64,000 nt of DNA, taken from the NCBI GenBank assembly GCA_964036195.1, contig OZ038456.1, forward strand, positions 27,133,792 to 27,197,791. Direction: 5' to 3'. Under the pieces are notes generated by a model, which made no database searches, had not been told where the DNA came from, and was given only the letters and a program-made list of their open reading frames with translations. Both the position numbers and the translations under genes were made by a program. Positions within the stretch are counted from its first letter, which is position 1. Each line of letters opens with the position of its first letter. The stretch comes from Sphaerolaimus hirsutus (taxonomy: Eukaryota > Nematoda > Chromadorea > Monhysterida > Sphaerolaimidae). Shown one piece after another: positions 1 through 64,000 of this stretch.

Positions 1-272
1 CACTTGAACTGCTGGTTTACAATAATTTTTAGGGGAGAGTTCAAGGTTTCAAGTTGTGTAAAAAACCTTACCTCCAAAATGCCTTCATAAGAAAATTTGT
101 TTGGGGTGAATTTTGAATTGAAAAAATGACATCATTGTAGGAACAAAAGTAAATAAGTAAAATTTACCCCGAGCAAATTTTCTTATGAAGGCTTTTTGGA
201 GCTAAGGTTTTTTTACACAACTTAAAACCCTTAACCCTCCTCTATAAAATATTGTAAACCAACAGTTCAAGT
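1..272. repeat. Foldback element
   Basis: The ends CACTTGAACTGCTGG and CCAACAGTTCAAGTG are inverted, and the arms pair over about 110 bases with a spacer near 115-160. The target duplication cannot be judged because the left end is the window edge. Confidence 0.8.
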
Positions 273-1137
273 GTCTTATAAAAAGTTGTAAAAAGTGATT
301 TTTTGTCAGCCACTTTAGGGGATTGGTTCATGTCGTGGTCAGTTTTCGGTGGGATAAGATATTTATTTAGGATATTTAATGCTTATTTGACATTATCAAT
401 CACTTTAGTGTTAAAACAAAACAAAAGTGTTTATTTTTTTAAATTCGATTGGCTGCTGGACCTGTGTGAGACAGTAATGTTTTGATAAATTTTGAATGCT
501 GCACCCCACACTGTGGTTAGTTGCCAAAAAACGCCTGGCCAGTGTATAGTAGCGGATGGGTGTTGGCGACACATCCCAAAAATTGTAGATTTTTACCTTT
601 CCCACAGCTGGAGGTACGGCACCCGCAGTGCAATAAATCAGTGGGGGCCGGACCTGTGTGGGACACTAAACAGCCACGAAATTTTTTGCACTTAGGGTGA
701 CCCCTCCAATTCATGCGAAGTAGAGGGGGGTTGCGCCAATATCTACCCCAAGTTTCAGCTTCGGGCGCGTCCTAGAACTGGAGATAGGACATCAGAAGTA
801 AAATAAAAAATGGGGGGCCGGACTTGATCGGGAAGGTGTTTATGTCCGTGTGGCTTTGTAACGGTATTCAAAACTATATTAGTGAAATCGTGCACCCTAG
901 AAAAATTCACCCTATGACCTACTTTTCATTATTTGGAGCGTGTTATATTTATTTTTTCACTTGTGTCTCATACATTGAATGCAATGTCGTTTTGACGCAC
1001 AGGTTCTACACTGCAGACCGGGAGCAAATGTCGTCTCCAGAGGGCCAGCCCTTCGAAGGTGTGTTCTCTGTTTTTGACAAAACATTTCCTCGCAGTTATT
1101 TCACGCTATCCAAATTCATAGAATGCCTGTTCAATGA
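273..1137. other. No gene recognised
   Basis: AT-rich DNA with scattered partial copies of a word related to GGGGGCCGGACCTGTGTG (near 460, 645, 815). Open frames here match nothing I know and have no splice context. Possibly an eroded repeat. Confidence 0.5.
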
Positions 1138-1355
1138 GGGCCCACACACTAGTTGACATCGCAAATTCGCGTCAACTCAGTGTCAATTGAATAAAACAAG
1201 AAGTTTGTAAAAAGCATCACACTTAACAGGAACAATGAAAATGAAGTGTCATGATGTAAAATTAACTATGCTCTATCAGACAGATAAGTTGAAATCACAG
1301 TATCACTTAAATTCAGTTGACACGAATTCAGTTGACATCCAGTGTGCGGGGGCCC
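1138..1355. mobile_element. MITE, GGGCCCACACACACTAGTTG family
   Basis: About 220 bases with inverted ends (GGGCCCACACAC...GTGCGGGGGCCC) and internal CAGTTGACA words. Other copies are at 13028-13256, 37328-37556 and 53451-53685. DNA transposon of unknown superfamily. Confidence 0.8.
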
Positions 1356-1605
1356 AATGTCACGGTCATCTATGGACTTGCGCTAGCAAACTAGTTGACT
1401 GGATGTCAAATCGTTTCCAAGTTATTCCACATTTTAGTTGACAGGTCACTGAAGCGTGTTCAAATTCATCAGGAAAAAAGAAGAATTTCGGCACGTAGAA
1501 CACAATTCTGCCATCCGTCAATTATAATGCGAATGGACGTCGAAACCAGTTGACACCGAGTCAACTGATTCGCGCGGCGCCAATCCTCACATCCCACCCA
1601 TTCAC

Positions 1606-1831
1606 TAGGGTGGAAGACGGTACGGCCTTGCGGTAAACCGTACGATAAATTTCCCATTGTGCGGTAAACGTTACGGTACTGTAAATCATCAAGTTTGCGG
1701 TAAACAGTACGGTATGGTAAATCCAAAAAGTGCGGCACGCGGTACGGTACGGTAAATTTTCAAAAGTGCGGTAAAGGGTACGGTAAATTTTCCAAAAAAA
1801 AGCGCTACGTACGGTAAATTCCGCCACTCTA
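1606..1831. mobile_element. hAT-like element, TAGGGTGG/TACCGTACCG family
   Basis: Starts TAGGGTGGAAGACGG and ends CCGCCACTCTA. The interior repeats GCGGTAAACSGTACGGTA words. Flanked by CCATTCAC (1598-1605) and CCATCCAC (1832-1839), an 8-bp duplication with one mismatch. The right end is 20 bases upstream of the first MAP4K exon. A related element is at 9553-10346. Confidence 0.8.
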
Positions 1832-1851
1832 CCATCCACCCCCCCCCCCAG

Positions 1852-2047
1852 CCACCCCCGACGGGTCGTCGGACAGCGAGAGCTACGTGCCGCCGGTGGC
1901 GCCCGGCCGCGCGTCCAAGCTCACCGCCAGGCAGCACGTGCAGCCGCAGCACGGCGACGCCGACAGGGTCACGTTCGGACTGCCGCCCACGCCCAAGGTG
2001 CCCATGGGCGCCTGTTTCAGCAAGATATTCCATGGATGTCCTTTGAG
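1852..2047 (+). CDS. MAP4K3/5: MAP4K exon 1 of window (linker and CNH start)
   Basis: Acceptor AG at 1850-1851 follows a C-rich tract and donor GTGGGT follows 2047. Codons start at 1854, so two bases complete an upstream codon. The first 40 or so residues (many S, P, R) are variable linker; then GLPPTPKVPMGACFSK and FHGCPL begin the CNH domain. A hAT-like element ends only 20 bases upstream of the exon. Confidence 0.9.
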
Positions 2048-5000
2048 GTGGGTGTGGGGGAAGTACGAGGGAAATGGCCCACTTGTGAAATAGTGCGATT
2101 TGGAAAGGGTCATGGGCGCTGCGCCCCTCAGTATTTGACCAAAGTAGTGAGGGAATAGCGTCAGGTAACTGGCGCTATTCGTAGGCGCCACGCCATGGCG
2201 CCACTGTCATTGGCATTGGCGTTATATTTACCAATTGATACATTTACATGTAATGGTGCCTGAAATGTCAGAAGGAGGCCATTTTGAGACATGTATTTCA
2301 CAATTTTATGTATTGAAAGGTATTGTATTGAGTTTGATGTGAAAAAAACTTATTTCGATCATCATAAAAATTTGAAGAAAAAAATCATGTAATAAATCCA
2401 TACTTTTCCATATTTTCATTAAAATTGTTTTATTTCAAATTACATATGAAAATGTACGTTTCAACTTTCACATGCAATTCACATTTTCACATTCAAGTTC
2501 AGTACTAAGTTCAACAAAACTTAACGAACACTTGATTTTCAGATTGAACGCGGCGTGCTCGTGGACGGCGGACAGCGGGGAGCAGTACGTGCTGCTCGGC
2601 GCCGAGGAGGGCATCTACGCGCTCAACCTCAACCTGCTCCACGAGGCCACCCTCGAGAGGGTCCGTGCTTGTGTTCCGTGTTCTGAGAGTTTGAGAATGG
2701 CACTGCGAGAGGTTTTATCTAAAAATTATCAGAAAATATCACACAGTAGAGCTGTTTAATTGTATTCAGTTTTGGCAAATTTCCTGAGGGTTTTTTTAAA
2801 TATCATTACACAGCGCCCCCCCCCGTCAGATGCACCCGCGCCGCTGCAGTTGGCTGTACCCGGTCAAGCACGTGCTCATGGCTGTGCAGGGTTGGTTACA
2901 GTTCTACATTTGGGGGGTGGGGGCAGGGGTTTTGTAGATTTGCACCCCCGCGGGGGTTCATATAGATGGTAAATCGCTCCTCCGGAGGGATAGATAGCTG
3001 AAAAATTTTCTGGGGGGGGGGTTCGCGGGGGTTCAATATATAGGCTTTTCCGAGGTATAGAAGGAAGAAAAGGGAAAAAATCGCTGAAAGTAGGAGAAAA
3101 ACAGCTAAAAATAGGTATATAAGTACATATAGTACCAAAAAAACCAGCTGAAAATAGGCAATACGGAACATGAATTAGAATTTTGAAGGTGAAAAACTAT
3201 AAAACCCCTGCCTCTAACGTTAAAGCTGATTTGCGCCTCCGGAACTGGTAGCTTTCATTATGTTTCTGGGTGAAAAAAGCAACAATAGGAGAAAAACAGC
3301 TAAAAATAGGTATTTAAGTACATATAGTACAAAAAATAGCCGAAAATAGGCAATTCGGAACAAGAATTAGAATTTTGAAGGAATAACTATAAAAAGGTAC
3401 GAAATTATGCTGGTTGTTCTGCCGTGTTCTGTTAGTTCGAGCGAAAAATTTGGGCAAAATTTCTTTAAAATCGCTCCATATAGATAGATAGCTGGCGGAT
3501 TTGGCCTTTTTTGAACTTTAAGTAATGGGGTGACTAGACGATGGAGATTGATCAGTTCAAGGCACACAAGTTGACAGTGCGTGTCAACCGATACACGACC
3601 CGTCAACTAGAATCCGACTCGATTTCGAAGGGGTCAAGCCTATTCCGCATCTCAACTAGGGTTCAAACGGGATCCCGATCCCGATCCCGGATCCCGTGAA
3701 ATTCCGGGATTTAGCAGTCCCGATCCCGAAACCCCAATCCCGATCCCGATCCCGAAATCCAAAAATACCAATCCCGATCCCGATCCCGAAAACTTTCAAA
3801 TCCCGATCCCGATCCCAAGAATCTCCCAAGTCCGGGATCCCGATCCCGGAAAAAATAGTGAAAATTATAAAAAGTTAAAAAATGACTTTTTGCGTGCAAC
3901 AATGTGAACGCAAACCCCCAGCGTCCATTTTATGTCACTTTTCTGGCATCCAACAGTGTTTTGAGACCTTTATGAACAACTGTGAATGCCAGAACAGTGA
4001 CGTAAATCTCTATCCCTAGACCCCAATCCCGATCCCGAAAAAATGCCAATCCTGATCCCGATCCCGATCCGTGACCCCAATCCCGGCCAATCCCGATCCC
4101 GATCCCGATCCCGAAATCTCAAAAAGTGAATCCCGATCCCGAAAAGTCAATCCCGTTTGAACCCTAATCTCAACCCATCACGCATCTAGACCCATTATAG
4201 GCACATTATACTCGCAGGGGTAAGAAAAGGGGGCGGTTAACCCTACCCCAAACCGCCCAGCTATCTATCTATTCCTGGGGCAATTTTTTCTGGCTACTTT
4301 CCCCTGAACACCCCCCCCCCCCCGCAAATTTCTAGCTATCTAGCTATCTGGAGCGCTTTTGAGCAATTTTACCCTAATTTTCACCCAAAATCGCTAATTT
4401 TAATACTTCTTATAGCTTTGCACCTTCAAAATCACTAGGTCAGGTGTTTTATAGCCCGATTTCAGCATGCCGGGTATGATTAAATGTGCTCCGGATCAAC
4501 ATGCGGGATGGGTTTACATGCGGAATGGTGCAGTGCCATTTCGAAGCACCATAGAACATTCAGTGGGCAGTGTACTATTCCGCATCTAAACCCATCCCGC
4601 ATGTTGACCCGGAACACATTTAATTATACCTGGCATGTTGAAAATAAGTAATAAAACACATGACCTAGTTATTTTGAAGGTGAAAATCTATAAGAAGTAG
4701 AAAAATTAGGGAATTTTGGTGAAAATTAGGGTAAAATTGCTCAAAAGCGCTCCACATAGCTAGATAGCTAAACAATTTACGGGTGTGGGGGGTGTTCAAG
4801 GGAATGTAGCCAAAAAGATTTGCGCCAGGGATAGGTAGATGCCGGGCGGTTTGGGGTGGTGTTACCCACCCCCCTTTCTTACCCCTGCAGGCATAGTGTG
4901 TCTATAATGGGTCTACATGCGGACTGGGCTTTGATGCGGAATGGGCCCTAGCCCATTCAGTGCCATCTATACAGGGGTGGGCATCTTCAGTTACCGCTGG

Positions 5001-8000
5001 AAAAACGGATAGCTTGAGCTACAGTTGAGCTATCACAATGAAATTTTAACACAATAGAGTAGACTCCATAGGACACCTATGCTGAAGTTTGCAACCCAAA
5101 CGGCCACAGTTTGGAGAAGTTGTGGAACACACAGTTTTTAGTGTAATTTTGTGACTTCACCCCCCTTATCTCGGGACTGGGGGACTATTCGAGTAAAAAA
5201 AGAATTTGGTAGTAGCCCCGACCACGACATACTCAAAGGGCATCAAAATCGGCCGATGTACGGCAGAATGGGACGACACCAACGACCGATGACCCCCCCC
5301 TCAAATGCCACCCTCGATTTATCCTATGGGTGACGCCAAGTCACAAAATTACACTAAAAACCGTGTGTTCCACAATTCACCCAAAATGTGGCCGTTTGGG
5401 TTGCAAACTTCAGAATAGGTGTCCTATGGAGTCTACTCCATTGTGTTAAAATTTCATTCTGATAGCTCAACCGTAGCTCAATCTATCGCATTTTCCAGCG
5501 GTAACTGAAGATGCCCACCCCTGTACTACTGAAGAGCAGCCGCAATGTATGTATGCCCTTAGGCCGGACGCCGCACGTGTACCGGCACGAGCTGCCGGCG
5601 CTGCTGCACGCGGGCAAGCTGGCCAGCCGCCTGAGCGCCACCATGGCCAAGGTGCCCGACCGCCTCGTGCCCAGGAAGCTCGCCGTCTCCACCAAGATCA
5701 GCCACACCAAGTCAGTCCTCGTTGGCTTGGGTCGATGTGCACAGTGGCATGTCGACTACTTTATTGATATCGATATCGAAAATTTTCAAGAAATATCGAA
5801 TGTTGTATTTGAACCATTTCTTCTTATTTAAGATCTATATCGATATCGAATATTCATTTTCAGTAAAAATATCAAGAAGTTTTGGTCCCAGGTGAAATGT
5901 CGTTTAAAATCTAAAATGTTACGCAAATTTGTAGAAACGAAAATTGTAACGGGCACATGAATTAAGGGATGGAAAAAGCGCTGTTTTCAACGGTCCCGCT
6001 TTTTTTAATGAAAAGCGCTTTTTATAAAAAACGCACTTTTTTCACTTTTTTTCAAAAAATGACAAGAAATGCCCTAAAAAGCTCCCATATATGGTTCCAA
6101 ATCGATATATACTGGTATATCAAACAAGTGGCAGCACTTGCGATGCTATATAGCCATAGAATTGCTGAGGGGCCATGTGATCTCATTATAAGTGGTTATT
6201 CCTGCCAAAAAATACACTTTTGATGTCAACTGGTCACGTAAATCGTCATTTGCTTGTGAGTTAAGTTAGGCATGGAATTGTGCTCAAAAAAGGTGATAAG
6301 AGAAAGCTTTACATTGAGACTGATGTAGAAGTATGTGGGAGCACATCGGTTCAAGGACGTATCCAGGGGGGGGGGGGCGGGGGAGGGGCTGCAGCCTCCC
6401 CCTTCCCGGGGTGAGACCTAAAAAGTCCCGGAAAATGCGACTTTTCCTTTATAATTTTTGATGTTTCTTAAAATTTTATTTTATGCAGTGTATTTTCAGC
6501 GGATCGGTCCATTTAAACTAATATCCTTGGAAATGAACACGTTTTTGCGAGTTTTCGCTGTATATGTATGCATAATTACATACATATAAAGCGGTTCCCG
6601 GCACTGGCGCCAACGCCAATAGCGCCATGGCGTGGCGCCTTTGTATGGCACTAGCGCCAAAACGCCTTTTATTCCCTATATAGGGCAAAATTTTAGGGGG
6701 GGGGCTGAGCCCCCCCCCGCTGTTCGCTGGCCCCCGTAAACAAGCAGCCCCCCCCCCGCTCAAAAATCCTGGATACGTCCCTACATCGGTTGGATGTTAT
6801 ATACTACAGAAACATATCACGGCTCGTTATTGTATGATAGCATGCAGGAATAGAAGCAATGGCACTAAAAATTCTACAAAAGCAATGGAAACAAGCAACA
6901 GTGGTAATGTGCACGTGAAATTGCACGCTTGCGCGCAAAAACATTGCAAAATGCCGTGCAAAAGTACTGGAAAAATTTTGCGCTTTTGTTAAAAAAGCGG
7001 CGTTTTTTTTTTAAAGCGGCGTTTTTTTTAAAAAAGCGCTTGAAAAAAGCCATCCATCATCCCTACATGAATGGTATCATAACATGTGACAAACCTGCTG
7101 AACCTTTCTATATCATCCTAACACAATTATATCACATGACCCTACCATCAGTCCCCCCCCCCCCCAACCCCAGGTGCTGTCTGCGGTGCTGCGTGCAGCG
7201 GAACCCGTTCACCGGGGCGCTGTACCTGTGCTGCCTGCTGCCCACGGGCGTGCTGCTCATGCAGTGGTACGACCCCCTCGCAAAGTTCATGGTCATCAAG
7301 GTGAGCCGTGGCTGCGGCCTCGCACACAGGGCCGTGTCCGGGGGTGATAGTGGGGCTGCCCCCCCCCCCCCTTCCCGCGGTCAGACCGGAAAAACACCGG
7401 CAAATGCAACTTTTGGAAACAAATAAATCAAATTTGGGACCTTTGCGCGAAAACGTTATATTTTTATTAGATTGGTCCCCATAAACACAGATCCATGAAA
7501 ATTCAAGCCTGTCGTTTTATATCAAGGGTTTTGTAGATTTGGACCCCCGCGGGGGTTAATATAGATGGTAAATCGCTCCTCCGGAGGGATAGATAGCTGA
7601 AAAAAATTTTTTGGGGGGTGGCGTTCAATATATAGGGCTAGGGCCCATTCCGCATCAAAGGCCGCGGCCGCCCCCCCCCTTCGGGGTGGCCCATAGAAAT
7701 GTAAGGAAATGTGTTCTCGTGCAACGATTTTTGGGTCAATTTTCAAAAATTTCGATTTGGGGGGGGGGGGGTTAGGGGGTAGTAGCCCAAAATTTTGCCT
7801 CCGGGTTAGATAGATAGCTGAGCGGCCTCCGGGATACATAGATAGCTGGGCGGTTTGGGGGGTGGGGTAACCCCCCCCCCCCCTTTCGAGACCCCTGCCC
7901 CCCCGTTCGCCCGGCTCCGTGAACAAACAGCCCCCCGTTCAAAAATCCTGGATTGCTAACAGACACAAGTTGATAGAGACCCGAAATGTCTGCTGGTCCC

Positions 8001-11000
8001 GATTCCAATTCAGAGCTTGCCGACGAATGTCTAACACTACGCATTGTTGGATACTCCTATATTTGGATCATGCCCGCCTTGTACAGTGCACATACCGCAG
8101 TGTTTTTTTAAACAGCACAACCTCATTTGCAACTAGTGATGGAAAAGCGCCAGAAAAAATGGCGCCAGGCGCCAAGGGCGCCATTTTTTCTGGCGCTTTT
8201 CCATCACTACTGGATACGTCCTTGGTCTTATGTGATTAGCACGGTAGAATGTATACACAGTGGGCTACGAGGTTGTAACGCGTCGCAGCAAGTCGAGTGC
8301 GCGGTGGCGCTGCCGGTGAACGTGTTCGAGCTGCTCACGATCCCCAACCACGAGTACCCCATCGTGTGCTGCGGCGTCGCCAAGGGGTGCGTTCGTGGCG
8401 CCCGTCTCTTACAACCGCCTATCCACACCCCCATCTCTGCTGATGGAGATTAAAATGGACTTGTTCTGATCAACTCAAATGCGTTTAAAGCTGATTTATG
8501 AGTTTTCGAAATTTCTTTTGTAAACTAGTGCTTTTACAGCATTTCTGCTAGTAGATAGGCGCCGTTTTTTTCGTCGACTTTTTACCAGAAGTTAACGGCA
8601 TTACCGTGGCTGTCTATAAGCTCCTAATAGTGACTAGAACCCAACCGCCATGTTCTATACGAGGAGTGCGGGTTCGATTCCCGCTAGTTGCAGTGCAATT
8701 TTGCACTCTTTATCTACCGTTCTGTTAGAGGTGCCCCTCTATTGGCAAGTGTCATGCCGTTCTATTAGAGCAACTACGGTATGCGCAAAAGTGACAGATT
8801 GTCCAGGTGCCACTCCCAGACCCTGTAAAGTGTAAAATGTCATGTGAAAGACCCTGTAAAGTGTCATGTGTATCCAATTTGATCGTATCCAAATCTTATG
8901 TTTTTGTATCAATATATTATGTCAAAAAGTAAGATGTGGTAACAAAAACATAATATTTGGATACGATAAAAAAGATTTGGATGCACATGACACTTTACAG
9001 GGCTTTCTACATGACATTTGACACTTTACAGTGCCCTTTACATGGCATTTCACAGGGTCTCTTACATGACAAATGACATTTTACAGGGTCTTTTACACTT
9101 TACAGGGTCTGTGAGTGCCCCCAGAGAAGTCGCACAACACTGTCCCTCCCCGCAGGCAGTCGCGCAAGCTGCTGCACTTCGACACGATCGACTTGAACAC
9201 GGGCAAGCGGCACGTGCACAGCGACGCGCCCGGCCAGGCGAGGCACGGCGCCGCCCTGAACGTCACTGCGCTCAGGCAGATCGCCCCCCAAGTGGTCGTG
9301 GTCTGCTTCAATAGTTGGTTGAGGTTTTGCACGGTGCTCTTTAGAATTGTACTTTTAACGTACGTAAATATACCACAATACCGAGTGTAGGGTTCAAACG
9401 ATATATCGTATCATTCGACCATTTTTTCATATCGAATATCGACATCGAAAATGTTGAAAAAATATCGAATATCGATATCGAAAATTTTTAAAAAAAATCG
9501 AAAATCGAATATCGACCATATTTTCGATATACAGTCATCCCCGGGTTAACGGTAGGGTGGCAGAATTTACCGTACCGTACCGTACCGTACCGCATTTTTG
9601 GGAAAATTACCGTACCGTACCGTACCGTTTACCGCAATTTTAGCAATTTACCGTACCGTACCGCGTACCGCATTTTCCGATATTTACCGTACCGTACCGC
9701 GTACCGCACTCATTTACCGCATTTTAGGCGGTAAATTTTACTCAGATTTACCTGACATTTTTCAACATATTGATGACAATGATGTGCTGTTCTGCTAATT
9801 TTTTTGCGCACAAGTGCGCAATATTCACAACATTGTTTTAACTGATTTTCGGCCCTTTCACATGCTATATTGTTCCCAAATTGCATTCATGCCTTATGGC
9901 TTATTTTCAGCTATTTTATACTATATGCCATTATATACCTATTTTTCAACTATTTAGCAAATTTTCACCTATTTTTATCTATTTTCTCTCTTTTCTTCCT
10001 TCTACACCTTGAAAAAGCCTATATATTGAGCCCCTGCATTGTGGGTAATGTAAATTTATGTCATCACACTGTTATTTTGTTCTTAAGTCCATTATCGAAT
10101 TGTGTAATTGAATGTGGTGTCAATTTATGAAGAAAAAGTTGTATGTAGTCCGGTATTGATACATTTCTGACAATCGGAAATTTACCGTACCGTACCGTAC
10201 CGTACCGCGTACCGCACTTTTCAGATTTACCGTACCGTACCGTTTACCGCAAAATTGAACATTTACCGTACCGTACCGTTTACCGCAAAATAGAAAATTT
10301 ACCGTACCGTACGGTTTACCGCAAGGCCGTACCGTCTGCCACCCTAGTTAACGGTTCCCCCGCTTATCGGGTTCCCCGTGTTAAGGGGTGGAATTCTGCA
10401 AAACGGGGACACGTGAGAACAAAATTCCCCGGATTATAGGTTTCCCCGCATTCCCGGGTTATCGGGTGGAATTTGAAAAAAACGCCTGTCTTTTCATATA
10501 CAAAATGGCTCGATTATAGGGTATTTTTAAGCAGTGAATGAAAATTATCATATAGATTATTAAATTTTTGAATCAAATCAAATAATCGACTATTTTTTAT
10601 CAGATATTCAAAATTCTAAAAAATATAGAATATCGACTATTTTTTCCTATCGGATATCGATCATTTTTTCCTGTTGAATATCGAGCTTCTAAACATTAGA
10701 TCCCCCGGTTATCGGGTTCCCCGCATTATCGGGTGAGTTTTCAAGAATTTCACTCCACCCGACAACCCGGGGATGACTGTATCGAACCTGTATTGTGTCC
10801 CTGAATTGCCCTTAAGCAATTAGGTTATAAGTATGAACTGTGATATCTACCAATTGTTATTTGTCTGATACACTTTGATTCATCATGTTTCTCTGCCATG
10901 TTCTTCTTTTGAGTGATGTAAACCTTGTTAGAATCACTTTTACCATTCACATTTCGGTAAAGAGATGATTAACCATGTGTGCAACCACATGAAAATATGC

Positions 11001-13752
11001 CTTGCTATACCAAAAGCAAATCGCTATATCGAATATCGAAAATATCGAAATGTCGAATATCGACCATTTTTCAATATCGAATATTGAATATCGATATCGA
11101 GGTTCCATATCGTATCGATATCGAATATCGAGTTTCAGAAAAAAATATCGAATATAGATATCGAAAAGTCATATCGTTCGAACCCTAACCGAGTGAATAC
11201 ATTTCCTTCTAAAAAGTATTTCTACCAGGTCTACGAAAACTTTTTGAAAAAAGTTGGCGTGTGCAGAAAACGTAATTGTTTACATTGTTTGGGGGAGAAC
11301 CACGATCGCGGTATTTTTGGCACAGTACCCTCATTGAAAACCTTTGCATAACACATGGGTATATTTTCATGATTAAACAAATTCGAATGAGTTGAATTTT
11401 AAGTTTTCCCGAGTCAAAAGTACTTTTACGTTTTCCAGCGTAAAAGGAACTTACCTAACTCAATACCATTAAACCCAAATTTGTATTTCAGACAAGGTGC
11501 GCGTGACGAACCTGTACGGGCGGATCAAGTCGTCGCGGCTGGCGCCGGCGGAACTCAGCTTCGACTGGCGCGTCGACGCGCTCGTCTGTCTCAGCGACTC
11601 GGTGCTCGCCTTCCACAGGTTCATTATTTGGCGATCTGTTTAGTTGACCTGGGCCAGTTCCGCAAAATGACAAGTAATAAGTAAAATGGCAGAGGCGAAG
11701 TAAAAGCGCAAAGGAGAAGTGAAATGGCAAAAGCGAAGAGAAATTACCTTTTTTTTACTTCGCTTTTGCCAATTCACTTGCCATTTCACTTCGCCTTTGC
11801 CATTTCACTTCTCACTTCCCATTTTGCGGAACTGGCCCCTGTTTTCCCGCGGTGAAGTGTGGGGTATTCAATGGACCATGAACTTTGCGAATTGGGATGT
11901 CAAAAAAAATTTTACGGAAAACATGATGGGAATTTCAGCTGCCGAAAAATGGTGTTCAAAAAATGTCCAGAACTGAAAATTTGAAAAGGAAGACTTTTAC
12001 ATTCCGAAAACGGCAGATTGGCACTGTAGAAGGGTGAGCCTTTTTCATAGTGGAAATGGGCAGGAGGGACGACATTTTTAAGGATTTTGGATTTACAAAT
12101 TTGCAAAAGGGTACAAAAATTAGTCACTTTGAGTGGAAATTGTAGCAAAGTCGCTCAAAATCGCCAAAACGCTGAGCGATTTTTTTTTTGGGGGGGGGGC
12201 GTTCCCAGTGTATCTGGTGCGCGAAAGTAATTAGCAAAGCTTCGAGTGCGCGCCTTCGAGGGGGGTTCTCCATCGAAGCCAGAGGTCTCGAATGGGGGGG
12301 GGGGGTTGGGGGGGGGGGGGGTAACCCCCCAAACCGCCCAGCTATCTATCTATCCCGGAGGCAAAATTTTGGGTTACTACCCCCTAAACCCCCCCCCCCC
12401 CAAATCGCTCAGCTATCTACCTATCTGGAACGAAACTATACCGCAATTTTCGCTCAAAAGCGCTATTTTTCATACCTTTTTATAGATTTTCACTTCCAAA
12501 ATCATGGTTCTGGTTCCTATTTGCCTATTTTCAGCGTTATTTAGTACTATATGCTCTTGCATACCCAGTTTGAGCCATTTTACACCTACTTTTAGCGATT
12601 TTTCTCCCTTTTCTTCCTTCTATGCCCCGAAATAGCCTATATATCGAACCACCACAATTCCCCCCCACACGCCCCCAACCCCCCCCAGAAAATTTTCAGC
12701 TATCTATCCCTCAGCTATCTATCCCTCTATCTTTCAGCGATTTGCTATCTATCCAACCACTCGGAGGGTCAAAATTCAAGATACCCCCACACGCCCCCTG
12801 TTGCGTGCGTCGCACAGCGCACTGTGAATACGCGTTCTTGTCGCAGACACGGGGTGCAGGGGCGCGCGTTCATCGACGACCAGCTCACGCAGGACCTGCA
12901 CGACCCCAACCACGTCTACCGCCTGCTCGGCACCGAGAAGTAAGTGCAATTTCTCCCCCGCTATTGGTCCTTGTTTATCTTTCTGTCGCTTGACTGTACC
13001 ACATCGGGGAGGTACTGAAGTTGGATTGGGCCCACACACACACTAGTTGACATGGCAAATTCGCGTCAACTCAGTGTCAATTGAATAAAACAAGAAGTTT
13101 GTAAAAAGCATCACACTTAACAGGAACAATGAAAATGAAGTGTCATGATGTAAAATTAACTATGCTCTCTCAGATAAGTTGAAATCACAGTATAACTTAA
13201 ATTCAGTTGACATTTAGTTGACACGAATTCAGTTGACATCCAGTGTGTGGGGGCCCAATAATATGTGACTTGCGAGAATGGCCCTACACACACTAGTTTT
13301 CACCGTGACCGATGTGAAAACTGAAATGGCGATATGGCCACATCCATCCTACTCTTTTTGTATACTTTATGTGTTTCCGTTTTCAAATTTTAACTTTCAT
13401 TAATTTAAATTCTAATTTAAATGAAATATAATCATTCAAGCCTGTTCATTGATTTGCATTTTAAAAAATTTCAGTTTTCACACGAAGTCACGGTGAAAAC
13501 TATGTGTGTAGGCACAATTATGTTCGATATTTTTAACTTTTTTTTCGATATTTATATTCCATGAAAAAGTCTACAATTTCGGATATTTAAAGCTCTTGCC
13601 TTATTTCTGAGATCATAAAACTAGTTTTAAAAAGTAGCCCAATAAAATCCTCCATTTGCAGGGCGATCGTGCTGGAGTGCCGCCCAGTGCGCAGTCCGAA
13701 CCAGGGCTTCGACTTGTGCATTTTGACTGGCCACGAGTCCACGCTCACATAA
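1852..13752 (+). CDS. MAP4K3/5: MAP4K3/MAP4K5-type kinase, 3' part (CNH domain), ten exons
   Basis: Seen: ten plus-strand exons (1852-2047, 2543-2660, 2830-2890, 5563-5710, 7174-7300, 8289-8386, 9156-9313, 11492-11618, 12847-12939, 13662-13752). All have AG/GT borders and matching phases, and they join into one open frame of 404 residues ending in TAA. Landmarks in order are GLPPTPKVPMGACFSK, GAEEGIYALNLN, PRRCSWLY, VPDRLVPRK, RNPFTGALYLC, QWYDPLAKFMVIK, VFELLTIPNHEYPIVC, CLSDSVLAFHRHG, YRLLGTEK and LTGHEST. Known: this order is the citron-homology domain of GCK-I kinases (MAP4K3/GLK, MAP4K5/KHS, fly happyhour), cytosolic Ste20-type kinases acting upstream of JNK and Hippo/TOR signalling; the CNH domain binds regulators. 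Inferred: the kinase domain lies left of the window. I cannot separate MAP4K3 from MAP4K5; many invertebrates have one ancestor of both. Odd: exons are GC-rich while the flanking ABC gene is not. Confidence 0.93.
2048..2542. other. MAP4K intron 1, no feature beyond it
   Basis: AT-rich, with CATGGCGCCACTGTCATTGG words near 2190 that resemble pieces of GGCGCC-rich elements elsewhere. No intact element seen. Confidence 0.5.
2543..2660 (+). CDS. MAP4K3/5: MAP4K exon 2 of window (CNH)
   Basis: Acceptor TTTTCAG ends at 2542. The exon encodes LNAACSW, EQYVLLGAEEGIYALN and LLHEATLER, the first CNH beta strands. It completes the split Arg codon of the previous exon and ends in phase 0 before GTCCGT. 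Confidence 0.92.
2830..2890 (+). CDS. MAP4K3/5: MAP4K exon 3 of window (CNH)
   Basis: A 61-base exon after CCCCGTCAG, encoding MHPRRCSWLY then PVKHVLMAVQ, ending in phase 1. The PRRC-WLY signature is typical of MAP4K CNH domains. The exon is too short to find as an open frame and was recognised by homology and phase. The donor GTTGGT is weak. Confidence 0.85.
2891..3656. repeat. CTATCTATC/CCGGAGG repeat in MAP4K intron 3
   Basis: Contains CATATAGATGGTAAATCGCT, CTCCGGAGGGATAGATAG, and a repeated block (GAAAAACAGCTAAAAATAGG at 3088 and 3292). The same words recur near 7540-7900, 12180-12790, 35520-35640, 42250-42400 and 44040-44180. Dispersed repeat of unknown class; no termini or coding capacity seen. 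Confidence 0.65.
3657..4166. mobile_element. hAT-like element, TAGGGTTCAAACGGGAT family
   Basis: Termini TAGGGTTCAAACGGGAT and ATCCCGTTTGAACCCTA are inverted repeats. The interior is dominated by CCCGATCCCGATCCCGAAA words. Flanked by an exact 8-bp duplication ATCTCAAC (3649-3656 and 4167-4174). Non-autonomous. Confidence 0.88.
4184..4922. repeat. Large inverted repeat in MAP4K intron 3
   Basis: CGCATCTAGACCCATTATAG at the left pairs with CTATAATGGGTCTACATGCG at the right. The arms (several hundred bases, including CTATCTATC-family words and ACCCCTGCAGG) face each other around about 4555. Confidence 0.75.
4972..5523. mobile_element. Palindromic TA-inserted element, CAGGGGTGGGCATCTTCAG family
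   Basis: Ends CAGGGGTGGGCATCTTCAG and CTGAAGATGCCCACCCCTG, flanked by TA on both sides, with arms pairing over most of their length. The centre carries ACTCAAAGGGCATC and CCCCCTTATCTCGGGACTGG. A second copy is at 32289-32842. CAG ends plus TA suggest Tc1/mariner/pogo mobilisation. Confidence 0.8.
5563..5710 (+). CDS. MAP4K3/5: MAP4K exon 4 of window (CNH)
   Basis: Acceptor CCCTTAG ends at 5562. The exon encodes GRTPHVYRHELPALL and VPDRLVPRKLAVSTKI, ending in phase 2 before GTCAGT. A long palindromic element ends at 5523, only 40 bases upstream of the exon start. Confidence 0.92.
5963..7064. mobile_element. hAT-like element, TAAGGGATGGAAAAAGCGC family
   Basis: Starts TAAGGGATGGAAAAAGCGC and ends AAAGCCATCCATCATCCCT, flanked by exact 8-bp ACATGAAT (5955-5962, 7065-7072). 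Contains runs of AAAAAAGCGC words near both ends and a nested element at 6351-6782. Confidence 0.82.
6351..6782. mobile_element. hAT-like element, AGGGACGTATCCAGG family, nested
   Basis: Starts TCAAGGACGTATCCAGG and ends CCTGGATACGTCCCT, flanked by 8-bp ACATCGGT (6343-6350, 6783-6790). The ends carry long G and C runs. Inserted into the 5963-7064 element. Related fragments are at 7317-8222, 45700-45900 and 63925-64000. Confidence 0.8.
7174..7300 (+). CDS. MAP4K3/5: MAP4K exon 5 of window (CNH)
   Basis: Acceptor ACCCCAG ends at 7173 after a long C tract; donor GTGAGC follows 7300 in phase 0. Encodes CCVQRNPFTGALYLC, LLPTGVLLMQWYDPL and KFMVIK, a highly conserved CNH block. Confidence 0.94.
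7317..8222. mobile_element. Damaged AGGGACGTATCCAGG-family element in MAP4K intron 5
   Basis: Left end GTGTCCGGGGGTGATAG and an internal copy of the CTATCTATC repeat (7530-7900). ATCCTGGAT appears at 7946 and TGGATACGTCC at 8211-8222. The inserts, including the palindrome at 8134-8209, have split its right end. Confidence 0.6.
8134..8209. mobile_element. Minimal TAGTGATG...CATCACTA palindrome
   Basis: 76 bases, almost perfectly self-complementary, with ends TAGTGATGGAAAAGCGCCAG and CTGGCGCTTTTCCATCACTA around GGCGCC words. It is the shortest member of the TAGTGATG family (others 17055-17154, 20839-21183, 27475-29768). No target duplication is evident. Confidence 0.75.
8289..8386 (+). CDS. 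MAP4K3/5: MAP4K exon 6 of window (CNH)
   Basis: Acceptor TCGCAG ends at 8288. Encodes QVECAVALPVNVFELL and TIPNHEYPIVCCGVAKG, ending in phase 2 before GTGCGT. This matches the family's FE-L-(V/I)PE-EYP-VC segment. Confidence 0.92.
8803..9111. mobile_element. MITE, GACCCTGTAAAGTGT family
   Basis: Ends GTGCCACTCCCAGACCCTG and CAGGGTCTGTGAGTGCCCC are inverted. The interior repeats TGTAAAGTGTCATG and TTTGGATAC words. Partial relatives lie at 17395-17535, 59997-60430 and 63275-63375. Confidence 0.7.
9156..9313 (+). CDS. MAP4K3/5: MAP4K exon 7 of window (CNH)
   Basis: Acceptor CCCCGCAG ends at 9155. Encodes SRKLLHFDTIDLN, a basic variable loop, then NVTALRQIAPQVVVVCFN. It ends in phase 1 before GTTGGT, a non-optimal donor chosen because it joins in frame to NKVRVTNLYGR in the next exon. 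Confidence 0.87.
9532..10779. mobile_element. Tigger/pogo-like element, middle of three nested elements
   Basis: Starts CAGTCATCCCCGGGTTAACG and ends CGACAACCCGGGGATGACTG, with TA on both sides (9530-9531, 10780-10781). The interior repeats GGTTCCCCG/ATCGGGT words. CAGTC-TCCCCGG ends with TA duplication are typical of the pogo/Tigger group. No transposase seen. Split by 9553-10346. Confidence 0.88.
9553..10346. mobile_element. hAT-like element, TAGGGTGGCAGA/TACCGTACCG family, innermost
   Basis: Starts TAGGGTGGCAGAATTTACCG and ends CCGTCTGCCACCCTA, flanked by exact 8-bp GTTAACGG (9545-9552, 10347-10354). Arrays of TTACCGTACCGTACCG lie at both ends with an AT-rich core. Same family as 1606-1831. 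Confidence 0.9.
11188..11491. other. MAP4K intron 7 remainder
   Basis: Apart from the TSD copy at its start, AT-rich DNA with CGAGTCAAAAGTACTTTTACG and similar, resembling fragments of the GTAAAAGTA-rich element at 14088-14576. No gene. Confidence 0.5.
11492..11618 (+). CDS. MAP4K3/5: MAP4K exon 8 of window (CNH)
   Basis: Acceptor TATTTCAG ends at 11491. Encodes KVRVTNLYGRIKSSRL, ELSFDWRVDALVCLSDS and VLAFH, ending in phase 2 before GTTCAT. The nested transposon cluster at 9388-11187 fills most of the intron before it. Confidence 0.92.
11652..11837. mobile_element. MITE, GGCCAGTTCCGCAA family
   Basis: Ends GGCCAGTTCCGCAAAATG and CATTTTGCGGAACTGGCC around AAGTGAAATGGCAAAAGCG words. Flanked by CCTG on both sides. 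Located 33 bases after a MAP4K donor site. Related copies are at 39218-39599, 47313-47790 and 56997-57214. Confidence 0.75.
12160..12790. repeat. CTATCTATC/CCGGAGG repeat in MAP4K intron 8
   Basis: G and C runs (12190, 12296-12322, 12390) with AACCGCCCAGCTATCTATCT, ATCCCGGAGGCAAAATTTTG and ACCTACTTTTAGCGATTTTT. Same dispersed repeat as 2891-3656, opposite orientation. Nothing coding. Confidence 0.6.
12847..12939 (+). CDS. MAP4K3/5: MAP4K exon 9 of window (CNH)
   Basis: Acceptor TGTCGCAG ends at 12846. Encodes RHGVQGRAFIDDQLTQDL and HVYRLLGTE, ending in phase 2 before GTAAGT. This corresponds to the KHGMQG-S-EVTQEI segment of vertebrate MAP4K3/5. Confidence 0.92.
13028..13256. mobile_element. 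MITE, GGGCCCACACACACTAGTTG family
   Basis: About 229 bases, near-identical to 1138-1355 in order of words (ATTGAATAAAACAAG, AACAGGAACAATG). Flanks read ATT before and AAT after, so the duplication is unclear. Confidence 0.8.
13280..13515. mobile_element. MITE, GGCCCTACACACACTAGTTT family
   Basis: Ends GGCCCTACACACACTAGTTT and GTGAAAACTATGTGTGTAGGC, AT-rich core. Similar to the GGGCCCACAC family but with TTTTCAC replacing TTGACAT. Other copies at 16026-16270 and 42779-43027. Confidence 0.78.
13662..13752 (+). CDS. MAP4K3/5: MAP4K last exon, stop codon
   Basis: Acceptor TTTGCAG ends at 13661. Encodes KAIVLECRPVRSP, FDLCILTGHESTLT and TAA at 13750-13752. The family's C terminus (LYILAGHE) aligns here, so the protein end is natural. 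No clear AATAAA follows within a few hundred bases. Confidence 0.92.
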
Positions 13753-14087
13753 CTATCGCTGCACTCGGCCGACCGCATAGTATGCGTCCAAAATAACTTA
13801 TGTCTTTTTCGATAACGAGCGACCTGGATACTTTCGTGGATGCACGCACTTTCTCAAAAAAGCAAAATATTTTTAGAGAAAAAGGTGGGTCACGTAGAAG
13901 CAACCAATGCTTTCTTCGTGCAACGTTTTCTTGTTGTTTTTTTCTGATCAAGTTTGATTTTATTAACGGTGACGTTATGTTGGGCTGTTTCTATCAGAAA
14001 AATGCATAGCATGCGGTCCGTGGAGTATGATTGAAGTGTTTTAAATGTTTTGTGACATGTCGTTTTTCGCCATTTCTGTCTGATTTG

Positions 14088-14576
14088 CAGAGTTGTTAGA
14101 ATTACTGAACTTTTTTTCAAAAGTAAATGTAAGTATTTTATTTTTACTCACCACAAAGTATAGAAAATGTAAAATACTTTTTTTTACACGTACTCGTACG
14201 TAAATGTGAGTAAGATACTTTTTTCTCCAGGAAAATGTAAAAGCGAGTACTTTTCCCCTGGAAAACGTATTTTTACACTGATTTTTACATATGCGAGAGT
14301 GAATTTTACACTGAAAGACACAATATATGTCATTTTTTAGTGATTATTTAGTATTTTTTCGAAAAATGATATGATTTCTTCAAAACTGTCTTATTTTAGC
14401 GACAGGAAAATGTGATTTTAGCAACAAAAATACATCTTCTCTGTACGCGTGTACTTTTAAAATGTACGCGTAAAAGTAAGTACATTACTTTTTGAAAAAG
14501 TATATGTAAATGTATTTACCGCGTACTCGCGTACGCGTATTTTTCGAGTAAATGTACGTACATTTTAACAACTGTG
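14088..14576. mobile_element. hAT-like element, CAGAGTTGTTA family (GTAAATGTA words)
   Basis: Starts CAGAGTTGTTAGAATTACTG and ends TACATTTTAACAACTGTG, flanked by exact 8-bp CTGATTTG (14080-14087, 14577-14584). The interior is rich in GTACGCGTAAAAGTA words. Lies downstream of the MAP4K stop. Confidence 0.85.
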
Positions 14577-15164
14577 CTGATTTGAGTGAATATAAGACTT
14601 CATTGTAGATTTAAATTGAGCTTTTCACTGATTTTTAGTCCCTTCTGTGTTACGAGTTGCGTCCAGTTTTTTCATCTTGTGCGCTTCAAATGTTTGTGAG
14701 ATTCAGCGCGGGCATTACTCCTATTTTGAGTGTGTTGGAATTAGAAATGGGGAAAAACATGTAGTTTTTCAAGCTGCTTGATTCAAAAATACCTGTAATT
14801 AATTTTTATTAAAATAGATTTTTTTAAATCAGATTTTCTGTGGTTGTGGAGCCATAAAATTAGACGAGAAAAACAGTGAATTACTGAATGTTTTTGTTTA
14901 GTTTGAAAAAAAACCTGATTATAAAATCAGGAAGTTTTAATCAGTTGAAAGAGTGTGTCATCCCTAGTTGGAAGATTTCTGTATATGTCTTTTAACCGTG
15001 TGTTACTTTGTCATATTTATTTGAGTTACCTGAATGAGTTTTTTAATCTCCGTCAACTGTAGTTGACTAATTCTTAATTTCAGTTAACTCAAATGCCGTT
15101 CAAAGTTTATTTACGAGATTACTGACTGGCAGTAAACTACTGTGTGCCCGTGTGCAACGCCATT
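14577..15164. other. No feature recognised
   Basis: AT-rich intergenic DNA downstream of the MAP4K gene, with no open frame, element border or RNA gene that I can support. Confidence 0.5.
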
Positions 15165-15326
15165 GGCCCCACACACGCTAGTTGACATCGACACCAAATG
15201 TCAACTGGTTCCGTTCCTAATTCAAAGATTCCGTTTGAACGTCGTTCGTCCACTCGTCAGCAAGCTTTGAATCGGGATCGGCACCAGTTGACATTTGGTG
15301 TCGATGTCAACTAGCGTGTGTGGGCA
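15165..15326. mobile_element. Palindromic MITE, GGCCCCACACACGCTAGTTG
   Basis: Ends GGCCCCACACACGCTAGTTG and CAACTAGCGTGTGTGGGC, with arms of about 50 bases (TGACATCGACACCAAATGTC). A short relative of the 1138-1355 family. Confidence 0.75.
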
Positions 15327-15727
15327 CACTGTCACTGCTTTTTAAGTCTTATTTTATGGCCATGCCCTTAACTGAGTCAGTTGAATTTTTCCAGTTCCGT
15401 TCTGAACTAATCTGGTCTAAATTCTAACGTGTAAAAAAGTTGTTTTTTATACTGTTTGCTACATTTTGCAGAATGTGGGTACTGCGTAAGAGATTTTTCT
15501 GTTCACTGCCGATGATAATTACACAAATTCCTGTTTGTTTTGACCGCAAAATTGCCGATTTTGAGTGCGATGTCTTTCTGCGTGCGCGAGGTTTGTTGCT
15601 AAAATACAAGAAATTGTTTCCCGCTTAAGACTTTTTTTTCTGGAGGCCCGACTAAAACTTAAATGTCAAATTCTTCCATGTTCAAACGGGATTTCGTCAG
15701 TGGCACATTTAAAGTTTAAACTTGATA

Positions 15728-16370
15728 TCCCATATTTCCTCGAAATACCCCTTGAATTAATTCCCCTCGAAATACCCCCAGGTGTTTTTTAGCTGAGGAA
15801 AAAATAACCCCCCTCGAAATACCCCCCGTCTGGAATGATGTACATCATGTATGCTATGTACATGACATTGGTCGCAGTTTGCATCGCAGCTACACATATA
15901 CTAGTTTGTGTAGCGATGGGCGTTGATATTTCCAAATATACCCTACTTGGACACGTTGATTACCGGTTTTGGGTATACAAAAGTGTACTCATTACTATGA
16001 ATATCGTGTAAATTTCTTACGAAATGGCCCTACACACACTAGTTTTCACAGTGACTGATGTGAAAACTGAAATGGCCACATGGCCACATCCAGCCTACTC
16101 TTTTTGTATGCTATATGTGTTTTCGTTTTCAAATTTTCAAATGGTAACTTTCATTAATTTCAATTCAAATTTAAATTAGATTAAATCATTGAACCGTGTT
16201 CGTTTACTTGCATTTGAAAAACTTTCAGTTTTCACAAGAAGTCACGGTGAAAACTAGTGTGTGTGGGCACATTAATAGACCCCCTCGAATAACCCCCCCC
16301 TCGAAATACCCCCCTCAAAATTTCCACTCTGAAAAAATAAACCCCGTGGGGGTATTTCGAGGAAATACGG
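15728..16370. mobile_element. TA-inserted MITE, CCGTATTTCCTCGAAATA family, with nested MITE
   Basis: Left CCATATTTCCTCGAAATACC, right TATTTCGAGGAAATACGG followed by TA. The GGCCCTACACACAC MITE at 16026-16270 is nested inside. The left end carries extra bases, so its exact start is uncertain. Confidence 0.7.
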
Positions 16371-16383
16371 TATATATACAATT

Positions 16384-16814
16384 AGGGTTGGAAAAAAAAC
16401 GTTTTTTTTAACTCGATGTTTTTTTTTATAAAAAACGTTTTTTTAAAAGCTCCCAGATATGACCTTGTGTCAACATATATAGGTATATCAGACAGTGGCA
16501 ATACTCTGTGATGTTATATATTACCATATAATGTCTGTGGAGCCATGGGATAGCATTATAAGTGGTGATTTGTGTCAAAAATATCCATTTTTCGTCGACA
16601 TATCGTTTGTATATCGCCTTATAGTTGAATGTTCGTGACTTCAGGTAAAGTTTGGCACGGAATAGTGATCAAACAAGGTTATAGAAGGAGGTTGTTACTT
16701 TGGGAGTGAAGTTACACACTGTGGAGGTACATGGAAGCACATTACCTCAATATTATGTACTACAGCAACATGTGATGGCTTATTAACCCATGGTAGCACA
16801 TAGAAATGGATACT
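16384..16814. repeat. Partial repeat, AGGGTTGGAAAAAAAACG, cut by gap
   Basis: TTAGGGTTGGAAAAAAAACG followed by AAAAACGTTTTTT words; the same sequence recurs at 42400-43080 (CAGTGGCAATACTCTGTGAT). The right end is lost in the 200-N gap. A hAT-like start is possible. Confidence 0.55.
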
Positions 16815-17014
16815 NNNNNNNNNNNNNNNNNNNNNNNNNNNNNNNNNNNNNNNNNNNNNNNNNNNNNNNNNNNNNNNNNNNNNNNNNNNNNNNNNNNNNN
16901 NNNNNNNNNNNNNNNNNNNNNNNNNNNNNNNNNNNNNNNNNNNNNNNNNNNNNNNNNNNNNNNNNNNNNNNNNNNNNNNNNNNNNNNNNNNNNNNNNNNN
17001 NNNNNNNNNNNNNN
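16815..17014. other. Assembly gap (200 N)
   Basis: Exactly 200 N, a placeholder rather than a measured distance. It lies in repeat DNA between the two genes. The left flank belongs to an element repeated at 42.4-43.1 kb. Confidence 1.
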
Positions 17015-17054
17015 TTCTTGTTTCTTTTCTGAAACTGAAATATTGATTTTGGTG

Positions 17055-17154
17055 TAGTGATGTGAAAAGCGCCAGGGTTTTGGCGCCAAGCGCCAAAAGC
17101 GCCATGGCGTTTTTGGCGCTTGGCGCCAAAACCCTGGCGCTTTTCACATCACTA
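17055..17154. mobile_element. Short TAGTGATGTGAAAAGCGCC palindrome
   Basis: 100 bases, ends TAGTGATGTGAAAAGCGCC and GGCGCTTTTCACATCACTA, GGCGCCAAGCGCCAAAAGCG inside. A minimal member of the TAGTGATG hAT-like family. The flanks do not show a clear 8-bp repeat. Confidence 0.75.
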
Positions 17155-17219
17155 CTCAGATGTGCTCAGAAGCTGAAAAATGAGTTTACCAAATTCTTGG
17201 TTTACCGTTACTAAACTAG

Positions 17220-17765
17220 TAGTGTAAACCAATTAGTCCTAACTCCTAAATATGAAAAACCTGTGAAAAATTTTCCCATTACTTTGCAAAGTTGCATGCA
17301 GTAGGTTGCATGCATTTTAGCTAGTTGCAAGTGTAAAGTTACAATTATTGATAATAATGGTTTGTATTTTCAGTAGAAGGACTACTGGAGTGTGCTGGGT
17401 GCATTTGTAAAATGTCATGCAAAGTGTCAATTGTCATGACAATTGATACTTTGCTGACAATTTTTCATGACAATTGACACTTTGCATGACATTTCATATG
17501 ACGTTTGACACTTTACGGGGCTTGGGACTGCCCCAGCTCCGCAAATAAACAGGTTGAATAATAAGCAACAAGATAAAAATTTTACAAAAATATGAATTTT
17601 TATACAATTGTTACAAAAATATGAATTTTTATACAATTTTACTAAAATTTTACAAAAATTAGAATTTTTTACAATTTTTATGTTTATTTTGAAATTTTCC
17701 ATTTTATTTTATTTTATTTTATTCTTAAATTTTCCATTCTATTTTTATTTTTTTCTCAGATTTTG
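17220..17765. repeat. Dispersed repeat with AAGTGTCAATTGTCATGACA words
   Basis: Matches 59850-60670 over long stretches (TTTCAGTAGAAGGACTACTG, TGGAGTGTGCTGGG, then TACAAAAATATGAATTTTTA arrays). Contains TGTCATGCAAAGTGTCAATT words. No termini fixed. Confidence 0.65.
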
Positions 17766-18131
17766 CCAACCCTGGCCGTTACTGTTGGGCACCGCGGCTT
17801 TTTCCTGAGTGCTTTTTGAATTCAGGCGTGGAAAAGTACTGTTATGTTATATTTTCATTTTCAAGTGGAATAATAAGTTATTTGTGTTTTTTTTACTGAA
17901 CTACCATATTTCTTCTAATAGAACGGCATACCTCCGATAGAAGGGCACCTCCAAAAGAATGGCAGGTTTTATTCACAGTGGCGTACAATGTACCGTACCC
18001 ATTGTACTTACCCGCAACATACTCTATGCCCTGGGAGCACATTTAGAAAAAGAATCATGATGGCATTCTCATTTAGGTGGGGGGGGCACCAGACTTTCGT
18101 GTTGTCCCATTGTGTCTCTTTGTCTAAAATA

Positions 18132-18916
18132 CCGTATTTCCTCGAAATACCCCCCCCCCCCCCTCGAAATACCCCCCTCAAAATGGGCACTATGAGATTG
18201 TGGTCCGGGAAATGCATAACAGACGTTCAAAACACTTACTGTGTTACGTCAGAACATCGTTTATAACATCTACATCCTTATATAAGGCTGTAAAGCCGGA
18301 ATTAGAGCTCAGCGTCGATTCGACGTGAAATGATGACGTGAAATGACGTCGTGAAATTAATTACACGAGTGTGGATCATGCTACGGGTCTACAATTTTCT
18401 AAGGATAATATATGAATCAATACCTTAATCGTGTCCAATACTGAGTGTTATCAGCCACAACTAGAGCGAATTGAAAAATTCAATTTTTATCATTTCACGT
18501 CACAGTGTCAGGGAACAACTTGACATTTCACGTCAGACTGCTGCTTGCAATAGTCTGACGTGAAATGTCAAGTTGTTCCCTGACACTGACGTGAAATGAA
18601 GAATGACGTGAAATGATAAAAATTGAATTTTTCAATTCGCTCTAGTTGTGGCTGATAACACTCAGTATTGGACACGATTAAGGTATTGATTCATATATTA
18701 TCCTTAGAAAATTGTAGACCCGTAGCATGATCCACACTCGTGTAATTAATTTCACGACGACATTTCACGTCATCATTTCACGTCGAATCGACGCTGAGCT
18801 CTAATCCCGCTTTAAAAACTTATAAATGGTGGTTATTGTTGCATTTTTCACGTTTTTCTCTCAAAATTTCCACTCTGAAAAAATAAACCCCCTGGGGGTA
18901 TTTCGAGGAAATACGG
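18132..18916. mobile_element. TA-inserted MITE, CCGTATTTCCTCGAAATA family
   Basis: Starts CCGTATTTCCTCGAAATACC and ends GGTATTTCGAGGAAATACGG with TA on both sides. The core word series (CCGGGAAATGCATAACAGAC, AACACTTACTGTGTTACGT) recurs at 19024-19281, 56534-56808 and 60919-61177. Split by the palindrome at 18294-18812. Confidence 0.85.
18294..18812. mobile_element. Near-perfect palindrome, PIF/Harbinger-like, TAA duplication
   Basis: About 519 bases. The left arm GGAATTAGAGCTCAGCGTCG pairs with CGACGCTGAGCTCTAATCCC on the right, and the arms stay complementary almost to the middle (CATTTCACGTCAGACTGCTG). Uninterrupted copies of the host MITE read CTGTAAAAACTT where this one has CTG-TAA-element-TAA-AAACTT, giving a TAA duplication. 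The 3-bp duplication suggests PIF/Harbinger. Confidence 0.85.
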
Positions 18917-19023
18917 TATATGATAGCATGTTCAGAACAAAGTACTGTTCGAGTTGAAAGACGGCGTCAAATCGGCATACAGAACTTAGACATGACTAAT
19001 CCGAGGACACAAAATGGAATCTA

Positions 19024-19281
19024 CCGTATATCCTCGAATTACCCCCGGGGGTTTATTTTTTCAGAGTGAAAATTTTGAGAGAAAAACGTGAAAAATGCAA
19101 AAATAACCACCATTTATAAGTTTTTACAGCCTTATATAAGGATGTAGATGGTATTAACGATGTTCTAACGTAACACAGTAAGTGTTTTGAACGTCTGTTA
19201 TGCATTTCCCGGACCACAAATTCATAGTGCACATTTTGAGTGGGGTATTTCGAGGGGGGGGGGTATTTCGAGGAAATACGG
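19024..19281. mobile_element. TA-inserted MITE, haplotype 1 only
   Basis: CCGTATATCCTCGAATTACC to GAGGAAATACGG between GGAATCTA and TACATGGAATC. The minus-strand haplotype near 51225 reads GGAATCTACATGGAATC, an exact empty site with one TA. This fixes both ends and the TA duplication. Confidence 0.92.
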
Positions 19282-19283
19282 TA

Positions 19284-19993
19284 CATGGAATCCCGATCAT
19301 TTTATGTGTTGAACGAACCAGATCGGCCAAGAAAGTGAGAGAGTAAAATGACCCGGAAACATAGTAAAATAACTTATTTTTATAGACCCCCTTATCTCGG
19401 GACTGGGAGATTATTCGAGGAAACCAAACAATTTTTCGTGACCCCGCCCCAAACCAAACATCTCGAATGGCATCAAGATCGGCTAACGTACACGGTATAC
19501 TCGGCGGACATGATGCTCTGCCCTCGCACTCATTTATGTCTCACGTTGGAAGCGTGCCAATGATGATAACGCAGGCGATTTTTGAAAAAAAGATTAAAAA
19601 ATCATTGTTGTGAATAAGTTAACGTTTAGCATTATTACAAAGTTTACTTTTTCCAACTTTTTATGAAAATCGCATGCGCAAAAAATCGTTGGCACGCTTC
19701 CAGCGGGAACCACGCGTGCAGGGTGTAAGGTAACTGGAGTATACAACGGAATGGAACGATACGAATGTCTGGTGCCCCCCCCCCCACCATAAAATGCCAC
19801 CCCTGATTTATTTCCTGGGACTGGGAGGCATATTTTACAATTGTTATTACACTTCACATCCTTAAATTACTGTCGTCGATTATCATAATGACTCTAATTA
19901 ACACAACGACTCAAAAACACAGGGAAAACGTGTCAACGGTTGATGTTAATTAAAAAAATCAAATGAGCTAACAACTCGATAATTACTGATCAG
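19284..19993. other. Intergenic or TMD0-proximal DNA with CTTATCTCGGGACTGG repeat
   Basis: Contains CCCCCTTATCTCGGGACTGG (19388) and a reverse-complement end near 19800, matching haplotype 2 at 50940-51120 and the centre of 4972-5523. No convincing exon found, although the N-terminal ABCB6-like exons are expected upstream. Confidence 0.5.
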
Positions 19994-20171
19994 CATGTTT
20001 TGGTGGCGGCGTAAATATGAACCTCTACTATCGACAAAAATCAAGACATCAGCAGGAGAAAAGAAATACAACACATCAAACACTTCCATGGAAAAATTGA
20101 GAACCAACCGTGGGCAAGATGCCAATACGAATGTTGCTAATGGTAATGCTGGACAACAGAAAGAACATCAG
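19994..20171 (+). CDS. ABCB6: ABCB6-like linker exon, haplotype 1
   Basis: Acceptor TGATCAG ends at 19993 and donor GTTTTT follows 20171 in phase 0. Encodes [16 protein letters not shown] and a low-complexity Asn/Gln-rich tail. The minus-strand copy at 50176-50353 has the same 178-base length and frame with one visible residue change (H to Q). Position fits the TMD0-to-TMD1 linker. Identification rests on conservation between copies and phase, not on strong family similarity. Confidence 0.6.
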
Positions 20172-23100
20172 GTTTTTGGGGTCTGACGTCTTTCTGGGTT
20201 GAATAAAAAACTTGAAAACATGAAAATAATGGATTTATCGGTGACGTTTGATTTGTCGCATCACCTTCTATTTATCGTTATGCTGTAACTCTGGCTTAAA
20301 GGCTATCTTAAATACTTTTTCTGTACTCGAGTACTTTCAAAAAGTATGCCACATATCCTCGAATAACACCACCTCGAACTGCTCCCCTATGTTGGCGAGG
20401 TAAGGAAAGATAACACCCCATTTGAATATCCCCCCTCTTGAATAACTCCCCCTCTGGTTGAAAAAGATGCTGCAAAATTTACAAAAATGATTGATGAAAA
20501 TAGAAAAGAATGTTAACCTTCTGAAAATAGAAAATAATCAATTCTACTCTATGTCATTGCATGCAATCACCTGGCGTAGCTGATTTATCATTTGATTTTT
20601 CTTCAGCTGGCATAAAATTGCAGCGTAAAATCAAAATTTTTGAATTTTCAGAATCAAATAGAAGTGACCGTGGACCCTTGGTCACAATGGAGGTATTGAT
20701 AAACATATTGTCCATGAAAAATTGCAGACCTGTATCATCATTCACTGTCATGTAATCTATTTTGCGATGGAATTTTACGCTGGAATTTTATGTCCGAGCT
20801 GTCATCGCAGCATTTAGAAAAAATACCTACTCCTCGAATAGTGATGTGAAAAGCGCCAGAACTTTTGTGCCAAGCACCAAAAGCGCTACGGCGCTTTTCC
20901 GACCATTAGCGCCAAGCGCCAATGGCGCCAGAGCAAAATGGCACCAAGCGTCATAAGCGCCATTGCGCTTTTTGCTTTGGCGCTAGCGCCAAGCGCCAGC
21001 GCCAGACATTTTGTTCCTGGCGTCGGTCAAAAATAGCGCCAGGCGCCAAAAGCGCCATGGCGTTTTTCATGGGCATGGCGCCAAGCGCCACAGGAAAATA
21101 GCCTTAAGCGCCAAACGCGCCATGGCGCTTTTTGCTTTGGCGCTAGCACCACGCACCGGCGCCATGGCGCTTTTACATCACTATCCTCGAATAACCCACC
21201 TCAAAAAGTTCTGACGTAATAATAACTCCCCTGGGGCCTTATTCGAGGATATACAGTATGTAAAAGGACCTTTTTCAGAGGGAACATAAACATATGTACT
21301 GACTGAGCACTTCTTGTGTATATGTGTTTTGCGAGTAAAAGTGTATACCGTATTTCCACGATATACCCCCTCACCTCGAAATACCACCCTCAAATGGACA
21401 CTATGAGTTTATAAACCCCCCCCCTCGAAATACCCCCCCCCCAAATAAAGTGTATAAAGAACGTAAATGACAAAAGCTACAGTTTGTGATCCGGGAAACG
21501 TAGAACACACGTTAAAAACAATGACTGTGTTATGTTAGAACAGGGTTTGTACCGTCTACGTACCTATAGAGTCCAGAGTTGTTAAAATACCGGTATTTTT
21601 GGAAAGTGTAAGCGTAAGCATAAATACACTCTCCAAATTTTGAGTATGGATACTAAAAGCGTAAGGTATTTTTTAAAATACCTAGGAAAGCGTAAAAAAG
21701 CGTAAGCGTAAATTTTTTTTAGAAAATGCTCTTGCTGTTGAGCATCGCAGAATTGATGATTTAGATGGCTTATTAGACGTATAGACATCGAGTGACGCAA
21801 AAGGATGTGATGGAAAATCACGATGTATTGGCCCCTGGTGGCCTTGATGCTAGCGCCAAAGCGCCTCTTGCGGTGTTTCTGGTGCTCGGTGCCATTCTTT
21901 CTGGCTCCATTGGTGATGGCATTTGGAAAATCACCATGGCGCTTGTCTCTGATTCTATCAGATACAATTTTGATACTAGCAGGGAGGGGGATTGAGATCA
22001 ATGACTACCCCCCCCCCCAATTGGTGACCCCTTGAGTGGTGTGTTGTTATGCCAGCAGGCAAGTTCCTTCCTTCTGTATTTGTGCATCCTTCTGCACAAA
22101 ATGATTATCATCATCACAGAATTTCATCTCAAGTGTTTTTCATCTTGTGCTGACTCATTGTGCTAATTCAGACTCGGTATTGTCGTCTGCGACAATAACG
22201 TCCTCCGAATACAATATCAGCCCCGAAATTCACGTTCTTGTTCACTTTTTTCCCCTCAGTTTTATGCTTTTTCAAACTTTTTACGCTTTCAGTACCCGGG
22301 ATTCAGTATTTCGGCCGAGAAAGCGTAACAAAAGTGTACGGGTATTTTACAAAAGCGTAAGCGTAAGCGTAAGTATAAATACCCATTTACCCGGGTATTT
22401 CGGGTTTTTGATAGAGTCTTATACATGGCGGTTTTTTTTTGCATTTTTCGACGTCTGTGTACGTACTACATTACAGACAACAATTTTGTACAGGGATTTC
22501 AAAAATTTTCTTGCGAAAAAATATTCCCTCCCCCTCGAAATACCCCCCTCGTTTAACCCCCTCAAAAATTTCACTCTGAAAAAATAAACGCCCTGGGGCT
22601 GGGGGTATTTCGAGGAAATACAGTACGTTTTCACAACTAGGTACCTATGTAAAAATGTTTGGCACTGAAAACAAGTCCACATCACCGGTTTTTGTTCTCG
22701 CCGGATGGCATGCTATTTACTTTTCTGAATCAAAAACCCAATCGTGAAGTCATCGTTAATGAAATACAAATTGTTCCAAAAAAGAAGAAACCTTCGTCGG
22801 TTTAAATGAATCCATTAAAAAAAAATATTTTTTTTGTGAAAGTGCATAAAAAAGTATCCCATCGCTCGCGCGTCATCGCCGAAAGCATGAGTAATTTCGG
22901 GCGCATATTTTGCGGTCCGCCTATTATAACATGTTTTATTTACGGTTCACCATTTCACGATCATGCAGAAAGTTAGTCCTGGTTTGGGTTTGAAAAGATT
23001 AGCAAAGGATCTATGCAGAGTGTACGGCTATTTGCTGCGGGTCAGAGTAGGGTGTCAAATTTCCGTTTCCGTTTTCCGTTTCCGCTTTTCCGCGGGAAAA

Positions 23101-26100
23101 TTTTTTACCTTTCCATTTTCCATTTTCCGGAAGCTGAAAATTTTTTACCTTTCCGTTTTCCGTTTTTCGGCAGCTGAAAATTTGTTACCTTTCCGTTTTC
23201 CGTTTTCCGGCAGCCAAAAATTTGTTACCTTTCCCTTTCCGTTTTTCCGGCCCCTTTTCAGTTCTCCGGCTGAAAAATTATTACATTTCCATTTCCATTT
23301 TTCCAGGCCATTTTTCCATTTTCTGGCTCGATTTTCAGTTTTCTGGCATTTTCCATTATTTTTCCAATCTGTATTTATCTTTTTTCACTATGGTGTTTTT
23401 AACTACCAGGTTCTTGTGTCATTCATAATTTTTATGTAAAATATCTATTTATGTTTTTATCTGTAAAAAACACAAAGTAATTTTGGACACATACTTTGCA
23501 GTCTGCTGAGCATACTTTTTACTGTTCAGATACATCAAAGTTCACTTTTGCTGAATTCTTATTGTTGTTGTAGTGTACTTTTGCTACCTTTTGATGATTT
23601 TTTGTTGGTTCAGTTAAGCTTGAACTACAAGTGAAGTTATTGGCATGATTTATAGTTGCAGAATGTACAGCTACCACCAGAGTTGTACAAATACTGGTAT
23701 TTTTAGAAAACGTAAACGTAAACGTAAATACCTTTTCCAAATCAAAAGTATAAATACTAAAACGTAAGGTATTTTTAAAATACCAAGGAATACGTAAAAA
23801 AAGCGTAAACGTAAAAATTTTATATGTGTCGTATTTGCCACTGTGCTTTGGAAAATACCATTATTTTCACCTTTGGATGGGTCAATCGCTGATTTCCATG
23901 ATATCTTCATGTTTTTAGCACTACATGCTCACCATAATCAACAACATGAGTGAGACAACTATTATTATCATTAATTATTAACTAATTATTTTAGCAAATT
24001 TCACAAGCCCATGGCTAAATGGTCACTCTACAGCCACCTTTGTAAGGGGAACAGACAGTGATTTCAGTGCATTGAAACTTTCAAAACTGTTTTTAGTCTA
24101 TTTTGGAAAAACACTCCATATCAAATATACTGTGAAATCTGCCACACCTATCTGAAGAGGGTACCTGGAATTGTGTTGAATTTTGAATCATAATAATGAG
24201 ATTTCTTTCACTATTTTGTTCATTATTTGTTGTCAGTCTATTACAAAATACAGTTACCTATATTCTCTGTGCGGCATTGACTATTGTCGGTAAACAAATG
24301 GTGACTATGTGTCGGAGTTTATAAAATGTTTGAGTTATTGTTTGTAATCATCCTAATCGCTGCACTAAAGTGATCGCCACATTATTATGATGATTTTAAG
24401 TGCTCGACGATCAAAATCTGTAGAGAATTCATAAATACGCAGTTACGTCTGAGGGCGCGGCCCCTAAGAAACTACTAAATATCAGAATTTTTACGTTTTC
24501 CATTGTACCCGGGTATTTTGGTCAGGAAAACGTAACAAAACGTAATGGTATTTTTGGAAAACGTAAACGTAAACGTAAATATAAATACCCGAATAACCAA
24601 GTATTTCGGGTAAACGTAAATACGTTTTTCCAACTCTGGCTACCACAATCAAAGCCAAACCGGCAAACTTGCATGCAGGCTTTCCTCCTGCAAATTTGTC
24701 CATTTCCGTGCAAATTTCACTTTATTTTTTCCATTTCCGTGAAAATTTCGCTTTCTATTTTCCGTTTTCCGGCATTTCATTTTTCTGTTTTCCGTTTTCC
24801 GGCCAATAATTTTTTTTACCTTTCCGTTTTCCGTTTTCCACCGAATGAAATTTTTTTTACTTTTCCGTTTTCCGGCCGAGAATTTTTTTTTACCTTTCCG
24901 TTTTTCGCTTTCCGTAAAGTTAAAAATTTTGACCTTTCCGTTTTCCATAAAAGATTTTTTTGACACCCTAGGTCAGAAGAGACACTGCTGTGTGCTTGAA
25001 AGCAATTGTTTCCATCGCTATTACGATTTGCGGCAGGGTGATCAACATTCTAATACCCATCTACACTGCCTCCATTGGTTTGTACACTGCCCACAAGTAC
25101 CGTATTTGCTTGAATAGTTCCCCCCTTGAATAATCCTCCCCTCGAATAATCCCCCCTGTAAGATGAGTGACGAAATAATAATTCCCCCCATTAAAGATTT
25201 GATTAATTTGTTCTACCTAATTTTAACAACAATGGCACATTATTGTGTTTATAAGGCATGTTTCGGGAAATGAGTTGATGGAAACATGCTTGAAAATTTT
25301 TACGAAATAATAATTCCCCCCTTGAATAATTCCCCCCTCGAATAACCCCCCCCTCAAAAATGTATGACGAAATAATAATCCCCAGGGGATTATTCAAGCA
25401 AATACGGTATTTACTTGTATAGCTGTTTTAAATGCGAATAAGTCGGATTAACAGCACAACGATAAAAAACGTGAAACGACAAATTAAACGTCACCGGTAA
25501 ATCGAAAATTAATGTTCGATTCTCGGATTTGAATGAAAAATTTATCATATGGGAGGTGTTAAATTCAAATTTGAATGAAAAATGTGGTATGAAAAATGAT
25601 CCACCGACAAATCAATTTCCCGTTGACACCCTAAAATCAATTTGTCAGTGATTATTGCATGCATTTTTGATTTTAAAGCGTCAACGTGAGCTTGATTTGT
25701 CGGTGGACCATTTTTCATCCAATGTTTTTCATCCAAATTTGAACTTAACATCTTCCATATGACAAATTTTTCATTCAAATTAATGAGTATTGAACATTTA
25801 TTTTCAATTTACCGGTGACGTTTCATTTGTCGTTTCACCTTTTACTTGTCGTTGTGCTGTAAATTCACCATAAGGATTGACAACATTATCTAATAGAATG
25901 ATCATATGCCATGATGAAACCATGTAATCTGGAACTGAAACAAATTTAATGCAAGACGTGAATAATCTGGAGTTAAATTTTTTAGCAGAACCAAAAAACC
26001 TGTAACCAAAAAATGTTTCAACGCCAAACTACCGTATTACCTAAACTGGTGGAAAATTTAAATGAGAAAATACTTTATTGTATTTTACAAATCCCACATG

Positions 26101-29100
26101 CAAGCTGTTAGGCTTTTATCTCGTGCGAGGGTGCCCCCGAGCATTTATTTACTATATATACCCTAGGGGGCACCCTCCTCAGGCCACCCTTGGTGCAGAA
26201 AAATTTTTTAAAATTTTTTCTGGACAATATAAATGAGATCTCCATACAAATTTTTGTTCCCGGTGAAATTTTAATACTTTTTTTCTGGACATTTGAGACC
26301 AAAAAGTTTTTTTACATTGTTAGATTTTAAGTATGTGCAACTTTTCTACCCCCTCAGAACCCCCAGAACCCCACTTTGTTGTGTAGGGGTAGTGGACTGG
26401 GGGTCAAAATATACCCCAACATACCAGTGGGTCAAAAGATGGCTTTGAGCAAGGCACAAGGAATGTTGATTTTTTGAAAATGCATTAACACAAGTGATTT
26501 GTCAGCACACTAAAAAATAGCTGTACACTTTATAGCAGCTGTATTTCGTGCAGAAACTTGGAAATTCTCATTTTAATTTTCTGGAAAAAAATTGACAAAA
26601 AATGTGTATCAATTTGTATTTGCACCCCCACAATAAATAGCTTTATTTATCTTTACTCACATCGCAGTGGACAGCATGATGGCGGGCCTGGGGGCGGGCC
26701 CAAATGCTGACAATAAATTAGCCTTCCAATGGCAAGTGGTTCTGATTTTTGCCACATTGCGTCTGCTGGGCAGCGCGACATTCGCCGGTGGTGTACTCTT
26801 TGGAATCCGTCTACTCTTCTGGGTAGATGTGGAACAGCACATTTCAGCTACACTGAAGCTAGAGCTTTTTGAGCATCTGCAAAAGCTGCCACTCAGTTGG
26901 CACGTGTCCAGAAAAACTGGGCAGATTGCCAGGTAGGTGATTAGTGTCCATAGGGAATTCGTGTATGCAGATAGGGGTTAGGCGACCAGCTTCACAGGTT
27001 ACTTCTGGAATCTACTCAAAATTTGGTAGATTTCAAGAAAAGTGAAAATATGATTAAACCTCTCTGGGAAAACGTTGAAAAAATAATAGTAAATGCATAA
27101 TTTCTTATTTTCTCTAAAAATTTTAAAAATCACAGAACATCTCTCAAAAATCTCTTGAAATTTGATTTTTTTGCTTATATTTGAAAAATAAAGCTCTCCC
27201 AAACAATTTTCAATATTCTGCGCAACACATAAATACTACAATTGTTACACATTCACAGGGTATTGGACCGCGGTCCATTGTCTACAGTTAACATTCTTAC
27301 AAAATGCACATATATGATAGTAGCAACATTGCTGGATATTTTAATTGCTACAATTTATCTTGCTGTGGCCTTTCATTGGACACTGGCAGTCAATACCGTC
27401 ATGATAATTACCAGTTTCATAGGTAAGTGAGTTTGTCTAGTTTTTGTTATTTTGTTGATTGGGATGACCAGGTGTAGTGATGTAAAAAGCGCCAGACTTT
27501 TGGCGCCATGGCGCTTTTGGCATGCGAGCGCCAAGCGCCAATGGCGCCACAGCAAAATAGCGCCAAGCGCCAAAAGCGCCATGGCGCTTTTCTAGGCCAT
27601 GGCGCCAAGCGCCAATGGCGCCACGGGATGATGGCGCCAAGCGCCAATAGCGCCAGCGCCAAAAAAATATGCTGCATAAAGTGCAGCGATGCAAATGCAG
27701 TGCTATCTATTTGTTTGTCAACTGGTTCCCATCCTAATTCAAAGCTTGCTTGACAAGTAACACTATCCAGTATTGTATACACATATACCATATTTCCTCG
27801 AAATACCCCCTTCAATTACTCCTAGGGTGTCAACAAAAACTTTTTGGCGGAAAACGGAAACGGAAACGGAAAATTTTTGGCACATGCTGGAAAACGGAAA
27901 CGGAAATGGAAAAATTTTTGCACTTGACGGAAAACGGAAAACGGAAAAATGGAAGGCCGGAAAACAGAAACGGAAAAATTTGCTGAAATTATGCCGGAAA
28001 CGGAAAAAATTTGCAGAAATTTTGCTGGAAACAGAAAAAAATTTGCAGAAATTTATCCTGAATAAAAAAAATTTGCAGAAATCTCACTACAAATAGGAAA
28101 AATTCACTTCATTGAGAACCTGCATGCATTTTTATGAGTTTGGCTGAAACAGAAAACAGAAAATTGAGCTGGAAAGTGGAAAAAAGTTGGAAAAACAGAC
28201 AATTGAACCGGAAAATGGAAAAAAGCGAAAAAAATGGAAACGGAAATGGAAAAAAAATTTAGCAGCCGGAAAACGGAAACAGTAACGGAAAACAATTTGC
28301 CTGCGGAAAGCGGAAACGGAAAACGGAAAACGGAAAGTTGACACCCTAATTACCCCCCCCTCGAAATACACCCGCCTGGAATAAGGTAGATCATGTATCC
28401 AATGAACATGATGCATTTATAGCTGCGAATTTACATCGCAGCTATACATGGCATTGTTTATGGAACGAACTATGGTAATATGAACAAAATATATCCTATT
28501 TGGTTATCTAATTACGTTTTGGGTACAAAAAACTATACTTTACTACGACCCTTCATAAAAATTATGGAAGGTACTTCATGCCGGTACTTCATACTAGGGT
28601 GTCAAAAAAATTTTTTTACGGAAAACGGAAACGGAAACGGAAAAAAAATTTTAGCAGCCGGAAAACGGAACGGAAAACGGAAAAAAAATTGCACTTGGCG
28701 GAAAACGGAAACGGAAACGGAAAAAAATTTTTGGTGGCCGGAAAACGGAAAAAGGGGCCGGAAAAACGGAAACGGAAAAATGAAATTTGCATGGAAATGG
28801 AATAATTTGCTGAAATTTTGCCAGAAAATGGATAAAATTTGCTAAAATTTTGCTGGAATTGGAAAAAATTTGCTGAAAATTTGCTGGGAACAGAAAAAAT
28901 TTACATAATTGACAATCTACATGAATTTTTTGCCAGTTTGGATGGAACAAAAAACAGAAAGTTGAGCCAAAAAAAGTAAAATGAGGCGGAAAAACAGAAA
29001 ATTGAGGCGGAAAACGGAAAAAAGGCGGAAAAACTGGAAATTGAGCCGGAAAACGGAAAACAGGCGGAAAAACTGAAATTTTAGCCGGAAAACGGAAAAT

Positions 29101-32100
29101 GAGCCGGAAAAACGGAAACGGAAAAAAAGTGGCCGGAAAACGGAACGGAAAACGGAAAAAAAATTTCAGCAGCCGGAAAACGGAACGGAAAACGGAAAAA
29201 ATTTGCCTGCGGAAAACGGAAACGGAAAACGGAAAACGGAAATTTGACACCCTACTTCATACCACAGCAACAATACAACTTCATTTGCAATATGCAACAG
29301 TATGCATTTGAACGCTCGTCATCAAGCCTTGAATTGGGATGAAAACCAGTTGACATAAAATGTCGTTGAAAACTAGTGCGTGTAGGCCCATTTTTTGGTT
29401 AAAGTTTTGAATATCCTTGCAATTGCATGGACATGGTTTACAAAATAAGCATATAGAGGGTTTGTTCTTCCTGTAACACATTTACTTATGTAACTGATGC
29501 AGGCAAGGTCTTTTTACATAAGAAAAATGATTATTTTATTGTACTACTTGGCGCTTTTTTGGCGCTTTATAAAACACTAGCGCCAAGCGCCAATGGCGCC
29601 ACGACATCATAGCGCCAAGCGCCAAAAGCGCCATGGCGCTTTTCGGTAGCACAGCGCCAAGCGCCAATGGCGCCACAGCAAAAAGGCGCCAAGCGCCAAA
29701 AGCGCCATGGCGCTTTTTGCTTTGGCGCTAGCGCCAAGCGCCAGCGCCATGGCGCTTTTACATCACTAACCAGGTGGTGGTTCAAATCCTGGCAAAAATT
29801 CATCAGTGTTGCTGCAATATTGATTCAGCAGGCATGCCCATCGGCATTTGTTATCATTGGCCCACTGCCAATGTTAACTGCACATAAAGTGCCTGTAGTT
29901 TTTTACAAAATTGATATACCGTATTTCCTCGAAATACCCCCCGGGGGGTGATTGTTTCATAGTGGTCCCGAGAGGGGGGGGGGGGGTTAAACGAGGGGGG
30001 GGGGGTATTTCGAGGGAGGGGGGGTTATTATTTCACAAGAAAATTTTTGAAAATCAAGTACGAAATTGTCGTCTGAAACGTACGCAGACGTCGAAAAATG
30101 CAACAAAAACTGCCATTTATAAGGTTCTGTAGACTAATATTAGTATGTACCGTATTTCCTCGAAATACCCCCCCCCCCTTGAAATACCCCCCCTCGTTCT
30201 ACCCCCCCCCCCCCCTCTCGGGACCAATATTTTCGAATTTTCGAATTTTTTCGGAATTTTCGAATTTTTATTCCACCCCTGGAAAAAACACTTAAAAATC
30301 GATTTTTTTTTGAAAAAATTCGAAAATTCGAAAATTCATAAATTCGAAAATAGTTTTCGGATTTTTCAGGGAATTCAAGGGAAAAAAACACATTCTTAGG
30401 TTCTATATGCTAAATCGATCGATAATTGATACGCGGTGCGTCTGGAAAAGTCTATCGAAACAGAAAAAAACGTCAATGAACTTTGAAATGGTATCCATGG
30501 CGGACACAGCGCTGGAATCAGGGAAGCCATTTTAGGGGGTGGGTCCACCAGACTTTGTGTCGCCACATTCTGTTGCACTCAACCAAATTGTTGATTTTAC
30601 ATGGCAGATCTGGCTAGCTGACTTTGAAGCTTAATAACTCGGTCATTTCTTCGCCGATTTGAACCGTTAAATACTTAAAATGATCTGCAGAACATGTAGA
30701 TTCCATATTTGAGGTTGGATTAGTAATGTATAAATTAATTATACAATTTGACCCAGTATTTCAATGTGTAAAAGAAATTTTTCTGAACATGCCATCATAT
30801 ACTTAATAAAAATACTGTATATCCTTGAATAAGTCCCTGGGGGGGTTATTTGTTGTCAGTAATATTTGTGGGGACTTATTCGAGGGTGAGTTATTTGAGG
30901 TGGACTTATTGAAGGATTTATGGTAAATATGTAGATAAAATGTACAACAGAATGGAATGACACAAAAGTCAGGTGGACCACCCCATAACAGCCACCCACA
31001 ATTCCAGCTATGGGTGGACCCGGTCACATTGAGCAATGTGCAGGAATGCACCAAGGACCCATAACTATTTCAACATAACTACTTAACAGCACAAAGCTCT
31101 TAATTCAATATTTTTGCAAAAAAATTCGAAAAGTATGTAAAAAAATTGGAAAATTACCCAAAAAAATTCGAAAATTGCCCAAAAAGATTCAAAAATTCGA
31201 AAATTCGAAAATTAAATTCGAAATTCGAAATTAAGTTGAGGAAAAATTCGAAAATTCGAAAATTCATTTAGGAAAAAACACTTAAAAATTTAAATCATTT
31301 TTTTCGGAGGGTTTGCCATCGTTACAGAACACACGTTAAAACAATGTCGGTGTCACGTTAGAACAGTGTACATACCATCTACATACTAATATTGGTCTAT
31401 AGAACCTTATAAATGGCGGTTTTTGTTGCATTTTTCGACGTCTGCGTACGTTTCAGACGACAATTTCGTACTTGGTTTTCAAAAATTTTCTTGTGAAATA
31501 ATAACCCCCCCCTCGAAATACCCCCCCCCTCGTTTAACCCCCCCTCTCTCGGGACCACTATGAAACAATCACCCCCCCGGGGGTATTTCGAGGAAATACG
31601 GTACATACTAATATTGGTCTACAGAACCTTATAAATGGCGGTTTTTGTTGCATTTTTCGACGTCTGTGTACGCTTCAGACGACAATTTCGTACTTGGTTT
31701 TCAAAAAATGACTTGTGAAATAACAACCCCCCCTCGAAATACCCCCCCCCCCTCGTTTAACCCCCCCCCCCTCTCGGGACCACTATGAAACAATCACCCC
31801 CCGGGGGGTATTTAGAGGAAATACGGTAAATACTTAATATTTTGATAGGGTATTTACTTCTACGTTTTCCAAAAATATGAGTATTGTAACAACTCTAGAA
31901 TTTTGGATTATTGGGTTTTTATGGTACTCCTGGAATTCAAATGTGTGGGCGCGCGCGCCCGTCTGCGCACGTCAGCTGCGCGTTTTTTACTGTCTGGCGC
32001 TTTTTGGCGGTTTTTAAAAGGCTAGCGTCAAGCGCCAATGGCGCCACCGGATAGCAGCGCCAAGCGCCAAAAGCGCCACGGCGCTTTTTGAAGCACGGCG

Positions 32101-35100
32101 CCAAGCGTCAACGGCGCCAGAGCGTTTTAGCGCCAAGCGCCAAAAGCGCGATGGCGCTTTTTGCTTTGGCGCTAGCGCCAGGCGGCCAGCGCCATGGCGC
32201 TTTTCCCATCACTAGTCGCATTATTAGAGCATTTATGGTATTTGTCATGTTGCACATCATGAATGTACAAATCTATGATCCATGTATACAGGGGTGGGCA
32301 TCTTCAGTTACCGCAGGGAAAATGCGATAGATTGAGCTACGGTTGAGCTAATCGGAATGAAATTTTAACACAATGGAGTAGACTCCATAGGACACCTATT
32401 CTGAAGTTTGCAACCCAAACGGCCACATTTTGGGTGAATTGTGAAACACACGGTTTTTAGTGTAATTTTGTGACTTGGCGTCACCCATAGGATAAATCGA
32501 GGGTGGCATTGAGGGGGGGGGGTCATCGGTCGTTGGTGTCGTCCCATTCTGTAGTACATCGGCCGATTTTGATGCCCTTTGAGTATGTTGTGGTCGGGGC
32601 TACTACCAAATTCTTTTTTACTCGAATAGTCCCCCAGTCCCGAGATAAGGGGGTGAAGTCACAAAATTACACTAAAAACTGTGTGTTCCACAACTCCTCC
32701 AAACTGTGGCCGTTTGGGTTGCAAACTTCAGCATAGGTGTCCTATGGAGTCTACTCTATTGTGTTAAAATTTCATTGTCATAGCTCAACTGTAGCTCAAG
32801 CTATCGCGTTTTTCCAGCGGTAACTGAAGATGCCCACCCCTGTACATTGAAAATTTTAAAAAATGCAACAAAAACCGCCATTTATAAGGTTCTATAGACT
32901 AATATTAGTATGTAGATGGTATGTACACTGTTCTAACGTGACACCGACATTGTTTTAACGTGTGTTCTGCAGTACACAGAAACACAAACTACAGTTATTG
33001 TCCATGTACGTTCCCTTTACACTCAATTTGGGGGGGGGGTATTTCGAGGGGGGGGGGGGGTGATTGTTTCATAGTGGTCCCGAGAGGGGGGGGGGGTCAA
33101 ACGTCGGGGGGGGGGGGGGTATTTCGAGGGGGGGGGGGGTTTCGAGGAAATACGGTAATAAAAATCAACTTCCAGCATTCACACTTGTACTGATGATGTG
33201 GATGGCAAAATCTAGGAAAATGCAGAGTGTATCAGATAATGCATTGGCGACAAAAAGTGTTGATGCACTTTTAAACTTTGAAACAGTCTGTTTGCTTTTG
33301 TTTGTTTGTTTGTTTGTCTTGTTTTGCCATTACTGACAGGGCAGGTGCCACTACTTCTGACAGGTGCAGAAAAGATTTTCACTTCTGCCTTTTTCTATGT
33401 ATCCAAATATACAAATAATTTGGATACATAGAAAGAGAAGTGAAACAAAAAACACCATGGTAATAAATGTTAAAAATACAATTTTGAAAAAAAATTGACA
33501 AATACTGGAAAAAAAAAACAGGAGGTTGAGCTGGAAAATGGAAAATAAGGCAGAAAAAAACAGAAAATTCATGGGAGAACAGGTTTATGAGCTGAAAAAA
33601 TGGAAACAGAAAAAATATTTAGTGGCCACAAATCAGAAAAGGAAAAATTTGCTTTTGGAAAATAAAAAAGTTGAAACTGAAGATGAGATGCAATTATTCC
33701 AAATTTTGTTTCAAATTGAGAATGTTTCAAATTTTCTATTTTTTCCATCATTACAAAACATAATAAGCTATTATAAATGCAGTCATTTGCAGGTGAAATA
33801 CTTTGCCAATGATGAGTGGGAAGCAAAGCGGTATCAAAGTGCAATCAATGAATTGCAGGTTCAAAGTTCCATGCTTTTGAATTCAAAGTTAACCCATTCT
33901 GAACAAATATTTTCACATATCCCAGGGGTGGGAAAGTCGATGTAATAATCAGTATATTGCAATGCAAATGTGTGCAATCAATAGTGATGGCAATTGGTCT
34001 TCTGCTAGGCACAACAATTTGTGTCTACTTCACAATGAAGCACATGCATGGTTTCATCACTGGGCACCTTCATTGTGTTTTTTACACTTATACAGCAACT
34101 CTTTGGTCCATTTGAACATCTTTAGTCTGCTTTTTGTGTGAGTTTCTTCATACTTTTCCCTGTGGATGTGGCTAAATGAACACTTTTGTAAGGGACAGGC
34201 TTCTACGCATATGTGCCCGGCTAGTGATGTAAAAAGCGCCAGACTTTTGGCGCCAAGCGCCAAAAGCGCCATGGCGCTTTTCCGGAACTAGCGCCAAGCG
34301 CCAATGGCGCCACAGCAAAATGGCGCCAAGCGCCAAAAGCGCCATGGCGCTTTTCTGGGCCTTAGCGCCAAGCGCCAATGGCGCCAGGGGGCCATGGCGC
34401 CAAGCGCCAATGGCGCCAGGGGGCCATGGCGCCAAGCGCCAATGGCGCCAGCGCCAAAATGATATTGTCTTTAATGATACAGGTGAGACAAAGCACTATT
34501 TTCGTCACTTTCAATAACTTGTATTGCCTCCAAAAAGACAAAAATGGTCAAATAATGGAAATCAATAAGGTTTCTTGCTCAACACACAAGTGTAACTAAT
34601 ACTGGTTCAAATAGATAGCAAATTGCCTCTCTGAAGTGGTAGAAGCTGAAAGATTGTCTGGGGGTTGGGGGTTGCAGCATTTCAATCTATTGGATATCTC
34701 AAGATTTAAAGTGCAAACTGAGATAACAGGTTAAAAAAAGCTAAATTACATACTGTATTTCCTCGAAAAACCCCCCGGGGGGGGGGTGATTGTTTATGAG
34801 TTAGAATTTTGAGGGGGGTTAAACGAGGGGTGGTATTTTCGAGGGGGGCTTATTATTTCGCCAGACATTTTTTGAAATTCCAGTACTAAATTGTAGTACG
34901 CAGACGTAGAAAAATACAACAATAACCGCTATATATAAGAGTCTATTGACTTATTTAAGTGTGTAACACTGTTCTAACGTAACAATTCATTGTTTGAAAC
35001 GAGTGTTTTGCATTGCCCGAATCACAAACTGAAGTTTTGTCATGTATGTTCTCTGTACACTCAATTGGGGGGGGGGGGGGTATTTCGAGGGGATGGGTAA

Positions 35101-38100
35101 TTATTTCAAAGTGTCCAGTTTGAGGGGGGGGGGGGGTATTTCGAGGGGGGATTTCGAGGAAATACAGTATCTGAGTAAAATATCTACCGTATTTCCTCGA
35201 AATACCCCCGGGGGGTTTATTGTTTCATAGTGAGAATTTTGAGGGGGGTTAAACGAGGGGGGGTATTTCGAGGGGGGGGGGTTTATTATTTCGCCAGAAT
35301 TTTTTGAAAACCGAGTACTNNNNNNNNNNNNNNNNNNNNNNNNNNNNNNNNNNNNNNNNNNNNNNNNNNNNNNNNNNNNNNNNNNNNNNNNNNNNNNNNN
35401 NNNNNNNNNNNNNNNNNNNNNNNNNNNNNNNNNNNNNNNNNNNNNNNNNNNNNNNNNNNNNNNNNNNNNNNNNNNNNNNNNNNNNNNNNNNNNNNNNNNN
35501 NNNNNNNNNNNNNNNNNNNCCCAGCCCCCCCCCCAGAAAATTTCAGCTATCTATCCCTCCGGAGGAGCGATTTGCTATCTATCCAGCCCCCCGCGAGGGC
35601 CAAAATCTTGGAGACCCCTGGTGTGCAAGGCATTTGTCAGCACTTAGAAGCTGATGTTGGCACATAAACTTTTCCAGTTTTCAAAAATATAGATGAACAA
35701 ACAATTGCCACTGATGTTCCTGGAAGGACTGTGAATGAGATATCCCTTAACAGAAGATGCTCCAGGTTGTAGTGAAAGTTGACATTGCAGAACTCAATTC
35801 TACCATCTTTGAATTTGAATGGTTTTGCATCAACTGCATCCAAAACCTGCGTTAGTGCATTAGGAAGGACTTACAGCATAATGACAAATACCGTATTACC
35901 TCGAAATACCCACAGGGGGTTTATTATTTCGCCAGCAAAATTTGAGAGGGGGATAATTCGAGGGGGGGGGGTTTATTCGAGGGGGGGTCTATTATTTCGC
36001 CAGAAATTTTCGAAAATTCCCCATACGCAGATGTAGTAAAATCGAACAATCACATAGATGTATGTGTGTTTATAGGCATCTATTAAACTGTATATACACA
36101 AAAACCCTTCCCTAACGTCACTTAATCATCAGTTTTAACGTGTGTTCTGCATTGTACAGGACACAAACTGCGGTATTTGTCATGTACGTTCACGTTACAC
36201 CCAGTTTTAGGGGGGGTATTTCGAGGGGGGGGGGGTTATTATTTCCTCAGCCGAAATTTAGGGGGGTATTTCGAGGGGGGGGGTTAATTCGAGGTAATAC
36301 GGTAAGAGTGAAATAATGAATTTGTCAATGAATTTTACAGGATTTTACATTACCTGGACTTGTTCATCCAGAAAATCAAACATGTCCTCTATGTCAGCTA
36401 GTCCCTGGTACATCTCGCTGAATTTGAGGAAAATGATGTTACTGGAATTAAAATTCTCAGAGTGCTCAATGAGTCAATAGGCCCATGTATTAATTTGGGT
36501 GAGTGTATATATTTATTATGTTTATTTAAATATACAGATAGCATTGGAGATAAATTGCCTCATACAAACAAACTTTGCCAAACATTTCTTAATAGCTAAA
36601 ATACTGAAATTTTGCAAATGACACCAAAATTTCAGTTATCATTTTAGAGCTTAGCACATTCTACGGGAAAATTGCTGAACTGCATAGTTGATTATAAGAA
36701 TTAAATCAAATTGAAAATGAATGGGTGCACTTTTTAGCTAAGGCAGTTTTAATTTATCCAATACCAATATCACAATTACAGACAAGGCCATTTAAATAAG
36801 ATAACATGTTTTTACAAAAAGAGGGTGCACTTCTACGCACATATGTCTGGCCCGCACATACGCCTGGCCTGCACATAATGAAACCCGGCCTGCACAAAAG
36901 CCCGGTCCGCACATAACTGGTGCTATGTGCGTGCCGCACCATGTGTGTGCCGGGTGTATGTGCGTGCGGGGCTTGTGATCAGATACCCCACAACACCCCC
37001 CCCCCACATTTTACATTCTGTTTGACATGTCATCAATTTATGAAAATGTCATTTACAATGTCTTGTCACTTGACGTCTTGGTCAACTGAAAAAATATCAA
37101 ATTTTCGATTTTTTTCAGTTGACTGAGAAGTCAAGGGACAAGACATTCCTATTTTAAATCACATTTTAATTGAGGGGGGCTTTATTATCTCATCAGAAAA
37201 TCGAAATTTTGTAGGGGGTATTTCTAGGGGTGGGCTTATTTGAGGGGGGAGGGGGTTATTTTTTTGTCAGAAAAATCGAAATTTTGTAACTTTTCACATA
37301 AACCTATTATGGTAGTGGTGGCAGAATGGGCCCCCACACACTGGATGTCAACTGAATTCGTGTCAACTAAATGTCAACTGAATTTAAGTGAGACTGATTT
37401 CAACTTATCTATCTGATAGAGCATAGTTAATTTTACATCATGACACTTCATTTTCATTGTTCCTGTTAAGTGCGATGCTTTTTACAAACTTCCTGTTTTA
37501 TTCAATTGACACTGAGTTGACGCGAATTTGCGATGTCAACTAGTGTGTGTGGGTCCAATACAAAAGACAAAGCACTGTTCTCTGGGCTTTGTGTTTGCCG
37601 CAGCCAGTGTCATGTGTGGGCTTATGTACACACAACACAGCCCTCCCCGCTTATGGTCATGGAAACCCTTTAATCGCGCGTTTACAAATGGCAAACACTT
37701 TAACAAGAATGCGCCTATGTGTTTATGATTTTGGTAAACCCTTTGAGCAAGCGTTTCCGCGAGCAGAAATGTGCTCATGCATGTGCGACTGCGCGCTTGC
37801 CAATTGATAAACACTTTAAGGCCATGTGTATCGCGTTTATTGCTTAAAGTGTTTCTGTTGCAGCCAGTTTGCCCCCCCCCACCAATATGCCTGGCGCGCA
37901 CATGCGACCGGCATGCACATGGGGCGGCACGCACATAGCACCAGTTATGTGCGGTCCGGGCTTTTGTGCGGGCCTGGGATTCATTATGTGCAGGCTGGGC
38001 ATATGTTTGTGCCGGGCACATGTGCATAGAAGGCCTTCTTCTTACAAAAAGTGTCCATTTAGCCACATGCACAGGGAAAAGTATGAAGAAACTCACACAA

Positions 38101-41100
38101 AAATCAGACTAAAGATGTTCAATGGACCAAAGAGTTGCTGTATAAGTGTAAAAAACACAATGAAGGTGCCCAGTGTGAAACCATGCATGTGCTTCATTGT
38201 GAAGTAGACACAAATGGTTGTGCCTAGCAGAAGACCAATTGCCATCACTATTGATTGCACACATTGCATTGCAACATACTGATTATTACATCGACTTTCC
38301 CACCGCTGGGATATTTGAAAATATTTGTTCAGAATGGGTTAACTTTGAATTCAAAAGCATGGAACTTTGAACCTGCAATTCATTGATTGCACTTTGATAC
38401 CGCTTTGCTTCCCACTCATCATTGCCAAAGTATTTGACCTGCGAATGACTGCATTTATAACAGCTTATTATGTTTTGTAATGATGGAAAAAATTGAAAAT
38501 TTGAAACATTCTCAATTTGAAACAAAATTTGGAATAATTGCATCTCATCTTCGGTTTCAACTTTTTTTTCTCCAAAAGCAAATTTTTCCTTTTCTGATTT
38601 CTGGCAACTAAATATTTTTCTGTTTCCATTTTTTCAGCTCATAAACCTGTTCTCCCACGAATTTTCTGTTTTTTTTTCTGCCTTATTTTCCATTTTCCAG
38701 CTCAAACTCCTGTTTTTTCCAGTATTTGTCAAAATTTTTTCAAAATTGTATTTTAACATTTATTACCATGGTGTTTTTGTTTCACTTCTCTTTTTATGTA
38801 TCCAAATTATTTGTATATTTGGATACATAGAAAAAGGCAGAAGTGAAAACCTTTCTGCACCTGTCAGAAATAGTGGCACCTGCCCTGTCAGTAATAATGG
38901 CAAAACAAACAAACAAACAAACAAGCAAACAGACTGTTTCAAAGTTTAAAAGTGCATCAACACTTTTTGTCGCCAATGCATTATCTGATACGCTCTGCAT
39001 TTTCCTAGATTTTGCCATCCACATCATCAGTACAAGTGTGAATGCTGGAAGTTGATTTTTATTATATCAATTTTGTAAAAACTACAGGCACTTTATGTGC
39101 AGTTAACATTGGCAATGGCAGTGGACCAATGATAACAAATGCCGATGGGCATGCCTGCTGAATCAAATTTGCAGCAACACTGATGAATTTTTGCCAGGAT
39201 TTGAACCACAACCTGGTGCCGGTTCCGCAAGTGTACAAGTTACTAGTTAAAACATAAGAGTTGAGTAAAATTACAAAGGCCAGTCAAGAGTAAAGTTAAA
39301 GTTAAAGGGTAAAGTTAAAATTTAAGAGTTGAGTTAAATGACAAGATTATGAGAGAACATAAGATTTAGATACAGAAACATGAGATCTGGATACGAAAAA
39401 TAAGATTTGGATACACTTGCTTGACTCTTAACTCTACTCTTGTCTCTTAACTAATCATTTGTCATTAAACTTTACTCTTAAATTTACTCTTGTCTCTTAA
39501 CTCATCATTTGTCATTTAACTTTACTTTTAACTCGCCATTTGTAATTTTACTCAACTCTTATGTTTTTACTATTAACTTGAACACTTGCGGAACTGGCCC
39601 CTGGTCATCCCAGTCAACAAAATAACAAAAACTAGACAAACTCACTTACCTATGAAACTGGTAATTATCATGATGGTATTGACTGCCAGTGTCCAATGAA
39701 AGGCCACAGCAAGATAAATTGTAGCAATTAAAATATCCAGCAATGTTGCTACTATCATATATGTGCATTTTGTAAGAATGTTAACTGTAGACAATGGACC
39801 GCGGTCCAATACCCTGTGAATGTGTAACAATTGTAGTATTTATGTGTTGCGCAGAATATTGAAAATTGTTTGGGAGATCTTTATTTTGCAAATATCAGGA
39901 AAAAAATCAGATTTAAAGCTAGATTTTGAGAGATTTTTGAGAGATTTTCTGTGATTTGAAAACTTTTTAGAGAAAATAAGAAATTATGCATTTACTATTA
40001 TTTTTTCAACGTTTTCCGAGAGAGGTTTAATCATATTTTCACTTTTCTTGAATTCTACCAAATTTTGAGTAGATTCCAGAAGTAACCTGTGAAGCTTAAC
40101 CCCTTTCTGCATACACGAATTCCTATGGACACTAATCACCTACCTGGCAATCTGCCCAGTTTTTCTGGACACGTGCCAACTGAGTGGCAGCTTTTGCAGA
40201 TGCTCAAAAAGCTCCAGCTTCAGTGTAGCTGAAATGTGCTGTTCCACATCTACCCAGAAAAGTAGACGGATTCCAAAGAGTACACCACCGGCGAAGGTCG
40301 CGCTGCCCAGCAGACGCAATGTGGCAAAAATCAGAACCACTTGCCATCGGAAGGCTAACTTATTGTCAGCATTTGGGCCCGCCCCCAGGCCCGCCATCAT
40401 GCTGTCCACTGCGATGTGAGTAAAGAGGACATCAGAAAAGGGGGCTTGATTTACCGTATTATCTACAATTGAGGCGTCCAATTCTAAAAGTCGATAAGTC
40501 CAAAATATGAAAATTTCGAGTTAGGCCCGGGAACGTCATCTGGGGCTACTTCTGCACATATTTCATCATTTTCCGTAAATTTTTTGACCTCACATGCCCA
40601 TATGGCAAAGTGCCAAATTTGACATTTTTGGGGAAAAATGCAAAAAATTTGGGCAAGAAGTCGACAAGTCCACTTAGTTTTGGGCTAAAAGTCGACAAGT
40701 CCATCCCCAAATGTTCAGAAAAAAAGTATTAAAATTTCAAATTTCACTGGGAACAAAAATTTGTATGGAATTCTCATTTATATTGTCAAGAAAAAATGTA
40801 TAAAAAAATTTCTGCACCAAGAGTGGCCTGAGGAGGGTGCCCCCTAGGGTATATATATATATATAGTAAATACTTGGGGCTGGGGGCACCCTCACACGAG
40901 ATGAAAGCTTAACAGCTTGCATGTGACATTTGTAAAATACAATTAGGTAAGTAATTTTCTCATTTAAATTTTCCACCAGTTTAGATAATACGGTAGTTTG
41001 GCATTGACACATTTTTTGGTTACCTATGCTGCGATTACAGCTCGGGCATAAAATTGACCGGGCGTAAAATTGATTTTTGGGTGTAAAATTTATTACAGGT

Positions 41101-44100
41101 GAATGGATAAAGATACGACGTTGTAATTTTAGTCAAGGAGAGCGCATATGCAGATGTTGCTTGTGTCGAAAGCTCATCAGTTTATTTTAGTTGTACCAGA
41201 AGTGATGAATTTTGGCACACATTTTTTTAATTTTATGCCCTAATTTTACATAACTTACAGTGCATAATTGGACAAATTGTGCTAAAATTCATAACTCCCA
41301 GTATGATTAAAATAAACTCATGAGCTTTGGACACAAGAAACGTCTGCATCTGAGCTTTCTTTGACTGAAATAACAATGTCGTATCTTTATCCATGCATCT
41401 GTAATTAATTTTACGCCCAAAATCAATTTTACGCATGGTCATTTTTATGCCCGAGCTGTAATCGCAGCATTACAGGTTTTATGGTTCAGCTTAAAATTTT
41501 ACTCCCAATTACTCAGTTCTTGCATTAAATTTGTTTTAGTTCCAGATTACATGGTTGCATCATAGCATATGATCATTCTATTAGGTAATGTTGTCAATCC
41601 TTATGGTGAATTTTCAGCACAACGACAAATAAAAGGTGAAACGACAAATGAAACGTCACCGGTAAATTGAAAATTTTAGGCCGTGTTTACACGGATTTCG
41701 TGTGACGACAAAAAAATTGTGTCGTCACAGACCTTTTTTCGATGAAAATGGCAAATTTTGCGTGTGTGACGACAAATCGGCCTCGATAACTCTGACAAAA
41801 ATCAGCCTCGATGCCTCCGACAACGAAAAATTTGCATATTTAACCTAATTTTGCACCCCAAAAAAAGATTTTTAATTTAATAATCATATGATATTGTTGG
41901 CGCCGAATTTTTGCTTCATGTGCCACACATTGTTTGGCATTTTTGAGGGCTTCTTTGAAATAACTGGGGTGCATTGTCGTCACAAAAAAAACACGTTCAC
42001 AGCTTGTGATGACAATGTCACCATGCACATGTTTGCAGAATTGTGATCTGTCAGTCTTTTTGTCGGAACGCCTCGCTAGCGAGGCCTCCGACAAACAAAT
42101 TTTGATGTGCTATTTCTCAATCATTTTTCATCGGATTTTGAACATTGAGCACTTCAATTTATCAGGCAAATGTAAGGATACCATTTTTATGTTCAGATTA
42201 GTGATACCTAGTGGCAAAAATGGTGCCACTCAAAGAAGTGCCATTTTGCCATCTGAAAAACTGGAACTGGGGGGGGGGTGGGGCACTCCCGCGGGGGTTC
42301 ATATAGATAGCAAATCGCTCCTCCAGAGGGATAGTTAGCTGAACAAAAATATTTTTTGTTGGGGGGGGGGTTTGCGGGGGTTCAAAATGTAGGCATAGAA
42401 ATGAGTTTCGGGTTAGAAAAAAACGTTTTTTTCAACTCGATGTTTTTTTAAACAATGTTTTTAAAATAACAACGTTTTTTTAACTCGATGTTTTTTTAAA
42501 AAAACAACATTTATAAAAACGTTTTTAAAAAATAAAAAAACGTTTTTTTTTAAAGCTCCCCCCAGATATGACCTAGTGTCCTATCAGACAGTGGCAATAC
42601 TCTGTGATGTTATATATGACCATATAATGGCTGCGCAGCCATGGGATAGCATTATAAGTGATGATTTGTGTCAAAAATATCCATTTTTTGTTGACATGTT
42701 CGTATATCCCCTTATAGTCAAATGTTCGTGACTTCAGGTGAAGTTTGGCACGGAATAGTGATTAAACAAGGTTATAATGGCCCTACACACACTAGTTTTC
42801 ACTGTGACTGATGTGAAAACTGAAATGGCGACATGGCGACATCCAGCCTACTTTTTTTGTAAATATGCTTTATGTGATTTACTTTTCAAATTTTTTAATT
42901 TTAACTTTCATTAATTTAAATTCGAATTAAAATTAAATAAAATCATTCATCTGTGTTCATAAATTTACATTTGAAAAAATTTCAGTTTTCACACGAAGTC
43001 ACGGTGAAAACTAGTGTGTGTAGGCACAAAAGGATGTTGTTACTTTGGGAGTGAAGTTACACACTGTGGAGGTACAAAAAATTTTGCGAAATACCCAGTG
43101 CTTAGTACTAAAAATTTTGGCTCATGTTAAAAAAAACATTTCAGGCGTCATGTTTAAAAAAAACGTTTAAAAAACAGGAATGGAAAAAAATTGCAGCACT
43201 TTGCAAATGAAAAAAAATTGTTGAAATTTCACCTGAAATGTGAAAAAAATTGCAGAGGCCCTGCATGAATAAAATACCTACTTGTTTTTACCCGAAAACA
43301 GAAAAGTGAGTATTTTAAAAAAATTTGGTCTAATTTTGACTAAAACACACACAAATTTTCATTGCTTTTTGCCTATATTCACCTTCAACTTCACTGGTTC
43401 ATCAGATTTTTGCCAATTTTCAGCTTATCTTGACTGTATTTATGTCTGTGCTTATATATCAAATTTTCACTATTTTTCACTACTTTTAGCCTTTTCTTCC
43501 TTTTTCCCCTTTATGCTATAAGGAGCCAATATATAAGCCTATGCAAAATACATTTTCTGTACTCAACTACTTGAAAAAAGTATGCATAAAGGTGAGTACA
43601 GGTACTTTCTTTCACAGGAAATGTAACTGTATTTACGCAGTACTTGAGTATACCATATATCCTCAAATAATTACCCTTGGGGGTTATTTTTTCATCTGAA
43701 TTTTTTGAGGTGGGCTTATTCAAAGGGGGTGTTATTCTTTTCATCAGAATTTTCAGTAAAATGTATGATTAATTTACTGAACAAATGGGGTAAATTTGTT
43801 AACATAAATCATTTGTAGGAATACAAAATTCACAATTCAAGCAGAGAAATCAAGGCTAGTGAACTCTACATTCTTTGTAAATATTAAATGTTTCCAAAAC
43901 ATCAAAGTGGGGGAATTATTCGAGGGGGCTATTTTTTCCTCACTCACAAAAGGGGTACTTATTTGAGGATATACAGTACATATTTTTTGAGTATATGTAA
44001 ATACGTTTTTGCAACTATGGATATTAGGCAAAAAAATTTCCGCTGGGACAGTTAGGTAGATAGCTGACTGGGCTCCGACTTTCGAGATAGATATATAGCT

Positions 44101-47100
44101 GGGAAATCTTTTTTTTGGGGGGGGGGGAGGGGGGCAATTTGTTATATATTTGGGCGTGCAATTCCCTACATGCCCTTCATATTATCAGCAGATTTGTCCC
44201 TGTAGACATATTAAAATCCCTGTAAAAGTGCTCTGATATGCGCATGTCGCTGTAAAATGTATTTACATGGTCGGGCTGAAAAGTCCCTGGACATTGCTCA
44301 CCATTCGCGCTAGGGTCAAGCTACGGTCATAAAATTCTAACACGTTAATATATCAGGTGTTTTGAGTTTTCACCCAAAATTTTACCCCTCTAGCTTCACC
44401 CACTACGGAACTGTGGGGGTTACAAGTTCGGTCATTTTGTACTGATGTACACATGGTGCTCTAGCTCAACGCTGCTTTAAGTTGTGATCATGAAACTTTG
44501 GCTAGTGTAAGCCACCAGTGTTGGCGATGTGCCAGCACTTAACAATATTAGCTATGATAGCATAAGCCTAGTCCATATTGCCATTACTGTCACTACTCCC
44601 ACTACCAAATTCATCATTCTGCCTCTACGGTTGGTCAATACAGGTTAATACAGGAGACGTTTTTCATGCACACTGCTGTTGAACACAGGTAATGTGTCCA
44701 CTACAGATGTTGAAATGTTGAAATTTCACCTGAAATGTGAAAAAAATTGCAGAGGCCCTGCATGAATAAAATACCTGTTCTTACCTGAAAACAGAAAAGT
44801 GGGTATTTTTAAGTAATTTGGTCTAATTTTGACCCAAAAAAAACACGAATTTTCATTGCTTTTTGCCTATATTCACCTTCAAATTCACTGGTTTATCAGA
44901 TTTTTGCCAATTTTCAGCTATTCTTGACTGTATGTATGTGCTTATATATCAAATTTTCAGCTATTCTTGACTGTATGTATGTGCTTATATATCAAATTTT
45001 CACTAAAATTCACTACTTTTAGCCTTTTCTTCCTTTTTTCCCCTTTATGCTATAAGGAGCCAATATATAAGCCTATCCAAAATACATTTTCTGTACTCAA
45101 TTACTTGAAAAAAGTATGCATAAATGTGAGTACAGGTACTTTCTTTCACAGGAAATGTAACTGTATTTACGCAGTACTTGAGTATACCATATATCCTCAA
45201 ATAATTACCCTTGGGGGTTATTTTTTCATCAGAATTTTTTGAGGGGGGCTTATTCAAAGGGGGAGTTATTCTTTTCATCAGAATTTTCAGTAAAATGTAT
45301 GATTAATTTACTGAACAAATTGGGTAAATTTGTTAACATAAATCATTTGTAGGAATACAAAATTCACAATTCAAGCAGAGAAATCAAGGCTAGTGAACTC
45401 TACATTCTTTGTAAATATGAAATGTTGTGAAATGTTTCCGAAACATCAAAGTGGGGGAATTATTCGAGTGGGCTATTTTTTCCTCACTCACAAAAGGGGT
45501 AGTTATTTGAGGATATACAGTACATATTTTTCGAGTAAATGTAAAGTTTCAGTGGGTGAAGCTAGAGGGGTGAAATTTTGGGTGAATACTCAAAACACCT
45601 GATATATAAACGTGTAAAATTTTATGACCGTAGCTTACCCCTAGCGCAAATGGCGAGCACTGTCCAGGGACTTTTCAGCCCGCCTATGTATATTTACATA
45701 CATAAACAGCGACTCCTGATGCCACTGCCAACGCCAACGGCGCCATGGCCTGGCGCCTAAGAATGGCGCTGGCGCCAAGGCTCCGTTTCGTAGCCACAGG
45801 GGTGAAATTCTAGGGTAGGGGGAACTGAGCCTGTAAACAAGCAAACCCCCCCCCCCCCGGCTCAAAAATCCTAAATATGCCCCTGCCTGCTTTTTAGATT
45901 TTTCGTCCTTTTCGTCCTTCTACACCTCGAAAAAGCCTATATCGAAGCCCCATGAAACCCTCCTCCAACCCCTCCCCCCTCCCCAACCTAAAACTTTTTC
46001 AGCTATTTATCATTATAGTTGAGTGCTGTGTCCGTTTTAGATTGTCGACACCTTGTCGTCACATGAAAAACACGTTCACAGCTTTTGACAAATATCACCC
46101 ACTTTGTTGTCCTGTCAGATTCTGCGTGTGACGACAATCTGTGATCGTTACACTGTCGCAGCATGAAAATCGAGTTTTTTCAGTTTTGTCGGTAAGCTGT
46201 AGGAACGCCTGGCGGAATAAAAAAAATTCAACAGACCATAACTTTTTAATGACTATGCCAATTGAACTGAAATTACACACACATATACACCTAAGTATGA
46301 TATATACTCAACCATTTTTACTCGTGAATATGGAACTTTATTCCGGAGTTATGGAACTTTAAAAAAAAGATTTGTCGTAGCCATGAAATCCGTGTAAACG
46401 CCGCCTAATGTTCAATACTCATTAATTTGAATGAAAAATGTATCATATGGAAGATGTTAAGTTCAAATTTGGATGAAAACATTGGATGAAAAATGGTCCA
46501 CCAACAAATCAGTTTCACGTTGACGCTTTAAAATCAAAAATGCATGCAATAATCACTGACAAATTGATTTTAGGTCAACGGGAAATTGATTTGTCGGTGG
46601 GTCATTTTTCATACGACATTTTTCATTCAAATTCGAATTTAACACCTCCCATATGATAAATTTTTCATTCAAATCCGAGAATTGAACATTAATTTTCGAT
46701 TTACCGGTGACGTTTTATTTGTCGTTTCACTTTTTTTATCGTTGTGCTGTAAATCCGACTTATTCGCATTGAAAACAGGTATACAAGTAAAAACCGTATT
46801 TGCTTGAATATTCCCCCTGGGGGATTATTATTTTGTCAGACATTTTTGAGGGGGGAACTATTCGAGGGGGGAATTATTCAAGGGGGGAATTATTATTTCG
46901 TCAAAATTTTCAAGCATGTTTCCATCAACACATTTCCCGAAACAGGCCTTATAAAGACAATAATGTGCCATTTTTGTTAAAATTAGGTAGAACAAATTAA
47001 TCAAATCTTTAAAGGGGGGATTATTCGAAGGGGGGAATTATTATTTCGTCACTCATCTTTCAGGGGGGATTATTCGAGGGGGGAATTATTCAAGGGGGGG

Positions 47101-50100
47101 GGGGAACTATTCAAGCAAATACGGTACTTGTGGGCAGTGTACAAACCAATGGAGGCAGTGTAGATGGGTATCAGAATGTTGGTCACCCTGCCGCAAATCG
47201 TAATAGCGATGGAAACAATTGCTTTCAAGCACACAGCAGTGTCTCTGACCCGCAGCAAATAGCCGTACACTCTGCATAGGTCCTTTGCTAATCTTTTCAA
47301 ACCCAAACCAGGGGGCAGTTCCGCAAGTGGAAAAGTTAAGAGTTAAAAGTTAAGAGTAGAGTAAAATGACAAATGGCAAGTAAAGAGTAAAGTTAAATGA
47401 TAAATGATGAGTTAAGAGACAAGAGTAAATTTAAGAGCAAAGTTAAATGACAAATGATTAGTTAAGAGATAAAAGTAAATTTAAGAGTCAAACAAGTGTA
47501 TCCAAATTTTATTTTTTGGTATCCAGATCTTACGTTTTTGTATCCAAATCTTATGTTCTCTCATAAGATTTGAATACAAAAACATAAGATCTGGATACGA
47601 AAAATAAGATTTGGATACACTTGCTTGACTCTTAACTTTACTCTTATCTCTTAACTAATCATTTGTCATTTAACTTTACTCTTGTCTCTTAACTCATCAT
47701 TTATCATTTAACTTTACTCTTAACTTGCCATTTGTCATTTTACTCAACTCTTCACTTTTAACTCTTAACTTTTCCACTTGCGGAACTGGCACCAGGACTA
47801 ACTTTCTGCATGATCGTGAAATGGTGAACCGTAAATAAAACATGTTATAATAGGCGGACCGCAAAATATCCGCCCGAAATTACTCATGCTTTCGGCGATG
47901 ACGCGCGAGCGATGGGATACTTTTTTATGCACTTTCACAACAAAAAATATATATTTTTTTAAATGGAGTCAGGTAGAAGCGACGAAGGTTTTTTTCTTTT
48001 TTGGAACAATTTGAATTTCATTAACGATGACTTCACGATTGGGTTTTTGATTCAGAAAAGTAAATAGCATGCCATCCGGCGAGAACAAAAACCGGTGATG
48101 TGGAGTTGTTTTCAATGCCAAACATTTTTACATAAGTAACTAGTTGTGAAAACGTACCGTATATCCTCGAAATACCCCCAGGGCGTTTATTTTTTCAGAG
48201 TGAATTTTTTGAGGGGGTTAAACGAGGGGTTATTTCGAGGGGGAGGGAATATTTTTTCGCAAGGAATTTTTTGAAATCCCAGTACAAAATAGTTGTCTGT
48301 AATGTAGTACGTACACAGACGTCGAAAAATGCAAAAAAAAAACCCCGCCATGTATAAGACTCTATCAAAAACCCGAAATACCCGGGTAAATGGGTATTTA
48401 TACTTACGCTTACGCTTACGCTTTTGTAAAATACCCGTACACTTTTGTTACGCTTTCTCGGCCGAAATACTGAATCCCGGGTACTGAAAGCGTAAAAAGT
48501 TTGTTTACAGGGGGGAGTTATTCGAGGGGGGGAGTTATTCGAGGGGGGGGGGACTTATTCGAGGATTTACGGTATACGTCTAATAAGCCATCTAAATCAT
48601 CAATTCTGTGATGCTCAACAGCAAGAGCATTTTCTAAAAAGAATTTACGTTTACGCTTTTTTTACGCTTTCCTAGGTATTTAAAAAATACCTTACGCTTT
48701 TAGTATCCATACTCAAAATTTGGAGAGTGTATTTACGCTTACGCTTTCCAAAAATACCAGTATTTTAACAACTCTGGACTCTATAGGTAAATACATAGAC
48801 GGTACAAACCCTGTTCTAACATAACACAGTCATTGTTTTAAACGTGTGTTCTACGTTTCCCGTATCGCAAAAACTGTAGCTTTTGTCATTTACGTTCTCT
48901 ATACACTTTATTTTTTTTGGGGGGGGGGTATTTCGAGGGGGGTTATAAACTCATAGTGTGCATTTGAGGGGGGTATTTCGAGGGGAGGGGGTATATCGAG
49001 GAAATACGGTACACACTTTTACTCGCAAAACACATATACACAAGAAGTGCTCAGTCAGTACATATTTATGTTTATGTTCCCTCTGAAAAAGGTCCTTTTA
49101 CATACTGTATATCCTCGAATAAGGCCCCAGGGGAGTTATTATTACGTCAGAACTTTTTGAGGTGGGTTATTCGAGGATAGTGATGTAAAAGCGCCATGGC
49201 GCCGGTGCCTGGTGCTAGCGTCAAAGCAAAAAGCGCCATGGCGCTTTTGGCGCTTAAGGCTATTTTCCTGTGGCGCTTGGCGCATGCCCATGAAAAACGC
49301 CATGGCGCTTATGGCGCCTGGCGCTATTTTTGACCGGCGCCAGGAACAAAATGTCTGGCGTTGGCGCTTGGCGCTAGCGCCAAAGCAAAAAAAGCTTATT
49401 ACGCTTGGCGCCATTTTGGCGCTTGGCGCTAATGATCGGAAAAGCGCTGTAGCGCTTTTTGCGCTTGCCACAAAAGTTCTGGCGCTTTTCACATCACTAT
49501 TCGAGGAGTAGTTATTTTTTCTATAAATGCTGCGATTACAGCTCTGGATATAAAATTCCAGCGTAAAATTCCATCACAAAATAGATTACGTGAAAGTGGA
49601 TGATGATACAGGTCTGCAATTTTTCATGGACAATATGTTTATCAATACCTTCATTGTGACCAAGAGTCATCGTCCACGGTTACTTCTATTTGATTCTGAA
49701 AATTCAAACATTTTGATTTTACGCTGCAATTTTACGCCAGCTGAAGAAAAATCAATCGATAAATCAGCTACGCCAGGTGATTGCATGCAATGACATAGAG
49801 TAGAATTGATTCTTTTCTATTTTCAGAAGGCTCACATTCTTTTCTATTTTCATCAATCATTTTTGTAAATTTTGCAGCATCTTTTTCAACCAGAGGGGGA
49901 GTTATTCAAGAGGGGGGATATTCAAATGGGGTGTTATCTTTCCTTACCTCGCCAACATAGGGGAGCAGTTCGAGGTGGTGTTATTCGAGGATATGTGGCA
50001 TACTTTTTGAAAGTACTCGAGTACAGAAAAAGTATTTAAGATAGCCTTTAAGCCAGAGTTACAGCATAACGATAAATAGAAGGTGATGCGACAAATCAAA

Positions 50101-53100
50101 CGTCACCGATAAATCCATTATTTTCATGTTTTCAAGTTTTTTATTCAACCCAGAAAGACGTCAGACCCCAAAAACCTGCTGTTCTTTCTGTTGTCCAGCA
50201 TTACCATTAGCAACATTCGTATTGGCATCTTGCCCACGGTTGGTTCTCAATTTTTCCATGGAAGTGTTTGATGTGTTGTATTTCTTTTCTCCTGCTGATG
50301 TCTTGATTTTTGTCGATAGTAGAGGTTCATATTTACGCCGCCACCAAAACATGCTGATCAGTAATTATCGAGTTGTTAGCTCATTTGATTTTTAAAATAA
50401 CATCAACCGCTGACACGTTTTCCCTGTGTTTTTGAATCGTTGTGTTAATTAGTATCATTATGATAATCGACGACAGTAATTTAAGGATGTGAAGATTTAG
50501 GATGTGAAGTGTAATAACAATTGTAAAATATGACTCCCAGTCCCAGGAAATAAATCAGGCACAGCAAAAAATAGATCCGTGATGCGTGTGGAAGCGGGCT
50601 GGATGCGCGTGAAGCGGCGCGCTTCCACACACTTCCACCAACATCACGAAAATCTCAGTGAAGTGTCTTCCACACACTTCACCTAGCTTCACCGCGCGCT
50701 TCACGCGCATCCAAGCATGTGGAAGACACTTCACGCCGCTGGCGCTTCCACACGCTTTCCCCGCGTATAAATTTGTGTGGGAGCGCCATATTAAGAAGCG
50801 TGAAGTGCCTTCACCGCATTTTTTGTGATGAGTGTGGAAGCGCTGGCATGCTTGGTGAAGCGTTCGGGAAGTGTGGGCGTGAAGACACTTCCCGACGCTT
50901 CACCGCGCATCCACACACCCCATTTTTTGCTGTGAGGGGTGGCATTTTACGGTGGTGGGGGGGGGGGGGGGGGGGGGGTTCACCAGACATTCGTATCGTT
51001 TCCATTCCGTTGTACGTTAGCCGATTTTGATGCCATTCGAGATGTTGGGTTTGGGGCGGGGTCACGAACAAAAATTTTTTGGTTCACTCGAATAATCTCT
51101 CAGTCCCGAGATAAGGGGGGTCTATAAAAATTGGTTATTTTACTATGTTTCCGGGTCATTTTACTCTCTCACTCTTCTGGGCCGATCTGGTTCGTTCAAC
51201 ACATCATAAAGTGATCGGGATTCCATGTAGATTCCATTTTGTGTCCTCGGATTAGTCATGTCTATGGTTGAAAAATATTTCCGATTTTTCGAATTTTTTC
51301 GGAATTTATTGAATTTTTATTTCACCACTGGAAAAAACACTTTAAAAATCGATTTTTTTTGAAAAAATTCGAAAATAGTTTTTCGAATTTTTCAGGGAAT
51401 TCAAGGACATAAAACACATTCTTAGGTTCTGTGTTAAATTGGTTGATTACTGATACGCGGTGCGTCTAAAAAATGTCTATCGAAATGAAAAAAAAACAAC
51501 GTAAGTGAACGTTGAATTCGCATCTGTGGCGGGTCCATAGCTGGAATCAGGGAAGGCATTTAGGGGGTGGGTCCACCAGACTTTGTGTCGCCCCATTCTG
51601 TTGCACGTCAACCAAATTGTTTTGTTTCCTTGAATTGTCCCCCCAGTCCCAAGAAGGGGGGTCTATAAAAAGGTGTTAATTTTACATGGCCGATCTGGCT
51701 AGTTGACTTTGAAGCTTAATAACTCGGCCATTTCTTGGCCGATTTGGACCGTTAAATACTTAAAATGATCTGCACAACCTGTAGATTCCTTTTTTGATGT
51801 TGGATTTGTGATGTGTCAATTCATAATGCCAATTTGACCCAGTATTTCAACATGTAAAATTTATTTTTCTGAACATGCCATCAGATATAGATACATATAA
51901 ATATTGTATATCCTCAAATAAGTCCCCCCGGGGGTGGGGGGGTATTTTTGGTCAGTGATNNNNNNNNNNNNNNNNNNNNNNNNNNNNNNNNNNNNNNNNN
52001 NNNNNNNNNNNNNNNNNNNNNNNNNNNNNNNNNNNNNNNNNNNNNNNNNNNNNNNNNNNNNNNNNNNNNNNNNNNNNNNNNNNNNNNNNNNNNNNNNNNN
52101 NNNNNNNNNNNNNNNNNNNNNNNNNNNNNNNNNNNNNNNNNNNNNNNNNNNNNNNNNNNGGGGTATTTCGAGGGGGATTTCGAGGAAATACAGTATCTGA
52201 GTAAAATATCTACCGTATTTCCTCGAAATACCCCCGGGGGGTTTATTGTTTCATAGTGAGAATTTTGAGGGGGGGTTAAACGAGGGGGGGTATTTCGAGG
52301 GGGGGGGGGTTTATTATTTCGCCAGAAATTTTTTGAAAACCGAGTACTAAATTGTCGTCTGAAACGTACGCAGACGTCGAAAATGCAACAAAAATCGCCA
52401 TTTATAAGACTCTAAAGACTTGTATAAGTGTGTAGAGGTATAATCACTGTTCTCACATAACAGAGCCATCGTTTTTAACGTGTGTTTTGCTTTACCCAGA
52501 TGACAAACCGCAGCCTTTGTCATTTACGTTCTCTATACACTAAATTTGGGGGGGGTATTTCGAGGGGGGGTTTATAAGTTCATAGTGTCCATTTTGAGGG
52601 GGGGGTATTTCGAGGGGGGGGGGGTATTTCGAGGGGGGGGGTATTTCGAGGAAATACGGTATGTAAAATAATTACATACATGGCCAAAAATTGCTGAAAA
52701 TAGGCAATAAGGCACATGAACACCGCGGCGCAATTATCATTCTCTGGCGCTTTTTTGGCGCTTTAAAAAATGGTAGCGCCAAGCGCCAATGGCGCCACTG
52801 GAAAGTAGCGCCAAGCGCCAAAAGCGCCATGGCGCTTTTGGGAAACACGGCGCCAAGCGCCAATGGCGCCACAGCATTTTAGCGCCAAGCGCCAAAAGCG
52901 CCATGGCGCTTTTTGCTTTGGCGCTAGCGCCAGGCGCCAGCGCCATGGCGCTTTCACATCACTATGCCCGGCACAAACATATGCCCGGCCTGCACATAAT
53001 GAAACCCAGGCCCGCACATAAAAGCCCGGACCGCACATAACTGGTGCTATGTGCGTGCCGCCCCATGTGCATGCCGGTCGCATGTGCGCGCCAGGCATAT

Positions 53101-56100
53101 TGGTGGGGGGGGGAGGCAAACTGGCTGCAACAGAAACACTTTAAGCAATAAACGCGATACACATGGCCTTAAAGTGTTTATCAATTGGCAAGCGCGCAGT
53201 CGCACATGCATGAGCACATTTCTGCTCGCGGAAACGCTTGCTCAAAGGGTTTACCAAAATCATAAACACATAGGCGCATTCTTGTTAAAGTGTTTGCCAT
53301 TTGTAAACGCGCGATTAAAGGGTTTCCATGACCATAAGCGGGGAGGGTTGTGTTGTGTGTACATAAGCCCACACATGACACTGGCTGCGGCAAACACAAA
53401 GGCCAGAGAACAGTGGTAATAAGCGAGAACAATGCTTTGTCCTTTGTATTGGGCCCACACACACTAGTTGACATCGCAAATTCGCGTCAACTCAGTGTCA
53501 ATTAAATAAAACAAGAAGTTTGTAAAAAGCATCACACTTAACAGGAACAATGAAAATGATCGAAGAGTCATGATGTAAAATTAACTATGCTCTATCAGAT
53601 AGATAAGTTGAAATCACAGTATCACTTAAATTCAGTTGACATTCAGTTGACACGAATTCAGTTGACATCCAGTGTGTGGGGGCCCATTCTGCCACCACTA
53701 CCATAATAGGTTTATGTGAAAAGTCACAAATCTTCAATTTTTCTGACAAAATAATAACCCCCTCCCCCCTCAAATAAGCCCACCCCTAGAAATACCCCCT
53801 AAAAAAATCGATTATCTGATGAAATAATAAAGCCCCCCTCAATTGAAAATGTGATTTAAAATAGGAATGTCTTGTCCCTTGACTTCTCAGTCAACTGAAA
53901 AAAATCGAAAATTTAATATTTTTTCAGTTGACCAAGAAGTCAAGTGACAATACATTTTAAATGACATTTTCATAAATCGATGCCATGTCAAACAGAATGT
54001 AAAATGTGGGGGGTGTTGTGGGGTATCCGATCACAAGCCCCGCACGCACATACCCCCGGCACACACATGGTGCGGCACGCACATAGCACCAGTTATGTGC
54101 GGACCGGGCTTTTGTGCAGGCCGGGATTCATTATGTGCGGGCCAGGCGTATGTGCGGGCCAGGCATATGTGCGTAGAAGTGCACCTTTTTTTGTAGAAAC
54201 ATGTTATCTTATTTAAATGGCCTTGTCTGTAATGGTGATATTGGTATTGGACAAATTAAAACTGCCTTAGCTAAAAAGTGCACCCATTCATTTTCAATTG
54301 ATTTCATTCTTGTAATCAACTATGCAGTTGAGTAATTTTCCTGTAGAATGTGCTAAGCTCTAAAATGATAACTGAAATTTTGGTGTCATTTGCAAAATTT
54401 CAGTATTTTAGCTATTAAGAAATGTTTGGCAAAGTTTGTTTGTATGAGGCAATTTATCTCCAATGCTATCTGTATATTTAAATAAACATAATAAATATAT
54501 ACACTCACCCAAATTAATACATGGGCCTATTGACTCATTGAGCACTCTGAGAATTTTAATCCCAGTAACATCCTTTTCCTCAAATTCAGCGAGATGTACC
54601 AGGGACTAGCTGACATAGAGGACATGTTTGATTTTCTGGATGAACAAGTCCAGGTAATGTAAAATCCTGTAAAATTCATTGACAAATTCATTATTTCACT
54701 CTTATTTGTCATTATGCTGAAAGTCCTTCCTAATGCACTAATGCAGGTTTTGGATGCCATTGATGCAAAACCATTCAAATTCAAAGATGGTAGAATTGAG
54801 TTCTGCAATGTCAACTTTCACTACAACCTGGAGCATCTTCTGTTAAGGGATATCTCATTCACAGTCCTTCCAGGAACATCTGTGGCAATTGTTTGTTCAT
54901 CTATATTTTTGAAAACTGGAAAAGTGCCAACATCACCTTCTAAGTGCTAACAAATGCCTTGCACACATTTTCCACAGGTCGGTCCAACTGGCAGTGGAAA
55001 GAGCACATTGATCAGACTGCTATTCAGGTTCTATGATGCGTGTGGAGGCAAAATTCTGGTAGATGGGCAAGACATCACCAAGGTGAAGGTGCACAGCCTC
55101 CGGAGGCATATCGGTGTTGTGCCACAGGACACAGTGCTTTTCAATGACACAGTCAGGTGAGCTTGTTATGGTAGCAAGCAGGTCTCACTCTCAATTGAAC
55201 ATTCATTTGTGGCAAGGTGTGCTGAGTGTGCCCTTGTGTTGAGCTGAACCATAGGTCAAATGAGGTGCAACTGTGAATATGTATACCGTATTTCCTCGAA
55301 ATACCCCCCGGGGGGTGATTGTTTCATAGTGGTCCCGAGAGGGGGGGGTTAAACGAGGGGGGGTATTTCGAGGGGGGGGGGGTTATTATTTCACAAGAAA
55401 ATTTTTGAAAACCAAGTAGGAAATTGTCGTCTGAAACGTACACAGACGTCGAAAAATGTGACAAAAACCGCCATTTATAAGGTTCTGTAGACTAATATTA
55501 GTATGTAGATGGTATGTACACTGTTCTCACGTGACACCGGCATTGTTTTCACGTGTGTTCTGCAGCAGAGTTGCGAAAGTGTATTTACACTTACCCGAAA
55601 TACCCGGGTAAATGGGTATTTATATTTACACTTACACTTACACTTTCATAAAATACCCATACACTTTTTTTACACTTTCCTAAGCAAAATACCCGGGTAC
55701 AGAAAGTGTATTTTTTTCTTTCAGATGGCCCTGTTTTATGCTTTTGAGAAAGCATAAAATAGGGTCATGTACAAAAAATAACTGCACAGTGCACACATGC
55801 AGTTATGCATTGAATGTAGAAAATATGGCAAATGTACAAACTGGCCTTTGATCTCCAACCTTTGATCAGTACTCATGGTATTATACAGTTCCATCATACT
55901 TTTGTAAAAAGGACAAGATCAATGGAAATTCACCAGCTAGACACAAAGTCAACTGGCTTTTGCATTGACATTTGCTGCATGTCCAATCTTGCATTTAAAC
56001 AGTGTGTATCGCATTGCTTAATCAGTAAATATCAACACTGAAAAAGTGCCATTATTAGTGAACTGCATACCACTACAGTATTTGCTACAGTCTGAAATGT

Positions 56101-59100
56101 TTCATAAAAGGCAGTAAAATGTGAAATGATGCATAAAAATGACAAATATATTGATCTAAAGCTGAAAACAGTGGTGTATTCTAATGCTCAACAGTGAGAG
56201 CTCTTTCTAAAAAATTTTTTTACACTTACACTTTTTTTTACACTTTCCTAGGTATTTTTAAAATACCTTACACTTTTGGTATCCATACTCAAAATTTGGA
56301 AAGTGTATTTACACTTACACTTACATGTTCCAAAAATACCGGTATTTTAACAACTCTGTTCTGCAGTACACAGAACACAAACTACAGTTATTGTCATGTA
56401 CACTCAATTTGGGGGGGTATTTCGAGGGGGGGGTGATTGTTTCATAGTGGTCCCGAGAGGGGGGGGGGTCAAACGAGGGGGGGGGGTATTTCGAGGGGGG
56501 GGGGGTATTTGGAGGAAATACGGTAATTGTGTACCGTATTTCCTCGAAATACCCCCCCCCCCTCAAAATACTCCCCCTCAAAATACCCCCCTCAAAATGG
56601 GCACTATGAATTTGTGGTCCGGGAAATGCATAACAGATGTTCAAAACACTTACTGTGTTACGTTAGAACATCGTTTATACCATCTACATCCTTATATACG
56701 GCTGTAAAAACTTATAAATGGTGATTATTGTTGCATTTTTCACGTTTTTCTCTCAAAATTCTCACTCTGAAACAATCACCCCCCAGGGGGTATTTCAAGG
56801 AAATACGGTATATGTGGTCACTGCTCAGTCAGACAGTCTTCGATCATCCTTAGCACAAGCAGTGCTGGCAATCTGCCATTCTTTGTAGTGAAGTGCCTTC
56901 ATGCAGAAACTCACAGACACTTCAACACACTTCACTTTGCATCATTAGTCATGCACTATGGTCATTTCATCACTAGCCATGTCCATTACTGACCAGCGGC
57001 CAGTTCCGCAAGTGGAAAAGTTAAGAGTTAAAACTTAAGAGTTGAGTAAAATGACAAATGACAAGTTATGAGTAAAGTTAAGAGTTAAGAGTTGAGTAAA
57101 ACGACAAATGATTTTACTCAACTCTTAACTTTGAACTTTACTCTTAACTTATCGTTTACCATTTTACTCAACTCTTTACTCTTTACTCTTAACTTTTCCA
57201 CTTGCGGAACCGGCACCAGATCATGTTTCACTGCAGGTACAACATCCGTTATGGGAGGTTGGATGCCAGTGACAAGGAGGTTGACCAGGTAGCACAAAGT
57301 GCAGAAATGCATGACAGTATATTGACACTATCTGCAGGTTATGCCTTGCCATCACAGCAAAAAATGCGCTGGTGATCTGCCGTGATCTGCGGTGAAGTGC
57401 CTTCACGCAGACGCTCGCAGACACTTCAACACACTTCACGAATTTCAGATTTTTTTTTTCTGTAAACAATTGAGTAATAAAATTCGTGAAGTGTGGGTGA
57501 AGTGCATTCCATCGGTGATCAGGTGTGATCAGGCTCTGAAGTGTGATCACAAGGGGCACTTCAGACCACTTTAGTGCACTTCACGAGCACATTATTTGCT
57601 GTACATTTTGATGCAAAATCTCCATATACATTTGAGGGCACCAGTGTTAAAATGATAGCGAGATAGATTTCAATGAATTCTTAACACAATGCAGGCTATG
57701 ATAGCATGGCTGGTGAACGTGGAGTCAAACTGTCTGGTGGTGAAAACCAACGCATATCAATTGCCCGCATATTTCTCAAGGTAGGACACTTGCAGATGAA
57801 AATCTGTGACTGATGAACATTGCCTTCAAGAGACTTCCAAGTGCATATTTTGGTTGCTATAATTGAGGTGCACAGTGCACATATGGGTCTTTTTACATCG
57901 AACTCTGATCTAGAAAAATGCATGTAATGCAGTTCCTGTGAATGGAAAATTGCCATCAGCCCCAGTAATTTATAATTCAGCACATGTAGCATAAATGCAA
58001 AAAGTATCCTAAAAATTGAATTACCTATTTTCAATATTTTTTTCTTCAAAGTTTCAATTTCTCTGCTACCAGTATGACCCACCAAAGGCACCAAAAATTA
58101 TCCTATTGGATGAGGCAACAAGTGCATTGGATACAGAGACTGAACATGCCATCCAGAAATCACTGAACAGGGTTTGTGCTGGGAGGACATCCATCATTGT
58201 GGCGCACCGCCTGTCCACCGTGGTTGACTGTGACCAGATCATTGTGCTTAGCAATGGCGGTATTGTTGAGCGTGGCAGGTGAATTTCACAGCAAAAAATG
58301 GGGGTGTGATGCGTCGTGAAGCGGCCTCTGTGAAGAGACTTCCACACGCTTCAACACGCTTCACGAGATTTTTGGTGAAGTGTCTTCCATACACTTCACC
58401 TAGCTTCACGATGGCCAAAATTTCGTGAAGTGCACTTCCCGATGCTGACGCCGTGAAGACACTTCACAAATATTGTGCAGCATCGTTGACACACGTCTGT
58501 GATGTGAAGTGTCATCACATTCAACTTCGTGAAGCGCCAGGAAGCGCCGAGCAGCTTCGTGAAGCGTCGGGAAGTGTTGCCGTGCCCCCCATTTTTTGCT
58601 GTGTTTCAGGACTGCTCATGGGTTCAGCTGGTTTCTTGGAAAACTATTCCAAGATCAACAATCAGAATCCCATGTGCATTTTAGTCAGTAGCCTTGACCC
58701 TGGTTTGGACCAAACCTGGCCTGAATCAGACGCCCAACAATTTTTTGCAACAAAAGCCTGATACTGAACCTGAAATAATAAAACAAATCATACCAGGTAC
58801 CTGACACAAGTACCCAAATATATCCAGAGCAAAAATTTACTCAGTTTTATTTTTTAGAGGTCTAGGATTTCCAACTGTGCTTCAAATCATTTTTGAAACT
58901 GTTTTCAGTTTCAACACTCAATACCAAATGTGAATTTTTGGTCCAAAAGATCCTAATTAAAAAATTTCCAACATCGTTCTCAAGTCTAGTTATCACATCA
59001 CTTTTATTAACAGCTGGCCACCCTAATTATTTACCAAAGTTTATATTGTCCAAAAGTGTTAATCAGGTGCTTTGCAAATAAATGTCAATAACACAATGCA

Positions 59101-59245
59101 CAGGCACAATGAACTATTGGCAAGGGGTGGCACATATGCAGCCATGTGGTCACAACAGACAAATGTGGCATACCTACCAAAAAAGAAAGCCCCCATGACT
59201 CCAGACAATGATAGCCTTGGTAGTCCTTACAATCAACATAAATAA
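19994..59245 (+). CDS. ABCB6: ABCB6/HMT-1-like ABC half-transporter, haplotype 1, split around an inverted contig
   Basis: Seen: 14 exons on the plus strand (19994-20171, 22969-25077 broken by a transposon, 26668-26932, 27259-27422, 33176-33285, 33793-33887, 33953-34137, 54590-54653, 54747-54890, 54978-55156, 57237-57337, 57695-57780, 58073-58278, 59104-59245), with compatible phases. The membrane domain shows [18 protein letters not shown] and AVDSLLNFETV-like [12 protein letters not shown]. The nucleotide-binding domain has Walker [11 protein letters not shown]-loop [11 protein letters not shown], signature LSGGENQR, Walker [13 protein letters not shown] and switch histidine VAHRLS. Known: ABCB6/HMT-1 proteins are homodimeric exporters of mitochondrial or endolysosomal membranes linked to porphyrins or heavy-metal chelates. 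Odd: the scaffold holds a second inverted copy of the 5' half inside the gene; exon 2 carries a 1.9 kb insertion; exon 7 has two extra single bases. The N-terminal TMD0 exons were not found. Confidence 0.9.
20347..21256. mobile_element. Diverged TA-type MITE (CATATCCTCGAATAA) with nested hAT-like element
   Basis: Left CACATATCCTCGAATAACAC and right TTATTCGAGGATATACAG then TA. Present in both haplotypes (mirror at about 49104-50010). Interior includes TGCATGCAATCACCTGG and a segment ending GAGCTGTCATCGCAGC. Confidence 0.65.
20839..21183. mobile_element. hAT-like element, TAGTGATGTGAAAAGCGCC family
   Basis: Ends TAGTGATGTGAAAAGCGCC and GGCGCTTTTACATCACTA, interior of GGCGCCAAGCGCCAAAAGCG words, flanked by exact 8-bp TCCTCGAA (20831-20838, 21184-21191). 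Shared by both haplotypes. Confidence 0.9.
21350..21573. repeat. Partial CCGTATTTCC-family MITE
   Basis: CCGTATTTCCACGATATACC at the left, then CCCCTCGAAATACCC and the internal words ATCCGGGAAACGTAGAACAC; the element continues past the insertion at 21574. Also in haplotype 2 (48,790-49,015). Confidence 0.6.
21574..22410. mobile_element. hAT-like element, CAGAGTTGTTAAAATACC family (GTAAGCGTAAG words)
   Basis: Starts CAGAGTTGTTAAAATACCGG; right end shortened (CGGGTATTTCGGGTTTTTG). Flanked by exact 8-bp ATAGAGTC (21566-21573, 22411-22418). Interior words GCGTAAGCGTAAGCGTAAG. Present in both haplotypes but with different internal content. Confidence 0.8.
22411..22968. other. MITE remainder and ABCB6-like intron
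   Basis: 22500-22628 is the right half of a CCGTATTTCC-type MITE (TATTTCGAGGAAATACAG). The rest, to the exon at 22969, is AT-rich intron with no feature, collinear with 47806-48170 of haplotype 2. Confidence 0.55.
23048..24970. mobile_element. hAT-like element, TAGGGTGTCAAA family, inside an ABCB6-like exon (haplotype 1 only)
   Basis: Starts TAGGGTGTCAAATTTCCG and ends TTTTTTTGACACCCTA. Flanked by GGTCAGAG (23040-23047) and GGTCAGAA (24971-24978), 7 of 8 matching. Interior arrays of TTCCGTTTTCCG words; another hAT-like element is nested at 23678-24638. The haplotype 2 exon reads straight through (GGGTCAGAGACACTG). Confidence 0.92.
23678..24638. mobile_element. hAT-like element, CAGAGTTGTACAAATACTGG family, nested
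   Basis: Starts CAGAGTTGTACAAATACTGG and ends ATACGTTTTTCCAACTCTG, flanked by exact 8-bp GCTACCAC (23670-23677, 24639-24646). Interior words AAACGTAAACGTAAACGTAA. Inserted into the 23048-24970 element. Confidence 0.9.
25100..25407. mobile_element. TA-inserted MITE, CCGTATTTGCTTGAATA family
   Basis: Ends CCGTATTTGCTTGAATAG and TTCAAGCAAATACGG with TA on both sides. Also in haplotype 2 (about 46795-47125). The left end is only 22 bases after the exon donor at 25078. Confidence 0.85.
25450..25862. repeat. Foldback element, CAGCACAACGATAAAAAACG
   Basis: Left ACAGCACAACGATAAAAAAC pairs with the right end GTCGTTGTGCTGT, and ACGTCACCGGTAAAT pairs with ATTTACCGGTGACGT. In haplotype 2 the equivalent copy is split by a 4.7 kb insertion (41682-46410). 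Confidence 0.75.
25863..26667. other. ABCB6-like intron, no gene
   Basis: AT-rich, with CACCCTCCTCAGGCCACCC near 26175 shared with haplotype 2 (40810-40900). No element ends recognised. Confidence 0.55.
26668..26932 (+). CDS. ABCB6: ABCB6-like membrane-domain exon, haplotype 1
   Basis: A 265-base exon after CATCGCAG with donor GTAGGT. Encodes [20 protein letters not shown], a hydrophobic helix ([19 protein letters not shown]), then [15 protein letters not shown] and [20 protein letters not shown], the conserved coupling region before the DRG motif. Both copies have the same length. Confidence 0.93.
27259..27422 (+). CDS. ABCB6: ABCB6-like membrane-domain exon, haplotype 1
   Basis: 164-base exon, acceptor ATTCACAG, donor GTAAGT. 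Encodes [16 protein letters not shown] followed by helices with [17 protein letters not shown] and MIITSFI. The DRG motif after the RTGE/KTGQ block is characteristic of ABCB6/ABCB7-type transporters. Confidence 0.93.
27823..28348. mobile_element. hAT-like element, TAGGGTGTCAA/GGAAAACGG family
   Basis: Starts TAGGGTGTCAACAAAAAC and ends GAAAGTTGACACCCTA. Flanks ATTACTCC (27815-27822) and ATTACCCC (28349-28356), 7 of 8. Interior AACGGAAACGGAAAATTTTT words. Same family as 23048-24970. Confidence 0.85.
28595..29254. mobile_element. hAT-like element, TAGGGTGTCAA/GGAAAACGG family
   Basis: Starts TAGGGTGTCAAAAAAATT and ends GGAAATTTGACACCCTA, flanked by exact 8-bp CTTCATAC (28587-28594, 29255-29262). 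Interior arrays of GGAAAACGGAAACGG. 660 bases. Confidence 0.9.
29919..33155. mobile_element. 3.2 kb compound TA-inserted block, haplotype 1 only
   Basis: Begins CCGTATTTCCTCGAAATACC after TA (29917-29918) and ends TTTCGAGGAAATACGG before TA (33156-33157). Haplotype 2 reads ATTGATATAATAAAAATC, an empty site. Inside are several further CCGTATTTCC-type MITEs (near 30149, 30813, 31396-31608, 31608-31827), a TTCGAAAATTCGAAAATTC repeat also found at 51280-51950, a GGCGCC block (31994-32215) and the palindrome 32289-32842. Confidence 0.78.
32289..32842. mobile_element. Palindromic TA-inserted element, CAGGGGTGGGCATCTTCAG family
   Basis: Second full copy of 4972-5523, same length class (554 against 552 bases), TA on both sides (32287-32288, 32843-32844). 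Opposite ends and centre match in order. Confidence 0.8.
33176..33285 (+). CDS. ABCB6: ABCB6-like membrane-domain exon, haplotype 1
   Basis: 110-base exon after CTTCCAG, donor GTCTGT, phase 1 in and 0 out. Encodes [33 protein letters not shown]. This is the family's hallmark loop (A-DSLLNFETVKYY). The intron before it is over 5.7 kb here but about 600 bases in the other copy. Confidence 0.92.
33793..33887 (+). CDS. ABCB6: ABCB6-like membrane-domain exon, haplotype 1
   Basis: 95-base exon after ATTTGCAG. Encodes [20 protein letters not shown] and [11 protein letters not shown]. The donor GTTAAC at 33888 was chosen because it gives a 65-base intron and the family's spacing to the next helix. 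A read-through frame continues to a stop near 33944. Confidence 0.82.
33953..34137 (+). pseudogene. ABCB6: ABCB6-like membrane-domain exon with two single-base insertions, haplotype 1
   Basis: Encodes [18 protein letters not shown], then the frame shifts; [15 protein letters not shown] follows in the next frame. The phases of the neighbouring exons require 183 bases. This copy has 185, with an extra base in TTTCATCACTGG and another in CCATTTGAAC. The other copy has 182. Donor GTGAGT follows 34137. Sequencing error or genuine decay both fit. Confidence 0.75.
34222..35319. mobile_element. hAT-like element, TAGTGATG family, left part (continues at 52160)
   Basis: Starts TAGTGATGTAAAAAGCGCC after TGCCCGGC (34214-34221), then GGCGCC word array to 34458 including a repeated GCCAGGGGGCCATGGCGCC unit. 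Then CCGTATTTCC-type MITE sequence up to the gap. The right end is at 52964. Confidence 0.8.
35130..35319 (+). repeat. Contig-end overlap, left copy
   Basis: About 190 bases matching 52160-52348 in the same orientation through several features (AAATACAGTATCTGAGTA, CATAGTGAGAATTTTGAG, AAAACCGAGTACT). This looks like the unmerged overlap of two adjacent contigs. Confidence 0.85.
35320..35519. other. Assembly gap (200 N), left border of inverted contig
   Basis: Exactly 200 N. The bases before it (ending AAACCGAGTACT) recur at 52337-52348, after the other gap, in the same orientation. Confidence 1.
35703..35846 (-). CDS. ABCB6: ABCB6-like NBD exon 1, haplotype 2
   Basis: Allelic to 54747-54890 (144 bases), with V for I in LDAVDAKPF. 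The contig ends about 180 bases further on, inside a repeat, so the remaining nucleotide-binding exons are missing from this copy. Confidence 0.92.
36354..36417 (-). CDS. ABCB6: ABCB6-like pre-NBD exon, haplotype 2
   Basis: Allelic to 54590-54653, same 64 bases and frame ([17 protein letters not shown]). Confidence 0.87.
36992..37180. repeat. Hairpin in haplotype 2 intron
   Basis: TTGTCACTTGACGTCTTGGT pairs with GAAGTCAAGGGACAAGACA around AAATATCAAATTTTCGATTT. The allelic copy is at 53850-53980. Small non-autonomous element or stable structure. Confidence 0.6.
37328..37556. mobile_element. MITE, GGGCCCACACACACTAGTTG family (haplotype 2)
   Basis: Reverse orientation copy, allelic to 53451-53685. 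Confidence 0.8.
38097..38278 (-). pseudogene. ABCB6: ABCB6-like membrane-domain exon with one missing base, haplotype 2
   Basis: 182 bases where the phases require 183. One A is missing near its start (GCAATGCAATGTG against GCAATGCAAATGTG in haplotype 1). The later part, [19 protein letters not shown] followed by LNIFSLIF, is in frame here and matches the family's PLN segment better than haplotype 1. Confidence 0.75.
38344..38438 (-). CDS. ABCB6: ABCB6-like membrane-domain exon, haplotype 2
   Basis: Allelic to 33793-33887 (95 bases), encoding [20 protein letters not shown] with G for A at the fifth residue. Confidence 0.82.
38935..39044 (-). CDS. ABCB6: ABCB6-like membrane-domain exon, haplotype 2
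   Basis: Allelic to 33176-33285 (110 bases), encoding the same [18 protein letters not shown] block. Confidence 0.92.
39218..39599. mobile_element. MITE, GGCCAGTTCCGCAAG family, haplotype 2 only
   Basis: Ends GCCGGTTCCGCAAGTG and CACTTGCGGAACTGGCC, interior of AAGAGTTGAGTAAAATTAC and TTTGGATACAC words. Flanked by CCTGGT (39212-39217, 39600-39605). It sits at the same ACCAGG site that holds a different element in haplotype 1 (27475-29768). Confidence 0.85.
39650..39813 (-). CDS. ABCB6: ABCB6-like membrane-domain exon, haplotype 2
   Basis: Allelic to 27259-27422 (164 bases). One visible residue change (I for V in the NTVMII segment). The DRG motif is intact. Confidence 0.92.
40144..40408 (-). 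CDS. ABCB6: ABCB6-like membrane-domain exon, haplotype 2
   Basis: Allelic to 26668-26932, same 265-base length and frame. One visible replacement is R for Q in LAFRWQVVL. Splice sites are preserved. Confidence 0.92.
41034..41476. mobile_element. Foldback element, TGCTGCGATTACAGCTCGGG, haplotype 2 only
   Basis: Ends TGCTGCGATTACAGCTCGGG and CCCGAGCTGTAATCGCAGCA, flanked by TTAC. Haplotype 1 reads TTTTTTGGTTACAGG, an empty site. The interior is partly self-complementary (GATAAAGATACGACG with its reverse near 41390). Confidence 0.75.
41682..46410. mobile_element. 4.7 kb compound insertion, haplotype 2 only
   Basis: Ends TAGGCCGTGTTTACACGG and CCGTGTAAACGCCGCCTA are inverted. Haplotype 1 continues directly (AATTGAAAATAAATGTTC on its minus strand). 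Contains a GGCCCTACACACAC MITE (42779-43027), a direct repeat (about 43218-44000 and 44706-45540), and a foldback with GGGCTGAAAAGTCCCTGGA ends (44275-45685). No transposase found. The target duplication is not clear. Confidence 0.7.
42779..43027. mobile_element. MITE, GGCCCTACACACACTAGTTT family
   Basis: Ends GGCCCTACACACACTAGTTT and GTGTGTGTAGGCAC-type sequence. It splits a copy of the 16384-16814 repeat, whose uninterrupted version reads CAAGGTTATAGAAGG. Confidence 0.78.
47147..47805 (-). pseudogene. ABCB6: ABCB6-like exon, haplotype 2, interrupted by a 478-base element
   Basis: Coding parts are 47791-47805 and 47147-47312. They encode [11 protein letters not shown] through [16 protein letters not shown] and [11 protein letters not shown] without the break seen in haplotype 1. 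A different element (47313-47790, termini GGCAGTTCCGCAAGTGG) sits five codons into the exon, between two ACCAGG copies. No AG lies at its downstream end to allow clean removal. If the exon really starts further in, this copy could be intact. Confidence 0.65.
47313..47790. mobile_element. MITE, GGCAGTTCCGCAAGTGG family, in coding exon of haplotype 2
   Basis: Ends GGGCAGTTCCGCAAGTGG and CCACTTGCGGAACTGGC, interior AGTTAAGAGTTAAAAG words. Flanked by ACCAGG (47307-47312, 47791-47796). Haplotype 1 reads AGTCCTGGTTTGGG, an empty site with one copy. Confidence 0.9.
48170..50010. repeat. Haplotype 2 mirror of 20.3-22.6 kb element cluster
   Basis: Contains the same CCGTATTTCC-type MITEs, CAGAGTTG hAT-like element (about 48375-48774) and TAGTGATG element (49175-49499), in reverse order and strand, with internal length differences. 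Confidence 0.75.
50176..50353 (-). CDS. ABCB6: ABCB6-like linker exon, haplotype 2
   Basis: 178 bases, same frame and splice borders as 19994-20171, with Q for H near the end. Its conservation supports a real exon rather than a chance open frame. Confidence 0.6.
50560..50934. mobile_element. CACAGCAAAAAATG element, haplotype 2 only
   Basis: Starts CACAGCAAAAAATAG and ends CATTTTTTGCTGTG, interior GTGTGGAAGCG and GTGAAGTGTCTTCC words. Flanked by AGG on both sides (50557-50559, 50935-50937). Haplotype 1 reads AATCAGGGGTGGC on the same strand, an empty site with one AGG. 3-bp duplication with CAC ends points toward CACTA/EnSpm-type mobilisation. Confidence 0.85.
51960..52159. other. Assembly gap (200 N), right border of inverted contig
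   Basis: Exactly 200 N. Its right flank repeats the sequence that precedes the gap at 35320, differing mainly in G-run lengths. Confidence 1.
52160..52348 (+). repeat. Contig-end overlap, right copy
   Basis: Partner of 35130-35319. The element sequence simply continues after it (AAATTGTCGTCTGAAACG), as expected if the two flanks are one molecule. Confidence 0.85.
52349..52964. mobile_element. hAT-like element, TAGTGATG family, right part
   Basis: Continues the sequence cut at 35319 and ends with the GGCGCC array (52745-52950) and GGCGCTTTCACATCACTA, followed by TGCCCGGC (52965-52972), the same 8 bases as before the left end. Haplotype 2 has one TGCCCGGC at this place (reverse strand, about 38011-38019). 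The joined element would be about 1.7 kb. Confidence 0.82.
53451..53685. mobile_element. MITE, GGGCCCACACACACTAGTTG family (haplotype 1)
   Basis: Flanked by ATT on both sides (53448-53450, 53686-53688), a possible 3-bp duplication. Shared by both haplotypes, so older than the haplotype-specific insertions. Confidence 0.8.
54590..54653 (+). CDS. ABCB6: ABCB6-like exon before the nucleotide-binding domain, haplotype 1
   Basis: 64-base exon after AATTCAG with donor GTAATG. Encodes [19 protein letters not shown], matching the family segment (FIDMENMFDLL) that ends the membrane domain. Too short for an open-frame search; found by homology and phase. Confidence 0.87.
54747..54890 (+). CDS. ABCB6: ABCB6-like NBD exon 1, haplotype 1
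   Basis: 144-base exon, phase 0 both sides. Encodes [37 protein letters not shown] and [10 protein letters not shown]. It holds the A-loop aromatic (HY) and the strand leading to Walker A. The other copy has the same length. Confidence 0.93.
54978..55156 (+). CDS. ABCB6: ABCB6-like NBD exon 2 (Walker A, Q-loop)
   Basis: Acceptor TCCACAG ends at 54977; donor GTGAGC follows 55156. Encodes [28 protein letters not shown] and [16 protein letters not shown]. Walker A lysine/serine and the Q-loop glutamine are intact. Present only in this haplotype because the other contig ends before it. Confidence 0.95.
55286..56523. mobile_element. TA-inserted MITE with nested hAT-like element in ABCB6-like intron
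   Basis: CCGTATTTCCTCGAAATACC after TA (55284-55285) to GGAGGAAATACGG before TA (56524-56525). The nested element is at 55566-56358. Confidence 0.82.
55566..56358. mobile_element. hAT-like element, CAGAGTTGCG family (TTTACACTTACAC words)
   Basis: Starts CAGAGTTGCGAAAGTG and ends ATTTTAACAACTCTG, flanked by exact 8-bp TTCTGCAG (55558-55565, 56359-56366). Confidence 0.9.
56534..56808. mobile_element. TA-inserted MITE, CCGTATTTCCTCGAAATA family
   Basis: Uninterrupted 275-base copy, TA on both sides (56532-56533, 56809-56810). Useful reference copy for the family's core (AATGCATAACAGATGTTCAA). Confidence 0.87.
56997..57214. mobile_element. MITE, GGCCAGTTCCGCAAG family
   Basis: Ends CGGCCAGTTCCGCAAGTGG and CCACTTGCGGAACCGGC, flanked by ACCAG (56992-56996, 57215-57219). 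The right end is 22 bases before an NBD exon. Confidence 0.83.
57237..57337 (+). CDS. ABCB6: ABCB6-like NBD exon 3
   Basis: Acceptor TCACTGCAG, donor GTTATG. Encodes [17 protein letters not shown] and [15 protein letters not shown], the NIRYG helix region of ABCB transporters. Two different transposons sit 22 bases upstream and 15 bases downstream of the exon. Confidence 0.9.
57353..57603. mobile_element. CACAGCAAAAAATG element
   Basis: Starts CACAGCAAAAAATGCG and ends CATTATTTGCTGTA, flanked by CAT (57350-57352, 57604-57606). Interior GAAGTGCCTTCACGC words. Begins 15 bases after an NBD exon donor. Confidence 0.8.
57695..57780 (+). CDS. ABCB6: ABCB6-like NBD exon 4 (signature motif)
   Basis: 86-base exon after CAATGCAG, donor GTAGGA. 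Encodes [20 protein letters not shown] and ISIARIFLK. The ABC signature LSGGE is intact; the usual KQR is NQR. Confidence 0.93.
58073..58278 (+). CDS. ABCB6: ABCB6-like NBD exon 5 (Walker B, H-loop)
   Basis: 206-base exon after GCTACCAG, donor GTGAAT. Encodes [38 protein letters not shown] and [15 protein letters not shown]. Walker B, D-loop and switch histidine are all present. The first residues (YDPPKAPK) make a slightly longer loop than usual. Confidence 0.95.
58287..58603. mobile_element. CACAGCAAAAAATG element
   Basis: Starts CACAGCAAAAAATGGGGG and ends CCCCATTTTTTGCTGTG, flanked by TTT (58284-58286, 58604-58606). Starts 8 bases after the Walker B exon. Confidence 0.83.
59104..59245 (+). 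CDS. ABCB6: ABCB6-like last exon and stop
   Basis: Acceptor ATGCACAG ends at 59103. Encodes [18 protein letters not shown], then a short polar tail [15 protein letters not shown] and TAA at 59243-59245. The H-ELL--GG-YA-MW motif is the ABCB6/7 C terminus. An AATAAA overlaps the stop at 59241-59246. Confidence 0.92.
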
Positions 59246-59246
59246 A
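59241..59246 (+). promoter_or_regulatory. Possible polyadenylation signal overlapping the stop codon
   Basis: AATAAA spans the last two bases of the codon before the stop, the TAA itself and one base beyond. If used, the 3' UTR would be only about 10-30 bases. The motif is common in AT-rich DNA, so this is weak. Confidence 0.3.
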
Positions 59247-60792
59247 GGGTATGTTAAATACTAATATTATATTCAGTCAATTGTTCAATGGATGACTGAT
59301 GTAAACACCTTCCCATTCAAGTTTGGCACTTATTTTTGATATCACTTCAGATGGCTGTGGGGGGAGAGGATAGGGAAGGGAGTTGATACTTGGTGGGTAT
59401 ATAGGCATAACACCCCTTCCACCTACTCTGCATCAGTGGGAAAGGCTCGGTTTCGGTGCCTCACTACTGTGTGTGTAACCCAAATGCTGTTTATGCAAAA
59501 AAATTTCATAGGTTTTTGAATGTGCCAAACAAGTTCAGCAAAGATTTGTGAAAAGTGCAATTTGTCTGAAACGGAAAAATTTGCTGAAATTTTGCTGGAA
59601 AACAGATAAAATTTGCTGAAATTCTGCTGGAAACAGATAAAATTTGCAGAAATTTTGCACTTTGTTTGTAAAATTGTATAAAAATTGTATAAAAATTTTA
59701 TTTTATTTTTATTTTATTCTTGTTTCATTTTATTTTATTCCCAAAAGTCATTTATAAAATAAAATGACACATTTTACAAAAATTTTGCAAAATTTTTACA
59801 AAAAATCAGAATCATGCATGCAAGGCCAGAAAAATGTTATAATTAGACCTATACATGAAAAAACTGTGACAAATTTTTCCCTTACTTTTCAAAAGTTGCA
59901 TGCAGTATGTATTGTCAGCTAGCTGCAAGTGTAAGGTTACAATTATTGATAAGAATGGTTTGCATTTTCAGTAGAAGGACTACTGGAGTGTGCTGGGCAC
60001 GTTTGTAAAATGTCATGCAAAGTGTCAATTGTCATGACAAATGTAAAGTAAAGTATCAATTGTCATGCAAAATGTCAAGCGTCATGTAAAATTTCAAGCA
60101 AAGTGGCAATTGTCATGACAAATGTCATGCAAAGTGTAAATTGTGTATCAAAATCTTGTGTTTTTGTATCCATAGTTGTTTTATATCCAAATCTTGTGTT
60201 TTTGTATCCAAATGTTCACAAAAGATTTGGAGTCAACAACAACATAATTTGGATACAAAACATACGATTTCAAAATAAAACATGATATTTGAACACAATT
60301 TGCTTGACAATTGAGTCTTTAATTTTCATGTCATGACAATTTACACTTTACTTTACATTTGTCATGACAATTGACACTTTGCATGACATTTTACATGACA
60401 TTTGACACTTTACAATGCTTGGGACTGCCCCCAGATCCATGAATTAACAGGTAGAGACTCAAGAAATGAGACAAAATTTTACAAAAACTATGAATTTTTA
60501 TACAATTTTACAAAAATACGAATTTTTATACAATTTAACAAAATTTTACAAAAATTTGAATTTTTATACAATTTTTATTTTTATTCTTAAATTTTCCATT
60601 TTATTTTATTCTTGAATATTCAATTTTATTTTTATTTTATTATTATTTTTTTCTGAGATTTTGCCAACCCTGTTTCGGACATCAAAAAGCCTAATTTTTT
60701 CGATGTATGACACCCACCATATAGCGAGTCACCGTGCCGCCCCACCTTGATGCAGAGTAGGGGGATGTCGTTATGCCTATATACCTACCAAA
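59247..60792. repeat. Dispersed repeat, second copy of 17220-17765
   Basis: 59850-60670 repeats the 17.2-17.8 kb sequence (TTTCAGTAGAAGGACTACTG), enlarged by TTTGTATCCAAATCTTGTG words. 59560-59660 has AACGGAAAAATTTGCTG words of the GGAAAACGG family. No gene seen after the ABCB6-like stop. Confidence 0.6.
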
Positions 60793-62292
60793 CAGCGTTG
60801 TTAAAATACTGGTATTTTTAGAAAACGTAAACATAAATATCTTCTCAAATTTTTCAGTATAACTACCAAAACGTAAGGTATTTTTAAAATACTTAGGAAA
60901 ATTGTAAAATAAAACTTAACGTATTTCCTCGATATACCCCCCCCCCTCGAAATACCCCCCTCAAAATCGGCACTATGAATTTGTGGTCCGGGAAATGCAT
61001 AACAGATGTTCAAAACACTTACTGTGTTACGTTTGAACATCGTTTTTACCATCTACATCCTTATATAAGGCTGTAAAAACTTATAAATAGTGGTAATTGT
61101 TGCATTTTTCACGTTTTTCTCTCAAAATTCTCACTCTGAAACAATCACCCCCCGGGGGGTATTTCGAGGAAATACGGTAATCAAAAATTTCATTGTGTGC
61201 TTTCACTATCAAAAGCAATGTTTTTACAAAATTATGATGTTCCTGTGATTTCCATCAACATTATCTGCTTACATATTTTTTATAAAATGATGGGTTTGGT
61301 ATATTGAATTGGAATTAGAACCAGTTGACAATTGGCATTGTTGTCAACTACTGTGTGTTGGTTCATTCCGCAAGTGTGGTCAATTCCGCAAAGTACCAAT
61401 TCTGCAAGTGGAGAACTAAAAAAAATTATAAGTGAGAAGTAATTCCAACTTGAATGGGAGGTAAAAAGTGAAAGAAAATAAATTTATAAGTGACAAGATA
61501 AGTTAAATGGGAAGTTAAAAGTCAAATAGCAAGTCACAAGAGAACACACGTTTTGGCATTTTACTTACATTCCAATTCTCACTTATAAATTTACTTTTCT
61601 TTCAACGTTTTACTTCTCAAGTTCATGTTTTGGTTCTCTGTTTGCCAAATTGGCATCCTCTTAACATTAAATCATATGAGCTCATGATAATACACTACAT
61701 TTGTCAAACAATATGGTTACTATAACATATTTTTGCATTTTCTCTGGTACCCGGGTAATCGTGCCAGGAAAACGTAACAAAACGTAACGGTATTTTTGGA
61801 AGGCGTAAATGTAAATATAAATACCGTATTACCTCGAAATACCCCCATGGGGGTTTATTATTTCGCCAGCAAAATTTGAGGGGGGGTTAATTCGAGGGGG
61901 GGGTTTATTCGAGGGGGGGTTTTATTATTTCGCCAGAAAATTTCGTGGAATTCATAGTAAAGAATACGCTATTTCTTACACAAAAACGGTAATAAATGTG
62001 AGAATATAGGTTATATTGGGGCTATAGATGTACATCTGTACACAAATGAGCGTATAAAAGTAGCTGCGATGCTAATAAGTAGTAATAAATACATCATGTA
62101 CATTGCATACATGATGTACATCATTCCGGAGGGGGGGTATTTCGAGGGGGGGGTTTATTATTTCCCCAGCCCATTTTGAGGGGGGGTTAATTCGAGGGGG
62201 GGGTTAATTCAAGGGGGGGGATAATTCGAGGTAATACGGTACCCACATAACTGGGTATTTTGGGTAAACGTAAATACGTTTTTGCAACACTG
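60793..62292. mobile_element. hAT-like element, CAGCGTTGTTAAAATACTGG family, with nested MITEs
   Basis: Starts CAGCGTTGTTAAAATACTGG and ends ACGTTTTTGCAACACTG. Flanks CTACCAAA (60785-60792) and CTACCAAG (62293-62300), 7 of 8. Contains TA-type MITEs at about 60919-61177 and 61824-62239. Confidence 0.82.
61824..62239. mobile_element. TA-inserted MITE, CCGTATTACCTCGAAATA subfamily
   Basis: Ends CCGTATTACCTCGAAATACC and TAATTCGAGGTAATACGG with TA on both sides (61822-61823, 62240-62241). The centre TTGCATACATGATGTACATC resembles 15835-15870. The 35890-36302 element belongs to the same subfamily. Confidence 0.82.
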
Positions 62293-62300
62293 CTACCAAG

Positions 62301-63274
62301 TATCAGCTTCCTTCCTATCCAGCCCACAGTCGGGTGGGGCGTAGCACGTAGGCTGTCTGAAGTGGCAACAATTTTGGGTACTTAATTTGTGCAGGAAGGT
62401 GTTTACTTGGTTGTGATCAAATCAAAATTTTGTTGTTTGTGATTGTTTGCATATTGTAGGTATATTGTAGGAGATTGATCGATCCCAACTCAAACTATGT
62501 ACCTAGTTTATATACATTTATTTGAGTAATGTTCTTCTTCTTCATAATATTTTCAAAGAACAAAATGTTGACACACCAAAAAAATAAAATAGGTTGTAAC
62601 TATTCAGGTAAATATATAAAAACCTAAATGCATTAGAAAATGAAGTATGCAGCTGTTATCCACAAACAATAAGTAATCACGAGATACCACAAGGAATATG
62701 CAAGATTTTGTGAGCTGATGTAGTAAAATAATGAACCTATTATAAGTTTGATTAAGGTTTGATCCACATCTTAATACTAATAGGAATGGGAGCATTGGGC
62801 TCAGAGCCAAAAATACAGCTACAAGCTGACTTTGGGAGTTGCCAGAGTCAACTTGTGGTGGTAGGGGAATGGGTCCATGTAAAAAATTGAATTTCTCCCC
62901 AGTCCTAGGGAATGGAGTTTAGTTTAGCTACATGTTGACTTGTGAGTTGCCAAAGTCAACTTGTATCAGAAAATTGTATTGGTTCCTACTCTTAGCCAAG
63001 AAATTTCTTCCTTCCTACAATTTTGAACTTGGACAAGCCCCCCATTCTACAGACCAGGGACCATTGGCTTGGGAACATACCCCCTGCAGAAAAATTCAAT
63101 GTCAATATAGGAGGTAGACCCTATATGAGTCTAGGTGCAGACCCAAGTGGGTCTCACTTGAGCTCTGGCTGTCTAGGGAGCTGGTTTTATTCTGGGTTGG
63201 GTGGCACTGGTGAGAATAGTAATACTCAGGGGGTAGACACAGTGGGTGGAGCCTGTACACAAGTTGCTTTCAGG
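62301..63274. other. No gene recognised
   Basis: Contains two similar units (GAGTTGCCAGAGTCAACTTG at 62835 and GAGTTGCCAAAGTCAACTTG at 62945). The open frame at 63023-63295 has no family resemblance, splice context or codon signal. Treated as non-coding. Confidence 0.5.
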
Positions 63275-63600
63275 GGGCAGTCCCAGATTCTGTAAAGTGA
63301 AGTGTCAAATGTCATGCAAAGTATCAATTGTCATGACAAATGTAACGTCAAGTGTCAATTGTCATGCAAAGTTCAGTAATAAAACCTTCTTGTAGATAAA
63401 GGTGTCTTTGTGCCACATGTAGGGTGGCAGATAGGGCTCGAACTCGACTCGACTCGACTCGTGACTCGAGGGTAAAATGGGGTGCCGACTCAACTCGACT
63501 GACTCGACCGGAAAAAAATGGCCCAGACTCGAGACTCGACGTTTTTGCCCGACTCGACTCGAAAATTCAGTAAATTTCGAGTCGGGGTTTCCCATTGAAT
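63275..63600. repeat. AAAGTGTCAATTGTCATG fragment and CGACTCGACTCG array
   Basis: 63275-63375 is a partial GGGGGCAGTCCCAG-ended repeat. From 63432 TAGGGCTCGAACTCGACTCG starts an array of GACTCGACTCG words, in the style of the other hAT-like interiors, but no right end or duplication is visible. Confidence 0.55.
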
Positions 63601-63789
63601 CATATCAAAAATATAAATTTTAATATGACTTTTAAACATAATTTGCAAAAATTTTGCGCGCAAGCGCGCAATTGCCACTCAGGAGGTCTTCTCTGGATAC
63701 CTCCCATATAGGCAAACCTATGTCAATACCCTCAATTTTCTGCCTGTTGCTGTGTAATGTATGAGTATTTAGCTACAAATACGGCAGTT

Positions 63790-64000
63790 TTTGGCGCTAG
63801 TGCCAACGCCAATGGCGCCATGGCGTGGCGCCTACAAATGGCGCCATGGCGTGGCGCCTACAAATGGCGCCATGGTGTGGCGCCTACAAATGGCGCCAGC
63901 GCCTAGCGCTATTTCTTTAGTCTGTGAGGGAAATTTTTAGGGGGGGGGTTGAGGCCCCCCCCCGTTCGCGGGGCTCCGTAAACAAACAGCCCCCCGCTCC
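63790..64000. repeat. GGCGCCATGGCGTGGCGCC tandem units and element end
   Basis: Three to four tandem units of TGGCGCCATGGCGTGGCGCC plus TACAAA (63813-63900), then GTTGAGGCCCCCCC and CTCCGTAAACAAACAGCCC, the same end as in the 6351-6782 family. The window stops inside it. Confidence 0.65.

What the first reader, a model, noticed from the sequence alone, without database searches (positions are those of the whole stretch)
23040..24978. Transposon in a coding exon whose ends form in-frame GT and AG: a candidate newborn intron
Seen: a 1.9 kb TAGGGTGTCAAA element lies in an ABCB6-like exon that is uninterrupted in haplotype 2. The duplicated site starts and ends with G, so the junctions read AGA|GTAGGG and a T-rich tract then CCCTAG|GTC. 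Splicing there joins GTC AGA to GTC AGA AGA GAC, keeping frame with three extra residues. Known: elements that bring splice sites at their ends (introners) create introns in several eukaryotes. Inference: a TAGGG...CCCTA element with an 8-bp duplication becomes removable whenever the target starts and ends with G; the GTTAACGG insertion at 9553-10346 meets the same rule.
Basis: partly seen in the sequence, partly recalled or inferred. Interest (0 to 1): 0.85.

Follow-up and report, generated by a model that had tools for sequence, protein, structure and literature searches.

The report
Jumping gene inside an animal exon
One copy of an animal transporter gene carries a cut-and-paste transposon whose edges happen to read like intron ends, but the splice signals are ordinary, the other gene copy is interrupted too, and nothing yet shows that the element is removed from RNA.

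Summary
The sequence observation is largely right. A 1,923-bp element (E4, 23048-24970) with perfect 12-bp inverted ends TAGGGTGTCAAA sits in an ABCB6-like coding exon of haplotype 1, with GGTCAGAG and a slightly altered second copy at its sides. The junctions read GT...AG, in frame. E4 is a hAT-type insertion that itself carries a nested one.

Three things weaken the newborn-intron claim. (1) Haplotype 2 is not uninterrupted: its copy of the exon holds a different, palindromic 480-bp insert 65 nt upstream. (2) The splice signals are unremarkable: of 1,522 simulated E4 insertions into this gene, 91% offered an in-frame GT-AG pair and 22% one at least as good; pairs that do not give an open frame score higher at the real site, and stronger acceptors lie inside E4. 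(3) The GTTAACGG example lies inside another transposon.

A better in-frame donor lies 6 nt upstream, in the target duplication. Exonic TAGGG-ended elements spliced as introns are reported for maize Ds; introners for many eukaryotes. No RNA evidence was available. Best reading: an ordinary recent insertion that probably disrupts the allele, partial splicing possible. The unexpected point is that both haplotypes carry an insert in the same exon.

The parts
22963..25077 (+). ABCB6-like exon A of haplotype 1 (from in-frame ATG to the assigned donor ATTG|GTTTGT), interrupted by E4; whether the 5' end is a start codon or the acceptor ATGCAG|AAAG is not settled
   Evidence: coding start inferred
23040..23047 (+). 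left target-site duplication GGTCAGAG; holds the candidate donors CGG|GTCAGA (23041) and AGA|GTAGGG (23047)
23048..24970 (+). E4: non-autonomous hAT-type element, TIR TAGGGTGTCAAA 12/12, pyrimidine-rich TTTTCC/TTTCCG repeats at both ends in the same orientation
23678..24638 (+). second hAT-type element nested in E4 (CAGAGTTG ends, 961 bp, TSD GCTACCAC 8/8)
24971..24980 (+). right duplication GGTCAGA plus a 3-nt in-frame addition AGA relative to haplotype 2
47147..47811 (-). exon A of haplotype 2 (contig 3), itself interrupted by the palindromic insert
47312..47791 (-). 480-bp palindromic insert in haplotype 2 exon A; predicted RNA hairpin -332 kcal/mol; superfamily not determined
47243..47250 (-). 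empty E4 target site in haplotype 2 (GGTCAGAG)
26668..34140 (+). further ABCB6-like exons of haplotype 1 on contig 2 (B 26668-26932, C about 27260-27418, D 33176-33285, E 33793-33858, F from 33953 with three one-base insertions)
   Evidence: boundaries by hand, approximate
54555..59245 (+). ABCB6-like exons on contig 4, mostly of the nucleotide-binding domain, read as the continuation of haplotype 1
   Evidence: outer bounds approximate
27823..28348 (-). E5, relative of E4 in opposite orientation (TIR TAGGGTGTCAAC 12/12, TSD ATTACTCC/ATTACCCC) between exons C and D of haplotype 1
28595..29254 (-). E6, relative of E4 in opposite orientation (TIR TAGGGTGTCAAA 12/12, TSD CTTCATAC 8/8) between exons C and D of haplotype 1
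9553..10346 (+).

Best explanation
E4 is an ordinary, recent, non-autonomous hAT-type insertion in the 5' coding exon of one allele of an animal ABCB6-like half-transporter gene. Its GT and AG ends follow from the TAGGG/CCCTA termini meeting a target that starts and ends with G, a coincidence expected for about 6% of exonic sites. The most likely effect is disruption: transcripts that keep E4 meet a stop codon 129 codons into it, or join an upstream donor to one of the strong pyrimidine-preceded acceptors inside E4. Precise in-frame removal may occur at a minor level, more plausibly from the duplication's own donor (CGG|GTCAGA to CCCTAG|GTC, which restores the reading apart from one extra arginine) than from AGA|GTAGGG. 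Shown: element, duplication, nesting, empty site, in-frame options. Inferred: all RNA behaviour.
For: hAT-type marks and relatives: TIR, 8-bp duplications and subterminal repeats. Read-through stop at 23437. The best pair near the ends that does not give an open frame (3.6) beats the best in-frame open pair (1.6), and internal acceptors score up to 8.9. In-frame pairs are common in simulation: 90.8% of 1,522 have one and 16.8% one at least as strong as the best observed. None of the 11 donors assigned in this gene reads GTAGGG. E5 and E6 lie between exons C and D, not at splice junctions. Haplotype 1 exon F carries three one-base insertions.
Against: The gene was under purifying selection while the haplotypes diverged (dN 0.0073, dS 0.0446, 298 codons), and haplotype 2 is interrupted too, so some route to a working mRNA may exist. 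The right flank's extra length is exactly one codon. The candidate donor (top 8.7% of GTs in the window) and acceptor (top 11.4% of AGs) are within the range of the gene's own assigned sites. 3 of 6 TAGGG elements have a duplication that meets the rule on one strand, P 0.013, post hoc, small n. The exon F indels may be consensus errors, because one-base insertions in haplotype 1 are locally dense there (9 in 1,073 aligned columns against 6 in the other five blocks, 4,491 columns).
Confidence: 0.6

Rival explanations
1. Newborn intron: the spliceosome removes E4 efficiently at its borders (donor AGA|GTAGGG or CGG|GTCAGA, acceptor CCCTAG|GTC), so the haplotype 1 allele stays functional and E4 works like an introner.
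For: GT-AG and frame verified; the two donors score 0.6 and 2.0, the acceptor -0.3, within the ranges of the gene's assigned donors (-5.2 to 8.0) and acceptors (-11.7 to 5.4). Selection on the gene. Precedents in print.
Against: Stronger competing sites, including acceptors inside E4; in-frame options arise easily by chance; none of the 11 donors assigned in this gene reads GTAGGG; three one-base insertions in exon F.
Confidence: 0.2
2. The locus is decaying: both copies of the exon are broken by different inserts (E4 in haplotype 1, the palindrome in haplotype 2) because the gene copy is dispensable or another copy covers for it.
For: Insert in each haplotype's exon A; exon F indels in haplotype 1.
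Against: The other exons compared are open in both haplotypes, with low dN relative to dS (exon F left out); contig 4 exons read open.
Confidence: 0.12
3. The inserts are cut out of the RNA without the spliceosome, by the animal SOS-splicing pathway in which transposon inverted repeats trigger excision and RTCB rejoins the mRNA; far likelier for the haplotype 2 palindrome than for E4.
For: The haplotype 2 insert folds as a hairpin of -332 kcal/mol, z -44; end-to-end pairing 132 inter-arm pairs against 37 for E4. The pathway is described in animals (a review and a citing paper only).
Against: E4 has only 12-bp inverted ends, its subterminal repeats are direct, and its left 300 nt fold no better than shuffles, z -1.1. 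No RNA data; the original paper was not held.
Confidence: 0.08

Closest known systems
Maize Ds/Ds1 (hAT) insertions in exons that are spliced as introns (Dennis 1988, Wessler 1991, Giroux 1994: titles seen in the PMC3260210 reference list; texts not seen)
   Same: TIR (C/T)AGGG..., 8-bp duplication, element in a coding exon, splice sites at or near the ends
   Different: By those titles Ds splicing was seen in the message; Ds1 donors lie 12, 22 or 33 bp from the terminus (PMC5432752, passages), here the candidates are in the duplication and at the very edge; plant, not animal
Introners (Gozashti et al. 2022, PMC9860276: outline with abstract, sections 6, 7 and 11, and passages seen)
   Same: DNA-transposon ends and duplications supplying splice sites; Aureococcus introners add codons (4 bp of element plus an 8-bp duplication)
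   Different: Introners are called as families of similar introns; here one exonic copy, two relatives between exons, no RNA support; median family lengths there are 30-654 nt, E4 is 1,923 bp (954 without the nested element)
hAT-derived MITEs / non-autonomous hAT elements
   Same: 8-bp duplication, short TIR, subterminal repeats, no coding capacity recognised
   Different: Subterminal TTTTCC/TTTCCG repeats run in the same direction at both ends; family not identified
SOS splicing of DNA transposons from animal mRNAs (Zhao et al. 2026; seen only through PMC13247085 and PMC13155455 passages)
   Same: DNA transposon in an animal mRNA; haplotype 2 insert is a strong inverted repeat
   Different: E4 pairs weakly end to end; no RNA evidence

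Membership tests
hAT superfamily (non-autonomous) | 8-bp target-site duplication | tested here: met
   E4 7 of 8 plus a 3-nt addition, explained by the empty site; nested element 8 of 8; E1, E2, E3, E6 8 of 8, E5 7 of 8
hAT superfamily (non-autonomous) | short TIR beginning C/TAGGG | tested here: met
   12 of 12 for E4; Ac/Ds TIR C/TAGGGATGAAA in PMC3260210. The nested element begins CAGAG, not C/TAGGG
hAT superfamily (non-autonomous) | mobilised by a hAT transposase | not tested
   stop-to-stop ORFs in E4 reach 179 aa and look repeat-derived by eye; no transposase search was run and the host genome could not be searched
Introner | element is spliced out of mRNA | not testable with these tools
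   no transcripts; no close relative of the protein among the 120 listed, 41-47% identity
Introner | splice sites at or beside the element ends, frame kept | tested here: met
   but common by chance
Introner | multiple copies of the family at intron boundaries | tested here: inconclusive
   window only: 3 family copies (E4-E6), none at an established splice junction; 0 of 11 assigned donors GTAGGG; whole genome unreachable
Ds-type exonic insertion spliced as intron | TAGGG-type ends, 8-bp duplication, within a coding exon | tested here: met
Ds-type exonic insertion spliced as intron | RNA evidence of removal | not testable with these tools
   no RNA held
SOS splicing substrate (E4) | strong inverted-repeat pairing of the insert ends in RNA | tested here: inconclusive
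   z -1.1 for the left 300 nt; 37 inter-arm pairs of 150, no shuffle control for that number, and the pathway's threshold is unknown to me
SOS splicing substrate (haplotype 2 insert) | strong inverted-repeat pairing of the insert ends in RNA | tested here: met
   -332 kcal/mol, z -44; 132 inter-arm pairs of 150
SOS splicing substrate (either insert) | RNA junctions lacking the insert | not testable with these tools
   no RNA held

The most novel reading that the evidence does not exclude
One animal carries two different DNA transposons in the same coding exon, one per haplotype, 65 nt apart, and the gene survives because each is removed from RNA by a different route: E4 by the spliceosome through splice sites made by its target duplication, the palindrome by inverted-repeat-triggered SOS splicing. 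That would be a natural side-by-side test of how tolerance of exonic transposons starts, and of whether RNA-level removal precedes true intron gain.
Probability: 0.06. Interest if true: 0.8.

Novelty: new member of a known kind. Interest (0 to 1): 0.33.

Why it matters
How introns arise is a long-standing question, and young, still-polymorphic candidates in animals are, to my knowledge, rare (not searched). If E4 is spliced, it catches the first step in one individual with the empty site on the other haplotype. If it is not, it is a caution: for an element like E4 in an exon an in-frame GT-AG solution can nearly always be found (90.8% of 1,522 simulated insertions), so sequence-only claims of newborn introns need RNA.

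Tried and rejected
Rejected: haplotype 2 as an intact comparator; the GTTAACGG element as a second exonic example (nested in E2); contigs 2 and 3 as a true inverted duplication (contig 2 and contig 4 ends overlap; not fully excluded). Led nowhere: PDB search with the 65-aa exon peptide (no hit); N-terminal ABCB6 exons (in the profile search no match lying wholly before model position 230 had E below 4); species identification (protein hits 41-47%); a paper search for introners together with hAT (0 papers); the papers PMC45394 and PMC12779559 were not held. Paper searches were made; apart from the papers named in this report I saw only their listings.

Weak points of my own tests: the splice matrices use frequencies recalled from memory (human-like), not trained on this animal; exon boundaries were set by hand, and donor C|D and the acceptors of exons G and K were not scored; the exon C lookup failed, so its counts were replaced (exon C included, exon F left out because of its indels). 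The simulation used 7 coding pieces (A, B, D, F, G2, H, K), from 30 nt inside each to 38 nt before its end, both orientations. One search took the palindrome shifted by one base.
Full report
What the window is. The 64 kb are four contigs separated by 200-N gaps at 16815-17014, 35320-35519 and 51960-52159. Contig 3, reversed, is collinear with contig 2 in blocks of 85-99% identity, most of them 92-95%, broken by many insertions. The end of contig 2 and the start of contig 4 share 190 aligned columns with no substitution and four one-base gaps, in G and A runs. I therefore read contigs 2 and 4 as haplotype 1 and contig 3 as a misplaced alternative haplotype (haplotype 2); a true inverted duplication is less likely but not excluded.

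The gene. Exons spread over 22963-59245 encode an ABCB6-like half transporter. The protein joined from them hits solved ABCB6 structures, best E 1.9e-158, with alignment from residue 16, inside exon A. Of the 120 proteins listed, those that carry an organism name are animals; identity is 41-47%, so no close relative is listed and the species stays unknown. Between the haplotypes 298 aligned codons show 14 nucleotide and 5 amino-acid differences, dN 0.0073 and dS 0.0446 (exon F left out because of indels).

The element. E4 (23048-24970) has TIRs TAGGGTGTCAAA, 12 of 12, and duplication GGTCAGAG. The right copy carries a 3-nt in-frame addition relative to the empty site in haplotype 2. It contains a nested 961-bp element with CAGAGTTG ends and a perfect 8-bp duplication GCTACCAC; without it E4 is 954 bp. 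Two relatives, E5 and E6, lie between exons C and D of haplotype 1 in the opposite orientation; that stretch is 5,749 bp long against 601 bp in haplotype 2. Six TAGGG...CCCTA elements with 8-bp duplications (at most one mismatch) were found in the window. These are the marks of non-autonomous hAT-type elements; the label rests on ends and duplications, as no transposase was searched for.

Check of the premise. Only the E4 target is. The same exon in haplotype 2 holds a 480-bp insert at 47312-47791, after nucleotide 20 counted from the shared ATG and 65 nt before the E4 site. It is almost a perfect palindrome: predicted RNA fold -332 kcal/mol against a shuffle mean of -88. If exon A starts at the ATG or at the acceptor ATGCAG|AAAG, this insert lies in coding sequence; the in-frame acceptors downstream of it score poorly (-9.2 and -10.4). 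That coding status is inferred, because the profile match begins only at LAKDL.

Splicing options. AGA|GTAGGG...CCCTAG|GTC is present and in frame. With matrices recalled from memory the donor scores 0.6 (top 8.7% of GTs in the window) and the acceptor -0.3 (top 11.4% of AGs); eleven donors assigned in the gene range from -5.2 to 8.0, eleven acceptors (one uncertain) from -11.7 to 5.4. By the simpler recalled Shapiro-Senapathy scale the donor gets 64.7, and 20.6% of 3,557 GTs do as well or better. The duplication itself offers a better donor, CGG|GTCAGA at 23041 (score 2.0), whose product restores the empty-allele reading except for one extra arginine.

Controls. I inserted E4 in silico across seven coding pieces of the gene, both orientations, 1,522 insertions. 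In 27.1% the best pair was in frame and open; at the real site it is not (1.6 against 3.6). Five acceptors in E4's 5' third score 3.9-8.9, made by its TTTTCC-type repeats, so inclusion of part of E4 in the message is the more likely error. Read-through meets TAA at 23437. The G......G rule holds for 51 of 845 exon 8-mers. For fairness: 3 of the 6 TAGGG elements meet the rule on one strand (E3, E4, and E6 on the minus strand) against 9.4% expected, P 0.013, a post hoc count on a small set.

State of the haplotype 1 allele. Exon F has three one-base insertions relative to haplotype 2, which together return to frame without a stop but replace about 48 residues of a conserved membrane stretch. One-base insertions in haplotype 1 are dense in that block (9 in 1,073 columns; 6 in the other five blocks, 4,491 columns), and the contig overlap shows one-base gaps in homopolymer runs, so consensus error is possible. 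If real, the allele is damaged whatever happens to E4.

Comparison with what is known. Ac/Ds elements have TIRs C/TAGGGATGAAA and 8-bp duplications (PMC3260210, passages). That paper's reference list names work on Ds1 acting as an intron in Adh1-Fm335, Ds1 being alternatively spliced from exon sequences, and de novo synthesis of an intron by Dissociation; I saw titles only. Ds1 donors sit 12, 22 or 33 bp from its terminus (PMC5432752, passages). A review lists transposon insertion as a proposed mechanism of intron gain, including duplication of AGGT (PMC3443670, passages). Introners are reported in 175 of 3,325 genomes, with several ways of recruiting splice sites from duplications, one adding four codons (4 bp of element plus an 8-bp duplication), and in only two groups among animals and land plants (PMC9860276, abstract, sections 6, 7 and 11 and passages). 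Amoebophrya introners carry inverted and direct repeats (PMC7789003, passages). A separate animal pathway, SOS splicing, removes transposons from mRNA, with RTCB rejoining the pieces (PMC13247085, passages); a citing paper says that TIRs trigger this spliceosome-independent mechanism (PMC13155455, passages); the original paper was not held. The haplotype 2 palindrome fits it far better than E4 (132 against 37 inter-arm pairs of 150).

Verdict. A newborn intron is possible (about 0.2) but not favoured by the sequence; an ordinary disruptive insertion is more likely (about 0.6). The unexpected point is that both haplotypes carry an insert in the same exon, which makes allele-specific RNA from this animal worth looking at.

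Noticed in passing
window 47312-47791 (-): 480-bp near-perfect palindrome in haplotype 2 exon A with a 5-bp CCTGG repeat at its edges; a related palindromic sequence lies at about 39211-39605.
   Followed up: partly
window 35133-35319 and 52160-52348: Contig 2 end and contig 4 start are the same sequence apart from four one-base gaps (three in G runs, one in an A run): an unmerged overlap with an alternative-haplotype contig scaffolded between them.
   Followed up: yes
window 33953-34140: Exon F of haplotype 1 has three one-base insertions relative to haplotype 2, in a block where such differences are dense; consensus error or allele decay.
   Followed up: partly
window 23678-24638: Second hAT-type element with AAACGTAAACGTAAA-type repeats nested in E4, duplication 8 of 8; so E4 is not the latest insertion at this site.
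   Followed up: yes
window 1-16814: Contig 1 appears to hold exons of a MAP4K-type kinase with a citron-homology domain (recognised by eye from the ORFs, from memory, not searched).
   Followed up: no
window 3657-4166: Another TAGGG-ended element (510 bp, TSD ATCTCAAC 8/8) with a different TIR, TAGGGTTCAAAC, also found at the left end of E2 at 9388-11187.
   Followed up: no
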